Shown piece by piece: positions 1-64,000 of a stretch of 64,000 nt of DNA (positions are counted from its first letter, which is position 1; every line of letters starts with the position of its first letter). Position numbers and translations under genes: made by a program. Under the pieces are notes generated by a model. That model was not told the DNA's origin. It saw nothing but the letters and a program-made list of their open reading frames with translations, and ran no database searches. The DNA lies in the NCBI GenBank assembly GCA_003117195.1, contig BDSI01000179.1:124001-188000 (forward strand), given 5' to 3'. The stretch comes from Eudorina sp. 2006-703-Eu-15. Lineage: Eukaryota; Chlorophyta; Chlorophyceae; Chlamydomonadales; Volvocaceae.

Positions 1-215
1 TGTCTTACTCTTGTGTCCGTATCTGCTCCAAACAATCCCAATGTGGTAAATTCATGTTCTGTTTGTTGCATTGGTACTGGCTCAAAATAAAGACAATTTG
101 TGTACCCGTGCTTGAGCAAGTGGTAAGCCACGGCTCACAGCACATTGTATTTCCTCTTGCTCGAGCAAGGGTCATGTACGGGTCACTGTGCGTGCTTACC
201 GCAAATAACCACTAG
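1..215. repeat. Dispersed repeat Y, copy 1 (truncated by window edge)
   Basis: The sequence is a diverged copy of 11179-11395. Both contain CTTGTGTCC, CTCAAAATaAAG/GAAG, TTTGTGTACCC and two CTTGCTCGAGCAAGG-like palindromes, and end near CTTACCGCAAA. No coding potential is visible. The rest of the first 634 bases holds only AT-rich simple sequence and the palindrome at 442-525. Confidence 0.7.
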
Positions 216-441
216 GCACCACTGGTTGTGGGTCGTTCTGCACACACCTACTTATGTGTTACAACCCCCACTCCATACACACTAACGGAACACAAACAAC
301 ATACTACTCCCCCTGTACGGAACCTGACAGCCTCAACATTTAATAACATACTGTTCACAACAACCTTATCAGCGTGGAACCCGGCGGTCCTCGTGCTGCC
401 AAGGCAAGCAACTGGTGTCCGGCGGGTGTCTCATATATATA

Positions 442-525
442 TACCCCTATATAAACCCCTATATAAACCCCTATATATATATATTTAGGGGTTTATATAG
501 GGGTTTATAGGGGTTTAGGGTTATA
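442..525. repeat. Foldback of telomere-like CCCCTATATAAA units
   Basis: Three CCCCTATATAA(A) units are followed, after a short TA-rich centre, by TTTAGGGGTTTATATAGG and further GGGGTTTA units in the opposite orientation. This makes a long imperfect palindrome flanked by (TA)n. Confidence 0.75.
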
Positions 526-634
526 TATATATATATATAACCCTATATATATGTATATATAATGATATTACGTAGATGACAATCGCGGGCCCTTTCACCT
601 AAAATGCTGCTTAATTGGAACCCACCCCACCCAG

Positions 635-739
635 ACGGGCTGGACACCCATCCACATCGCCTGCCAGGAAGGGCACACCGATCTCATCAAGATCCTGATC
701 GGGACGGGGGCCGTGGACAAGGACCTCCAAGTGCTGGGC
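635..739 (+). CDS. ANK exon 1 (35 codons)
   Basis: The acceptor is CACCCAG and the donor is GTGAGT. The repeat starts [14 protein letters not shown] and has two extra residues near the end compared with the usual 33. It is the most divergent full repeat, consistent with it belonging to an older part of the array that continues upstream of the window. Confidence 0.85.
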
Positions 740-3700
740 GTGAGTACGCCGGTAGATAGGCTCGCTTCTCATGAGAACTTCTCATGAGAACTTGCGTGCG
801 CGAATTTATGTCTACATGCCGTACATAAGCATAATCAATGGGTTTTAACACGCAGGCGGACATGATAATTTTAATACCTCTGTAGCCGTATTCGTGATAG
901 TTGCTTGTATAGATGTCTTCATTCGCATGCAGCTCTTTATTTATAGGTCACACGTTGAGATGCGTGCTTGCATTAGATGCACTTGACGGACAGCCGATCT
1001 TTTTGTATGTGACGGTCATCTGTATAATCTGTGTAAATACATAATTGACTCGCGTGCCATGTGTGGGCATTACGCAGAAAGGTACCACTCCGCTGCATTG
1101 CGCGGCTGAATACGGCCAGCTGGATGCCGTCAAGTACCTGTTGTCTGCAGGAGCAGACAAGGATGCAGCAGACGCGGTCAGTACCGCCTCCAATACGTAT
1201 CGATCAAGCTGAAAGCAAACCGAGATGTATAAATACCAAAACATCACACAGCTTGCTTTGATGACCGACGTTGCCCGGTAATGTATGTATGCTGTTATGT
1301 GAGTGCATGCACGCACCCTCCACACACGTTAGCTGCTACACTAAGACATACAGGGCGCAGTTAACATGGATATCCATTGAGGGTGGCAGTGAGCCCAACA
1401 GCGGCGCACCTCACAAAGAGGCGATACTAAAAAGACGTCAGGTTGTATGTCAATACGCCGCCGAACGTGAACTTGTGTGTGTGAATCGTTACATATCTGC
1501 CGGGCGGACACTGGCCGGGGGCGCTAACCCGCCCCATTCGGGAGACCGCCGAAGCACTCCTCTGATGAGGAGGGGCGTAGTCCACTTTGTCCACACTGTA
1601 CCGCCCATCGAAGGGGGGTACTCACCGCCTACCGTAATCGTCGCAGGACTGCGTCCACCTGATAGCCCATTAGCCAGCTCAACTAGCCCAGGTGCCTACA
1701 GCCCCCTTGCCATCAGACGCATGCTCTACAGCCGCGTTATTTGACTACCACCAGGCACGCACACCAGCGCCTGTACACCCTTATCATCGCAGGAGCGCTG
1801 CGTTCCTGTTATCCTTTAACCATCTGATTATTCAGAGGCCCAGGGGCCAGCCACTCCTCATTCCACTGTACACACGCTGTCAGTAGCGCTGTATATGTCC
1901 GCCGAGGCACAGTCGCCTCCTTGAAGCCAAGTCTTGGCTCCAGCAGCTCCTCCAAGGCCGCCGCTTGTCCAGGGATCCATCCCTCTACACCCTGACCTAT
2001 TTCATCCGGGGGACCGACGATGGGATTCGAACCCATATCTACCGTTAGAACGTTGGCGCCCAGAGTCGAACCTAGGACCTTGCAACCTCTATGCCGGTGC
2101 TCTACCAATTGAGCTACGCCGGTGTATGTGTGTGTATATATATGTATATATATGTATATATATCGTTACATATCTGCCCGGGAAATCCTAAAGAAGGCCT
2201 CACGACCTTGTTAACACACACCAACCACACACCAACCTTGCTTTGGGTCGGGCGGTTCTCTTCTCTAAACACCGCATACACGCACACAGTGCGCACACCA
2301 ACTCCAGCTGCCTTAACTGCAGATTGGTTCTACTGTTATGCACTTCGCCGCCTTGAATGGCACCGTAAAACTGCTTGAGGTCCTCGTGGAGCAAGGGATC
2401 GACACGGACACACCAAATGCAGTGAGTGTTGGCATGCATGCATAACATGGCACCTACGTATGTAACTGTTGCTAGCAATGAACTCGGTACTATTGTTGTC
2501 CATCCATTAACCCACAGCAAGTGGGTTGTGTATGCACTTCGTTGCAAACATATAGGACATGCAGATTTTGCTGATGCATTTTATGTGAGACAGGCTGAGA
2601 ATTATTATATATACAGGCTTATTAGCTTCATGCATGCAACGGATCCGCTTCTGTCTATTCTGTCCTCTACCGACCGCCTCCGTATTTGCGCAAGTGATGA
2701 GGTGGATCCCTCCGCGGTCACCTGATATATACAGGCCGGTAAAACCCCGCTACACTTGGCGGCAGAGAGAGGCCATCTGGACGCTGTCAAGTATTTGCTG
2801 TTGAATGGGGCGGACACACTCAAGGTTGACAAGGTCAGCAGTTGTGCTCATTAGCAGCTGACGACTTCAGAACCAATCAAACCATGGAGCCCTGATGTGC
2901 TTAGCGTGTTAACATAATATTCATTCCCTCGTTGTGTTATACATTACGAAGAGTGTACGAAGGCATATGCGGGCAGGTGCGGCCAGGTGCGCCGGCTGGC
3001 GTGCAGAGTGCAGGACATGTGATTTGATGTTTGACTAATCTGGATCAGTGTTGCTATCTTAAATAAAAAGAATATTTACGGGCCAAAACCCCGGAAATTT
3101 TTTATTTCCCGGACCCCCAAGAAACCTGCGAGATTTCATTTATTTGACGCTGTGGAGAGCCGGAAATCTGCCCTGCCAACTATTTTCCAGACTACCAAAA
3201 GGGCCTGGAAATCTGCAGGCGCAGGGGCAATTTCTGCATCGTACACCTGTCTACCGCCAAAACACAGTCTGATGCCGTGTCCCCAACTCCTGATTACTCT
3301 CCCACATGCATCCGCGACGCAAGGAAAGCGCGCTTCAGGGCTCCAAGACTGAGAATCTATGTTGTAGCTGTGGTAGCAGTGGCCCTGCTGTCGAAACACG
3401 CAGAAATATTTCCGGCCTGCCTCGGAGGTTTTTATTTCCTGGCACCTCGGAAGCCCCCCAAAATCTGCCCTGCCAAAGGTTTTTTGGCTACTGGCGACAG
3501 GCCGGAAACCTGCGGAATTCTATTTCCCCGTTTTGGAAGACAGCAACACTGATCTGGATACATGCATCACCCTCTCTGTTATTTCTTGTTACTACCGTAT
3601 ACACAGTCCGCGCAAAGATGCATGGTTCCTGTAGATGCTGCAGAAATAATGCCTGATCATGCAGGCAAAGAAACGTCCGTACCTCTGCCGTACCTCTGCC

Positions 3701-6700
3701 GTACCTCTGCCGTACCCCTGCCGTACCTCTACCGTACCTCACCGTACCTTCTGCCACTGACGTCTCACTGACCGACGTCTCACTGACGTTCACTGACGTT
3801 CACTGACGTTCACTGACGTTCGGTCCAAGTGGGCCTCATCAACCCGCAGTGATAACACCAAAGCAAGGCTAAGTACAGCTTTGCGCAAGCCGCCAAAAGT
3901 GTCCTGTGTATGTAATTGTGATGTGTTGCCTCGGGTTGCACGACGTACGTAGGACTGCAACACGGTTATGCACTTCGCTAGCTGGGGTGGCAACGTGGAC
4001 GTGCTCGAGACCTTCGCACAACAGCAGAGGTCGGAAACGAACATGCCGAACAAAGTAAGTAGCTTACGATGATGTGTTGGGGTTGATATGGATGTAGTCT
4101 GGGGCATACCAACCTTGCGCCAGGGGTTGCCGTGCACCCAACCGGGAACGACGCGTTGTCTAGTTGTCTAGTTAGTGCCGTGCACCCAACCGGGAACGAC
4201 GCGTTGTCTAGTTAGTTCTAATTGGTGTTCGTTGACCTGCACTCATCGATTGCTTCATCCAAACGCCTTTTCATCTCATCTGATTTGTGCTAGTTTAGGT
4301 GCACAGTACATTCCGGCCCTCTTCGTTTGTAAGACCGGGCCTGCCCCCGGTCCCTGTTAAATTAGATTGATACGTCTCAAGCTACGTAACACTTCGTTGT
4401 CTCCATCCTCTTGTATGGAAAGCCAACAGACGACACTGCTGCGTGCGTTCACTCACCATCAGTCAATGCTGCACGCAGGACGGCAATACCCCGTTGCACT
4501 GCGCGGCTGAAAAAGGTCACTTGGTTGTAGTCAAGTTCCTTCTGTCGTTGGGGGCGGATAAAAACAAGAATGGAAAGGTTAGTACCACAGGAATGCCTAC
4601 ATACGGCTGCAAATAATAATCAGCAGCATACGTGGGTGGCCCCGGGGAAACATTGCTTGGTTGCCAAGATGGGGTCTGCGTGTGCGTTTGTTTGAGGTCC
4701 GTCTTGCATGCAGGCATGCATGGTTATGTATCATTAGGCGGGGTTAGATCGGGCTGCAATAAAATATATGCGTTACTTCGTTGTGCTCGATGTATTACAG
4801 CGTTGTGAAACATACATGTTTATATATTCTGATCGGATGCACGAATGCGTGTTTTGGATGCACAGATAGGGCCTTTAGCTTCTCGCTCGCTTGTATTGTG
4901 TGTGGCGATTCTTACGTACTCCGTCTTAAGGGCTCACATTGTTCATATTCCATCCATTGCCTTTTGGTGCTTGATTGGGACGATGCAACGAAGGACGGTA
5001 ACAATGCCATGCACTTCGCTGGCCTGAGCGGGAACGTGGAGCTGCTGAAGGCACTCATTGAAGAGGGGTTGGACAAGGACATGCCCAACAAGGTGAGTGC
5101 CCATCACATGCTTTCAATGCCATTTGCTTGCATGATCCTGTGTGTCCAGAAGAGCTGCACTGGATTGCACTGCAGCGCACTTACCGGCGGGCAAGCAAGT
5201 ACTTACGTACGTATGGGCATGTAGAACAGCTTTCCACCCCCCTTGAAATGAAAGTCATCGGGCCGATCTATGATACCCGTCATTGCGCCGAATGGAGGGC
5301 ATTACTTTGTAAGGGCTGGTAGGTATCGCCTTCCCGGAGGTTGTCCATCCACCTTCAGGTGGGGAAAGCGCGAGTATCAAGTGTGCCTTGTTTGCGCCAG
5401 TCGGTTGCCATCATCAGGGTACGAGCGACCCCGGGACCTTAGCATCCTGGCAATCGCACCACTGTAACACGAGCGAGGCTGAAAAGCGCCCTTGATGCTA
5501 AGGGTGAATTCCTGCTGTTACATTGTTGGGCAATATAATAAGGGGGCGTCATGGGAAAATAATCACAGGGAACCAGGGAACGGGTAGAACGGGCGGATTC
5601 ACACAAGCACTGCTGGATAATCACGGTTGTTTTCTCCGCCGCCTGAAAGTATCAGCTAGCTTGATCAGCAAACGGACCTCTGCATGCGAACACCAAGGAC
5701 CTGCCATTTGCTTATGTATTGTGCCTCCTGTATCGGTGATGACCGTCTGATAACCCGTTACAGCACGACAAGACACCGCTGCACTGGGCGGCTGAAAACG
5801 GCCACCTGGACGCCGTCAAGTACCTGCTGTCTGTGGGTGCGGACAAACTCAAAGTGGACAAGGTCAGTTTTGACGAACAGCTTATATCCGCCAAAGATAA
5901 GTAGTCGTGCGTGAAGCACATATAGCCTGCTCAACAGTAACATTATCAATGGCATGATTACCTTGAGTTGGTAATGCGATGGATCGGTAGGTGTGCTGTC
6001 GTATTTTACAATACGAGCCCATGCTTACAATGATAAACTATCTGCATAGGTAAGGATCATTCAAGCAAGCAAACGTTGCCACCAAACCCAGCGTGTGGCT
6101 TTAGGGTTACATCATGCTCATCCTACGTACATGCATGGTGCCTGTATGTGTGTAGTAACAAGCATACCGTTTGGGACATCCTAATAACAATACTAATAAT
6201 AATAACAGCCCCCGCCCCATTAGAAAGACTATTCAGGGATGAACAAGTAGGGGTCGGCTTCCTTGAAGCCGGAAAAAGGGCGGGGCCCCCCACAATCCGT
6301 ACAGACCGCTTGCTTTACAAACGGAAACTCTGTTACCGCGCAAGAGTGTGAGAGAGTGAAAGGGTGCCATTGAGGGTGTCGTTGATGTTGAAGGTGGATC
6401 GGCGTGCATAGATTGAGCAAGGTCAAGCAGGTAGGGTAGCCCCGAAACCAACCTGCAGTACGCGCCGCCAACGGCGGTCACCGCATCTGCATTATTATCG
6501 TAACGCTAGACGCCTCTGCACTACCACATCCGTCTGTCAAGCCGATATCAAAAAGCAAGCTTGAAGATCTTGTTTTGCCGTGAAACTGTAGTTCTTTGGT
6601 CCGCATGCAGCCCTTCAGTTGCACGCCCGCGGCAGACGTGAACCTCTAAAGTTTGCCATCAATAGTTACATAGCAAATAAAAGGCAAAAACAGGGTGCGA

Positions 6701-9700
6701 AAAAGCCGAGGTGTGACCCGGACTTCGGCCATCGGAACTGGAGAACTCGTTGATACTCAGTATGCTATCCCTTTGCATTTTGAAGCTTTGATTCAATACA
6801 TATTGTTGAATTGTATTCATCTGGCAAGACAGAAACGCAAATCTCGATGTTGGTGGCATCTTGATGTTCAAAAATCAGAACACTATGGAAGTTCAATTTA
6901 GCACGCGCCGCCCATTCATCAGTCCATTATTCATCACGCGGCACCCGTTGAAACAAATATGAGCGCGAGAGGCGTTGGGTGGACGTTGACCCGGGTCCAT
7001 GGAAACCGCAGAGCTTTACTTTGACCGTTTGTGCGCAAAGAATTTTTTTCAGCCAAACCAAAGTTACCTTGCAATAGAGGACAATTAATATGACAAACAT
7101 AGCGAATTAGTTTAGCGGATAATGAACGTTTTGCTGTTACCGGACACACGGACACACGGACACACGGACACACGGACACACGGACACACGGACACACGGA
7201 CACACGGACACACGGACACACGGACACACGCACCCACCACGGACACACGGACACACGGACACACGGACACACGGACACACGGACACACGGACACACGGAC
7301 ACACGGACACACGGACACACGGACACACGGACACACCCCCCCCCCCCCCCGACACACGGACACACGGACACACGGACACACGGACACACGGACACACGGA
7401 CACACGGACACACGGACACACGGACACACGGACACACGGACACACGGACACACGGACACACGGACACACGGACACACGGACACACGGACACACGGACACA
7501 CGGACACACGACACACGGACACACGGACACACGGACACACGGACACACGGACACACGGACACACGGACACACGGACACACGGACACACGGACACACGGAC
7601 ACACGGACACACGGACACACGGACACACGGACACACGGACACACGGACACACGGACACACGGACACACGGACACACGGACACACGGACACACGGACACAC
7701 GGACACACGGACACACGGACACACGGACACACGGACACACGGACACACGGACACACACGGACACACGGACACACGGACACACGGACACACGGACACACGG
7801 ACACACGGACACACGGACACACGGACACACGGACACACGGACACACGGACACACGGACACACGGACACACGGACACACGGACACACGGACACACGGACAC
7901 ACGGACACACGGACACACGGACACACGGACACACGGACACACGGACACACGGACACACGGACACACGGACACACGGACACACGGACACACGGACACACGG
8001 ACACACGGACACACGGACACACGGACACACGGACACACGGACACACACGGACACACGGACACACGGACACACGGACACACGGACACACGGACACACGGAC
8101 ACACGGACACACGGACACACGGACACACGGACACACGGACACACGGACATGGGCAATCCTAGTGGGCGGGGCCCCCCGAACGCGCTTCGTGCTGGGGCCC
8201 CGCGCAAAAAGGGGTTTCGCGGGGGGCTAGGCCCCCCCGCTACCCCCCCTTAATGGACATGGGGGGAGCCCCCCCTGTCGACCCCCCTTGGCATGACGAG
8301 TCAGTGCTGTGATAGATGGATTAAGAAGAGGCACATGGCGGACATGAAAGGATAGCAGACAGCAAAACCGACATAACAGCTTAAGGAAGGATGTGCATAA
8401 TAAAGAGGCTGTGCAAGTAGGCACAGTAAGGCAAAAGTCCACATGAGAACCAGGCAGTGCAGGGATGGTAAGGCAGGTACACTATGTATCATGGCAGCTT
8501 GCAATTCATCATTGTGGTGACCCACCACGACGATCGACATCAAGCTGCCATGATAATGAAGGATTGTGGGTTTGGACACGCAGCCCGTTCATTGAAAGAG
8601 TGTCAGCGAGGCGTGCAAGCGGCGGTTGAAAAGTGGATCACGAAACCAAGAGCGGACGTGTTATCCCGAGCCGCGATGCTATCAATAAGGACGTCTGCGA
8701 AAGGGTTCATAGGTCGTGCTGCTAAGGCATGACACAGTCGTGCGGGCAGTAACGTCGGAGTTGCGAATCGCGTAGCTTCAAGCATTATGAAGCACACCGC
8801 GATGAAACTTGATCTAACAACACCGTATTTACTGACACGTAAAATGGGCTGCGCAGCGCTGCAAAATGACGGTTGAAGAATGTGATGACGAACAGGGCCA
8901 CAACGAAGTACTTAACATGACGTTAAACGAGGTTAGATACGCATGCGACTGAAAAGGATCCAGAAGGAAATTATAAACAAATCCCAGTGGTGTAAAAACA
9001 ATTCACAGTACTGCGAAAAGCAACTTCAAGCTATGTCGGAACATGAAAGACGATGAATCGCAACATGAACGCGTAGTTAAGCCAAAGCCGCGCCGTTATA
9101 ATATTAGATAAGCAATAATGCGCTGAACGTTTTGTTAGCTTAAGAATGGAGACAAGTAGGGGGTCGGCTTCCTTGAAGCCGGAAAAAGGGCGGGGCCCCC
9201 CACAATCCGTACAGACCGCTTGCTTTACAACGGAAACTCTGTTACCGCGCAAGAGTGTGAGAGAGTGAAAGGGTGCCATTGAGGGTGTCGTTGATGTTGA
9301 AGGTGGATCGGCGTGCATAGATTGAGCAAGGTAAAGCAGGTAGGGTAGCCCCGAAACCTACGCGCCGCCTCATCGCATCTGCATTATTATCGTAACGCTA
9401 GACGCCTCTGCACTACCACATCCGTCTGTCAAGCAGATATCAAAAAGCAAGCTTGAAGCATTCTTGTTTTTCCGTGAAGCTGTAGTTGTTTGGTCCGTCG
9501 GCAAGCATGCAGCCCTTCAGTTGCACGCCCGCAGCAGACGTGAACCTCTAAAGTTTGCCATCAATAGTTACATAGCAAATATAAGGCAAAACCAGGGTGC
9601 GAAAAAGCCGCGGTGAGACCCGGACTTCGGCCATCGGAACTGGAGAACTTGTTGGTACTCGGTATGCTATCCCTTTGCATTTTGAAACTTTGATTCAATA

Positions 9701-12700
9701 CATATGGTTCTGGCACGACTGTTATGGCACGACATATATGCCCCTGGAGTTCCAGGTTCGACCCCGACCGAGAGCGGGCCAAAGACCCTCGATAGTTAGA
9801 GGGCAAGGGTGCCCCCATGTCGATGGACGGTGAAGGACCCGATTAAAGTGACCTGCGAGCTGACCAGGAGCGGAGTTGACGCCTTAGTTGATTCGGCAGA
9901 TTCCGCTGGATGCCGGTGGTGGGTGCTGAACCCGGGAAGAGCACTGATTTCGGAGAAGTCGGCATGGGAGACCGGATGAGGGTGCCCCGAAATACCGGGG
10001 AAGGTAGGGACTGCCAGGTTAGTGGCCACGGGTGAAGCTGAACCCCCCTATCCCACACAATCATATTGTTGAATTGTATTCATCTGGCAAGACAGAAAGG
10101 CAAATCTTGATGTTGGTGGCATCTTGATGTTCAAACATCAGAACACTATGGACGTTCAATTTAGCACGCGCCACCTGCCCCTAATCCAAGTATTCATCAC
10201 GCGGCACCTGTTGCAACAAACATGAGCGCGAGAGGCGTTGGCTGGATGTTGACTCGGGTCCATGGAGACCGCGGAGCTTTACTTTGACCGTTTGTGCGCA
10301 AAGAAGTTTTTCAGCCAAACCAAAGTTACCTTGCAATAGAGGACAATTAATATGACAAATATAACGAATTAGTTTAGCGGATAATGAACGTTTTGCCGTT
10401 ACCGGACGGACACACGGACACACGGACATGGGCAATCCTAGGGGGCGGGGCCCCCCGAACGCGCTTCGCGCTGGGGCCCCGCCCAAAAACGGCGGGCCAT
10501 ACAGGCAGGTGTACTGCCTTGCAGTCGAGCGATGTGTGGCAACTCGGGAGGAAGCTGGAATGTAATATGGCTGCAGTCTGTAGGCATACCATTAGCTTTC
10601 GGGCACGAAAAAATAGTACGGTCGTTAATAGAGAGCTAGCTGCGCGGCTTCACAAAACGACGCCCAACGAAAGTGAGAAGCGAGGAGCGATTTGAAGCCG
10701 TTCACCGACCTCAGCAAACGACACAGCACCAAAGAGCTGTAGACCAGCGGCGCGTCGGGGCTCGGGGGCCTAGATCGCGGCCGCGACACCCTGAGCACGG
10801 GTCACGCACGGCCCCTTGCTCAGGTTGCCGCGGGCGAGCCGGCCCGTTTTGGCGACGCGCCGCGACGCCGTCGGCGCCCCGCCGCGGCAGGCAGGTGCCG
10901 GGGCATGCGCAGGAGCGGTCGGGCAGGTCGGGCGGCGGCCCCGTGGCCGCGCCGGTCCTGAGCAAGGGCTGCGAACGCCAGGTGTACGGCAGGGTCCCAG
11001 GGCTCCCGCGCCGGGGTCGCCTGGGCGCGGCTAGGGACTGCACGGCTGCGCAGGGGCGAGGGAGCGCATTTGCGCCTGTTGCCGGGCCCGAGCGGCGCAT
11101 CGGGGGCCTAGATCGCGGCCGCGACACCCTGAGCACGGTTCACGCACGGCCCCTTGCTCAGGCCGCTGCAGGGTCGGGTTGTTTGTCCCACCCTTGTGTC
11201 CTTTTGTGCCCCAAACATCCACAATAATATAAAATTGAATTTTATATTCATTTGCACTTGCGCTGTCTCAAAATGAAGAATATTTGTGTACCCTTGCTCG
11301 AGCAAGGGGTAAGCCACGGTGCACCGTACATTATTTTTACCCTTGCTCGAGCACGGGTCACGTACGGGTCACCGTGCTTACCGCAAACTGAACGTGGCGT
11401 ATTTTCGTTGGCAGTGGTAAGTGACGAATGATGAATGCGCTGAATAACAATAATAATAATAATCATAATAATCATAATAATAATAATAATAATGATATTA
11501 ATAATAATGATATTAATAATAATGATATTTAGTAATAATGATAATAGTAATAATAATAAAAATAGTAATAATATTAATAATATTAATACCGTTTGGGACT
11601 TACATTCCACGAAATTTGTCCTGTGATATCTGAAAATGATTGAAGGACGGCAGCACTGCCATGCACTTCGCTGGCTTGAGCGGCAATGTAGAGCTGCTTA
11701 AGGCACTTATTGAGGAGGGGATGGAGAAGGACATGCCGAATACAGTGAGTATTGTTCGTTGCTACTCCAGCAAGCAGCAGGCATGCCTGAACTCTCACAA
11801 TAAATGAAGCACTCGAAACCAATCACACGTGCGTGATGCCTTAATCTTATATGTACATGATACGACATCTGAACATTTGTCGGGATGTTTTTGTTGTGGC
11901 CACAATACGATACGAGGATCTCGGAGGCACACAGCTTTCTTAGGTTCGCATTGCTTGAATTCAATCGGAGATCCGAATTCTATGCTGCCAGGAAGCCATC
12001 AAATGTAAAGGGGCGGGCTCCTGTTAGTTGCTAATATCAGACCCACGAATGGCAACACTCTCGCGGCCAAAGCCCTTTCCACCGGTCCCGTAAATGCAAG
12101 GATGACGCCGATGAATCTTCTCAGTATGCTGCTTGGTTGAACCACGCACCCCGACCACAGCACGGCATAACACCGCTACATTGGGCGGCTGGAAAAGGAC
12201 GTTTGGACGCTGTCAAGTACCTTTTGTTCATGGGGGCAGACAAGCACAAGGTGGACAAGGTATGTGAGTGTACACGATAGAACAACTGCTAGTAATCGAG
12301 TTATACGTGATTGAGCTTATCTTATGGACACACGGTCATGTATGACAGCGCCGCCAACATGACATGTTCTGCTGGGATGGAGGAGGAAGGGCCGATTCGA
12401 TGATACTACAGTAAAGATGCTGGCATAATGAGTGAATTCAGGATAGGATGTTGCTTTGTAAATTCCAATAACCTAACTTCCGTCTGACGTTTTGGCACAT
12501 TTGTCCCATTTTACTGCTGCCATTAATGTTGTTTAATTGATTAGGACGGCAATCCGGTCATGCATTTTGCTGGCTGGGGCGGCAATGCGGAACTGCTAAA
12601 GGCCCTTATCCAACGGGGGGTGGACAAAGACATGCCGAATCAGGTGAGTGCTCAGGCGGGCCGCGGCTTTAATAAGACGATGCAATCGATGAGCATTATT

Positions 12701-15700
12701 GACAGAACGGGAAATTCGTTATTGTGTGTATTGCACAACTCAGAATGGTTGGTTTATAAACGGCTGGCCTTAGCACCCACCCGAACGAGGGTATATTGAT
12801 GATGAGTATAGTATAATATATAAGGGCATGGTAATTATTCGGTATTGCACAATTATAAACGCCTAGTTTATGTTCAAACGGCTGGCTTTAACACCCCACC
12901 CTGATGGGGGTAATTACAATCTTGGCCCACCAGCGGACAGCAGGGTGCCACCTCAAGTGACGGGGTAGTCGATGTAGCTATGTTCGTCACATCTACTATG
13001 TGGTTCGCGCCCATCCACCGAGATGCGGCCCAGCGCCTGCAACGCTTTCAGGTGGTGCTCCAAGGAAGCCTGGTCACCGCTCACCAAAGCGTTGTGGGCC
13101 TCGTTGGCCATGAGCGAGAGGGCTCTGTACACTTGCCGATGGCCTTCCTGCGCATTGCTGTGCGAAGCGGTTGCGACTGCAGCCAGTGCGGGGTTAACAA
13201 GCGGTGTGGCCGATGTGGCCGCGGTAACTTTTTTCTTGGGCATGGCCCTGGCCGCCTTCTTAGCGATCCGCTCCGCGCGCTGCCGCTCTATGGCAAGCAT
13301 CTCCTGCACCTTCTTCTCAATTCTCTTGTCGAGGAGTTCGTCGAGGCGCTGGTCGCTCTCATCAAGCGCCTCTCAAGGGCCTCGCTTGATGCGCCATCCT
13401 GATCGGGACCGCCATTCTTACCGTCCGCGCCGTTTGCTGGCGATTCCCCGGCCTCCTGAGGGCCATCATTTTTCTTAATGGCGGCCTCCTCTGGCCCTTC
13501 CGTGGCGCCTTGGCCGTTCCGAGGCTCACGGCGGCGGCCCCTTTTCGGGTCAGGCGGGTTGCCTGCCGAGACTTTGTTCTTTTTGGAGCCATTTGATAAT
13601 AATTTCTAGGAGTTGAAGAAAAGAAAGATTAAGCAGAAACTTGAAAACTGAGGAAGTTAGAATTCTTGTAAACTGGAAAGGTAAGGCTTGAAAGTATGTC
13701 ACTCACGGCGAGTGAGTGCTCTCGTGAAGTGAAGGCAGAATGCCGGAACAAAGCGAGAGCCAGAGTTAAGGCTCTGGTCAGCTGTACGACATCGTAACAA
13801 ACCATGCTCAGTCTCTACGTTCGCTTGCTCCTTCGAGACTAAGCAACCGATAGTTGTGACCAATTTGTGAGTACCATTACGGGTCGGCCTGGAGATATGT
13901 CATGCATCGTGTAAGCCGGCTTACAGCCCCGAGTCATCCCGGGTTACGCCTTTATGCTTACACATCGTATCAGAGTAATCAGTGCATGCCGTTGCAAGTC
14001 AGTGACAGCAGTGCAATTTGGCTGTGGACGTGAAGCCGCAAGGGCTTGATGACTATGGAGACAATCAAATTCACCTCATCACTATGCAGCTGGGTCGCAC
14101 CCCAATGCACAACGCGGCGGAACGAGGCCATCTGGATGCCGTCAAGTACCTGCTGTCAGTTGGCGCGGATAGGCACAAGGTAGACAAGGTCAGTGCTGCA
14201 AATTGTTGACATATCCGCGGGGCGGGGCGGGGGGCGATAGATAGGCTGGGGCGTTACCTGCGCTGTTTGCTAGTGGACCGAGCGAGGTGGGTCAGCGCAT
14301 ATTAATTATGGGAGTGTTGTAACTAAGATTGGCCTGCTGACGCAGCCGCCGATACATGGAGGCTTATCACGGCAGTCGGTGTAGTCGGTGTTGTAAATAT
14401 TACTGTACTGTTATATATGTATATGGTGTGCTATTAACGAACAGATTACGATGAAGATGTGTGTCCGTTGATGGACCCTTGGTTTTCAGGATATCGCATC
14501 CATCCATGTACGACATATCGTGATTCCAGTACTTCAAACATACTTGATCGCTTCTGTTCGCTTTATCTCTCATTCCCGATGCACACCGCTCTATGCTACG
14601 TCTATTTGCAATTTGCAAGGATGGCAATACTCTGATGCATTTCGCCGCCTGGGGTGGCGATGCGGAGCTGCTAAAGGCCCTTATCCAGGAGGGGATGGAC
14701 AAGGACATGCCGAATCAGGTGAGTGCGCAGGCAGGCCGCCGTGCTTAATCATGGTCAGGATAAAGATTAAATAGACCATTGTGTACGGCCAGGAACAATT
14801 TGTTCCGTTGCGCAATCTCCGTTGCATTGCAGAGGAGTACGGCGGGAACCCCTGCAAGCAAATACATAACATTGGTTTACCCTATTGAGTAGGGCCGGAT
14901 GTGAGCGAACTACCACGAGGGTATACACAACCAACTGCTTCTACTGCTTCAGGGCAGCTACAACCGTAGCTACATACATACTGTAACCGATGTACGGTAC
15001 TGGCCATGTCGCCATGTCGCATGCGATATCTATTGTAAGCTTAAGGTGTAACCCGGGATGACTCGGGGCTTACGTGTATGTACATAAGGAATCATTACTG
15101 GCACTGCAACATTCTGCATGCCGGTAACTTGCAAGCAGTACTGCATGCGCTGCTGTACAGACACTCCCTCAAGATTAGTTTACAAAACGTGTTCATTCTT
15201 CGCTACAATGGTGATGTGTTATAAAACAATCTTTGCTGTAAGCTTTTCAGGCGAGGCCCCAGGCGGGAACCCTTAATCGGGGGACCGGGCCCCGCCCTGA
15301 GGTCGGTTTGCAAGTGTATAGGCGGGGTGTACCATTGTGTTCAATACAGAAATGCAACTCGAGCCTTTCTTGATATTGCATCTGTAAGCTACAACACGCA
15401 CCTGCCAAAGTCGTAGACAAATCCAATATAATAAGTCATTATGTACGCATAGTTAGTTCCGCGACTGCGGTTACCACGGTCCATCCATCACCTCGCCGTT
15501 GACTGCAGCTGCCGCCGCCTCAACGAAAGCTTAGGCAAGATGGCATTTTTAAAGCTGTATGTTCAATTGCGCATACTTTGTTGGTTTATGCTTTACACTA
15601 CAGGTACTATGATTGTGCTAATGTTGTAGCTGCTGCGTGTTTCCTTTCCCATCGGCTTTCCATAACAATGAACGAATTGGAGCTGCAACTCTAAAACAGA

Positions 15701-18700
15701 AAAAACTGGCATGCTTGCAGTTGGGCCGCACCCCGCTGCACTGCGCGACGGAAACCGGCCAGCTGGGCGCTGTCAAGTTCCTCATGTCCGTCCGGGCTGA
15801 CAAGCAGAAGAAGGACAAGGTCAGTGCCGCGGGCGGGCCCCTTCATTCCATAACGTACGTAGTCGATTGGGCCATCACATAAGTGCCCGGTCAGCAGCCT
15901 ACGTATATATCACTAGGCAGACTGGACATATATACCCTCTAGTTTTTGAATGGCGGAAGGAGCGAGGCCGACGGAGAGGTATCCCTGCCGTCAAGTCCTC
16001 CGAGCACTAATTTTGCGCAAAATTAGTGCCCAACGCAAGTGCTCCCTCGCTCGGAGGTGTTGAAGTGAACAGAACTGATTATGTATCATCGCGGATATAT
16101 GTGCAGTTATGTTCACTTGCTTGTGTTACCACTTGCCGCCCATCCGCATGACTTCAATCCTGACCGCGTTGAATCTGAATTATTCGACATTTTAATCTTA
16201 CGCGGATATTTATGCAGTTCTGTTCACGTGTATGTATGTGTTAATACTTGCTGCCCATCCGCATGACTTCAACCCATCCATGAATCTGCATAATTCCATA
16301 TCTCCTTGCATGTTACCCTGCGGCGCCTGGATGCATACAAGGATGGAAATACTCTCATGCATCTCGCTAGCCGGTGCGGCAATGTGGAGCTGCTCATATC
16401 CCTGGTCGTTGAGCAGGAAATGGACAAGGACATTCCGAACGGAGTGAGTGCTGATGGCTTTGGGATGCAGCTACTTGCAGGCAGGCTCACTTAATCATGC
16501 AACTGGCGACACTTGCCTACATGATGCTAGGGGAGGCGCCCAAACCCCCGTGTTGCAGCTGTCCTTGACTTGACCGACTGCGTGTACGTATGTGTTTAGA
16601 TACGTGTTAGTGGGTATACGATGCTGCTCGGCCCGCCTGGCGCCATCCTCTCTGACATAAATTACTCTGCGTGCTGCCGCCAACTAGCACGGCACGATGC
16701 TGTTTGCATGTCTCCATTTATAGCCACATGCAATCAGCAAGCCATCTTCAAATTCGTTCACGACGCAATAGACCATGCCCGTGCCCATTGAATGGCCCCA
16801 ACACGCAGGGGGGCAACACCCCGCTGCACAGTGCCGCTGAAAAGGGTCATCTGGACGCCGTCAAGTACCTGCTGTCCGTGGGTGTGGACAAGAACAAGAA
16901 AGGACAGGTTCGTGCACTTTTATGTAAGGCCTATACGTACGGCCTATAGTTTATGTACGCCTTGGTGGGGAGCGGAATAACGAGGTACGAAGTTGTTGGC
17001 CAAGATTGACAGTCAGAGTTGGTGATCGAGCAGCGGGCACACGAGCGCATCGGGTCCTATTATTGATTGTTCTTATTGTACACGCACTTTGCACCACAAG
17101 TGAGAAAGATTGCCCAGGGTCTACATGGCTTGTTCTGTACGAATTCCATGTAACCTACGCTAGCTATCTACATCCACATTTGCATGCGATGCGCTATCAC
17201 TTATCAGCATGTTCAGTACAATTGCAAAGCTAGCTAGAGAGGTAGGGCTGGTGCGTGTTCGGGACGAAGAGACAGATGAACAGGGTCCCCTCTTGCTGGC
17301 TTGGTGAACGCCGGCCTTCGCCAGCGTTCCCTTCGTGCCGTGCAAGCTTCGAAATGGGCCCTTCTGGGCACCAGATCTACCGTCGGATCATCGGTCCAGA
17401 CGACGAAGACAGGAACGCCAGTTCATTGTGGCATGCTGGGCGAGTTGCTTGCTTGCTCTCTCTGGTCGGTACGTACAATCGATACACCTGGATGGTGGAT
17501 GAGGCTCAATTACGCAATTCGTAACATTCTGACGAGCTTCATGGCTTTACGGCAATGCACGCACATGAAGTCAGAGAGACGTACGTCGTAAGTGCGACAA
17601 GCTGCTATGGAAAAGTCGAAAGTAGGATGCAGAACGCAGAACAAAACGAAGTAACAAGAAAACGAACGACGAAAGAGCGTGTATTACTTCGTTCTACGTT
17701 TCCGCCTGTGTACATATGCATGCATGCATCTCGTCGCGTCTATCCCGTCAGGTCATGCGTGGACCCGCTCCTTCGAGTCTGTAACATACATGAGCATGCA
17801 CGGGCCTGGAAATTTATTACACGCTCGCTGGACCAGTCATCATCAGAAGTAAGGAAACGGCAAAAGCAGTAAATAACCTGCAATACAAGGAGCCTCAAGG
17901 CAGACCTGATATCGATGTCTTGCAGTGAGCCCGACGACGAAGGGTTGACTAGGTAGCATGCCCTTGCAAGTTACTGCAATTTTCCAATTTGCCGCCGTGG
18001 ATTATGTGCCTGTGACTCCTTCTGTCCCCTCCTGACCTACCTCCACACGGACCCTTTGTGGATATACGCACACACGCATGCAGAACGCTGCACCATGCTC
18101 GTTGTTATGAGGGATGGGCCGTTGATCACCCCCACACATGGGGGTGGGGCGTACGGGGGGCGCCGTACCGGGACGTACCGGGGGGAAACGGGGGGGCATA
18201 CGGGGGGTTGAGTACGGAGGGGGGCGTAGGAGGGGGGGGGGCGTACGGGGGCGCCGTATGGAGGGGACGTACCGGGGGGGAACGGGGGGGCGTACGGGTG
18301 GTGGAGTACGGGGGGCGTACGGGGGAGGGGAGGCGTACGGGGGGCCGTACGGGGTGGGAAGGCGTACGGGGGGCCCGTACGGGGCGCCGGGGCTGAGGAG
18401 GGTTTTAAGGGGGGGCGTTGGTGGGTGGGGTGGGGCAGGTTGCGGGGTTGCGGGGGTGGAGGGGAAGTGTGTGGGGATGCTGGGGTTGGTGGGTGGGGTG
18501 GGGTGGGGGGGAAGGGAAGAGGGGTGGCAAGGCAGGGGGGTTATGCTCAGGGAGGATAGCTGGTGAAAACCGACGACAAAATAAAACGGGACAGTACGTG
18601 CGGGTTGTTGCATCATTCAGCGGCATACCTGGACTCTCCTCTGCAGTACGAACCAGTGCCTGCACATTAGTATTCCCAACAGGGAAAAGCAAGCACGATG

Positions 18701-21700
18701 ACATGCCGTATGCCGGCGCGTCTTAGGCCAGTCCTCGCCAACACCCTAGCTACCCTCGTCCGTGCCCCCAGAGGGACCCGATTCATCCCTCATCGCCAAG
18801 CGGGTTGATTACTTGGTTGTGTGCCCATACGTGGGCGTGTGCCCCTTGTTTTAATTGAGCAAAGGTCGTGTATATCATGTACGTACGCTCTGAACGCATG
18901 CAGCTCGGTTGCACACGTGTCGGTGTTCATCCTCATCCTTTCAATTCAAAGAATGTTAGTTTCAACTTAAACGAACACACACTCCTCTGTACTCTATCCG
19001 TCGCGTTTGTATCCGTGCAAGCGATTGACTTGCTTTGATTCGCGGTGGCGCTGCCTTGGTTGACTGACCATTCGTTATCATGAGGGACGGGTCGTTGACG
19101 GGCCAGGCACGAGGACGTATTGTACACATCTTGTCTGAGGCGCGCCAACGCAGCTCCGTTAGTAATGCGGCCAAGTGTGTGAGGAGTCCCCGCCCGCGTT
19201 GAGGCCGCCCTGCCGCCTTGCCGCCGCTTCTGACGACCACACCTGAATGTGTCCCTCCCCCTCGCTATATATCGATGGAAGTGCCGCGTCAACTCCCTTC
19301 CCACCCCCACCCCCACACACGGCCCCACCGCCCTCCACCCGCTCCTCTTTCATCCCGGTGTATGTATGTCGGCCTATCAATGCCCCCTCCATCCATCCTT
19401 CGTTGGTCGGGTGCGTGATGCCTGGATGATGGGGCGCAGTGACCGAGGGATGTGCGCCTGCTTGCATGCATGCATGCAGGACGGCCGGACACCGCTGTAC
19501 CTGGCGGCTAAGAACGGCCACCCGGACGTCGTCAAGCACTTGCTGTCCGTGGGGGCGGACAAGGACAAGGCCAGCAATGTCAGTACGTGGTTGGTTCCGG
19601 TGGTTGCGGCGGGGCCTATATGAGTGTACGTAGCACACCGCTGCTGGCTGGTCATGTGTGCCGGTCGCTGCACATCCATACCCACACACCCAACCCACAG
19701 CACCTCAATACCCCACATCCATCGCGGGCTGGGCTGGGGAGGGATAGATGGTAGGGCACCATACAGTGGGAAGAGGCTGAGGGTCCGGGGCGTATGTACG
19801 GCATCGGGGCAGAGGGGACTGACATGTAGGTTTATAAACGTAGAGGATGGACCGGTCGGGGGGGCTGTAAGGAGGGGGAGGCGTACGGGGAGGCCGTAAG
19901 GGGGGTTGGGAGGCGTACGGGGGGAGGCGTAGGGGGGGGGCGTACGGGGGGAGGCGTAGGGGGGGAGCGTACGGGGGGGGCGTAGGGGGGGGGAAGCGTA
20001 GGGGGGGGGACGTACGGGGGGGAGTGCACGGGGTGGGTGAGGGGGGGGGGGGCGTACGGGGGGGGTGTTGGGTGGGGGGGGCGTACCGGGGGGAGGTGCG
20101 TACGGCGCGGGGGAAGGGGGGGGGAGGCGTACGGGCGGGGTATAGGGGGGCGTGTAGGGGGGGGATAAGGCGTACGGGGGGAAGGCGTACGAGAGGGCGG
20201 CGTACCGGAGGGGGAACGGGGGAGGGCACGTGGTTGAGTACGGGAGGGGGGGTGTAGGGGGGGTCGGCGTACGGAGGGTAGGGGAGGCGTACGGGGGGGG
20301 GTTACGGGGGGGCGGGGCTGAGGAGGGTTTTTAGGGGGGGCGTTGGTGGGTGGGGTGAGGCAGGTTGCGGGTTGCGGGGGTGGGGTGGGGTAGGGGGGAA
20401 GGAAAGAGGGGTGGCAAGGCAGGGGGGTTATGCTCAGGGAGGATAGCTGGTGAAAACCGACGACAAAATAAAACGGGACAGTACGTGCCGGTTGTTGCAT
20501 CATTCAGCGGCATACCTGGACTCTCCTCTGCAGTACGAACCAGTGCCTGCACATTAGTATTCCCAACAGGGAAAAGCAAGCACGATGACATGCCGTATGC
20601 CGGCGCGTCTTAGGCCAGTCCTCGCCAACACCCTAGGGACGTCCTCGTCCGTGCCCCCAGAGGGACCCGATTCATCACTCGTCGCCAAGCGGGTTGATTG
20701 CTTGGTGGTGTGCCCATACGTGGGCGTGTGCCCCTTGTTTTAATTGAGCAAAGGTCGTGTATATCATGTACGTACGCTCTGAACGCATGCATGCAGCTCG
20801 GTTGCACACGTGTCGGTGTTCATCCTCATCCTTTCAATTCAAAGAATGTTAGTTTCAACTTCAACGAACACACGCTCGTCTGTACTTCATTCGTCGCGTT
20901 TGTATCCGTGCATGCGATTGACTTGCTTTGGTTCGCGGTGGCGCTGCCTTGGTTGACTGACCGTTCGTTATCACGAGGGACGGGTCGTTGACGGGCCAGG
21001 CACGAGGACGTGTTGTACACATCTTGTCTGAGGCGCGCCAACGAAGCCCCGTTAGTACTGCGGCCAAGTGTGTGAGGAGTCCCCGCCCGCGTTGAGGCCG
21101 CCCTGCCGCCTTGCCGCCGCTTCTGACGACCACACCTGAATGTGTCCCTCCCCCTCTCTACATATCGATCGATGTGCCGCGTCAACTCCCTTCCCACCCC
21201 CACCCCCACGCACGGCCCCACCTCCCTCCACCCGCTCCTCTTTCATCCCGGTGTATGTATGTCGGCCTATCAATGCCCCCTCCATCCATCCTTTGTTGGT
21301 TGGGTGCGTGATGCCTGGATGATGGGGGGCAGTGACCGAGGGATGTGCGCCTGCTTGCATGCATGCACGCAGGACGGCCGGACACCGCTGTACCTGGCGG
21401 CTTATAACGGCCACCTGGACGTCGTCAAGCACTTGCTGTCCGTGGGGGCGGACAAGGACAAGGCCAGCAATGTCAGTACGTGGTTGGTTCCGGTGGTGGC
21501 GGCGGGGCCTATATGAGTGTACGTAGTACACCTCTGCTTGCTGGTCATGTGTGCCGGTCGCTGCACATCCATACCCACACACCCAACCCACAGCACCTCG
21601 ATACCCCACATCCATCGCGGGCTGGGCTGGGGAGGGGTAGATGGTAGGGCACCATACAGCGGGAAGAGGCTGAGGGTCCGGGGCGTATGTACGGCATCGG

Positions 21701-24700
21701 GGCAGAGGGGACTGACATGTAGGTTTATAAACGTAGAGGATGGACCGGTCGGGGGCGCCGTAAGGAGGGGGAGGCGTACGGGGGGGCCGTAAGGGGGGTT
21801 GGGAGGCGTAAGGGGGGAGGCGTAGGGGGGGGGGAGCGTACGGGGGGGGTGAGGGGGGGGGAAGCGTACGGGGGGGAGGGTGAGGGGGGAGCGTACGGGT
21901 TGGCGTACGGGGGGCGTACGGGGGCGGCGTACGGGGGGGGCCGTACGGGGGGTGAGTACGGGGGGGAAGTACGGGGCGGCGGCGTACGGGAGGGATGGTA
22001 GGCGTCCGGGGGCCGTAGGGGGAAGGCGTACGAGGGGGGGGGGTAGGGGGGAAGTGTAGGGGGGCAAGTACCGGGGGGAGTGTACGGGGGGTGCAGGGGG
22101 GGGCGTACGGGGGGGTGTAGGGGGGGCGTGTAGGGGGGGGACAAGGTGTACGGGGGGAAGGCGTACGAGAGGGCGGCGTACCGGGGGGGAACAGGGGGGC
22201 ACATGGTTGAGTACGGGAGGGGGGGTTGTAGGGGGGTGGGGGCGGCGTACGGGGGGGAGGGGAGGCGTACGGGGGGGTTACGGGGGGGCAGGGCTCAGGA
22301 GGGTTTTTAGGGGGGGCGTTGGTGGGTGGGGTGAGGCAGGTTGCGGGGTTGCGGGGTGGGGTGGGGTAGGGGGAAGGAAAGAGGGGTGGCAAGGCAGGGG
22401 GGTTATGCTCAGGGAGGATAGCTGGTGAAAACCGACGACACAATAAAACGGGACAGTACGTGCCGGTTGTTGCATCATTCAGCGGCATACCTGGACTCTC
22501 CTCTGCAGTACGAACCAGTGCCTGCACATCAGTATTCCCAAGAGGGCGAAGCACGATGACATGCCGTATGCCGGCGCGTCTTAGGCCAGTCCTGGCCAAC
22601 GCCCTAGGGACGTCCTCGTCCGTGCCCCCAGAGGGACCCGATTCATCACTCGTCGCCAAGCGGGTTGATTGCTTGGTGGTGTGCCCATACGTGGGCGTGT
22701 GCCCCTTGTTTTAATTGAGCAAAGGTCGTGTATATCATGTACGTACGCTCTGAACGCATGCAGCTCGGTTGCACACGTGTCGGTGTTCATCCTCATCCTT
22801 TCAATTCAAAGAATGTTAGTTTCAACTTAAACGAACACACACTCCTCTGTACTCTATCCGTCGCGTTTGTATCCGTGCAAGCGATTGACTTGCTTTGGTT
22901 CGCGGTGGCGCTGCCTTGGTTGACTGACTGTTCGTTATCACGAGGGACGGGTCGTTGACGGGCCAGGCACGAGGACGTATTGTACACATCTTGTCTGAGG
23001 CGCGCCAACGAAGCTCCGTTAGTACTGCGGCCAAGTGTGTGAGGAGTCCCCGCCCGCGTTGAGGCCGCCCTGCCGCCTTGCCGCCGCTTCTGACGACCAC
23101 ACCTGAATGTGTCCCTCCCCCTCGCTATATATCGATGGAAGTGCCGCGTCAACTCCCCTCACCCACCCCCACCCCACACACGGCCCCACCTCCCTCCACC
23201 CGCTCCTCTTTCATCCCGGTGTATGTATGTCGGCCTATCAATGCCCCCTCCATCCATCCATCCTTGGTCGGGTGCGTGATGCCTGGATGATGGGGGGCAG
23301 TGAACGAGGGATGTGCGCCTGCTTGCATGCATGCACGCAGGACGGCTGCACACCGCTGCACATGGCGGCTTATAACGGCCACCTGGACGTCGTCAAGCAC
23401 TTGCTGTCCGTGGGGGCGGACAAGGACAAGGCCAGCAATGTCAGTACGTGGTTGGTTCCGGTGGTTGCGGCGGGGCCTATATGAGTGTACGTAGTACACC
23501 TCTGCTGGCTGGTCATGTGTGCCGGTCGCTGCACATCCATACCCACACACCCAACCCACAGCACCTCAATACCCCACATCCATCGCGGGCTGGGCTGGGG
23601 AGGGATAGATGGTAGGGCACCATACAGCGGGAAGAGGCTGAGGGTCCGGGGCGTATGTACGGCATCGGGGCAGAGGGGACTGACATGTAGGTTTATAAAC
23701 GTAGAGGATGGACCGGTCGGGGGGCCGTAAGGAGGGGGAGGCGTACGGGGGGGCCGTAAGGGGGGTTGGGAGGCGTAAGGGGGGGAGGCGTAGGGGGGGG
23801 GAGCGTACGGGGGGGGGTGAGGGGGGGAGCGTACGGGTTGGCGTACGGGGGGGCGTACGGGGGCGGCGTACGGGGGGGCCGTACGGGGGGTGAGTACGGG
23901 GGGGAAGTACGGGGCGGCGGCGTACGGGAGGGATGGTAGGCGTCCGGGGGCCGTAGGGGGGAAGGCGTACGAGGGGGGGGGTAGGGGGGGAAGTGTAGGG
24001 GGGCAAGTACCGGGGGGAGTGTACGGGGGGGTGCAGGGGGGGGCGTACGGGGGGGTGTAGGGGGGGCGTGTAGGGGGGGGACAAGGTGTACGGGGGGAAG
24101 GCGTACGAGAGGGCGGCGTACCGGGGGGGAACAGGGGGGCACATGGTTGAGTACGGGAGGGGGGGTTGTAGGGGGGTGGGGCGGCGTACGGGGGGGAGGG
24201 GAGGCGTACGGGGGGGGTTACGGGGGGGCAGGGTTCAGGAGGGTTTTTAGGGGGGGCGTTGGTGGGTGGGGTGAGGCAGGTTGCGGGGTTGCGGGGTGGG
24301 GTGGGGTAGGGGGGAAGGAAAGAGGGGTGGCAAGGCAGGGGGGTTATGCTCAGGGAGGATAGCTGGTGAAAACCGACGACACAATAAAACGGGACAGTAC
24401 GTGCCGGTTGTTGCATCATTCAGCGGCATACCTGGACTCTCCTCTGCAGTACGAACCAGTGCCTGCACATCAGTATTCCCAAGAGGGCGAAGCACGATGA
24501 CATGCCGTATGCCGGCGCGTCTTAGGCCAGTCCTGGCCAACGCCCTAGGGACGTCCTCGTCCGTGCCCCCAGAGGGACCCAATTCATCCCTCGTCGCCAA
24601 GCGGGTTGATTGCTTGGTGGTGTGCCCATACGTGGGCGTGTGCCCCTTGTTTTAATTGAGCAAAGGTCGTGTATATCATGTACGTACGCTCTGAACGCAT

Positions 24701-27700
24701 GCAGCTCGGTTGCACACGTGTCGGTGTTCATCCTCATCCTTTCAATTCAAAGAATGTTAGTTTCAACTTAAACGAACACACACTCCTCTGTACTCTATCC
24801 GTCGCGTTTGTATCCGTGCAAGCGATTGACTTGCTTTGGTTCGCGGTGGCGCTGCCTTGGTTGACTGACTGTTCGTTATCACGAGGGACGGGTCGTTGAC
24901 GGGCCAGGCACGAGGACGTATTGTACACATCTTGTCTGAGGCGCGCCAACGAAGCTCCGTTAGTACTGCGGCCAAGTGTGTGAGGAGTCCCCGCCCGCGT
25001 TGAGGCCGCCCTGCCGCCTTGCCGCCGCTAATGACGACCACACCTGAATGTGTCCCTCCCCCTCGCTATATATGGATCGATGTGCCACGTCAACTCCCCT
25101 CACCCACCCCCACCCCACACACGGCCCCACCTCCCTCCACCCGCTCCTCTTTCATCCCGGTGTATGTATGTCGGCCTATCAATGCCCCCTCCATCCATCC
25201 ATCCTTGGTCGGGTGCGTGATGCCTGGATGATGGGGGGCAGTGAACGAGGGATGTGCGCCTGCTTGCATGCATGCACGCAGGACGGCGGGACACCGCTGC
25301 ACATGGCGGCTTATAACGGCCACCTGGACGTCGTCAAGCACTTGCTGTCCGTGGGGGCGGACAAGGACAAGGCCAGCAATGTCAGTACGTGGTTGGTTCC
25401 GGTGGTGGCGGCGGGGCCTATATGAGTGTACGTAGCACACCGCTGCTGGCTGGTCATGTGTGCCGGTCGCTGCTCATCCATACCCACACACCCAACCCAC
25501 AGCACCTCAATACCCCACATCCATCGCGGGCTGGGCTGGGGAGGGATAGATGGTAGGGCAACATACAGCGGGAAGAGGCTGAGGGTCCGGGGCGTATGTA
25601 CGGCATCGGGGCAGAGGGGACTGGCATGTAGGTACATACGTAGAGGATGGACCGGTCGGGGGGGGCGTACGGGGGGAGGGGGCGTACGGGGGGAGGGGGC
25701 GTAGAGGGGGGGGGGCGTACCGGGGGGGGGGCGTACGGGGGTAAGCGTACTGGGGGGGCGTACGGGGGGGCCTTAAGGAGGGGGAGGCGTACGGGGGCCG
25801 TAAGGAGGGGGAGGCGTACGGAAGGGCCTTAAGGAGGGGAGGCGTACGGGGGGGCCGTAAGGAGGGGGAGGCGTACGGGGGGGCCGTAAGGAGGGGGAGG
25901 CGTACGGGGGGCCGTAAGGGGGGTTGGGAGGCGTACGGGGGGGCCGTAAGGAGGGGGAGGCGTACGGGGGGCCGTAAGGGGGGTGAGTACGGGGGGGGAA
26001 GTACGGGGCGGCGGCGTACGGGGGGGATGGTAGGCGTCCGGGGGCGTAGGGGGGGGCGTACAAGGGGGGGTAGGGGGGGAAGTGTAGGGGGGAAGTACGG
26101 GGGGGGGAGTGTACGGGGGGGATGCAGGGGAGGGGGGGCGTACCGGGGGGAGGTGCGTACGGGGCGGGGGAAGGGGGGGGGGAGGCGTACGGGCGGGGTG
26201 TAGGGGGGGCGTGTAGGGGGGGAGGATAAGGTGTACGGGGGGAAGGCGTACGAGAGGGCGGCGTACCGGGGGGAACGGGGGGCACATGGTTGAGTACGGG
26301 AGGGGGGGTGTAGGGGGGTGGGGGCGGCGTACGGGGGGGAGGGGAGGCGTAGGGGGGGGGGACGGGTGGGCGGGGCAGGTTGCGGGGTTGCGGGGGTGGG
26401 GTGGGGTAGGGGGGAAGGAAAAAGGGGTGGCAAGGCAGGGGGGTTATGCTCAGGGAGGATAGCTGGTGAAAACCGACGACAAAATAAAACGGGACAGTAC
26501 GTGCGGGTTGTTGCATCATTCAGCGGCATACCTGGACTCTCCTCTGCAGTACGAACCAGTGCCTGCACATTAGTATTCCCAAGAGGGCGAAGCAAACACG
26601 ATGACATGCCGTATGCCGGCGCGTCTTAGGCCAGTCCTGGCCAACGCCCTAGATAGCTACCCTCGTCCGTGCCCCCAGAGGGACCCGATTCATCACTCGT
26701 CGCCAAGCGGGTTGATTGCTTGGTGGTGTGCACATACGTGGGCGTGTGCCCCTTGTTTTAATTGAGCAAAGGTCGTGTATATCATGTACGTACGCTCTGA
26801 ACGCATGCAGCTCGGTTGCACACGTGTCGGTGTTCATCCTCATCCTTTCAATTCAAAGAATGTTAGTTTCAACTTCAACGAACACACGCTCGTCTGTGCT
26901 CCATCCGTCGCGTTTGTATCCGTGCAAGCGATTGACTTGCTTTGGTTCGCGGTGGCGCTGCCTTGGTTGACTGACCGTTCGTTATCACGAGGGACGGGTC
27001 GTTGACGGGCCAGGCACGAGTACGTGTTGTACACATCATGTCTGAGGCGCGCCAACGAAGCTCCGTTAGTACTGCGGCCAAGTGTGTGAGGAGTCCCCGC
27101 CCGCGTTGAGGCCGCCCTGCCGCCTTGCCGCCGCTTCTGACGACCACACCTGAATGTGTCCGTCCCCCTCGCTACATATCGATCGATGTGCCGCGTCAAC
27201 TCCCTTCCCACCCCCACCCCCACACACGGCCCCACCTCCCTCCACCCGCTCCTCTTTCATCCCGGTGTATGTATGTCGGCCTATCAATGCCCCCTCCATC
27301 CATCCTTTGTTGGTCGGGTGTGTGATGCCTGGATGATGGGGGGCAGTGACCGAGGGATGTGCGCCTGCTTGCATGCATGCACGCAGGACGGCTGGACACC
27401 GCTGAACGTGGCGGCTTGGAACGGCCAACTGGACGTCGTCAAGCACTTGCTGTCCGTAGGGGCGGACAAGGACAAGGGCGATAAGGTCAGTACGTGGTTG
27501 GTTCCGGTGGTGGCGGCGGGGCCTATATGAGTGTACGTAGTACACCGCTGCTGGCTGGTCATGTGTGCCGGTCGCTGCACATCCATACCCACACACCCAA
27601 CCCACAGCACCTCGATACCCCACATCCATCGCGGGCTGGGCTGTGGAGGGATAGATGGTAGGGCACCATACAGCGGGAAGAGGCTGAGGGTCCGGGGCGT

Positions 27701-30700
27701 ATGTACGGCATCGGGGGAGAGGGGACTGGCATGTAGGTACGTAAATACGTAGAGGATGGACCGGTCGGGGGGCCGTAAGGAGGGGGAGGCGTACGGGGGG
27801 GCCGTAAGGAGGGGGAGGCGTACGGGGGGCCGTAAGGGGGGTTGGGAGGCGTACGGGGGGGAGGCGTAGGGGGGGGGGAGCGTACGGGGGGGGAGGGTGA
27901 GGGGGGGAGCGTACGGGTTGGCGTACGGGGGGGCGTACGGGGGGCGGCGTACGGGGGGGCCGTACGGGGGGTGAGTACGGGGGGGAAGTACGGGGCGGCG
28001 GCGTACGGGAGGGATGGTAGGCGTCCGGGGGCCGTAGGGGGGGAGGCGTACGAGGGGGGGTAGGGGGGGAAGTGTAGGGGGGCAAGTACGGGGGGGAGTG
28101 TACGGGGGGGGTGCAGGGGGGGGCGTACGGGGGGGTGTAGGTGGGGCGTGTAGGGGGGGATAAGGTGTACGGGGGGAAGGCGTACGAGAGGGCGGCGTAC
28201 CGGGGGGGAACGGGGGAGGGCACATGGTTGAGTACGGGAGGGGGGGGTGTAGGGGGGGTCGGCGTACGGAGGGGAGGGGAGGCGTAGGGGGGGGGGTTAC
28301 GGGGGGGCGGGGCTGAGGAGGGTTTTTAGGGGGGGCGTTGGTGGGTGGGGTGAGGCAGGTTGCGGGGTTGCTGGGGTGGAGTGGGGTAGGGGGGAAGGAA
28401 AGAGGGGTGGCAAGGCAGGGGGGTTATGCTCAGGGAGGATAGCTGGTAAAAACCGACGACAAAATAGTACGGGACAGTACATGCCGGTTGTTGCATCATT
28501 CAGCGGCATACCTGGACTCTCCTCTGCAGTACGAACCAGTGCCTGCACATTAGTATTCCCAAGAGGGCGAAGCAAGCACGATGACATGCCGTATGCCGGC
28601 GCGTCTTAGGCCAGTCCTCGCCAACGCCCTAGATAGCTACCCTCGTCCGTGCCCCCAGAGGGACCCGATTCGCCAAGCGGGTTGATTGCTTGGTTGTGTG
28701 CCCATACGTGGGCGTGTGCCCCTTGCTTTAATTGAGCAAAGGTCATGTATATTATGTACGTACGCTCTGAACGCATGCAGGTTGCAAACGCGTCGGTGTT
28801 CATCCTCATCCTTTCAATTCAAAGAATGTTAGTTTCAACTTCAACGAACACACGCTCGTCTGTACTCTATCCGTCGCGTTTGTATCCGTGCAAGCGATTG
28901 ACTTGCTTTGGTTCGCGGTGGCGCTGCCTTGGTTGACTGACCGTTCGTTATCACGAGGGACGGGTCGTTGACGGGCCAGGCACGAGGACGTATTGTACAC
29001 ATCTTGTCTGAGGCGCGCCAACGAAGCCCCGTTAGTACTGCGGCCAAGTGTGTGAGGCGTCCCCGTCCGCGTTGAGGCCGCCCTGCCGCCGCTTCTGATG
29101 ACCACACCTGAATGTGTCCCTCCCCCTCTCTACATATCGATCGATGTGCCGCGTCAACTCCCTTCCCACCCACCCCCACCCCCACGCACGGCCCCACCTC
29201 CCTCCACCCGCTCCTCTTTCATCCCGGTGTATGTATGTCGGCCTATCAATGCCCCCTCCATCCATCCTTTGTTGGTTGGGTGCGTGATGCCTGGATGATG
29301 GGGGGCAGTGACCGAGGGATGTGCGCCTGCTTGCATGCATGCACGCAGGACGGCTGCACACCGCTGCACATGGCGGCTTGGAACGGCCAACTGGACGTCG
29401 TCAAGCACTTGCTGTCCGTGGGGGCGGACAAGGACAAGGGCGATAAGGTCAGTACGTGGTTGGTTCCGGTGGTGGCGGCGGGGCCTATATGAGTGTACGT
29501 AGTACACCGCTGCTGGCTGGTCATGTGTGCCGGTCGCTGCACATCCATACCCACACACCCAACCCACAGCACCTCGATACCCCACATCCATCGCGGGCTG
29601 GGCTGGGGAGGGATAGATGGTAGGGCACCATACAGCGGGAAGAGGCTGAGGGTCCGGGGCGTATGTACGGCATCGGGGCAGAGGGGACTGGCATGTAGGT
29701 ACATACGTAGAGGATGGACCGGTCGGGGGGGCCGTAAGGAGGGGGAGGCGTACGGGGGGGCCGTAAGGGGGTTGGGAGGCGTACGGGGGGAGGCGTAGGG
29801 GGGGGGAGCGTACGGGGGGAGGCGTAGGGGGGGAGCGTACGGGGGGGCGTAGGGGGGGGGGAGCGTACGGGGGGGCCGTAAGGGGGGTTGGGAGGCGTAC
29901 GGGGGGAGGCGTAGGGGGGGGGAGCGTACGGGGGGGGAGGGTGAGGGGGGGAGCGTACGGGTTGGTGTACGGGGGGGCGTACGGGGGGCGGCGTACGGGG
30001 GGGCCGTACGGGGGGTGAGTACGGGGGGGAAGTACGGGGCGGCGGCGTACGGGAGGGATGGTAGGCGTCCGGGGGCCGTAGGGGGGGAGGCGTACGAGGG
30101 GGGGGTAGGGGGGAAGTGTAGGGGGGCAAGTACGGGGGGGAGTGTACGGGGGGGTGCAGGGGGGGGGCGTACGGGGGGGTGTAGGGGGGGCGTGTAGGGG
30201 GGGGGATAAGGTGTACGGGGGGAAGGCGTACGAGAGGGCGGCGTACCGGGGGGAACAGGGGGGCACATGGTTGAGTACGGGAGGGGGGGGTGTAGGGGGG
30301 GTCGGCGTACGGAGGGGAGGGGAGGCGTACGGGGGGGTTACGGGGGGGCGGGGCTGAGGAGGGTTTTTAGGGGGGCGTTGGTGGGTGGGGTGAGGCAGGT
30401 TGCGGGGTTGCTGGGGTGGAGTGGGGTAGGGGGGAAGGGAAGACGGGTGGCAAGGCAGGGGGGTTATGCTCAAGGAGGATAGCTGGTGAAAACCGACGAC
30501 AAAATAGTACGGGACAGTACATGCCGGTTGTTGCATCATTCAGCGGCATACCTGGACTCTCCTACCTCTGCAGTACAAACCATTGCCTGCACATTAGTAT
30601 TCCCAAGAGGGCGAAGCAAACACGATGACATGCCGTATGCCGGCGCGTCTTAGGCCAGTCCTCGCCAACACCCTAGCTACCCTCGTCCGTGCCCCCAGAG

Positions 30701-33700
30701 GGACCCGATTCGCCAAGCGGGTTGATTGCTTGGTGGTGTGCCCATACGTGGGCGTGTGCCCCTTGTTTTAATTGAGCAAAGGTCGTGTATATCATGTACG
30801 TACGCTCTGAACGCATGCAGCTCGGTTGCACACGTGTCGGTGTTCATCCTCATCCTTTCAATTCAAAGAATGTTAGTTTCAACTTCAACGAACACACGCT
30901 CGTCTGTGCTCCATCCGTCGCGTTTGTATCCGTGCATGCGATTGACTTGCTTTGGTTCGCGGTGGCGCTGCCTTGGTTGACTGACCGTTCGTTATCACGA
31001 GGGACGGGTCGCTCGTTGACGGGCCAGGCACGAGGACGTGTTGTACACATCTTGTCTGAGGCGCGCCAACGAAGCCCCGTTAGTACTGCGGCCAAGTGTG
31101 TGAGGAGTCCCCGCCCGCGTTGAGGCCGCCCTGCCGCCTTGCCGCCGCTTCTGACGACCACACCTGAATGTGTCCCTCCCCCTCGCTACATATCGATCGA
31201 TGTGCCGCGTCAACTCCCTTCCCACCCCCACCCCCACACACGGCCCCACCTCCCTCCACCCGCTCCTCTTTCATCCCGGTGTATGTATGTCGGCCTATCA
31301 ATGCCCCCTCCATCCATCCTTTGTTGGTCGGGTGTGTGATGCCTGGATGATGGGGGGCAGTGACCGAGGGATGTGCGCCTGCTTGCATGCATGCACGCAG
31401 GACGGCTGGACACCGCTGCACACGGCGGCTTGGAACGGCCAACTGGACGTCGTCAAGCACTTGCTGTCCGTAGGGGCGGACAAGGACAAGGGCGATAAGG
31501 TCAGTACGTGGTTGGTTCCGGTGGTTGCGGCGGGGCCTATATGAGTGTACGTAGCACACCGCTGCTGGCTGGTCATGTGTGCCGGTCGCTGCACATCCAT
31601 ACCCACACACCCAACCCACAGCACCTCGATACCCCACATCCATCGCGGGCTGGGCTGGGGAGGGATAGATGGTAGGGCACCATACAGCGGGAAGAGGCTG
31701 AGGGTCCGGGGCGTATGTACGGCATCGGGGCAGAGGGGACTGGCATGTAGGTACATACGTAGAGGATGGACCGGTCGGGGGGGCCGTAAGGAGGGGGAGG
31801 CGTACGGGGGGGCCGTAAGGGGGGTTGGGAGGCGTACGGGGGGGAGGCGTTGGGGGGGGGAGCGTACGGGGGGAGGCGTAGGGGGGAGCGTACGGGGGGG
31901 GGCGTAAGGGGGGGGGAAGCGTAGGGGGGGGGCGTACGGGGGGGAGTGCACGGGGTGGGTGAGGGGGGGGCGTACGGGGGGGATGCAGGGGGGGGGGCGT
32001 CCCGGGGGGAGGTGCGTATGGGGCGGGGGAAGGGGGGGGGAGGCGTACGGGCGGGGTATAGGGGGGCGTGTAGGGGGGGGGATAAGGCGTACGGGGGAAA
32101 GGCGTACGAGAGGGCGGCGTACCGGGGGGGAACGGGGAGGGCACGTGGTTGAGTACGGGAGGGGGGGTGTAGGGGGGTGGGGTCGGCGTACGGGGGGGAG
32201 GGGAGGCGTAGGGGGGGGGGGACGGGGGGCGGGGCTCAGGAGGGTTTTTAGGGGGGCGTTGGTGGGTGGGGTGAGGCAGGTTGCGGGGTTGCGGGGGTGG
32301 GGTGGGGTAGGGGGAAGGAAAGAGGGGTGGCAAGGCAGGGGGGTTATGCTCAGGGAGGATAGCTGGTGATAACCGACGACAAAATAAAACGGGACAGTAC
32401 GTGCCGGTTGTTGCATCATTCAGCGGCATACCTGGACTCTCCTCTGCAGTACGAACCAGTGCCTGCACATTAGTATTCCCAAGAGGGCGAAGCAAGATGA
32501 CATGTCGTATGCCGGCGCGTCTTAGGCCAGTCCTCGCCCACGCCCTAGCTACCCTCGTCCGTGCCCCCAGAGGGACCCAATTCATCCCTCGTCGCCAAGC
32601 GGGTTGATTGCTTGGTGGTGTGCCCATACGTGGGCGTGTGCCCCTTGCTTTAATTGAGCAAAGGTCGTGTATACTATGTACGTACGCTCTGAACGCATGC
32701 AGGTTGCACACGTGTCGGTGTTCATCCTCATCCCTTCAATTCAAAGAATGTTGGTTTCAACTTAAACGAACACACGCTCGTCTGTGCTCCATCCGTCGCG
32801 TTTGTATCCGTGCAAGCGATTGACTTGCTTTGGTTCGCGGTGGCGCTGCCTTTGTAGACCGACCGTTCGTTATCACGAGGGACGGGTCGTTGACGGGCCA
32901 GGCACGAGTACGTGTTGTACACATCTCGTCTGAGGCGCGCCAACGAAGCTCCGTTAGTAATGCGGCCAAGTGTGTGAGGAGTCCCCGCCCGCGTTGAGGC
33001 CGCCCTGCCGCCTTGCCGCCGCTTCTGACGACCACACCTGAATGTGTCCCTCCCCCTCGCTACATATCGATCGATTTGCCGCGTCAACTCCCCTCACCCA
33101 CCCCCACCCCCACACACGGCCCCACCTCCCTCCACCCGCTCCTCTTTCATCCCGGTGTATGTATGTCGGCCTATCAATGCCCCCTCCATCCATCCTTGGT
33201 CGGGTGCGTGATGCCTGGATGATGGGGGGCAGTGACCGAGGGATGTGCGCCTGCTTGCATGCATGCACGCAGGACGGCTGGACACCGCTGTACGTGGCGG
33301 CTGAGAACGGCCACCTGGACGTCGTCAAGCACTTGCTGTCCGTGGGGGCGGACAAGGACAAGGCCAACAATGTCAGTACGTGGTTGGTTCCGGTGGTGGC
33401 GGCGGGGCCTATATGAGTGTACGTAGTACACCGCCGCTGGCTGGTCATGTGTGCCGGTCGCTGCACATCCATACCCACACACCCAACCCACAGCACCTCG
33501 ATACCCCACATCCATCGCGGGCTGGGCTGGGGAGGGATAGATGGTAGGGCACCATACAGCGGGAAGAGGCTGAGGGTCCGGGGCGTATGTACGGCATCGG
33601 GGCAGAGGGACTGGCATGTAGGTACATACGTAGAGGATGGACCGGTCGGGGAGGCAAAGGGGGGGCCATAAGGAGGGGGATAAGGCGTACGGGGGGACGT

Positions 33701-35436
33701 ACGGGGGGGACGTACAGGGGGAGGGGGCGTACGGGGGGGGGTGAGTACGGGGGGCGTATGGGGGGTCGAGTACGGGGGGGCGTAAGGGGGGGGAAGGCGT
33801 ACGGGGGGGAGGCGTAGGGGGGGGAGCGTACGGGGGGGAGAGTACGGGGGGGCGTACGGGGGGAAGGGGAGGCGTAGGGGGGCCGTACGGGGTGGGAAGG
33901 CGTACGGGGGGGGGGGGGGGCGTACGGGGGGGCGGGGCTGAGGAGGGTTTTAAGGGGGGGCGTTGGTGGGTGGGGTGGGGCAGGTTGCGGGTTGCGGGGG
34001 TGGAGGGAAGTGTGTGGGGATGCTGGGGTTGTTGGGTGGGGTGGGGTGGGGGGAAGGGAAGAGGGGTGGCAAGGCAGGGGGGTTATGCTCAAGGAGGATA
34101 GCTGGTGAAAACTGACGACAAAATAGTACGGACCAGTACGTGCCGGTTGTTGCATCATTCAGCGGCATACCTGGACTCTCCTCTGCAGTACGAACCAGTG
34201 CCTGCACATTAGTTTTCCCAAGAGGGCGAAGCAAGCACGATGACATGCCGTATGCCGGCGCGTCTTAGGCCAGTCCTCGCCAACGCCCTAGATAGCTACC
34301 CTCGTCCGTGCCCCCAGAGAGACCCGATTCGTCCCTCGTGGCCAAGCGGGTTGATTGCTTGGTTGTGTGCCTATACGTGGGCGTGTGCCCCTTGGTTTAA
34401 TTGAGCAAAGGTCGTGTATATTATGTACGTACGCTCTGAACGCATGCAGGCTGCACACGTGTCGGTGTTCATCCTCATCCTTTCAATTCAAAGAATGTTG
34501 GTTTCAACTTAAACGAACACACGCTCGTCTGTACTCCATCCGTCGCGTTTGTATCCGTGCAAGCGATTGACTTGCTTTGGTTCGCGGTGGCGCTGCCTTG
34601 GTTGACTGACCGTTCGTTATCACGAGGGACGGGTCGTTGACGGGCCAGGCACGAGGACGTATTGTACACATCTTGTCTGAGGCGCGCCAACGAAGCTCCG
34701 TTAGTAATGCGGCCAAGTGTGTGAGGAGTCCCCGCCCGCGTTGAGGCCGCCCTGCCGCCTTGCCGCCGCTTCTGACGACCACACCTGAATGTGTCCCTCA
34801 CCCTCGCTACATATCGATCGATTTGCCGCGTCAACACCCTTCCCACCGACACCCCCACACACGGCCCCACCTCCCTCCACCCGCTCCTCTTTCATCCCGG
34901 TGTATGTATGTCGGCCTATCAATGCCCCCTCCATCCATCCTTCGTTGGTCGGGTGCGTGATGCCTGGATGATGGGGGGCAGTGACCGAGGGATGTGTGCC
35001 TGCTTGCATGCATGCACGCAGGACGGCTGGACACCGCTGTACGTGGCGGCTCAGAACGGCCAACTGGACGTCGTCAAGCACTTGCTGTCCGTGGGGGCGG
35101 ACAAGGACAAGGCCAGCAAGGTCAGTACGTACGTACTGCTACAGGGTGCTCGTACATCGTGATCGATTGTGCATACCGCTCATACATCATTGCCAGCAGT
35201 GGGCCATGTCAACATGGGCAGTCGTCTGCCTGCGGGGCCGCTGTTCCACCTACCCCGCCACCGACTCCGTTTACTCCGTTGCTCTTGACGACCAACAAAT
35301 CTTACATGCTCACACACACCCTGCGTTACCGAGAGACCTTATGTGTGTGCGTATGTGACCTCAATGTGCAATCAAACAGGATGGCAAGAAGCCCAGAGAC
35401 GTGGCGACGCGCGATGACATCTGCGCCTTGCTGTAG
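635..35436 (+). CDS. Giant ankyrin-repeat protein gene, 3' portion (26 exons)
   Basis: Twenty-six exons can be joined in one frame with all introns in phase 0. Each internal exon is exactly one ankyrin repeat (consensus G-TPLH-AA--G---VV--LL--GAD), so any exon can be skipped, gained or lost without a frameshift. The 5' end is outside the window: the first visible exon already starts inside the repeat array and no start codon is seen. Ankyrin arrays are protein-binding scaffolds; no signal peptide, membrane segment or catalytic domain is visible in this part, so the partner and cellular location are unknown. The last exon supplies about 18 residues and a stop. Exons 1-16 mostly alternate between class A ([18 protein letters not shown]) and class B (MHFA..GN.ELLKALI..G.DKDMPN). 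Exons 17-25 are all class A, in a tandem cassette array. Introns run from under 400 bp to about 5.8 kb and carry most of the repeats described here. Exon calls are by eye; no transcript was available. Confidence 0.85.
1078..1176 (+). CDS. ANK exon 2, class A
   Basis: The 33 codons begin [20 protein letters not shown]. The acceptor is TACGCAG and the donor GTCAGT. With exon 1 before it this makes two A-like repeats in a row; I found no class B exon between them. Confidence 0.9.
1502..2161. mobile_element. 660-bp insertion with 17-bp target duplications
   Basis: The segment is bounded by perfect direct repeats ATCGTTACATATCTGCC at 1485-1501 and 2162-2178. The right end is a TATATATG/TGTATG simple-sequence tract, like the 3' tail of a short non-autonomous retroelement, and just inside it lies an antisense tRNA-like sequence. 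Long direct repeats of this kind are typical of target-primed reverse transcription. It lies in the intron between ANK exons 2 and 3. No coding region is convincing. Confidence 0.65.
2013..2123 (-). tRNA. tRNA-like sequence, interrupted or pseudogene
   Basis: Read on the minus strand, a 7-bp acceptor stem forms between ACCGGCG (2123-2117) and CGTCGGT (2019-2013). A D-arm GCTC..GAGC with a perfect A box occupies 2114-2099, and a perfect T-arm ATGGG-TTCGAAT-CCCAT occupies 2036-2020. The anticodon region is about 40 nt too long and contains a second B box (GGTTCGACTCT). Positions equivalent to 27-29 and 41-43 still pair, but 30/40 and 31/39 do not. It may be an intron-bearing tRNA, a tRNA with another tRNA fragment inserted, or the tRNA-derived part of the surrounding 660-bp element. 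No anticodon can be assigned safely. Confidence 0.5.
2323..2421 (+). CDS. ANK exon 3, class B
   Basis: The first class B repeat starts [13 protein letters not shown] and ends TDTPNA. The acceptor is AACTGCAG and the donor GTGAGT. The MHFA motif in place of PLHxA is the class B hallmark. Confidence 0.88.
2735..2833 (+). CDS. ANK exon 4, class A
   Basis: The repeat starts [20 protein letters not shown]. The acceptor is TATACAG and the donor GTCAGC. The intron from exon 3 is only about 310 bp. Confidence 0.9.
3046..3551. mobile_element. hAT-type MITE, copy 1
   Basis: The 506-bp element has terminal inverted repeats CAGTGTTGCTATCTT (left) and AAGACAGCAACACTG (right, one mismatch) and perfect 8-bp target duplications ATCTGGAT at 3038-3045 and 3552-3559. 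An 8-bp duplication and CAGTG termini are hallmarks of the hAT superfamily. It has no transposase. A close relative sits at 41812-42317. Confidence 0.88.
3676..3825. repeat. Two short tandem arrays
   Basis: An 11-bp unit GTACCTCTGCC is repeated about six times, followed by a 10-bp unit CACTGACGTT repeated about five times. Both lie in the intron before ANK exon 5. Confidence 0.85.
3953..4054 (+). CDS. ANK exon 5, class B (34 codons)
   Basis: The repeat starts [20 protein letters not shown] and has one extra codon in the QQQ stretch of the second helix. The acceptor is TACGTAG and the donor GTAAGT. It is an unusually divergent class B repeat. Confidence 0.85.
4129..4215. repeat. Tandem duplication of about 45 bp
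   Basis: The block GTGCACCCAACCGGGAACGA and its downstream bases ending GTCTAGTTAG occur twice in succession. It is a simple intronic duplication. Confidence 0.85.
4479..4577 (+). CDS. ANK exon 6, class A
   Basis: The repeat starts [20 protein letters not shown] and ends KNKNGK. The acceptor is GCACGCAG and the donor GTTAGT. Confidence 0.9.
4994..5092 (+). CDS. ANK exon 7, class B
   Basis: The repeat starts [20 protein letters not shown] and ends KDMPNK. The acceptor is AACGAAG and the donor GTGAGT. Confidence 0.9.
5764..5862 (+). CDS. ANK exon 8, class A
   Basis: The repeat starts [20 protein letters not shown] and ends KLKVDK. The acceptor is GTTACAG and the donor GTCAGT. The following intron is about 5.8 kb, the longest placed between two exons of this gene, and is filled by repeat families described below. 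Confidence 0.9.
6243..8210. repeat. Dispersed repeat X, copy A (with minisatellite expansion)
   Basis: The sequence matches 9150-10489 from its first bases (ACAAGTAGGGG, CTTCCTTGAAGCCGG) to its last (GGGGCCCCGC.CAAAAA). The ends carry opposed GC-rich blocks containing GGGCGGGGCCCC preceded by AAAAA, so the repeat is bounded by short imperfect inverted repeats. Only short reading frames are present. It lies in the intron between ANK exons 8 and 9. Confidence 0.75.
7141..8148. repeat. GGACACAC octamer minisatellite, ~1 kb
   Basis: About 125 copies of the 8-bp unit GGACACAC run nearly without interruption. Rare defects are a C-run near 7335, one GCACCCACCAC variant and occasional missing or extra bases. 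Copy B of the host repeat has only two or three units at the same place, so the array arose by local expansion. Confidence 0.97.
8211..9149. other. Non-coding segment between repeat X copies
   Basis: The first ~80 bases hold C- and G-run hairpins. A strong stem-loop follows: TATCATGGCAGCTTG at 8487-8501 pairs perfectly with 8541-8555, and GTGGTG/CACCAC pair inside it. The rest is ordinary sequence with no supported exon. Short reading frames here lack ankyrin similarity. Confidence 0.6.
9150..10489. repeat. Dispersed repeat X, copy B
   Basis: This is the second copy of repeat X, close to copy A apart from a 356-bp insertion and the near absence of the GGACACAC array. Comparing the two copies gives the empty target site of the insertion. 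Confidence 0.75.
9706..10061. mobile_element. 356-bp insertion with 5-bp duplication
   Basis: Copy A of repeat X reads CAATACATATTGTTGAATTG. In copy B this is interrupted after CATAT, with a second CATAT at 10062-10066. The insert starts GGTTCTGGCACGACTG and ends CCCACACAAT. Near its left end an A-box-like TGGCACGACTG and a perfect B box GGTTCGACCCC (9755-9765) have tRNA-like spacing, suggesting a SINE. A 5-bp duplication would also fit a solo LTR, but the TG..CA termini expected of an LTR are missing. Confidence 0.6.
10763..11162. repeat. 62-bp direct repeats flanking 276 bp, GC-rich
   Basis: The block running from CGGGGGCCTAGATCGCGGCC to CCCCTTGCTCAGG occurs at 10763-10824 and 11101-11162 with one mismatch. 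Each copy contains CCTGAGCA and TGCTCAGG, which can pair as a hairpin. Open frames between them are GC artefacts with no recognised domain. Confidence 0.75.
11179..11395. repeat. Dispersed repeat Y, copy 2
   Basis: Diverged copy of the first ~215 bases of the window. It contains the 21-bp odd palindrome ATATAAAATT-G-AATTTTATAT at 11228-11248 and two copies of the palindromic core CTTGCTCGAGCA(A/C)GG. Confidence 0.7.
11445..11590. repeat. AAT-type microsatellite
   Basis: Imperfect (AAT)n with interspersed CAT and GATATT units fills the sequence just before ANK exon 9. Confidence 0.9.
11646..11744 (+). CDS. ANK exon 9, class B
   Basis: The repeat starts [20 protein letters not shown] and ends KDMPNT. 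The acceptor is ATTGAAG and the donor GTGAGT. It closely resembles exon 7. Confidence 0.9.
12161..12259 (+). CDS. ANK exon 10, class A
   Basis: The repeat starts [20 protein letters not shown] and ends KHKVDK. The acceptor is GACCACAG and the donor GTATGT, unlike the GTCAGT of most class A exons. Confidence 0.9.
12545..12643 (+). CDS. ANK exon 11, class B
   Basis: The repeat starts [20 protein letters not shown] and ends KDMPNQ. The acceptor is TGATTAG and the donor GTGAGT. Confidence 0.9.
12953..13592 (-). pseudogene. Gag-like reading frame with frameshifts
   Basis: Read on the minus strand, a hydrophilic protein of about 210 residues can be followed only by changing frame twice. It starts [10 protein letters not shown] and shifts into a Pro/Gly/Lys-rich stretch ([17 protein letters not shown]). 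It shifts again near 13385-13360 into a charged helical segment ([20 protein letters not shown]) and then runs open to a TGA at 12953. A basic N-terminus, low-complexity middle and coiled-coil-like centre fit a retrotransposon Gag, but I recognise no capsid or zinc-knuckle motif. It lies antisense in the intron between ANK exons 11 and 12. Confidence 0.45.
14090..14188 (+). CDS. ANK exon 12, class A
   Basis: The repeat starts [20 protein letters not shown] and ends RHKVDK. The acceptor is CTATGCAG and the donor GTCAGT. LG replaces the usual DG at the start, shared with exon 14. Confidence 0.9.
14620..14718 (+). CDS. ANK exon 13, class B
   Basis: The repeat starts [20 protein letters not shown] and ends KDMPNQ. 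The acceptor is TTTGCAAG and the donor GTGAGT. It is the closest relative of exon 11, supporting duplication of an A-B exon pair. Confidence 0.9.
15721..15819 (+). CDS. ANK exon 14, class A
   Basis: The repeat starts [20 protein letters not shown] and ends KQKKDK. The acceptor is GCTTGCAG and the donor GTCAGT. T replaces the second helix-1 Ala and R replaces the Gly of GAD, so it is slightly degenerate. Confidence 0.88.
15960..16060. repeat. Nested palindromes (foldback)
   Basis: A perfect 24-bp palindrome with half-site CACTAATTTTGC occupies 16005-16028. Around it CCTCCGAG (left) faces CTCGGAGG (right), with further GAGCGAGG/CCTCGCTC-like pairing. It resembles a miniature foldback element in the intron after ANK exon 14. 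Confidence 0.75.
16085..16275. repeat. Two tandem ~105-bp repeats
   Basis: GCGGATAT.T.TGCAGTT.TGTTCAC and the following bases to CGCCCATCCGCATGACTTCAA occur twice, about 113 bp apart, with moderate divergence. It is non-coding. Confidence 0.8.
16342..16443 (+). CDS. ANK exon 15, class B (34 codons)
   Basis: The repeat starts [20 protein letters not shown] and ends KDIPNG. One extra codon falls in the VVEQE segment, as in exon 5. The acceptor is CATACAAG and the donor GTGAGT. Confidence 0.88.
16809..16907 (+). CDS. ANK exon 16, class A
   Basis: The repeat starts [20 protein letters not shown] and ends KNKKGQ. The acceptor is CACGCAG and the donor GTTCGT, which is weak. It is the last exon before the cassette array. 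Confidence 0.88.
16908..18135. other. Intron between ANK exon 16 and the cassette array
   Basis: No ankyrin exon, RNA gene or recognised element is visible here. A reading frame at 17301-17591 has no features I recognise. A class B exon would be expected by the alternation rule but is absent. Confidence 0.5.
19480..19578 (+). CDS. ANK exon 17, cassette 1
   Basis: Variable codons read R3, Y7, L8, K11, H14, P15 and A-S-N at 31-33. The acceptor is ATGCATGCAG and the donor GTCAGT. It is the only cassette with Pro in place of Leu at codon 15, which could destabilise the helix turn. Confidence 0.92.
21373..21471 (+). CDS. ANK exon 18, cassette 2
   Basis: Variable codons read R3, Y7, L8, Y11, H14, L15, A-S-N 31-33. 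It differs from cassette 1 at codons 11 and 15 only. The acceptor is GCACGCAG and the donor GTCAGT. Confidence 0.92.
23341..23439 (+). CDS. ANK exon 19, cassette 3
   Basis: Variable codons read C3, H7, M8, Y11, H14, L15, A-S-N 31-33. A Cys at position 3 is shared only with cassette 6. Confidence 0.92.
25282..25380 (+). CDS. ANK exon 20, cassette 4
   Basis: Variable codons read G3, H7, M8, Y11, H14, L15, A-S-N 31-33. The cassette is otherwise almost a copy of cassette 3; in the exon only codon 3 differs (TGC versus GGG). Confidence 0.92.
27387..27485 (+). CDS. ANK exon 21, cassette 5
   Basis: Variable codons read W3, N7, V8, W11, Q14, L15, G-D-K 31-33. It carries the array's only synonymous variant (GTA at codon 24), shared with cassette 7. 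Confidence 0.92.
29349..29447 (+). CDS. ANK exon 22, cassette 6
   Basis: Variable codons read C3, H7, M8, W11, Q14, L15, G-D-K 31-33. The 5' half matches cassette 3 and the 3' half matches cassettes 5 and 7, as expected if exon segments are shuffled by gene conversion. Confidence 0.92.
31401..31499 (+). CDS. ANK exon 23, cassette 7
   Basis: Variable codons read W3, H7, T8, W11, Q14, L15, G-D-K 31-33. The Thr at position 8 (ACG) is unique in the array. GTA at codon 24 is shared with cassette 5. Confidence 0.92.
33273..33371 (+). CDS. ANK exon 24, cassette 8
   Basis: Variable codons read W3, Y7, V8, E11, H14, L15, A-N-N 31-33. E11 is unique in the array. Confidence 0.92.
35022..35120 (+). CDS. 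ANK exon 25, cassette 9
   Basis: Variable codons read W3, Y7, V8, Q11, Q14, L15, A-S-K 31-33. Sequence similarity to the other cassettes ends just after the donor (GTCAGTACGT). Confidence 0.92.
35380..35436 (+). CDS. ANK gene terminal exon with stop
   Basis: After acceptor ATCAAACAG the frame reads [18 protein letters not shown] and stops at TAG. It is the first half of an ankyrin-like cap (D-G-K-P-x-D-V-A), a common way for ankyrin arrays to end. The phase matches all upstream exons. Confidence 0.85.
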   Translation, partial: DGKKPRDVATRDDICALL

Positions 35437-35639
35437 AAGGAACGTTCCTTTTAAACGCACAGTGCACGTTATGCAGCTTTGGGTCGGGTAGGTTGCCATT
35501 CGTTCCGGGAGGCCTACCTGTCGGGCGATCACCCACACATACATCGACATATAGACCGAGACAGAGTGTTCGCGTGCATGCGGTGGATGGATGGATGGAT
35601 GGATGGGGCAAAGGGTTGGGATGCCGACGACCACCCGTC

Positions 35640-37060
35640 GTTCAACATCGCCCGCAGGTACGTACTAAAGATGCCCACACACCTTGTGGCGTGGTGCTGG
35701 AACGCGCCCCTGTGGGGGAACGAACCCACTGCTCCCGGAGGACCTGCCCGAGGGGGGGCGCCCCGGGCTATCTAGAGCATGTGTTCCCAGATCTGGTGGA
35801 CTGCACCGGGCTGCAAACCGTCGGGCAACTGATCCGTGCGGGGGAGACGCTCCGGATGGTAACCGACGGCTGGGCAGAGCAACATTCCACAGGCTCCGCT
35901 CGCATGGCACGGTGCGCTGCTGCGCGGGCCTGGGCGGCCTTCGTACATGTACGTATGACTGCCTGGGCCCTCTCGCGGGGGCAGGGCGATGGGGTGATGG
36001 GCGGCAATGGGCCGAGCTAGACCGGCGCCTGGCCGACCTCGGAGCCAAGGACACCAGCGTCCTCCGGTGGTGACACGCAGCCGCCCGAGAGGTGGGGGCG
36101 GATGGGGCCCAGGGGCCGTCGGTGCCAAGGGGATGGAAGAGGAGGTGCGGCCCATGCTGCTCGATCGCATGGGCTGGCGGTTGAAGAATGGGCTGAAGGT
36201 GGCCCTGGGCGGGAGAGTACTCGGTCCGGGTGGGTACGGCGATGCAACTAGCCGAGGTGGTGGATCGACGCAGTGCGGCCCACTGGGTGTTCCGTCGCCA
36301 GCGAGGCGCTGGGGCTGGGGGCCACCGCCCCCCTCACTCAGGTGGCGGCGGCCCGGATCCAGGGGCTGCTAGCTGAGCCGCCTCTGGCTTGGCACCCGAT
36401 GGGAAAACGAGCATAAAGAGGCCTTTTGGCGCCTTACAGTCGACGGCATCCCGTTGTTGGGCAATTCCCGTATGCGGCACGCACGGGGGGCGCGATGTGG
36501 GCGTGACGGGTACCCAGCAGTGGAAGGCGAGGGGGCAGGCACACCCCGCCAGCACCATTTCTGGTCGTGGCGGGTGGCCCAGGCGGTGGTGGGGCAGATG
36601 GAATCTCGCCTAGGGGCGCGGCTACGGAGGACTCATGTCTGGATGGCGGACCCCCCGCCACCCGCGGAGCAACGTGTCTGGGATGTGGTGGTATTGGCCG
36701 CGATCGCAGCCATGGAGACTGGCCGCCGGTTCATGGCGGCTGCCTTGCGGCGGACAGCTCCCGGTCAGGGTCCGACTGTGTCGCCGGGACAGGAGTTAGT
36801 TAGCAAGGGGAGCGGCGTGCCGTCGCTGACTTCTTGGGGGGGGGGGGCCTTCATGGGTTTGCCCAGTTGGGCCTCCCGCGACGTGGATGGACCTCGGTGG
36901 GCCCGTTCCACCCTTTCTTGAGAGTGTCGGGGGGAGTCTTGCGGTGTATGTGCGGGGCCTGCTCCTGAGAGCTGAGGCACGGGCGCTCCGTCGCCTATCT
37001 GTTTTGCTACGGGTTCACCTGCCCGGGGCCCAAGTCGGGGACCTGGCCTACCCTCAGATG
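35640..37060 (+). pseudogene. Decayed LINE (non-LTR retrotransposon) reverse transcriptase C-terminal region
   Basis: Fragments in different frames read in the order expected for the end of a LINE ORF2. They are a WCWNAPLWGNE segment near 35690, LEHVFPDLVDCTGLQTVGQL near 35775, and later HHFWSWRVAQAVVGQMESRL near 36560 followed by AIAAMETGRRFM. A CxxC-like PVCGTHG stretch precedes HHFW, resembling the C-terminal zinc-binding region after the reverse transcriptase domain. Several frameshifts and stops separate the pieces. The catalytic YADD region is not present, consistent with 5' truncation. Identification is by family resemblance only. Confidence 0.5.
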
Positions 37061-37560
37061 GGGTAGGAGGCCGGGCTCCCGTTGGTAGCTATTTTGTTGC
37101 TTGGTCACGATTGATGCGGGTTACCCCACTAGCGGACGCTGGGCAGTGTCACGAGCCAGGCGTGGGTCTTCCAAGACCTCGAGAGGGTGCAGCGCTGGGT
37201 GCTTCAGGGGTGGTGATAGCTGGGTAATGGGGTGCCTGTGTGGGCGACCTTCCCCGTGCCTTGTCTTATCCACTACTGGGGATTCCGCCCTCTGCTGTTC
37301 CCTTCGGTGGAGTTGCCCCGCTGTGCGCCTCTGCTTGCTTCGGTGTCTGTCTGGGTGGGGTCATGGCCTGGTGTGTTTTTGGCGGCATGATTCGCGCGTG
37401 GTGGTGGCTGGATGGATGCGTGTGCAGTTCTTGGTAGGGGTTGATGAGATGAGGCGCCTACGAGCTATCTGGGGCCGTTGGAACGCCCGGTCGGGACCAA
37501 GGGTCCACCTTATAACGGTTATACGTAACGGCCACATTGCAAAAAAGGCTTAGGTCAGTG
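37061..37560 (+). mobile_element. LINE 3' untranslated region
   Basis: Non-coding sequence follows the LINE coding remnant and ends near CCGTTGGAACGCCCGGTCGG..CCACCTTATAACGG. The last ~75 bases recur at 62531-62605, which marks them as the 3' end of a mobile element. Confidence 0.55.
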
Positions 37561-38260
37561 TTGCTGGGTATGGCTCTCCCTAGAAAGAAGGCACCGGCGA
37601 TGCCCTTTGGATGGGGTGTACTACTGTAACAAATATAGAAAGGGGGTTACGTAATCGATGGCCTCACACGCAGGCGCACCCGACTCGATCCAGGCACGAT
37701 CCAGGCACCACCGGACCATACATACATACGTACATACATACATACATACATACATACATGCACGCATGGGGAAGGCAGCCGCCATTAGTAAGTACCGAAG
37801 GGGTTTAGGGGGAACCGTTGTACCATATATGTACTACATTCTTGACTTGTTCACGCCACGTCAGCAGCTGTTCGACATGGTCCGATGTACAGCAGGTTTT
37901 CCAACGATCGACCTGGCCAATTTCTTATTGAGGTCCTTACGACACATTTAAATATGTGAGGATGGTTGATATTCATGCAAATGCGGCCTATCGTTGGATC
38001 CGGATCCTACCTTGTATCCTCTCTACATACATCAGTTACCTTCATTTCTGTGTAGCCAGTCGATAACTTAGAATATGTATTACTGCTTGGGGACTGGTGC
38101 CTCGCTGCTCGCGTGGCTGGCGCGAGTTGGGTCGAGTCATGCCAAGAGCAGGTGCGCAAAGAGTAAACCGCCGCAAGTACATATCAAGAATTGTTAAGCG
38201 CTGACCGATACGGCACGATCTTTCCGGGGATTCCGTAGGCAGTCCTGGCAACCGCTTCTC
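37561..38260. other. Intergenic sequence with CATA microsatellite
   Basis: A (CATA)n tract lies at about 37722-37760. Nothing else is recognised between the LINE relic and the recycling factor gene region. Confidence 0.5.
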
Positions 38261-39068
38261 GTGTTAGGCAGCGGGGACCGCAACCTGCTGCTGGCCGTTG
38301 GGACGACCGCCTCAGCGGCTCCTTCGTCCCTCCCCGCGACACGGCCCACCGCCTCAGGCGCCTTCGACCGCAGTGCACGGTGGCCGCTGCAGCTGCAGTT
38401 CACAACATTCGCTGCGAAAGGTGGGTGCAGCTTAAACCTTACCCCGCCCACCGGCCCCCATCGATGGAACGCGTAGCTAAGGCCCCAGCGCCTACCTGCC
38501 GGGACCCAAACCTCAATTATACATGTCCTATCCATAACAGTGGAAAAGAAGAGTTTGTCGCGTTGTCAGGTTTCCCCGTGCTGTTTCATTACGTACGGCG
38601 GCCGTGTGGCCGGCCTCGTGGTATCATTGGAAGTCATATGTGAGTTCGTACGTACCTGGGTGAGGGTTACACAGCCGCGTACGGGACAAGGGGGAAGGGC
38701 GGGAGGGGGAGGGAGAGGGGAGACGCGGAGGGCGGGCGGAAGGGCGGCCCTGTCTTGGTCGGCGACTTTATCATCCGCGGCCGCACAGACACACACCCCA
38801 TCAGCCTTCCGGGCCTCCCCGCGAGGCTGCTGCCGCCCTCCCCCACCCTTCACAACACTACTACAGCTGACTAATCGCTCCAGGGGTAGGCCCCCCTGCC
38901 TGGACTTCATCACCTCGCTGCTGCTGCTGCTGCTGCTGCTGCCTGGTGGTGGGGGCAGAGATAACGCCGTTCGCTTCAGCTTCCCGAACCCATTCTGGCA
39001 TCCACCCCCGCACCACCCCGCCTGCCACCTACGTACCACCCCCACCTCCACCACCCGGTTGGTCGCAG

Positions 39069-39210
39069 GAGGAGGGGCCAGACATGGTCGGGGCGGGGGG
39101 CCGGGCAAAGGGGCGGGAGGGGTCAAGGGCGACAGCAGGGGGTCGGACAAGGGAGCAGCAGTGGAGGAGGAGGCGGAGCTGCCCCAGTTTGACCTGGCAC
39201 CTTTCGTGAG
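39069..39210 (+). CDS. RRF exon a (5' end unresolved)
   Basis: The coding end is secure: EEEAELPQFDLAPFV followed by AG and a GTGGGT donor in phase 2, completed by the C of the next exon to give Ser. The start given uses the acceptor GGTCGCAG, but the frame is open further upstream and other AGs are possible. Confidence 0.6.
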
Positions 39211-41427
39211 GTGGGTGAGTGTGTTGAGATTGAACGTGCGTCGGTGGGGTGGTGAGGGGTTGGGCGTTGTAAGAGGTGGGAGGGAGGCAGGGCCCCTGCT
39301 GGGGCGGGGCTGAAGCTGCACCCACGTGGCCCCAGATCTTTCGCGACAGGGATAGGTTGTGTTGGGCTGTTTGCAGCGCGCCTGCCCACGCAGCAGCTCG
39401 GGCCGGATGCCGAGGCTGCTTGCTGCTACTGCGCCTTACACCTATGTACGGCGTCTCCGCCTGCCATGGACCAAGCACTCTGCGTACACCCCCTAAACGC
39501 CAACCCTTCACACGTCCACATTAATCACATTCAGATGTTCGGACGGACGTGTCCATCAGCCCTTTCATTCCATACCGTCAGCACTCTGGCACCAGCACTT
39601 GATTGCACATCCCCCACTCCCTTGTACGACATCAATCGAAATCCCCAATACCTCCTACTCTCCTTCTTCTTCCTCCTCCTCCTGCTGCTGCCCCTGCTAC
39701 GCACAGCCAGATGCGTTCCGCCCTGGATCACCTGCATCGGGAGCTGGCGGGTATCCGCACCGGCCGCGCCTCCCCCGGGCTGCTGGAGGCGGTGGGGGTG
39801 GCGGACTGCAGCCACGGCAACCACGTGCCGCTGAGGGGGCTGGGCACGGTGCTGGTACGGAACCCGCATCTGCTGGTGGTGGAGGTGTACGACCCCAAGG
39901 TGCGTACGGCAGACCTGTACGGCACTCAGGGCGCTTTCCTCGCTGTGGAGGTCGGCCGCCGAGCAATGCCCGCACTTCTGCCGTGTGCCGGGTCGTTCCG
40001 TCCGGGGTTTGGCGGTGGCTAGCAGAAGCTGTTGGGTGCGGGGACATGCTGTCTGCGTGGTGGCTTGTGTCATGTACTTTGAAAGGACGTGCGCTGCTGC
40101 TTCTCACCGGAGTATCACGTACCCTTGGCCGTTTCCCCGCCCCCCACCAGGTCCCCCCCACTTTCCCCACTTCAAACGCCCATAGCTGCTGCAACGCCCA
40201 TCTCTCCGCCGCCTCCCCCCCTCCCCTAACCTGAACCCCCTGACCCCACCTGAGGCCCCTCCCCTCATGCGACTGCCCCCCCCCTCCCCCGCCACACACA
40301 CGCAGGACGCACAGCCTGTTGCTACAGCCATTCAGACCTCCCCGCTCAAACTGCAGGTGGGGTGGGAGGGGGCGAGAGGGGCGGGCTCGGCGGATCATCA
40401 TGTCCCTGAGTCGGGTCGCGTGTCGGTGGCGGGGCCTGCGCTCACCCGGAACGAGCTCCGTCGCGGATGTTCCCATATCGTGCTAGGTGGCGCCCCCCCC
40501 CTGGCTTTCCAGATCTATTGAGGTGATGGCCGCTTCCTCCGCATGTGGCGCATCTCGTTACCCGCGACCTAACCCCCCCCCCCCTCCTCCTCCCTCAGGC
40601 CCGTGTGGAGGGCAGTGAGGTGCTGGTGGAGCTGCCCCGGTGAGCAGGTGCCCCCCAATCATGCAGTGCAGCTCATCGTGTGGGGGCTGCGGGGGGCGGA
40701 TCGGAGCGGAGGCTGATGAGGGGTTCACACGCCAGAAACCGGGAGAGGGTGGGTGGCCGGTAGGGTCTGGCCCCGCCGCCCTACGGGTGTGGCCCCGCCG
40801 CCCTAGGGTGTGGCCCCGCCGGGTGTGGCCCCGCCGCCCTACCACCCCGCCCTCGCCATGTTGCCCCCCTTCCCTCCTGTCTGACCGTGGAGATGGTGGA
40901 GCGGATGGTTCGTCTGGCGGGTCAGGAGGCGGAGGCGGCCCGAGCGGAGGTGCGGAGGGCTCGCCACCGGGCACTGGAGCGGGCGAGGAAGGTGGCGGCG
41001 GCGGGCGGCGTGAGCAGCGAAGAAGCCAAGCGGCGGGAGGCGCAGGTGGGTGACCGGGGGGGAGCTGGCTGCTGAGCGATGCCGTGGATAGAAACAGACA
41101 AGACAAAACGGTGTGCCCCGATGTATGGTCATAAAGATTGCAAGCGGGATGTCGAAACCTGCAGTGCACGATTTGGGTGCGGGTGGCGGCGGGAGAAGCC
41201 AAGGAGGCCACGTACATCTCGATGAATACACCCACGCAGCCAAGCCGGCCCCGCCCCCTCCTCCACGCCCCTCCCGAACCAAACCCCTCCCTACCCCCCC
41301 CCCCTTCCTACCCCCACCCCCTCCCCCCGCCGCCCTTGTTCAGATCCAGGCCGCCACCGACCAGCACATCGGGGAGGTGGATGCGCTGCTTAAAGCCAAG
41401 GAGAAGGACCTGCGGGAGAAACACTGA
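39069..41427 (+). CDS. Organelle-type ribosome recycling factor (at least six exons)
   Basis: The spliced product matches the RRF family from the end of an N-terminal leader to the stop. RRF works with elongation factor G to split ribosomes after termination; a nuclear eukaryotic copy serves the plastid or mitochondrion. Visible family features are HRELAGIRTGRASPGLLEAV in the first helix and the VPL..LGTVLV..PHLLVVEVYDP strand region. The C-terminal long helix contains LTVEMVERMVRL and ends ATDQHIGEVDALLKAKEKDL. The visible part is about 180 residues plus leader, close to the ~185 of bacterial RRF. No ATG exists in the open frame of the first visible exon, so at least one upstream exon with the transit peptide is missing. 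A frame near 38265-38422 ending at a GTGGGT donor could be part of it, but I cannot link it. Confidence 0.88.
39707..39899 (+). CDS. RRF exon b
   Basis: After acceptor GCACAG, one base plus 64 codons. It begins QMRSALDHLHRELAGIRTG and ends VYDPK at donor GTGCGT. It holds the RRF signature (GIRTGRASP). Confidence 0.93.
40306..40356 (+). CDS. RRF exon c
   Basis: Seventeen codons, DAQPVATAIQTSPLKLQ, between acceptor CACGCAG and donor GTGGGG. It corresponds to the helix after the DPK strand of RRF domain II. Phase 0 at both ends. Confidence 0.85.
40599..40639 (+). CDS. RRF exon d
   Basis: A 41-nt exon encodes ARVEGSEVLVELPR, matching the conserved domain II strand of RRF (G..I.I.IPPLT). The acceptor is CCCTCAG and the donor GTGAGC, ending in phase 2. 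Confidence 0.85.
40880..41045 (+). CDS. RRF exon e (non-AG acceptor)
   Basis: The 166-nt exon begins with the base that completes Arg, then LTVEMVERMVRL, and ends KRREAQ at donor GTGGGT. Family alignment and phase put the start at the T of CTCCTG|TCTGACC, where the intron would end in TG rather than AG. The nearest AGs are either inside the coding helix (GTGGAG) or ~90 bp upstream in the wrong phase. Confidence 0.8.
41344..41427 (+). CDS. RRF terminal exon
   Basis: After acceptor TTGTTCAG, IQAATDQHIGEVDALLKAKE and seven more residues to the TGA. It matches the end of the RRF long helix (D.YI..ID.LL..KE.EL). Confidence 0.93.
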   Translation: MQAATDQHIGEVDALLKAKEKDLREKH

Positions 41428-41811
41428 CGAGGGCCGGAGAGCGCGGGCTCCGCGCGTGTGTGTATGTGTGTATGTGTGTGTGTGTGGGGGGGGGGATTCG
41501 ACTGTGTGATGCATGTTGAGTGGATGAGGAGGCGGCGGTTCCAAGAGGGATAAGGTCGCGGATGTCTACTTTTGGGGATGGACAAGTATGTGGCGCGCCT
41601 CATCAAAAGGCCATACATGCAGGCCTCACAGCCCACCTCCCCTGCCCGAGTCGCGATGTGGCCATAATAACAACAGTAACGAACACAACTCAGACCCGGG
41701 CGTCCCTCGGCGGTGATTGTGGTCCCCAGAATGCGGCCTGCTCCCTGAGGCTGCTGCTGCTGTCGGTGCTCCGTGTAGGGAGGTCATGCACACACGCACA
41801 TGATGGTGAGG

Positions 41812-42317
41812 CAGTGTTGCTATCTTTAATAAAAAGAATATTTACGGGCAAAAAACCCGGAAATTTTCTATTTCCCGGACCCCCAAAAAACCTGCGAGAT
41901 TTCATTTATTTGACGCTGCGGAGAGCCGGAAATCTGCCCTGCCAACTATTTTCCAGACTGCCAAAAAGGTCTGGAAATCTGCAGGCGCAGGGGCAATTCC
42001 TGCGTCGTACACCTGTCTACCGCCAAAACGCACTCTGATGCCGTGTCCCCAACTCCTGGTGACCCTCCCATATGCATCCGCGACGCCAGGAAAGCGCGCT
42101 TCAGCCCCCCAAGACTGAGAAACCCTGTCGTAGCTGTGGTAGCAGTGGCCCTGCTGCCGAATCACGCAGAAATATTTCCGGCCTGCCTCAGACGTTTTTA
42201 TTTCCTGGCACCTAGGAAGGCCCCCAAAATCTGTCCTGCCAAAGATTTTTTGGCTACTGGCGACAGGCCGGAAACCTGCGGAATTCTATTTCCCCGTTTT
42301 GGAAGATAGCAACACTG
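41812..42317. mobile_element. hAT-type MITE, copy 2
   Basis: A 506-bp element with termini CAGTGTTGCTATCTT and AAGATAGCAACACTG. The flanks TGGTGAGG and TGGTGGGG are the 8-bp target duplication with one change. It is closely similar to the copy at 3046-3551, in the same orientation. It lies downstream of the RRF stop. Confidence 0.88.
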
Positions 42318-42740
42318 TGGTGGGGGCAATGGTCCTACCCCTCCCTAGGGTCCCATGCCTGAGCAGTGGATGACGGAGGCGGATGGGTTTAGACCGATGT
42401 TACATCGTCCCGGGGCCGTACACCCGCGGCCACACCTTCCGTACGGCGTGACACAGAAAGGGGCCGCCTCACACTGATCACGCTCCCCCGAAGCGCACAC
42501 ACGATCGATCCTTGAGTCGGTCGTACGGCGCAACTGTCGGGCGGTGTCCGCCCTCAAAACTAATAACGCGCCCGAGCGACCGCATCAATCCGGACGGAGC
42601 AGGACGGATCAGGGTGTTCCGAACCTGGTGACGTGACGCCGCCGCCCCCTCCTCCGCCGCCGCCGCCCCCTCCTCCTCCTCCCGGGGACTGGCTGGGGCA
42701 GCACAGCCCCGAACGACACGGCACTGCCCGCACGTCAGCG
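42318..42740. other. Spacer between hAT MITE and duplicated block
   Basis: A (CCG/CCT)n-rich stretch lies at about 42640-42690. No exon is supported; convergent RRF and TPR genes end on either side. Confidence 0.5.
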
Positions 42741-43549
42741 CCCCGGGGGAGGGTGGGGTGGGGAGGTTGGGTGGGGAAGTGACGGATACGACGGGGGTCG
42801 ACGTCAGGCCCCTTCACCCCCTGCCCGCAGCCCAGCCAGGTACCCCGCAGGCACCCGTGCATCCATCCATCCATCCATCCATCTCCGGCATCACCCGCAA
42901 CCACCCGGAGGGCTCATCCTCCACCGCCTCCATCCGGCAACGAAGCGCAAAGATAACAAAAGCCCCCGTGACCCCGACCCTAGGAGGAACTGTCAGCAGC
43001 AGCCGGCGGCGTCTGGACCCCTCCTCAGCGAAACACTCGCTCCATCCGCAGCGATCCGTACTGATACCGACGGCATAGGCATACCGCAGGATCGGAAGGG
43101 ACGGAACACCGATGTGGGGACGGGGGGCCAGAGCCCCACCCTGCGTGGAGGCGGTCGATCCAGGAACCGCGCACATGCATACGACCACACACACGCACAG
43201 ATGGCGGATGACGAGGGAGGTCGGTGGCTGATGTGGCGGATGGCGCAGTTCTGAGGTCCTCCCCTACGTAGCTCCCGTAGCTGCCGATGCCGTCCGGTAC
43301 AACAACATAATAAACGCAGGCGAGGAGATATGGTTGGTGCCACCGCCGACTCAACGCGACCCGCCATGCATCCGCCATCACCCACCCCCCGCCACACCCG
43401 TCATCACCAGTGCATGCGCCGCCTCCCCCTCCGGCCCTTGCTTCAAGCGCCTCCTTGCGTCGCGTCCCCCCCTGCTGTCCCTGTCCCTGCCCCTGCCGGT
43501 GGTGGCGGTAGCCCGTCTGCGGGTGCAGCTGTGGCTGTAGCTGTTGCCG

Positions 43550-43553
43550 GGCC

Positions 43554-43590
<37 letters not shown>

Positions 43591-43592
43591 AC
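43550..43592. repeat. CTG trinucleotide repeat (and copy at 50163-50203)
   Basis: About a dozen GCTGCTGCT units, present in both duplicated blocks. On the gene's strand this reads as a poly-Ala frame (GCA), but whether it is translated is unclear. Confidence 0.85.
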
Positions 43593-43706
43593 TGCCGGTC
43601 CCGTCGACGCGGCGTTCATCTCCTCATCCTTACAGGAGCCCGCCGTCGCACCGGGTAAGGCTGCTTCCGGTGGTGGAGGTGGCGGAGGTGGCGGAGGCGC
43701 CCTCAC

Positions 43707-43769
43707 CATCATCATCTTGGCCAGCTCCAGGGCGGCCTCCTTGTTGTGGGGCTCCACCGCCAGCACCGC
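43707..43769 (-). CDS. TPR gene exon 8' (third TPR, duplicate 1)
   Basis: Same 63-nt exon as 50318-50380, same acceptor and donor. It is the last exon I can place for this gene. Confidence 0.75.
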
Positions 43770-46700
43770 CTGAAGGGGGCCACAACCAGGAACATACAAA
43801 TACACACACCAGCAGCAGGAGCGACAGGTAGGGCGGTCATCACATGTATGTCATGACAAGGATGGCAAGATCCGGTTCCGGAGCAGCGAACCCCCCGACC
43901 CGGTCCGCCAGGGTGAGAGCAGGGACGAGACGGGGCGTTCGTTCGGAGCGTACAGCGCTGGGCCGGCGGGCGGGGGCGGGGGCGGGGAGTCGCGGGAGGT
44001 TCGTTCCAAGAGGGGACCCGAGGAGGGCAGATGGTGGAGGTTGGGGGCTCAGGCCAGCTCAGCACGAGCTAGCGTTGCGTCATCCGCGAACGTCGGCACG
44101 CGGCAGGGCCCCCCAACCCAGCCACACCCGCCGAGCGCGTAACCCCCTTGCGTGCGGCTGTTGACCCGACCTGGTACGTACTGCCCACCCTCCAGCCTCC
44201 ACCCCCCTGACCGCCGACCTACATGCGCTGTCTGTCCCTCTTGGCCCTCCGCCGCCGCACCTGACGACGTCCCTCTCTCGCCCCCCCCCCTGGGCGGCTG
44301 TCGTGAGGCAGGCAGGGCTGTCACCTGACGACGTCCCTCTCTCGCCCCCCCCCCCTGGGCGGCTGTCGTGAGGCAGGTAGGGCTGTCACCTGACGACGTC
44401 CCTCTCTCGCCCCCCCCCCCCCCTGGGCGGCTGTCGTGAGGCAGGTAGGGCTGTCACCTGACGACGTCCCTCTCTCGCCCCCCCCCCCCTGGGCGGCTGT
44501 CGTGAGGCAGGTAGGGCTGTCACCTGACGACGTCCCTCTCTCGCCCCCCCCCCCTGGCGGCTGTCGTGAGGCAGGTAGGGCTGTCACCTGACGACGTCCC
44601 TCTCTCGCCCCCCCCCCCTGGCGGCTGTCGTGAGGCAGGTAGGGCTGTCACCTGACGACGTCCCTCTCTCGCCCCCCCCCCTGGGCGGCTGTCGTGAGGC
44701 AGGTAGGGCTGTCACCTGACGACGTCCCTCTCTCGCCCCCCCCCCCTGGCGGCTGTCGTGAGGCAGGTAGGGCTGTCACCTGACGACGTCCCTCTCTCGC
44801 CCCCCCCCCTGGGGCGGCTGTCGTGAGGCAGGTAGGGCTGTCACCTGACGACGTCCCTCTCTCGCCCCCCCCCCCCTGGGCGGCTGTCGTGAGGCAGGTA
44901 GGGCTGTCACCTGACGACGTCCCTCTCTCGCCCCCCCCCCCCCCCTGGGCGGCTGTCGTGAGGCAGGTAGGGCTGTCACCTGACGACGTCCCTCTCTCGC
45001 CCCCCCCCCCCCTGGGGGCTGTCGTGAGGCCTGTCTGACGACGTGTGGCGGCTGTCGTGAGGCAGGTAGGGCTGTCACCTGACGACGTCCCTCTCTCGCC
45101 CCCCCCCCCCTGGGCGGCTGTCGTGAGGCAGGTAGGGCTGTCACCTGACGACGTCCCTCTCTCGCCCCCCCCCCCCCTGGGCGGCTGTCGTGAGGCAGGT
45201 AGGGCTGTCACCTGACGACGTCCCTCTCTCGCCCCCCCCCCCTGGGCGGCTGTCGTGAGGCAGGTAGGGCTGTCACCTGACGACGTCCCTCTCTCGCCCC
45301 CCCCCCCCCTGGGCGGCTGTCGTGAGGCAGGTAGGGCTGTCACCTGACGACGTCCCTCTCTCGCCCCCCCCCCCCCCTGGGCGGCTGTCGTGAGGCAGGT
45401 AGGGCTGTCACCTGACGACGTCCCTCTCTCGCCCCCCCCCCCCCTGGGCGGCTGTCGTGAGGCAGGTAGGGCTGTCACCTGACGACGTCCCTCTCTCGCC
45501 CCCCCCCCCTGGGCGGCTGTCGTGAGGCAGGTAGGGCTGTCACCTGACGACGTCCCTCTCTCGCCCCCCCCCCCCTGGGCGGCTGTCGTGAGGCAGGTAG
45601 GGCTGTCACCTGACGACGTCCCTCTCTCGCCCCCCCCCCCCTGGGCGGCTGTCGTGAGGCAGGTAGGGCTGTCACCTGACGACGTCCCTCTCTCGCCCCC
45701 CCCCCCCTGGGCGGCTGTCGTGAGGCAGGTAGGGCTGTCACCTGACGACGTCCCTCTCTCGCCCCCCCCCCCCCTGGGCGGCTGTCGTGAGGCAGGTAGG
45801 GCTGTCACCTGACGACGTCCCTCTCTCGCCCCCCCCCCCCCTGGGCGGCTGTCGTGAGGCAGGTAGGGCTGTCACCTGACGACGTCCCTCTCTCGCCCCC
45901 CCCCCCCCTGGGCGGCTGTCGTGAGGCAGGTAGGGCTGTCACCTGACGACGTCCCTCTCTCGCCCCCCCCCCCCCTGGGCGGCTGTCGTGAGGCAGGTAG
46001 GGCTGTCACCTGACGACGTCCCTCTCTCGCCCCCCCCCCCTGGGCGGCTGTCGTGAGGCAGGTAGGGCTGTCACCTGACGACGTCCCTCTCTCGCCCCCC
46101 CCCCTGGGCGGCTGTCGTGAGGCAGGTAGGGCTGTCACCTGACGACGTCCCTCTCTCGCCCCCCCCCCCCCCTGGGCGGCTGTCGTGAGGCAGGTAGGGC
46201 TGTCACCTGACGACGTCCCTCTCTCGCCCCCCCCCCTGGGCGGCTGTCGTGAGGCAGGTAGGGCTGTCACCTGACGACGTCCCTCTCTCGCCCCCCCCTG
46301 GCGGCTGTCGTGAGGCAGGTAGGGCTGTCACCTGACGACGTCCCTCTCTCGCCCCCCCCCCCCTGGGCGGCTGTCGTGAGGCAGGCAGGGCTGTCACCTG
46401 ACGACGTCCCTCTCTCGCCCCCCCCCCCCCTGGGCGGCTGTCGTGAGGCAGGTAGGGCTGTCACCTGACGACGTCCCTCTCTCGCCCCCCCCCCCCCCTG
46501 GGCGGCTGTCGTGAGGCAGGCAGGGCTGTCACCTGACGACGTCCCTCTCTCGCCCCCCCCCCCCCTGGGCGGCTGTCGTGAGGCAGGTAGGGCTGTCACC
46601 TGACGACGTCCCTCTCTCGCCCCCCCCCCCCCTGGGCGGCTGTCGTGAGGCAGGTAGGGCTGTCACCTGACGACGTCCCTCTCTCGCCCCCCCCCCCTGG

Positions 46701-49700
46701 GCGGCTGTCGTGAGGCAGGTAGGGCTGTCACCTGACGACGTCCCTCTCTCGCCCCCCCCCCCCCCTGGGCGGCTGTCGTGAGGCAGGTAGGGCTGTCACC
46801 TGACGACGTCCCTCTCTCGCCCCCCCCCCCTGGGCGGCTGTCGTGAGGCAGGTAGGGCTGTCACCTGACGACGTCCCTCTCTCGCCCCCCCCCCTGGGCG
46901 GCTGTCGTGAGGCAGTAGGGCTGTCACCTGACGACGTCCCTCTCTCGCCCCCCCCCCCCTGGGCGGCTGTCGTGAGGCAGGTAGGGCTGTCACCTGACGA
47001 CGTCCCTCCCTCGCCCCCCCCCCCTGGGCGGCTGTCGTGAGGCAGGTAGGGCTGTCACCTGACGACGTCCCTCTCTCGCCCCCCCCCCTGGGCGGCTGTC
47101 GTGAGGCAGGTAGGGCTGTCACCTGACGACGTCCCTCTCTCGCCCCCCCCCCCTGGGCGGCTGTCGTGAGGCAGGTAGGGCTGTCACCTGACGACGTCCC
47201 TCTCTCGCCCCCCCCCCTGGGCGGCTGTCGTGAGGCAGGTAGGGCTGTCACCTGACGACGTCCCTCTCTCGCCCCCCCCCTGGGCGGCTGTCGTGAGGCA
47301 GGTAGGGCTGTCACCTGACGACGTCCCTCTCTCGCCCCCCCCCCCTGGGCGGCTGTCGTGAGGCAGGTAGGGCTGTCACCTGACGACGTCCCTCTCTCGC
47401 CCCCCCCCCCTGGGCGGCTGTCGTGAGGCAGGTAGGGCTGTCACCTGACGACGTCCCTCTCTCGCCCCCCCCCCCTGGGCGGCTGTCGTGAGGCAGGTAG
47501 GGCTGTCACCTGACGACGTCCCTCTCTCGCCCCCCCCCCTCTGGGCGGCTGTCGTGAGGCAGGTAGGGCTGTCCGTTCCTGGACACCCACCACCGCCTGC
47601 TCGATCGGCGGCATGTCCACACCCGCAGCCGCCGCCGCCCCCTTGCTCCCCGCGCCACCAGCCGATACCCTCCCTCGACCACGTTCCCGCTCAGCCCCGC
47701 CCCACCCCCACACCGATCCCCCCACCTCCTCCCCTCCTCTCCCCTCACCAACCCGAGCTTCCCCCTCCCCCTCCCCTTCAAGCCCCTCCACTGCGATATT
47801 CCCCCCCCCAACCCACCCAACCCAACCCAGCTCACCCCCCCTCCCCACCCTGAGGTCCTCCTCCGCCTGCTCCCAGCGGCCCAGCGCCGACCTGGCCGCA
47901 GCCCTCCGCAGCAGCGCCTTCACGTTGCGGGGCTCCCGACCCAACACCTGCGGGGGGTAGGGGGATAAAGGGGGGCGGGTTGGGCACGAAGATGCGGAGG
48001 GAGGAAGACAAGCACAGAACGACGAGGTTGTTTGGGGTGGTTTGCGCATTGGTAGGCGTGACTGGCTATCTACAGCTGCGCGGCAAGGGGTGGGTGTGGG
48101 AGAATATGAGAGATTATGTCGGGAGGCCGGGGCAGCTGGAGGCCAGTGGAAGGCCGGATGAAATAGGTTCGCAAACGAAAAGGGGCGCAATCCGCGCGCC
48201 CCGCCTCATCACAAACCCCGCCTCATTATCCGTGGCTGGAGAGGCCAGCCCCGCGTGCAGACTTCCGCCCCTCCGCCCCGCACCGCATCGTCCACCCTCC
48301 ACCCCGACTCCGAATGCGGCTCTCTCCGGCGCATTCCCCATCGGTTGCCGGATACGCCGACCCGCAGCCACCCCCTTGCTTGGCCACCTCTTTAGGTATA
48401 TATACACGACAAGCCAGTCGGTCCCCCGCCGCAGCGGGTCACCCGGATGGACGACTGGCCGGTTCCAAACGGGTAGGTGGTTTCGGAGCCTCGAGGGTTT
48501 CAATCTCAGAGAAATCGCCCCGGGTCCAATCAATGTTCCACATCACCATCACCATCACCATCAGACAACTCCCCCCCCCCAGCCCCCAATCGGCGCCGCC
48601 ATACACACGTGCCGCCATACACACGTGCCGCCATACACACGTGCCGCCATACACACGTGCCGCCATACACACGTGCCGCCATACACACGTGCCGCCATAC
48701 ACACGTGCCGCCATACACACGTGCCGCCAAACACACGTGCCGCCATACACACGTGCCGCCATACACACGTGCCGCCATACACACGTGCCGCCATACACAC
48801 GTGCCGCCATACACACGTGCCGCCATACACACGTGCCGCCATACACACGTGCCGCCATACACACGTGCCGCCATACACACGTGCCGCCATACACACGTGC
48901 CGCCATACACACGTGCCGCCATACACACGTGCCGCCATACACACGTGCCGCCATACACACGTGCCGCCATACACACGTGCCGCCATACACACGTGCCGCC
49001 ATACACACGTGCCGCCATACACACGTGCCGCCATACACACGTGCCGCCATACACACGTGCCGCCAAACACACGTGCCGCCATACACACGTGCCGCCATAC
49101 ACACGTGCCGCCATACACACGTGCCGCCAAACACACGTGCCGCCATACACACGTGCCGCCATACACACGTGCCGCCATACACACGTGCCGCCAAACACAG
49201 CGTGCGGGCGACCTCGCCCGTTCCCTTTCAACACCGCCTAACCCCACCCCCACCCCCCACCCCCAGCAACCCATACGCGCACACCTTCCCAGCCCCCGCC
49301 CCCATGTGAGAGGAGAGGTACGGCACCCACCCGGGTGGGGTGGGGAGGTTGGGTGGGGTGGGGAGGTTGGGTGGGGTGGGGAGGTTGGGTGGGGAAGTGA
49401 CGGATACGACGGGGGTCGACGTCAGGCCCCTTCACCCCCTGCCCGCAGCCCAGCCAGGTACCCCGCAGGCACCCGTGCATCCATCCATCCATCCATCTCC
49501 GGCATCACCCGCAACCACCCGGAGGGCTCATCCTCGGCCGCCTCCATCCGGCAACGAAGCGCAAAGATAACAAAAGCCTCCGCGACCCCGACTCTATGAG
49601 GAACTGTCAGCAGCAGCCGGCGGCGTCTGGACCCCTCCTCAGCGAAACACTCGCTCCATCCGCAGCGATCTGTACTGATACCGACGGCATAGGCATACCG

Positions 49701-50164
49701 CAGGATCGGAAGGGACGGAACACCGATGTGGGGACGGGGGGCCAGAGCCCCACCCTGCGTGGAGGCGGTCGATCCAGGAACCGCGCACATGCATACGACC
49801 ACACACACGCACAGATGGCGGATGACGAGGGAGGTCGGTGGCTGATGTGGCGGATGGCGCAGTTCTGAGGTCCTCCCCTACGTAGCTCCCGTAGCTGCCG
49901 ATGCCGTCCGGTACAACAACATAATAAACGCAGGCGAGGAGATATGGTTGGTGCCACCGCCGACTCAACGCGACCCGCCATGCATCCGCCATCACCCACC
50001 CCCGCCACACCCGTCATCACCAGTGCATGCGCCGCCTCCCCCTCCGGCCCTTGCTTCAAGCGCCTCCTTGCGTCGCGTCCCCCCTGCTGTCCTGTCCCTG
50101 CCCCTGCCGGTGGTGGCGGTAGCCCGTCTGCGGGTGCAGCTGTGGCTGTAGCTGTTGCCGGGCC

Positions 50165-50201
<37 letters not shown>

Positions 50202-51225
50202 ACTGCCGGTCCCGTCGACGCGGCGTTCATCTCCTCATCCTTACAGGAGCCCGCCGTCGCACCGGGTAAGGCTGCTTCCGGTGGTGGAGGTGGCGGAGGT
50301 GGCGGAGGCGCCCTCACCATCATCATCTTGGCCAGCTCCAGGGCGGCCTCCTTGTTGTGGGGCTCCACCGCCAGCACCGCCTGAAGGGGGCCACAACCAG
50401 GAACATACAAATACACACACCAGCAGCAGGAGCGACAGGTAGGGCGGTCATCACATGTATGTCATGACAAGGATGGCAAGATCCGGTTCCGGAGCAGCGA
50501 ACCCCCCGACCCGGTCCGCCAGGGTGAGAGCAGGGACGAGACGGGGCGTTCGTTCGGAGCGTACAGCGCTGGGCCGGCGGCGGGGGCGGGGGCGGGGAGT
50601 CGCGGGAGGTTCGTTCCAAGAGGGGACCCGAGGAGGGCAGATGGTGGAGGTTGGGGGCTCAGGCCAGCTCAGCACGAGCTAGCGTTGCGTCATCCGCGAA
50701 CGTCGGCACGCGGCAGGGCCCCCCAACCCAGCCACACCCGCCGAGCGCGTAACCCCCTTGCGTGCGGCTGTTGACCCGACCTGGTACGTACTGCCCACCC
50801 TCCAGCCTCCACCCCCCTGACCGCCGACCTACATGCGCTGTCTGTCCCTCTTGGCCCTCCGCCGCCGCACCTGACGACGTCCCTCTCTCGCCCCCCCCCT
50901 GGGCGGCTGTCGTGAGGCAGGCAGGGCTGTCACCTGACGACGTCCCTCTCTCGCCCCCCCCCCCTGGGCGGCTGTCGTGAGGCAGGTAGGGCTGTCACCT
51001 GACGACGTCCCTCTCTCGCCCCCCCCCCTCTGGGCGGCTGTCGTGAGGCAGGCAGGGCTGTCACCTGACGACGTCCCTCTCTCGCCCCCCCCCCCCCCCC
51101 CTGGGCGGCTGTCGTGAGGCAGGTAGGGTTGTCACCTGACGACGTCCCTCTCTCGCCCCCCCCCCCCCCCCTGGGCGGCTGTCGTGAGGCAGGTAGGGCT
51201 GTCACCTGACGACGTCCCTCTCTCG

Positions 51226-51267
<42 letters not shown>

Positions 51268-54200
51268 TGGGCGGCTGTCGTGAGGCAGGCAGGGCTGTCA
51301 CCTGACGACGTCCCTCTCTCGCCCCCCCCCCCCCCCTGGGCGCTGTCGTGAGGCAGGCAGGGCTGTCACCTGACGACGTCCCTCTCTCGCCCCCCCCCCC
51401 TGGGCGGCTGTCGTGAGGCAGGTAGGGCTGTCACCTGACGACGTCCCTCTCTCGCCCCCCCCCCCCTGGGCGGCTGTCGTGAGGCAGGTAGGGCTGTCAC
51501 CTGACGACGTCCCTCTCTCGCCCCCCCCCCCCTGGGCGGCTGTCGTGAGGCAGGTAGGGCTGTCACCTGACGACGTCCCTCTCTCGCCCCCCCCCCCCCG
51601 GCGCGTGGGCAGGTAGGCTGTCACCTGACGACGTCCCTCTCTCGCCCCCCCCCCCCTGGGCGGCTGTCGTGAGGCAGGTAGGGCTGTCACCTGACGACGT
51701 CCCTCTCTCGCCCCCCCCCCCCCTGGGCGGCTGTCGTGAGGCAGGTAGGGCTGTCACCTGACGACGTCCCTCTCTCGCCCCCCCCCCCCCCCCCTGGGCG
51801 GCTGTCGTGAGGCAGGTAGGGCTGTCACCTGACGACGTCCCTCTCTCGCCCCCCCCCCCTGGGCGGCTGTCGTGAGGCAGGTAGGGCTGTCACCTGACGA
51901 CGTCCCTCTCTCGCCCCCCCCCCCCTGGGCGGCTGTCGTGAGGCAGGTAGGGCTGTCACCTGACGACGTCCCTCTCTCGCCCCCCCCCCCCCTGGGCGCT
52001 GTCGTGAGGCAGGTAGGGCTGTCACCTGACGACGTCCCTCTCTCGCCCCCCCCCCCCTGGGCGGCTGTCGTGAGGCAGGTAGGGCTGTCACCTGACGACG
52101 TCCCTCTCTCGCCCCCCCCCCCCTCTGGGCGGCTGTCGTGAGGCAGGTAGGGCTGTCACCTGACGACGTCCCTCTCTCGCCCCCCCCCCCCTGGGCGGCT
52201 GTCGTGAGGCAGGTAGGGCTGTCACCTGACGACGTCCCTCTCTCGCCCCCCCCCCCCCTGGGCGGCTGTCGTGAGGCAGGTAGGGCTGTCACCTGACGAC
52301 GTCCCTCTCTCGCCCCCCCCCCCTGGGCGGCTGTCGTGAGGCAGGTAGGGCTGTCACCTGACGACGTCCCTCTCTCGCCCCCCCCCCCTGGGCGGCTGTC
52401 GTGAGGCAGGTAGGGCTGTCACCTGACGACGTCCCTCTCTCGCCCCCCCCCCCCCTGGGCGGCTGTCGTGAGGCAGGTAGGGCTGTCACTGACGACGTCC
52501 TCTCTCGCCCCCCCCTGGGGCTGTCGTGGGGTCACCTGCACGTCCTCTCTCGCCCCCCCCCCCCCTGGGCGGCTGTCGTGAGGCAGGTAGGGCTGTCACC
52601 TGACGACGTCCCTCTCTCGCCCCCCCCCCCCCTGGGCGGCTGTCGTGAGGCAGGTAGGGCTGTCACCTGACGACGTCCCTCTCTCGCCCCCCCCCCCCCT
52701 GGGCGGCTGTCGTGAGGCAGGTAGGGCTGTCACCTGACGACGTCCCTCTCTCGCCCCCCCCCCCCTGGGCGGCTGTCGTGAGGCAGGTAGGGCTGTCACC
52801 TGACGACGTCCCTCTCTCGCCCCCCCCCCCCTGGGCGGCTGTCGTGAGGCAGGTAGGGCTGTCACCTGACGACGTCCCTCTCTCGCCCCCCCCCCCCCCT
52901 GGGCGGCTGTCGTGAGGCAGGTAGGGCTGTCACCTGACGACGTCCCTCTCTCGCCCCCCCCCCCCCTGGGCGGCTGTCGTGAGGCAGGTAGGGCTGTCAC
53001 CTGACGACGTCCCTCTCTCGCCCCCCCCCCCCCTGGGCGGCTGTCGTGAGGCAGGTAGGGCTGTCACCTGACGACGTCCCTCTCTCGCCCCCCCCCCCTG
53101 GGCGGCTGTCGTGAGGCAGGTAGGGCTGTCACCTGACGACGTCCCTCTCTCGCCCCCCCCCCCTGGGCGGCTGTCGTGAGGCAGGTAGGGCTGTCACCTG
53201 ACGACGTCCCTCTCTCGCCCCCCCCCCCTGGGCGGCTGTCGTGAGGCAGGTAGGGCTGTCACCTGACGACGTCCCTCTCTCGCCCCCCCCCCCCCCTGGG
53301 CGGCTGTCGTGAGGCAGGTAGGGCTGTCACCTGACGACGTCCCTCTCTCGCCCCCCCCCCCCCTGGGCGGCTGTCGTGAGGCAGGTAGGGCTGTCACCTG
53401 ACGACGTCCCTCTCTCGCCCCCCCCCCCTGGGCGGCTGTCGTGAGGCAGGTAGGGCTGTCACCTGACGACGTCCCTCTCTCGCCCCCCCCCCCCTGGGCG
53501 GCTGTCGTGAGGCAGGTAGGGCTGTCACCTGACGACGTCCCTCTCTCGCCCCCCCCCCCCTGGGCGGCTGTCGTGAGGCAGGTAGGGCTGTCACCTGACG
53601 ACGTCCCTCTCTCGCCCCCCCCCCTGGGCGGCTGTCGTGAGGCAGGTAGGGCTGTCACCTGACGACGTCCCTCTCTCGCCCCCCCCCCCTGGGCGGCTGT
53701 CGTGAGGCAGGTAGGGCTGTCACCTGACGACGTCCCTCTCTCGCCCCCCCCCCCTGGGCGGCTGTCGTGAGGCAGGTAGGGCTGTCACCTGACGACGTCC
53801 CTCTCTCGCCCCCCCCCCCTGGGCGGCTGTCGTGAGGCAGGTAGGGCTGTCACCTGACGACGTCCCTCTCTCGCCCCCCCCCCCTGGGCGGCTGTCGTGA
53901 GGCAGGTAGGGCTGTCACCTGACGACGTCCCTCTCTCGCCCCCCCCCCCTGGGCGGCTGTCGTGAGGCAGGTAGGGCTGTCACCTGACGACGTCCTCTCT
54001 CGCCCCCCCCCTGGGCGGCTGTCGTGAGGCAGGTAGGGCTGTCACCTGACGACGTCCCTCTCTCGCCCCCCCCCCCTGGGCGGCTGTCGTGAGGCAGGTA
54101 GGGCTGTCACCTGACGACGTCCCTCTCTCGCCCCCCCCCCCTGGGCGGCTGTCGTGAGGCAGGTAGGGCTGTCACCTGACGACGTCCCTCTCTCGCCCCC

Positions 54201-57200
54201 CCCCCCTGGGCGGCTGTCGTGAGGCAGGTAGGGCTGTCACCTGACGACGTCCCTCTCTCGCCCCCCCCCCCCCCCCCCCCCCCCTCGGGCGGCTGTCGTG
54301 AGGCAGGTAGGGCTGTCACCTGACGACGTCCCTCTCTCGCCCCCCCCCCCCCTGGGCGGCTGTCGTGAGGCAGGTAGGGCTGTCACCTGACGACGTCCCT
54401 CTCTCGCCCCCCCCCCTGGGCGGCTGTCGTGAGGCAGGTAGGGCTGTCACCTGACGACGTCCCTCTCTCGCCCCCCCCCCTGGGCGGCTGTCGTGAGGCA
54501 GGTAGGGCTGTCACCTGACGACGTCCCTCTCTCGCCCCCCCCCCTGGCGCTGTCGTGAGCAGGTACTGACGACGTCCCTCTCTCGCCCCCCCCCCTGGGC
54601 GGCTGTCGTGAGGCAGGTAGGGCTGTCACCTGACGACGTCCCTCTCTCGCCCCCCCCCCCTGGGCGGCTGTCGTGAGGCAGGTAGGGCTGTCACCTGACG
54701 ACGTCCCTCTCTCGCCCCCCCCCCTGGGCGGCTGTCGTGAGGCAGGTAGGGCTGTCACCTGACGACGTCCCTCTCTCGCCCCCCCCCCCCTGGGCGGCTG
54801 TCGTGAGGCAGGTAGGGCTGTCACCTGACGACGTCCTCTCTCGCCCCCCCCCCCTGGGCGGCTGTCGTGAGGCAGGTAGGGCTGTCACCTGACGACGTCC
54901 CTCTCTCGCCCCCCCCCCCTGGGCGGCTGTCGTGAGGCAGGTAGGGCTGTCACCTGACGACGTCCCTCTCTCGCCCCCCCCCCCTGGGCGGCTGTCGTGA
55001 GGCAGGTAGGGCTGTCACCTGACGACGTCCCTCTCTCGCCCCCCCCCCTCTGGGCGGCTGTCGTGAGGCAGGTAGGGCTGTCACCTGACGACGTCCCTCT
55101 CTCGCCCCCCCCCCTCTGGGCGGCTGTCGTGAGGCAGGTAGGGCTGTCACCTGACGACGTCCCTCTCTCGCCCCCCCCCTCTGGGCGGCTGTCGTGAGGC
55201 AGGTAGGGCTGTCACCTGACGACGTCCCTCTCTCGCCCCCCCCCCCTGGGCGGCTGTCGTGAGGCAGGTAGGGCTGTCACCTGACGACGTCCCTCTCTCG
55301 CCCCCCCCCCCTGGGCGGCTGTCGTGAGGCAGGTAGGGCTGTCACCTGACGACGTCCCTCTCTCGCCCCCCCCCCCTGGGCGGCTGTCGTGAGGCAGGTA
55401 GGGCTGTCACCTGACGACGTCCCTCTCTCGCCCCCCCCCCCCTGGGCGGCTGTCGTGAGGCAGGTAGGGCTGTCACCTGACGACGTCCCTCTCTCGCCCC
55501 CCCCCCCCTGGCGGCTGTCGTGAGGCAGGTAGGGCTGTCCGTTCCTGGACACCCACCCACCGCCTGCTCGATCGGCGGCATGTCCACACCCGCAGCCGCC
55601 GCCGCCCCCTTGCTCCCCGCGCCACCAGCCGATACCCTCCCTCGACCACGTTCCCGCTCAGCCCCGCCCACCCCCACACCGATCCCCCACCTCCTCCCCT
55701 CCTCTCCCCTCACCAACCCGAGCTTCCCCCTCCCCCTCCCCTTCAAGCCCCTCCACTGCGATATTCCCCCCCCAACCCACCCAACCCAACCCAGCTCACC
55801 CCCCCTCCCCACCCTGAGGTCCTCCTCCGCCTGCTCCCAGCGGCCCAGCGCCGACCTGGCCGCAGCCCTCCGCAGCAGCGCCTTCACGTTGCGGGGCTCC
55901 CGACCCAACACCTGCGGGGGGTAGGGGGGATAAAGGGGGCGGGTTGGGCACGAAGATGCGGAGGGAGGAAGACAAGCACAGAACGACGAGGTTGTTTGGG
56001 GTGGTTTGCGCATTGGTAGGCGTGACTGGCTATCTACAGCTGCGCGGCAAGGGGTGGGTGTGGGAGAATATGAGAGATTATGTCGGGAGGCCGGGGCAGC
56101 TGGAGGCCAGTGGAAGGCCGGATGAAATAGGTTCGCAAACGAAAAGGGGCGCAATCCGCGCGCCCCGCCTCATCACAAACCCCGCCTCATTATCCGTGGC
56201 TGGAGAGGCCAGCCCCGCGTGCAGACTTCCGCCCCTCCGCCCCGCACCGCATCGTCCACCCTCCACCCCGACTCCGAATGCGGCTCTCTCCGGCGCATTC
56301 CCCATCGGTTGCCGGATACGCCGACCCGCAGCCACCCCCTTGCTTGGCCACCTCTTTAGGTATATATACACGACAAGCCAGTCGGTCCCCCGCCGCAGCG
56401 GGTCACCCGGATGGACGACTGGCCGGTTCCAAACGGGTAGGTGGTTTCGGAGCCTCGAGGGTTTCAATCTCAGAGAAATCGCCCCGGGTCCAATCAATGT
56501 TCCACATCACCATCACCATCACCATCAGACAACTCCCCCCCCCCAGCCCCCAATCGGCGCCGCCATACACACGTCCCAACACACGTGCCGCCATACACAC
56601 GTGCCGCCATACACACGTGCCGCCATACACACGTGCGCCATACACACGTGCCGCCATACACACGTGCCGCCATACACACGTGCCGCCATACACACGTGCC
56701 GCCATACACACGTGCCGCCATACACACGTGCCGCCATACACACGTGCCGCCATACACACGTGCCGCCATACACACGTGCCGCCATACACACGTGCCGCCA
56801 TACACACGTGCCGCCATACACACGTGCCGCCATACACACGTGCGCCATACACACGTGCCGCCATACACACGTGCCGCCATACACAAACACACGTGCCGCC
56901 ATACACACGTGCCGCCATACACACGTGCGCCAAACACACGTGCCGCCATACACACGTGCCGCCATACACACGTGCCGCCATACACACGTGCCGCCAAACA
57001 CACGTGCCGCCATACACACGTGCCGCCATACACACGTGCCGCCATACACACGTGCCGCCATACACACGTGCCGCCAAACACAGCGTGCGGGCGACCTCGC
57101 CCGTTCCCTTTCAACACCGCCTAACCCCACCCCCACCCCCCACCCCCAGCAACCCATACGCGCACACCTTCCCAGCCCCCGCCCCCATGTGAGAGGAGAG

Positions 57201-60200
57201 GTACGGCACCCACCCGGGAGCAGTCGGCCTCCGCCTCGCCGTGCCGCCCCGGTTGTTGGCGGCGGCCGTCATGTCCGGGTCCAGCTCCAGGGAGGCGGTG
57301 TAGTGGTCCACTGCGGCCGACCAGTCCCCGCACTTGACGCGGGCGTTACCCGCCTCCTTCGCCACCTCGGCGGGGCTCAGCTCGCGGACCTGTGTGTGTG
57401 CAGCAGGGGGGTGGAGGAACGGGTTCGGGTTGGAGGGTTGGGGGGTTTGGGTTTTGGAGTGGGGTATAGCGATATGGGGGGACCTTTAGGAGGGGTGGGG
57501 GTTTGGGGTGGGGATGTCATTCTCGGGGTGGGTACAACCGGAGGGCTCCCTACGGGCTGTCGTACGAACACGAATCAGAGATTACCTTGGCGCCGCTCCG
57601 CTGCCGCAGAAGCAACCTGCCGAGCTGCTGACCGGCGCGGACCGCTGCTGGTTGCGATTGCGCAGATGTGCCCTAGACACACGGACCCGACCGGGCCCCT
57701 TCCCGCTGATCAATCTCGACGCACCCCCCCCCCACCCCACCACCCCACCCGCTGCCGCCCAAACGTTCAGCTTCCTTAACCCCCCCTGATCTGCCCTAGC
57801 ACCGTGTCCCCTGCACGGGCTCCCCCCACCCCGCGCGAGGCCCCACCCCTCTGACCCGGAACCGGTCCGGACTACTCGTTCCCAACATCCAAGCAGAACA
57901 CCGTCCCCTGCACATATCTCCCCCTCCCCCACCGGGAGTGGTTCCAGCCAGGGCCGGACTGCAACGCGCGCAGCTGCCCGCTCACCGTGGCCGAGAGCTT
58001 CTGCTGCCGCCCCTTCTGCCGCCCCTTCTGCTGCTGCTGTTGCCTCTGCCGCTGCCCCCCCACCCCCGCCATGAAGTCCGCCGCCCGGTCGCCCTGCCGC
58101 CACCTCGCCGCCGCCTGCCCCGCCGCCACCGCCACCCAGGGCGCCCCCGAGGTAACCTCCGCCAGCCGCAGGTCCAGTCGCACGAAGGCGTCGTCGTTGT
58201 CGAACAGGCGGCCCAGGAAGGCGTCGCCGCGGACCTGGGGAGGGGATTGGATGGGGGGGCGGGGGGGGAGAGCTGGGTGATTGGTTGAAATTGGTAGATT
58301 GGGGGCGACGGGGGGGAGGGGGCAGGTAGGGGTCTAGGAGTGAGTGCGGGATACCAGCGAGCGAGGTGGCAGACCGCGAGGGAGGGGGGCTCCACTGCGC
58401 GGGCACCCCATGCCCACCAACCCACGCCCCACCGCGCCCCCCCTCCTTGCCCTCCGCCCCAACCCCAAACGGGTATCCCCCCTCATGTACGACAACCGCG
58501 TCTCCCGACCGTGCCCTCCCCCCCGGGGAGTAGGCACTCATCCCTCTCCCCCGGTTTGCCCGGGTGGCCCTCCGAGACCCCCCCACACACACACACATCC
58601 GCCCCTCCCGGTCGTCCACGTCCACATCAACCAATCAAACGGTCTGCGTGTCTATGCGTATCTGCTTTGGGCGTCTCTGGTTTGGGCGTCTCTGCTTTGG
58701 GCGTACCTGCTTTGGGTGTATCTGCCTGCGTGATGCAGCCCGGCTTCACGACTGTCGAGAGGCACGTACCCAACCGGGCGCGTCCCTCCTTCCGCTGATT
58801 TGCTCCCTTTGAATGGTTTCTGAACGGTGTCCCAACGCCCCGCTGTGGGGCGCTGTGGGCGCTGTGGGGCGCTGTGGGGCGCGGCCAGGGGTTTGAGGCG
58901 CGCGCAAGCACTGCCGGGGAGTCCCCCTCCCTGTAGTACGTGGACCCCCGCAGGGCCCTTGGGGGCCATATCCCCCCCCAACCCCATCACACCCACCCAT
59001 TCCCCCCACCCCAACCCAAACCCCATCCACCCATCCGCGCCCCCCCCCACCTGCGTGGGCCGTCCGCAGCAGTCGGCGATCTGCGAGGCCCGGGTGTTGA
59101 TCGGCAGCTCCTTGAACTGGGCCTGGTCGTCGCAGTAGAGGGTGACCCCCACGTAGCCGCTGTCGGGGGAGGACACCAGCAGGGCCACAGTGTCAACCTT
59201 TGGGGGGTGATTGGAAGGGTGAGGGGTGGGGGTTGGGAGGCGGGGTGAGGGGGTGGGGGTGGGGGGCGGGGGTGGGGTGGGGTGGGGTGGGGTGGGTGGG
59301 GTAGGGGCATCGGATAAATCGATGAGGGGGAGGGGGTATTAGGCCTTGGTAGGCGAGGGGCCTATGAACGTCCTCCGCTATCCCCTGAGCAGGGCATTCA
59401 CCCTGAGGGCGTGGGGTCTACAACAGGGGGGCGGGGAGCGGAACCTTGGTGGTGGGGGGAGGAGGTGTGGACATCTGCCGCGACCTAACCTCCCCCCCCC
59501 TCCCCCCCCGAGAAGGACGCAAACTGCGATTCAATGCCGCAAGGGTGCGGGCACAGAACGAGGTCGCACCCCATAGAGCACTGACCCGCCATGACCCCGG
59601 CCGGCGAGTGCCGACCTACTGGCTACTTCGAAAACAAGGTGGTGGTGGTGGGGGGGGGGGGGTTGAAAAGAGAAACCAAACCCGGGAGAGGGGGATTTGT
59701 TCGAAGGGTGTGGGATGACTCTACCGGGTCCGTACGTACGACACCCCGGGCAGGCGCTCGCGTGCGCCCTGTAGGGTCCCGTTCTGTACGAACTGGACTG
59801 TACGAACACAGAAAGGCAGCGGCGGCTCCCCGACAACCCTGGCGGATAGGGGAGTGAGTGAGTGGGGCAGAGCACCACCCTCCCCGCCCCCGGGGCGACA
59901 CCACACCACACGGCGGCGCGACAGGGCACAGGTGTTCGATGCCCGGGTGGTCACTGCCGTACGCCCGGTACGTGTGCGGGTAGGGAGGTAGATGCGGCCG
60001 GTGCGGGCGAGGTGGTAGGTCAGGTTAATCCTGTTCCTAGCCCCAGCCGGCAGTAGCTGCCCAACGACTGGGCGCCTGTTTCGACGGCTGAGGAGGAGGT
60101 GCCGGAGGCGGTCCTCTGCCCTGGCAGCGGTGTTCGGCCAATCGGCTGAACGGGAGTTTTGAGACGTACGGCAGGGGGTGAATGGACACGCAAAGTCCCG

Positions 60201-61142
60201 GGACACGACCGCGCTGAACACGACGGCTGCCCTGATCGGGGGGGGGGGAGGGAGGGAGGCACCGCCGGGTTGCGGGGTCCCATGTACGAACGTACGTACG
60301 TACGAGCATACCACCCGGGTGCGCACCTTTCGCCACACGGGGACCCCCCCTCCTTCCTCTCTCCCGCTTCCTCCACCCCCTCACCTCCCCCTGCCCCCCC
60401 CCCCGATTCTGTTAATCGAGACAACGAAAACGCGAACCTCCCCCACTCCACCCCACCCCACTCAGGCGTGTTTCCAACCAAGGGTAAGCTCGCTCCCAGC
60501 TGGCCCTGGTCCCCACCATGTTCTGCCCCCTGCCCTCCCCCCTCGCCCTCCCCCCTTCCCCCTTTCCCCCATTTCCCCCTCCCCTCCTCCCCCGCCTCCC
60601 CCCTTCACACACCCACACCCACACCCACACTCACCATCTGGATGTCCATCTATCGCCGCCGCCATCACCTCATCGCTCATCTTGGAGGCCGCCTCGGGTC
60701 CATCTGGCTGAGCAGGTGCTGTGGGAGCGGGGGGCGGGGGACCGGGAGGTGGCGGGTGTCGAGCGACAGGACGGGGAGATTGGCCAGATAGCGTAGAACA
60801 GGAATAAGATGGCGGAGAGTCGGCCGGGTGGTGGTGGCGGTGGGTGGTGGGTGGTGGTGGTGGTGGTGGGTGGTGAGCCTGCAGTAAGCTCACGGAGAGC
60901 CGCCGAGTAGCTGGTGCGGGAGGGGGAGGGGGGCGGCACAGACGCGGTGCGGTACGTACCTGCTTGTGCGCTTCCACCGGCGCCGACGTCTTTTCGCCAC
61001 CGCCCGCCTGAAGTGCTGTTGAGGACGTCCAGGAGGCATTCGACCTCCCGCCCGGGGGGACCTCCAGGGACAGCTCGCGGATGTCTTCGTGGCTGGGGCG
61101 GGTATGCGGCGACGGTTGCCGAGGGACGTCGTTCGGAACCAT
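43707..61142 (-). CDS. SPAG1-like TPR protein gene with internal duplication
   Basis: Exons on the minus strand join in phase from an ATG at 61142. The N-terminal ~250 residues form a conserved-looking region of unknown function. They are followed by three TPR motifs with the spacing and wording of the SPAG1/RPAP3 co-chaperone group: AKEAGNARVKCGDWSAAVDH, then EPRNVKALLRRAAARSALGR, then VEPHNKEAALELAKMMM. In SPAG1 such TPRs bind the C-terminal tail of Hsp70/Hsp90, and the protein assists cytoplasmic assembly of axonemal dyneins. That role here is inference. A tandem duplication repeats the second and third TPR exons, and the first TPR exon carries a frame-disrupting deletion. The 3' end of the gene beyond 43707 is not resolved; a frame reading RCRMEAVEDEPSGWLRVM is conserved in both duplicated copies (near 42920 and 49535) and may be coding. 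Confidence 0.65.
44259..47575. repeat. Poly-C satellite S1 (~65-bp unit, ~50 copies)
   Basis: The unit is CTGACGACGTCCCTCTCTCG, a run of 7-16 C, then TGGGCGGCTGTCGTGAGGCA and GGTAGGGCTGTCAC. Copies differ mainly in C-run length. It sits in the intron between exons 7' and 8'; because the gene is on the minus strand the intron RNA carries G-runs. Confidence 0.97.
47849..47947 (-). CDS. TPR gene exon 7' (second TPR, duplicate 1)
   Basis: Same 99-nt exon as 55813-55911, with the same splice sites. Phase 0 means it can follow exon 8 without a frameshift, giving a protein with a repeated TPR pair. Confidence 0.78.
48596..49196. repeat. 16-bp minisatellite with CACGTG cores, copy 1
   Basis: About 37 units of CCGCCATACACACGTG, a few with AAACAC in place of ATACAC. 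Each unit carries one CACGTG (E-box/G-box). It lies upstream, in gene sense, of TPR exon 7'. Long reading frames through it are open in all three frames because 16 is not divisible by 3 and the unit has no stop. Confidence 0.97.
50318..50380 (-). CDS. TPR gene exon 8 (third TPR, duplicate 2)
   Basis: Twenty-one codons, AVLAVEPHNKEAALELAKMM plus M, acceptor CCCTTCAG, donor GTGAGG. It completes the TPR begun by AEEDLR of the previous exon. An open frame continues through a Pro-rich run to another possible donor (CTCCTGTAAGG), so the 3' boundary could be later. Confidence 0.78.
50869..55532. repeat. Poly-C satellite S2 (~65-bp unit, ~70 copies)
   Basis: Same unit as S1 in the equivalent intron of the second duplicate. 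It includes a C-run of about 50 near 51220-51267 and several truncated units (near 51600, 52500 and 54545), so homogenisation is incomplete. Confidence 0.97.
55813..55911 (-). CDS. TPR gene exon 7 (second TPR, duplicate 2)
   Basis: Thirty-three codons, VLGREPRNVKALLRRAAARS then ALGRWEQAEEDLR, phase 0 at both ends. The acceptor is CCCCGCAG and the donor GTGGGG. It is the upstream (in gene order) member of the duplicated pair. Confidence 0.82.
56560..57076. repeat. 16-bp minisatellite with CACGTG cores, copy 2
   Basis: About 32 units of the same sequence in the intron between TPR exons 6 and 7, with more indels (missing C in GTGCGCC, a doubled CAAACACA) than copy 1. Confidence 0.97.
57214..57389 (-). 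CDS. TPR gene exon 6 (first TPR, frame disrupted)
   Basis: The exon starts VRELSPAEVAKEAGNARVKC in phase 0 and runs through the first TPR helix pair to TAAANNRG. It then loses frame: the expected tail HGEAEADCSR before the GTGGGT donor is in another frame. Length is 176 nt, not a multiple of three, whereas the next exon starts in phase 0. About 8-9 residues of a normal TPR are missing at the break. This is either a real inactivating deletion or an assembly error. Confidence 0.7.
57986..58234 (-). CDS. TPR gene exon 5
   Basis: Eighty-three codons, phase 0 at both ends. VRGDAFLGRLFDNDDAFVRL and DLRLAEVTSGAPWVAVAAGQ form a globular segment, followed by a Gln/Arg-rich stretch with QRQRQQQQQKGRQKGRQQK. 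The acceptor is CTCCCCAG and the donor GTGAGC. Confidence 0.78.
59051..59197 (-). CDS. TPR gene exon 4
   Basis: Forty-nine codons, phase 0 at both ends: VDTVALLVSSPDSGYVGVTL, YCDDQAQFKELPINTRASQI, ADCCGRPTQ. The acceptor is CCCAAAG and the donor GTGGGG. It is clearly structured coding sequence but I cannot assign the domain. Confidence 0.75.
59955..60145 (-). CDS. TPR gene exon 3
   Basis: After acceptor CGTTCAG, two bases complete Ala, then DWPNTAARAEDRLRHLLLSR and, later, NLTYHLARTGRIYLPTRTR. The donor chosen, GTGACC, restores phase 0 but is weak; nearby GT sites would break the frame to the next exon. Confidence 0.55.
60635..60707 (-). CDS. TPR gene exon 2
   Basis: After acceptor CTGCTCAG, 24 codons plus one base, PDGPEAASKMSDEVMAAAID then GHPD, donor GTGAGT. 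The phase (0 in, 1 out) agrees with both neighbours. Confidence 0.6.
60960..61142 (-). CDS. TPR gene exon 1 (start)
   Basis: Sixty-one codons from ATG, MVPNDVPRQPSPHTRPSHED onward, ending APVEAHKQ at donor GTACGT in phase 0. The segment DIRELSLEVPPGG looks like ordered protein; the rest is low complexity. The start is chosen because it is the first in-frame ATG and composition changes sharply just upstream. Confidence 0.6.
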
Positions 61143-61149
61143 CGCCAGT

Positions 61150-61697
61150 GACGGTTTCAAGTTATTTGAGGTATGTTATCTCTATTTTGGAAATGGTTAT
61201 CTCGCGCGCATACTTACACGTCCGCGGAATGTAAACGTGGTAATGGACAGTCGGCTCCTGCCTCTGTACCGACACAGTCATCCTTATGGAAATCTAATCG
61301 GACTATATCATTGCAACAATATTTTGTTGAGAGGTTGGTCATAGTTTCGATACCTGTTGAAGCAAGAGAAGCAAGGCGTTGCGCGTTGTGGTTTTGGATT
61401 AAACCGTTAGCGTATCTGCAATATGGCCTCAGTGGCGAGAAAGAAAACACAGATTGCGATTTCAACTTCAATCGTGCCTTGGCTTGTCGACGACCAACGG
61501 CTGAGGTGGTTCCGGAAACGGTTGCAGTTGTACGTCATTCGGTCGTCGCAGGCAGCCGCTGTGACGCCAACAGTTCCATATGTGGCATTGTCAAAGATGG
61601 CCGGTTACATGATGAAAGTACACAAGGAGCGAAACCCGTGCAATGTGCGTCAAACCTCGAAAAGCGTCATCAGTTGGTCAGAGGTTTGATACGCGAT
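61150..61697 (+). other. Lower-GC segment with an 88-codon reading frame
   Basis: Composition drops from the GC-rich TPR gene. A frame from an ATG at 61423 reads MASVARKKTQIAISTSIVPW and continues to a stop at 61689. It has ordinary amino-acid composition (RLRWFRKRLQLYVIRSSQAA) and could be an exon or element fragment, but I recognise no family and see no clear splice signals. Confidence 0.25.
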
Positions 61698-61721
61698 GGT
61701 AGATAGGATTAACGTAACAAC

Positions 61722-62280
61722 GCATGCAAGGGTATGTAGGTGCCGGTCTACATCATGATGATAAGGGCGGGGCCCGTGCTACAGGCAGGGCCGCCGCCGT
61801 GCACGTGCCGCCCGTGGATCTATCCGGACCTCGCTTCATTCCCTCCTCCGTCATCCGGCATCTCGACCAGCAGCAGGCTGCTACAGGGCACTCAGCAGCC
61901 TCCGACGGACGGGACGGCCGCGCGCATATGTACGCACGCCGCACAAGCATGTATGCACCTGCATGCTTTGTGATACACATGTCGATCAGGGGGACGGGTG
62001 CTGCAGGAACCATCGAGCGACACGGATTGGTCGGTGCCGGGGCGCCCATAGGGTCGGACACTCATGACGGTGCGCGGCATGCCATAGAGTTGTGCATACA
62101 CGTGCCAGCCGCAACCAATGCAACCATGCATTCCTCGCTCGCCCCCTCACGCATGCATGCACCTACGTACGAACCACGTGGGCACCGCCGTACCGTGCGT
62201 GCTTCAATGCGGTCGTACGTACTGCACGGACCAACGAATCCACCCGATGGCCCGAAAGGTAGGCCTGCAGGGTACATACA
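61722..62280. mobile_element. ~560-bp segment between 24-bp direct repeats
   Basis: The 24-bp sequence starting GGTAGATAGGATTAACGTAA occurs at 61698-61721 and again, identically, at 62281-62304. The segment between starts GCATGCAAGGG and ends GGGTACATACA, with no clear terminal inverted repeats, so a retrotransposed non-autonomous element with a long target duplication is the simplest reading. Confidence 0.5.
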
Positions 62281-62530
62281 GGTAGATAGGATTAACGTAA
62301 CAACCGACAATGAACAGCCTGCGACACGAAGGGGGCACGTCCGCCGCCTGATGCATGGGTAGACTCATATACAACTCGGAGTCCAGTCCAGCCAAAGGCA
62401 AAGGGTGGGTGGGTGGCTAAAACGAAAAACAGCCCAGACACACCCAGCCCGTTGGGTGGGTTGGTTATGATGGCAAACCTCACATCAATGTATGTACACC
62501 GGTAATCACATACATACGGCAACTACGGCA

Positions 62531-62605
62531 CGAGGCACCTACGAGCTATCTGGGCCCGTTGGAAAACCCGGTCGGGATACGGTCCACCTTGTAAATACGG
62601 CAAAT
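62531..62605 (+). mobile_element. 5'-truncated LINE tail
   Basis: About 75 bases (GGCACCTACGAGCTATCTGG, then CCGTTGGAA..CCCGGTCGGGA..GGTCCACCTT) match 37451-37525 at the 3' end of the LINE relic. Severe 5' truncation is the normal outcome of LINE insertion. Confidence 0.6.
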
Positions 62606-63994
62606 AGCCGATCGCTCGTGCTGCTTTACTTCACAATCTATCTGCTTATGGTTGCTGTCGCCTCGCAGCACGCATTGCCCGCGCGCACGCGGCCGCTGCG
62701 TGCTCCGTTCGTGAATGGTCGGGGAACCTCTATCTGCACCTCGCCGCCGCCGCGCCGCCGCCATCGCCGCCGCCGCACCTGCGGACGACGACGATGCCGC
62801 CGCCGCCGTATCCCGCAGCAGTGTCGCTCAGCGCTGCCAGGACTGCGACCCGCAGCTGTGTCCGTCCGCTGCCTGTCTAGCTCCCTATCTAGCTCCCTCC
62901 CTCAGCGACACGTCCTACCTGATGATGATCACCGGTCATCCAGACCGGCCCACAATCCGATCCATCCAAACAAGAACTCCACCAGCGCGCGCGCCCTCCC
63001 GCTCCACTTCTCGTCGTGCCTCTATCTGCTTCGGTGGGCGGTGCGACTTGGCTGGCTAGGGCGCAAGGGGTATAACAGCTGCGGGCTCCGCTCAGGCGGT
63101 CGTGGCGCTGACTTGATAGTGCACGCAGCGGTGTATGTACGTACGTGCACAAGGCCACGTGGCCGCCGGCGCATTAGCTGGGTAGGTACGTACGTAGCAC
63201 AACTAACCCGCAGCGGTGTGGCCACCGCCGGCGGTCACAGAAACCGCACAACACACACGGTCGGCGCACCAGCCATTACCAGCCATTCACTAGCTAGTGA
63301 GCTTTGGCGTGGCGGGTGCGCTTTCGTTAATCAGCCAAGAGAGCGCACCTACATACGCCGCCGACAAGTAACCGTGTACGACCTGTACGACCAGGTACAT
63401 ACACGCCAGCAGGCCACACGCAACCCAGCTACGTAGCGCCGCGGCGACGGATGGATGAATTGGGCATTGCGTATTGGTACGAAGGGCGGGCGGCGGCCGA
63501 ATTGTACGGCGGCGGCACTGTTGCAGATAGACGGTGTACATGAATCGCCCGTTCCATCGTCCACGGCACCTCCACTACAGCGACCCCCGTCGCCGTTCGT
63601 GTGTGCGAATGTAAGTACGTACGTACCCGGTCACGGAGCCGCCGCCCGACCTGCTGCCCGACCGCTCCTGAACATGTCCCGGCCGCCGCCTGCCGTGGCG
63701 GAACGCCGGCGATGTCGGGCGATGCCAGGGCGATGTCGGGGCGATGTCGGGGCGATGTCGGGGCGATGTCGGGCGGTGTCGGGCGATGTCGGGCGCGGTG
63801 CCAAAACGGGCCGGCTCGTATGTACCGTCGTCGCCTTCTTTCCTTTTAAAGCAAGCGAGGGGCTGCTGCATGTGCGTCATCAGGAGCGAGTGAGCCACCT
63901 CCGCAGCCGCTCCTTGCCTGTCGTACGTCCCGCGTGTGAGCCAGGTAGCCGGCGGGTGGCTGCTGTTGCCTGCCTGCTTGTGGGAGCTGGATAG
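62606..63994. other. GC-rich end of window, no confident gene
   Basis: Arg/Ala-rich frames at 62715-63059 reflect (GCC)n composition. A 30-codon frame from ATG at 63451 (MDELGIAYWYEGRAAAELYG..) looks natural in composition and precedes a possible GTAAGT at 63612, but nothing links them. A 10-11-bp minisatellite (GGGGCGATGTC units) occupies about 63707-63795. Confidence 0.4.
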
Positions 63995-64000
63995 CCCCGC

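Follow-up and report, generated by a model that had tools for sequence, protein, structure and literature searches.

The cassette exons and the predicted gene that contains them

The window, a stretch of 64,000 nucleotides of a Eudorina contig (C179), carries a long series of short ankyrin exons on its plus strand (Table 1). A preliminary description of this DNA had drawn attention to nine near-identical exons, here termed cassettes E1 to E9. All nine are 99 nt long and lie where they had been placed; each is bordered by an AG acceptor and a GT donor, and their frame is open. They reach further than had been claimed. The array (the C179 array), one of several in the genome, makes up the 3' portion of a far longer predicted gene with 27 exons. 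All exons of this gene are in phase 0, their lengths are multiples of three, and the 1,284 codons are open with no internal stop.

The first recovered exon lies 2203 to 893 bases 5' of window position 1 (C179:121798-123108) and matches the HET domain (Pfam PF06985, 34.0 bits, cut-off 22.5; 36.6 bits in the genome search). At the place of the second, a similar ankyrin stretch also occurs in the HET genes of contigs C170 and C145. Fifteen ankyrin exons of 99 or 102 nt, with types A and B alternating, separate it from the cassettes. Among the 24 ankyrin exons from the first type A exon to E9, 22 measure 99 nt and two 102 nt, all in phase 0. The introns between the cassettes are about 1.6-2.0 kb long, and each repeat has its own exon. 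A capping exon closes the gene, and its equivalent, with one or two residues changed, closes each of three other arrays of the same cassette fetched from the genome (C98, C170 minus and C170 plus). The exon order, the frame-neutral phase, the HET match and the common cap are direct observations. Splicing of the HET exon, the A and B exons and the cassettes into one mRNA is predicted from the sequence, as is the folding of the ankyrin exons into one solenoid of about 26 repeats.

In a Pfam scan of the spliced 969-residue N-terminal part, only HET (31.9 bits, cut-off 22.5) and ankyrin families exceeded their cut-offs; NACHT, NB-ARC, ROC-COR, LRR and TPR were not found in this part. An N-terminal effector-type domain, HET, is present as in fungal-type NLR (STAND) receptors. 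The cassette array contains nine PF00023 stretches (283 bits, above cut-off). A match to Ribosomal_L30 in the same array (24.0 bits, cut-off 23) was taken as chance.

Table 1. Exons of the predicted HET-ankyrin gene within the window (window coordinates)
Feature	Position	Strand	Remarks	Basis
Second recovered coding exon	635..739	+	105 nt; codes the first complete repeat 3' of the HET exon	spliced model, frame
Ankyrin exon, type A	1078..1176	+	99 nt, phase 0	spliced model
Ankyrin exon, type B	2323..2421	+	99 nt, phase 0	spliced model
Ankyrin exon, type A	2735..2833	+		spliced model
Ankyrin exon, type B	3953..4054	+	102 nt	spliced model
Ankyrin exon, type A	4479..4577	+		spliced model
Ankyrin exon, type B	4994..5092	+		spliced model
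Ankyrin exon, type A	5764..5862	+		spliced model
Ankyrin exon, type B	11646..11744	+		spliced model
Ankyrin exon, type A	12161..12259	+		spliced model
Ankyrin exon, type B	12545..12643	+		spliced model
Ankyrin exon, type A	14090..14188	+		spliced model
Ankyrin exon, type B	14620..14718	+		spliced model
Ankyrin exon, type A	15721..15819	+		spliced model
Ankyrin exon, type B	16342..16443	+	102 nt	spliced model
Ankyrin exon, type A	16809..16907	+	final one 5' of the cassettes	spliced model
Cassette exon E1	19480..19578	+		
Cassette exon E2	21373..21471	+		
Cassette exon E3	23341..23439	+		
Cassette exon E4	25282..25380	+		
Cassette exon E5	27387..27485	+		
Cassette exon E6	29349..29447	+	mosaic	
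Cassette exon E7	31401..31499	+		
Cassette exon E8	33273..33371	+		
Cassette exon E9	35022..35120	+	followed by the terminal (different) intron	
C-terminal capping exon	35380..35436	+	DGKKPRDVATRDDICALL + stop	

Variable codons and contact positions

Across the nine cassettes, 16 of the 99 columns vary, the same count as first given; 15 of them change the amino acid, and one (codon 24) is silent. The variable codons are 3, 7, 8, 11, 14, 15, 24, 31, 32 and 33, and the variants of codon 11 include multi-base differences (AAG, TAT, TGG). Aligned on the TPL and GAD motifs, codons 3, 11 and 33 correspond, as proposed, to positions 5, 13 and 2 of the ankyrin module. In the same register, codon 8 is position 10, codon 31 is position 33, and codon 1, constant in the nine C179 cassettes and variable in the sister arrays, is position 3. 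A published library of designed ankyrins randomises positions 2, 3, 5, 10, 13 and 14, and the side chains at randomised positions form one shared exposed surface (PMC3308923, excerpt). Compared with random sets of six positions, variation in the nine exons is enriched on this set (P 0.0026) and on positions 2, 3, 5, 13, 14 and 33 (P 0.012). Seven variable sites fall on the six designed-ankyrin randomised positions in C179, nine in C98, seven in C170 minus and six in C170 plus, each of about 15. Frame-neutral cassettes, a shared backbone and variable contact residues, the features behind the initial idea of a modular binder, are all present.

Contact position as such was ruled out as proof of a special role: the same bias towards these positions is seen in 32 ordinary ankyrin exons (Spearman 0.45). 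Since ordinary ankyrin exons also vary most at contact positions, the case rests on the introns as a yardstick. The same observation favours an ordinary expanding array, in which tandem duplication and relaxed constraint let exposed positions drift and no recognition role exists, an explanation that we regard as unlikely on the evidence that follows.

Variation in exons and introns

The flanking introns had been described as far less variable than the exons. This holds close to the exons; further out, intron diversity is about three-fold lower. Upstream of the nine exons, 4 of 60 columns vary. Downstream, 60 columns yielded 36 without gaps, of which one varies if exon 9 is left out and 16 if it is included, because exon 9 precedes a different, terminal intron. 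In a set of 624 intron columns, drawn from 400 columns upstream of the nine units and 300 downstream of exons 1-8, 51 are variable compared with 15 of about 76 nonsynonymous sites in the C179 array (Fisher P 0.0026). The 5' flank alone gives 38 of 380 (P 0.017). Mean pairwise diversity among the nine C179 units is 0.092 at nonsynonymous sites, 0.042 at synonymous sites and 0.029 in introns.

The excess of amino-acid variation over intron variation recurs in all four arrays, which share variants and are not independent. Segregating sites, nonsynonymous versus intron, number 14/76 versus 32/486 in C179 (P 0.0014, 8 of 9 units), 18/76 versus 40/484 in C98 (P 2e-4, 12 of 14 units), 13/74 versus 4/488 in C170 minus (P 2e-9, 8 of 15 units) and 13/75 versus 30/436 in C170 plus (P 0.005, 7 of 10 units). 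Only units with both flanks in the main class were taken. The flanks of several units are unrelated, with a mean within-array divergence of 0.26 for the 5' flanks of C170 plus and 0.31 for the 3' flanks of C170 minus, and such units were left out. Among the units compared, intron divergence reached that of the exons in none of the four arrays. Relaxed constraint could at most raise variation to the neutral rate, and these figures strain the explanation by drift in an ordinary array.

The proposed codon-based check gave a divided answer, as the excess appears with the introns as reference and is not significant from codons alone. A minimum-change count found 20 nonsynonymous and 2 synonymous changes in the nine exons (P 0.079), and 43 and 10 in the 37 distinct exons of the four arrays pooled (omega 1.34, P 0.26). 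At the six codons chosen a priori, dN/dS in the pooled set is 1.04 (22 nonsynonymous and 4 synonymous changes, two of the latter, at codon 3, being also readable as separate changes from TGG). Codon-only dN/dS was therefore dropped as proof of selection, and the intron comparison carries the argument. For the pooled exons, omega counted by events is close to 1, as drift in an ordinary array would also give. Against drift, exons of types A and B in this gene seem to be under constraint: pN/pS is 0.38 in type A (8 of 8 exons used) and 0.22 in type B (4 of 7 used), compared with 2.2 in the nine cassettes.

A mutational source has to be weighed as well. Exon-targeted hypermutation, template-driven or deaminase-like, would account for nonsynonymous variation far above that of the introns and for the multi-base differences at codon 11. 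Silent changes, too, cluster at the six contact codons when the arrays are pooled: 4 fall on 2.9 sites there (two of them ambiguous) and 6 on the 20.6 sites elsewhere. Silent sites in the nine exons are nevertheless not raised (1 of 23), and synonymous diversity is 1.4 times that of the introns. Exon parts common to several arrays, and a whole-exon difference between near-identical flanks, fit copying better than mutating. We consider hypermutation highly improbable.

Sister arrays and signs of exon exchange

Together, the four arrays hold 48 intact exons, 37 of them distinct. No cassette is frame-broken in C179 (0 of 9) or C98 (0 of 14), and these 23 intact frames also argue against drift in an ordinary array. 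The C170 plus array has indels in 8 of its 18 cassettes, and its decay is a point in favour of drift.

Several observations suggest that exon sequence moves between units. The C170 unit at 133124 differs from five units at 138294-141680 at 15 of 99 exon positions, with 2 differences in 689-692 upstream and none in 400 downstream positions; judged by its flanks, this is a whole-exon exchange. In the C179 array, E7 and E2 show 13 exon differences, with 4 in 296 nt upstream and 6 in 245 downstream. Ten pairs of sites within the nine exons are incompatible. E6 resembles E3 at codons 3, 7 and 8 and E5/E7 at the later variable codons except codon 24. Some exon parts recur across arrays: among the 3' parts (54 nt), 15 are distinct and 5 of these are found in more than one array; among the 5' parts (45 nt), 36 are distinct and 1 of these recurs in this way.

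Mosaic units could also arise from chimeric joining of repeats during assembly. The five C170 units, which are about 846 bp apart, have no mismatch over the roughly 1.2 kb compared, and small contigs (C734/C547 and C1098/C547) agree in the spacing and score of their cassettes, as such an artefact would produce. The nine window exons, on the other hand, are all distinct, have distinct introns, are intact in frame and lead up to an ordinary cap exon, and we think an artefact very unlikely here.

The cassettes might instead be chosen or skipped per transcript, in a Dscam-like manner, to give isoform diversity. All nine are in phase 0 and 99 nt long, so any subset stays in frame, and skipping would make the broken cassettes of C170 plus harmless. 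Alternative splicing has been seen in brown-algal LRR exon arrays (PMC11378527, excerpt). The common cap exon fits a simple joining of all repeats, and we hold an alternative-splicing module to be rather doubtful. It would be compatible with a receptor diversified by exon exchange.

HET and ankyrin in the genome and in related algae

Six HET matches were found in the genome, and in four cases ankyrin stretches follow on the strand of the match. One match lies 9 kb 5' of the C170 plus array; a HET exon was not seen for the C170 minus array, nor for the C98 array up to the contig end. HET and ankyrin occur in one protein in Chlamydomonas incerta, and in a Tetrabaena protein ankyrin precedes the HET-homologous region. 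The HET region is homologous in C. incerta, Tetrabaena socialis, Pleodorina starrii and Volvox africanus, with 41-56% identity in the named records. As to lineage, a CP26 antenna exon agrees at 109 of 113 positions with PDB chains 9is4_S and 6kac_S, entry 6kac being from Chlamydomonas reinhardtii; RuBisCO yielded no marker that could be used. Nine volvocine HET/ankyrin sequences contained no near-identical cassette array; their ankyrin repeats are divergent, whereas the Eudorina cassettes are near-identical. The possibility that other species have close relatives of the cassettes was considered and rejected: 518 proteins matched at E 1e-40 in a search that scored the 7990 candidates with most shared words, with identities of 29-60% in the best 120 of the 518. 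A model of a HET-region homologue had no clear relative among solved structures (Foldseek, weak candidates re-examined).

Proposed function

HET is a domain type by which fungi kill cells on meeting non-self. Taken together, we consider it probable that the locus encodes a HET-ankyrin recognition receptor, predicted to be diversified by ectopic exon exchange and by selection on contact residues. Inside the cell, the product would serve as a recognition receptor, and the swapping of single ankyrin exons between units and arrays would renew its binding face. Variants would come from gene conversion or ectopic recombination among the cassettes, and selection would retain changes on the concave binding face. 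Binding of a ligand, which might come from a pathogen or an incompatible partner, to the ankyrin solenoid may release the HET effector and lead to cell death or defence, as in fungal HET-repeat receptors. The earlier suggestion of self/non-self recognition has gained support from the HET domain encoded 5' in this predicted gene and from the joint occurrence of HET and ankyrin in other volvocine algae; the role itself is one that we infer.

A broader possibility, which we put forward tentatively, is a modular volvocine non-self system of HET receptors, whose ankyrin face would be rewritten by whole 99-bp exon copies from a genome-wide donor pool, possibly through programmed exon-sized conversion. 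If true, a repertoire based on exon-cassette recombination, immune or for mate compatibility, would exist outside animals and fungi. Repeat-exon shuffling and the HET effector, known separately in brown algae, ciliates and fungi, would then meet in the green lineage. Few NLRs are known from green algae. The locus joins a putative effector and sensor with a neutral yardstick (the introns) and a donor pool in a cultivable lineage, which makes the ligand and the origin of the variants testable.

Relation to known repeat systems

No published description of this array was found in searches on algal ankyrin-exon shuffling with diversifying selection, on ankyrin in Eudorina genomes, or on gene conversion and exon duplication. 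The papers found for green algae, Chlamydomonas or volvocine species together with HET or heterokaryon incompatibility dealt mainly with fungi and lichens. A 29-member ankyrin family is reported from the alga Asterochloris (PMC6652019, excerpt).

One parallel comes from fungal NLR/HET receptors (HET-D/E/R; Podospora PNP/NACHT/ANK), whose ANK, TPR or WD repeats are highly conserved and near-identical. For fungal NLRs, repeat exchange and positive selection on the concave side of ANK are described (PMC4986451 and PMC12222747, excerpts). Mean amino-acid identity is 0.83 among the C179 cassettes (0.886 for adjacent ones) and 0.866 in C98, by a measure of our own that differs from the procedure of PMC4986451 (excerpt), where high internal repeat conservation in fungal NLRs means over 85% over 100 residues. 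In contrast to these receptors, the Eudorina gene has no NACHT or NB-ARC in its recovered N-terminal part, joins ankyrin instead of WD repeats to HET, gives each repeat its own exon with long introns, and belongs to a green alga.

In exon structure, the array is like the brown-algal LRR-ROCO and NB-ARC-TPR genes, which have one repeat per uniform, frame-neutral exon; their LRR exons undergo diversifying selection and shuffling, and the genes are proposed immune receptors (PMC11378527, excerpt). In these genes, ROC-COR or NB-ARC accompanies exons for LRR (72 bp, phase 2) or TPR, whereas Eudorina combines 99-bp, phase 0 ankyrin exons with HET. Tetrahymena has tens of thousands of LRR exons that are all of exactly the same length and share a single intron phase; ectopic recombination has spread them (PMC6564038, excerpt). 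Those are 90 bp long and in phase 2, unlike the Eudorina exons, and HET goes unmentioned in that excerpt.

The cassettes also resemble DARPins, which are man-made, in their fixed backbone and in variation at module positions 2, 3, 5, 10, 13 and 33. They differ in that, in Eudorina, codon 12 (position 14) hardly varies and codons 7, 14 and 32 (positions 9, 16 and 1) do.

Variation of the cassette exons

The nine 99-nt ankyrin cassette exons of the window (E1-E9, 19480..35120, forward strand) are each bordered by AG and GT and keep an open reading frame in phase 0. Among their 99 columns, 16 are variable, the sole silent change lies in codon 24, and the variable codons are exactly those listed in the preliminary description, whose overall pattern is real. 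The low variation it had described in the flanks holds near the exons, where 4/60 upstream columns vary and, without E9, 1/36 downstream columns; with E9 the downstream count is 16/36, because its downstream intron is a different, terminal one. Over wider flanks, the nonsynonymous-to-intron diversity ratio is 3.15 (jackknife range 2.8-3.5), with diversities of 0.092 at nonsynonymous, 0.042 at synonymous and 0.029 at intron sites. Of the intron columns there, 51/624 vary, and of the nonsynonymous sites, 15 out of about 76 (P 0.0026).

The excess is also found in the three sister arrays, on contig C98 and on both strands of contig C170. Among units with both flanks in the array's main intron class (C179, the contig of the window, 8/9; C98 12/14; C170 minus 8/15; C170 plus 7/10), segregating sites are more frequent among nonsynonymous than among intron sites in all four arrays. 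The odds ratios are 3.2 (P 0.0014), 3.4 (P 2e-4), 25.8 (P 2e-9) and 2.8 (P 0.005), respectively, and range from 9 to 106 for six positions preset from designed ankyrins; the arrays are related and have variants in common, and are thus not four independent experiments. Minimum-change counts, on which dN/dS was also based, are not significant, either for the nine C179 exons (20 nonsynonymous to 2 synonymous, P 0.079) or for the 37 distinct exons of the four arrays (43 to 10, omega 1.34, P 0.26), and omega is 1.04 when the pooled set is restricted to the six codons chosen a priori. The nine cassettes have a pN/pS of 2.2. Pairwise ratios count old changes repeatedly, and the claim is therefore an excess over the intron yardstick and not a codon-model result. 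In the two ankyrin exon types upstream in the same predicted gene, with near-saturated pS, pN/pS is 0.38 (type A, 8/8 exons) and 0.22 (type B, 4/7; one more diverged and two 102-nt exons were excluded).

Hypermutation of the exons could also generate such variation, and silent changes are indeed dense at the contact codons of the pooled set. In the C179 array, synonymous sites segregate (1/23) no differently from intron sites, which means that the exon itself is no mutation hot spot there. Hypermutation is considered highly improbable.

Amino-acid diversity is concentrated at ankyrin module positions 2, 3, 5, 13, 14 and 33, a set known from the DARPin literature (P 0.0116 in C179, 0.0016-0.0079 in the other arrays), and at positions 2, 3, 5, 10, 13 and 14 (P 0.0026 in C179, 4e-5 to 0.007 in the others). 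Position 14 (codon 12) hardly varies in the cassettes. Ordinary ankyrin exons have the same positional bias (P 0.0003), as expected of any ankyrin. One study gives the set 2, 3, 5, 10, 13 and 14 and describes its side chains as sharing one exposed face, with position 10 facing the binding surface, and places positions 26 and 33 outside the direct binding surface (PMC3308923).

Exchange between exons

Within the nine C179 exons, all four combinations occur at ten informative site pairs. E6 is a mosaic, E3-like at codons 3, 7 and 8 and E5/E7-like in the remainder. E2 and E7 differ at 13/99 exon positions, against 4/296 upstream and 6/245 downstream. Exon exchange is most clearly visible in a sister array: the C170 unit 133124 has 15 exon mismatches to the five units 138294-141680, and its flanks have 2/~690 and 0/400, a pattern very unlikely to arise by point mutation alone. 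Exon and 5'-flank distances are uncorrelated (-0.07; several flanks are unrelated and poorly aligned). No whole exon is identical between any of the four arrays compared; 5/15 distinct 3' parts and 1/36 distinct 5' parts are. The pattern is read as crossing-over or conversion acting on single exons or smaller segments. G-rich minisatellites between the cassettes might promote this exchange. The five C170 units themselves either were amplified very recently or are an effect of the assembly.

Features in and around the predicted gene and the sister arrays
Feature	Position	Strand	Details
HET exon	C179:121798-123108, upstream of window		single open exon; Pfam HET 34.0 bits (cut-off 22.5)
Alternating type A and B ankyrin exons	window 1078 to 16907		ahead of cassettes
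Cap exon	window 35380-35436		57 nt; DGKKPRDVATRDDICALL-stop; after E9
tRNA-like sequence	window 2012-2123	-	112 nt; Rfam tRNA 48.6 bits; opposite strand, within an intron of the predicted gene
8-bp tandem array	window 7141-8149		CGGACACA, ~126 copies; part of longest intron (5863-11645)
Diverged G-rich minisatellites	window 18148-33912		GGGGGGGCGTAC-type; inter-cassette introns
Ribosome recycling factor gene	window ~39700-41430	+	downstream; Pfam RRF 54 bits; two exon pieces
Duplicated satellite pair	window 44258-47573, 48595-49205, 50868-55539, 56559-57088		two blocks of 65-bp C-rich minisatellite, each then a 16-bp array GCCGCCATACACACGT
Second ankyrin exon run	C179:84683-102442	-	more diverged; opposite strand, upstream of the window gene
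Five successive units	C170:138294-141778	-	~846 bp apart; 0 mismatches over stretches compared
C170 plus array	C170:24295-54596	+	8/18 exons with indels, though upstream HET exon open

The predicted HET-ankyrin gene

Spliced ankyrin exons were located by scanning. The HET exon, the first one recovered, extends into an initial partial ankyrin repeat. It is followed by type A (…LDAVKYLLSVGAD…) and type B exons (…MHFA…ELLKALI…DKDMPN…), the cassettes and the cap, which are together predicted to form one mRNA. The 27 recovered exons, each of a length divisible by three, join in order into a 3,855-nt sequence with no internal stop (the ankyrin exons were preselected as stop-free). An equivalent cap, with 1 or 2 residues changed, closes the C98 array and both C170 arrays. 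Only HET and ankyrin families scored above the Pfam cut-off in the N-terminal 969 residues.

In fungi, HET domains act as the cell-death effectors of incompatibility proteins, and NLRs have ANK, TPR or WD repeats that are almost identical and under positive selection at the concave face; HET homologues are also noted in green algae (PMC4986451). Variation is thought to come from repeat exchange (PMC12222747). By analogy, the HET-ankyrin protein would serve as a receptor inside the cell, its ankyrin solenoid sensing a ligand and its HET domain acting. Unlike NLRs, it has no nucleotide-binding domain in the scanned part and is therefore not classed as one. The preliminary description had proposed a diversified modular binder, possibly immune-like or for self/non-self recognition; judging from sequence, a recognition role is plausible with an effector domain now attached. 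One-repeat-one-exon arrays that spread and shuffle are also described for brown-algal LRR-ROCO genes, with immune roles discussed (PMC11378527), and for 90-bp LRR exons of Tetrahymena, with ectopic recombination discussed (PMC6564038).

Arrays and HET genes across the genome

The window corresponds to C179:124001-188000. The 181.2-Mb assembly holds at least 116 cassette-like matches (E 1e-6 or better) on ten contigs, with 150 of 401 candidates scored and diverged ankyrin exons included. Defining a cassette as an open 99-nt ankyrin exon with shared splice-site flanks, the four fetched arrays contain 48 intact cassettes (C98 14, C170 plus 10, C170 minus 15, C179 9), of which 37 are distinct, in DNA as in protein. 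HET gave 6 matches among 7 candidates, and same-strand ankyrin stretches follow four of the six in the short loci examined (C179, C170:14645, C145:168955, C134:166789). The C170 gene, 9 kb ahead of the C170 plus cassettes, has an order similar to that of C179: HET, a TPIHIAAQEG repeat, A, B, A, B. No HET exon was found at the C170 minus array, and the C98 contig ends before any could appear. Named relatives of the HET region come from Tetrabaena, Chlamydomonas incerta, Pleodorina and Volvox. A CP26 antenna exon in the genome matches PDB chain 6kac_S with 109/113 identities. Together, these relationships place the genome in a chlamydomonad or volvocine green alga.

Broken cassettes are absent from C179 (0/9) and C98 (0/14), and 2/17 are broken or partial in C170 minus. 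In C170 plus, 8/18 carry indels (P 7e-4 against the rest). The window array thus keeps its frame, whereas C170 plus is decaying or tolerates skipped exons.
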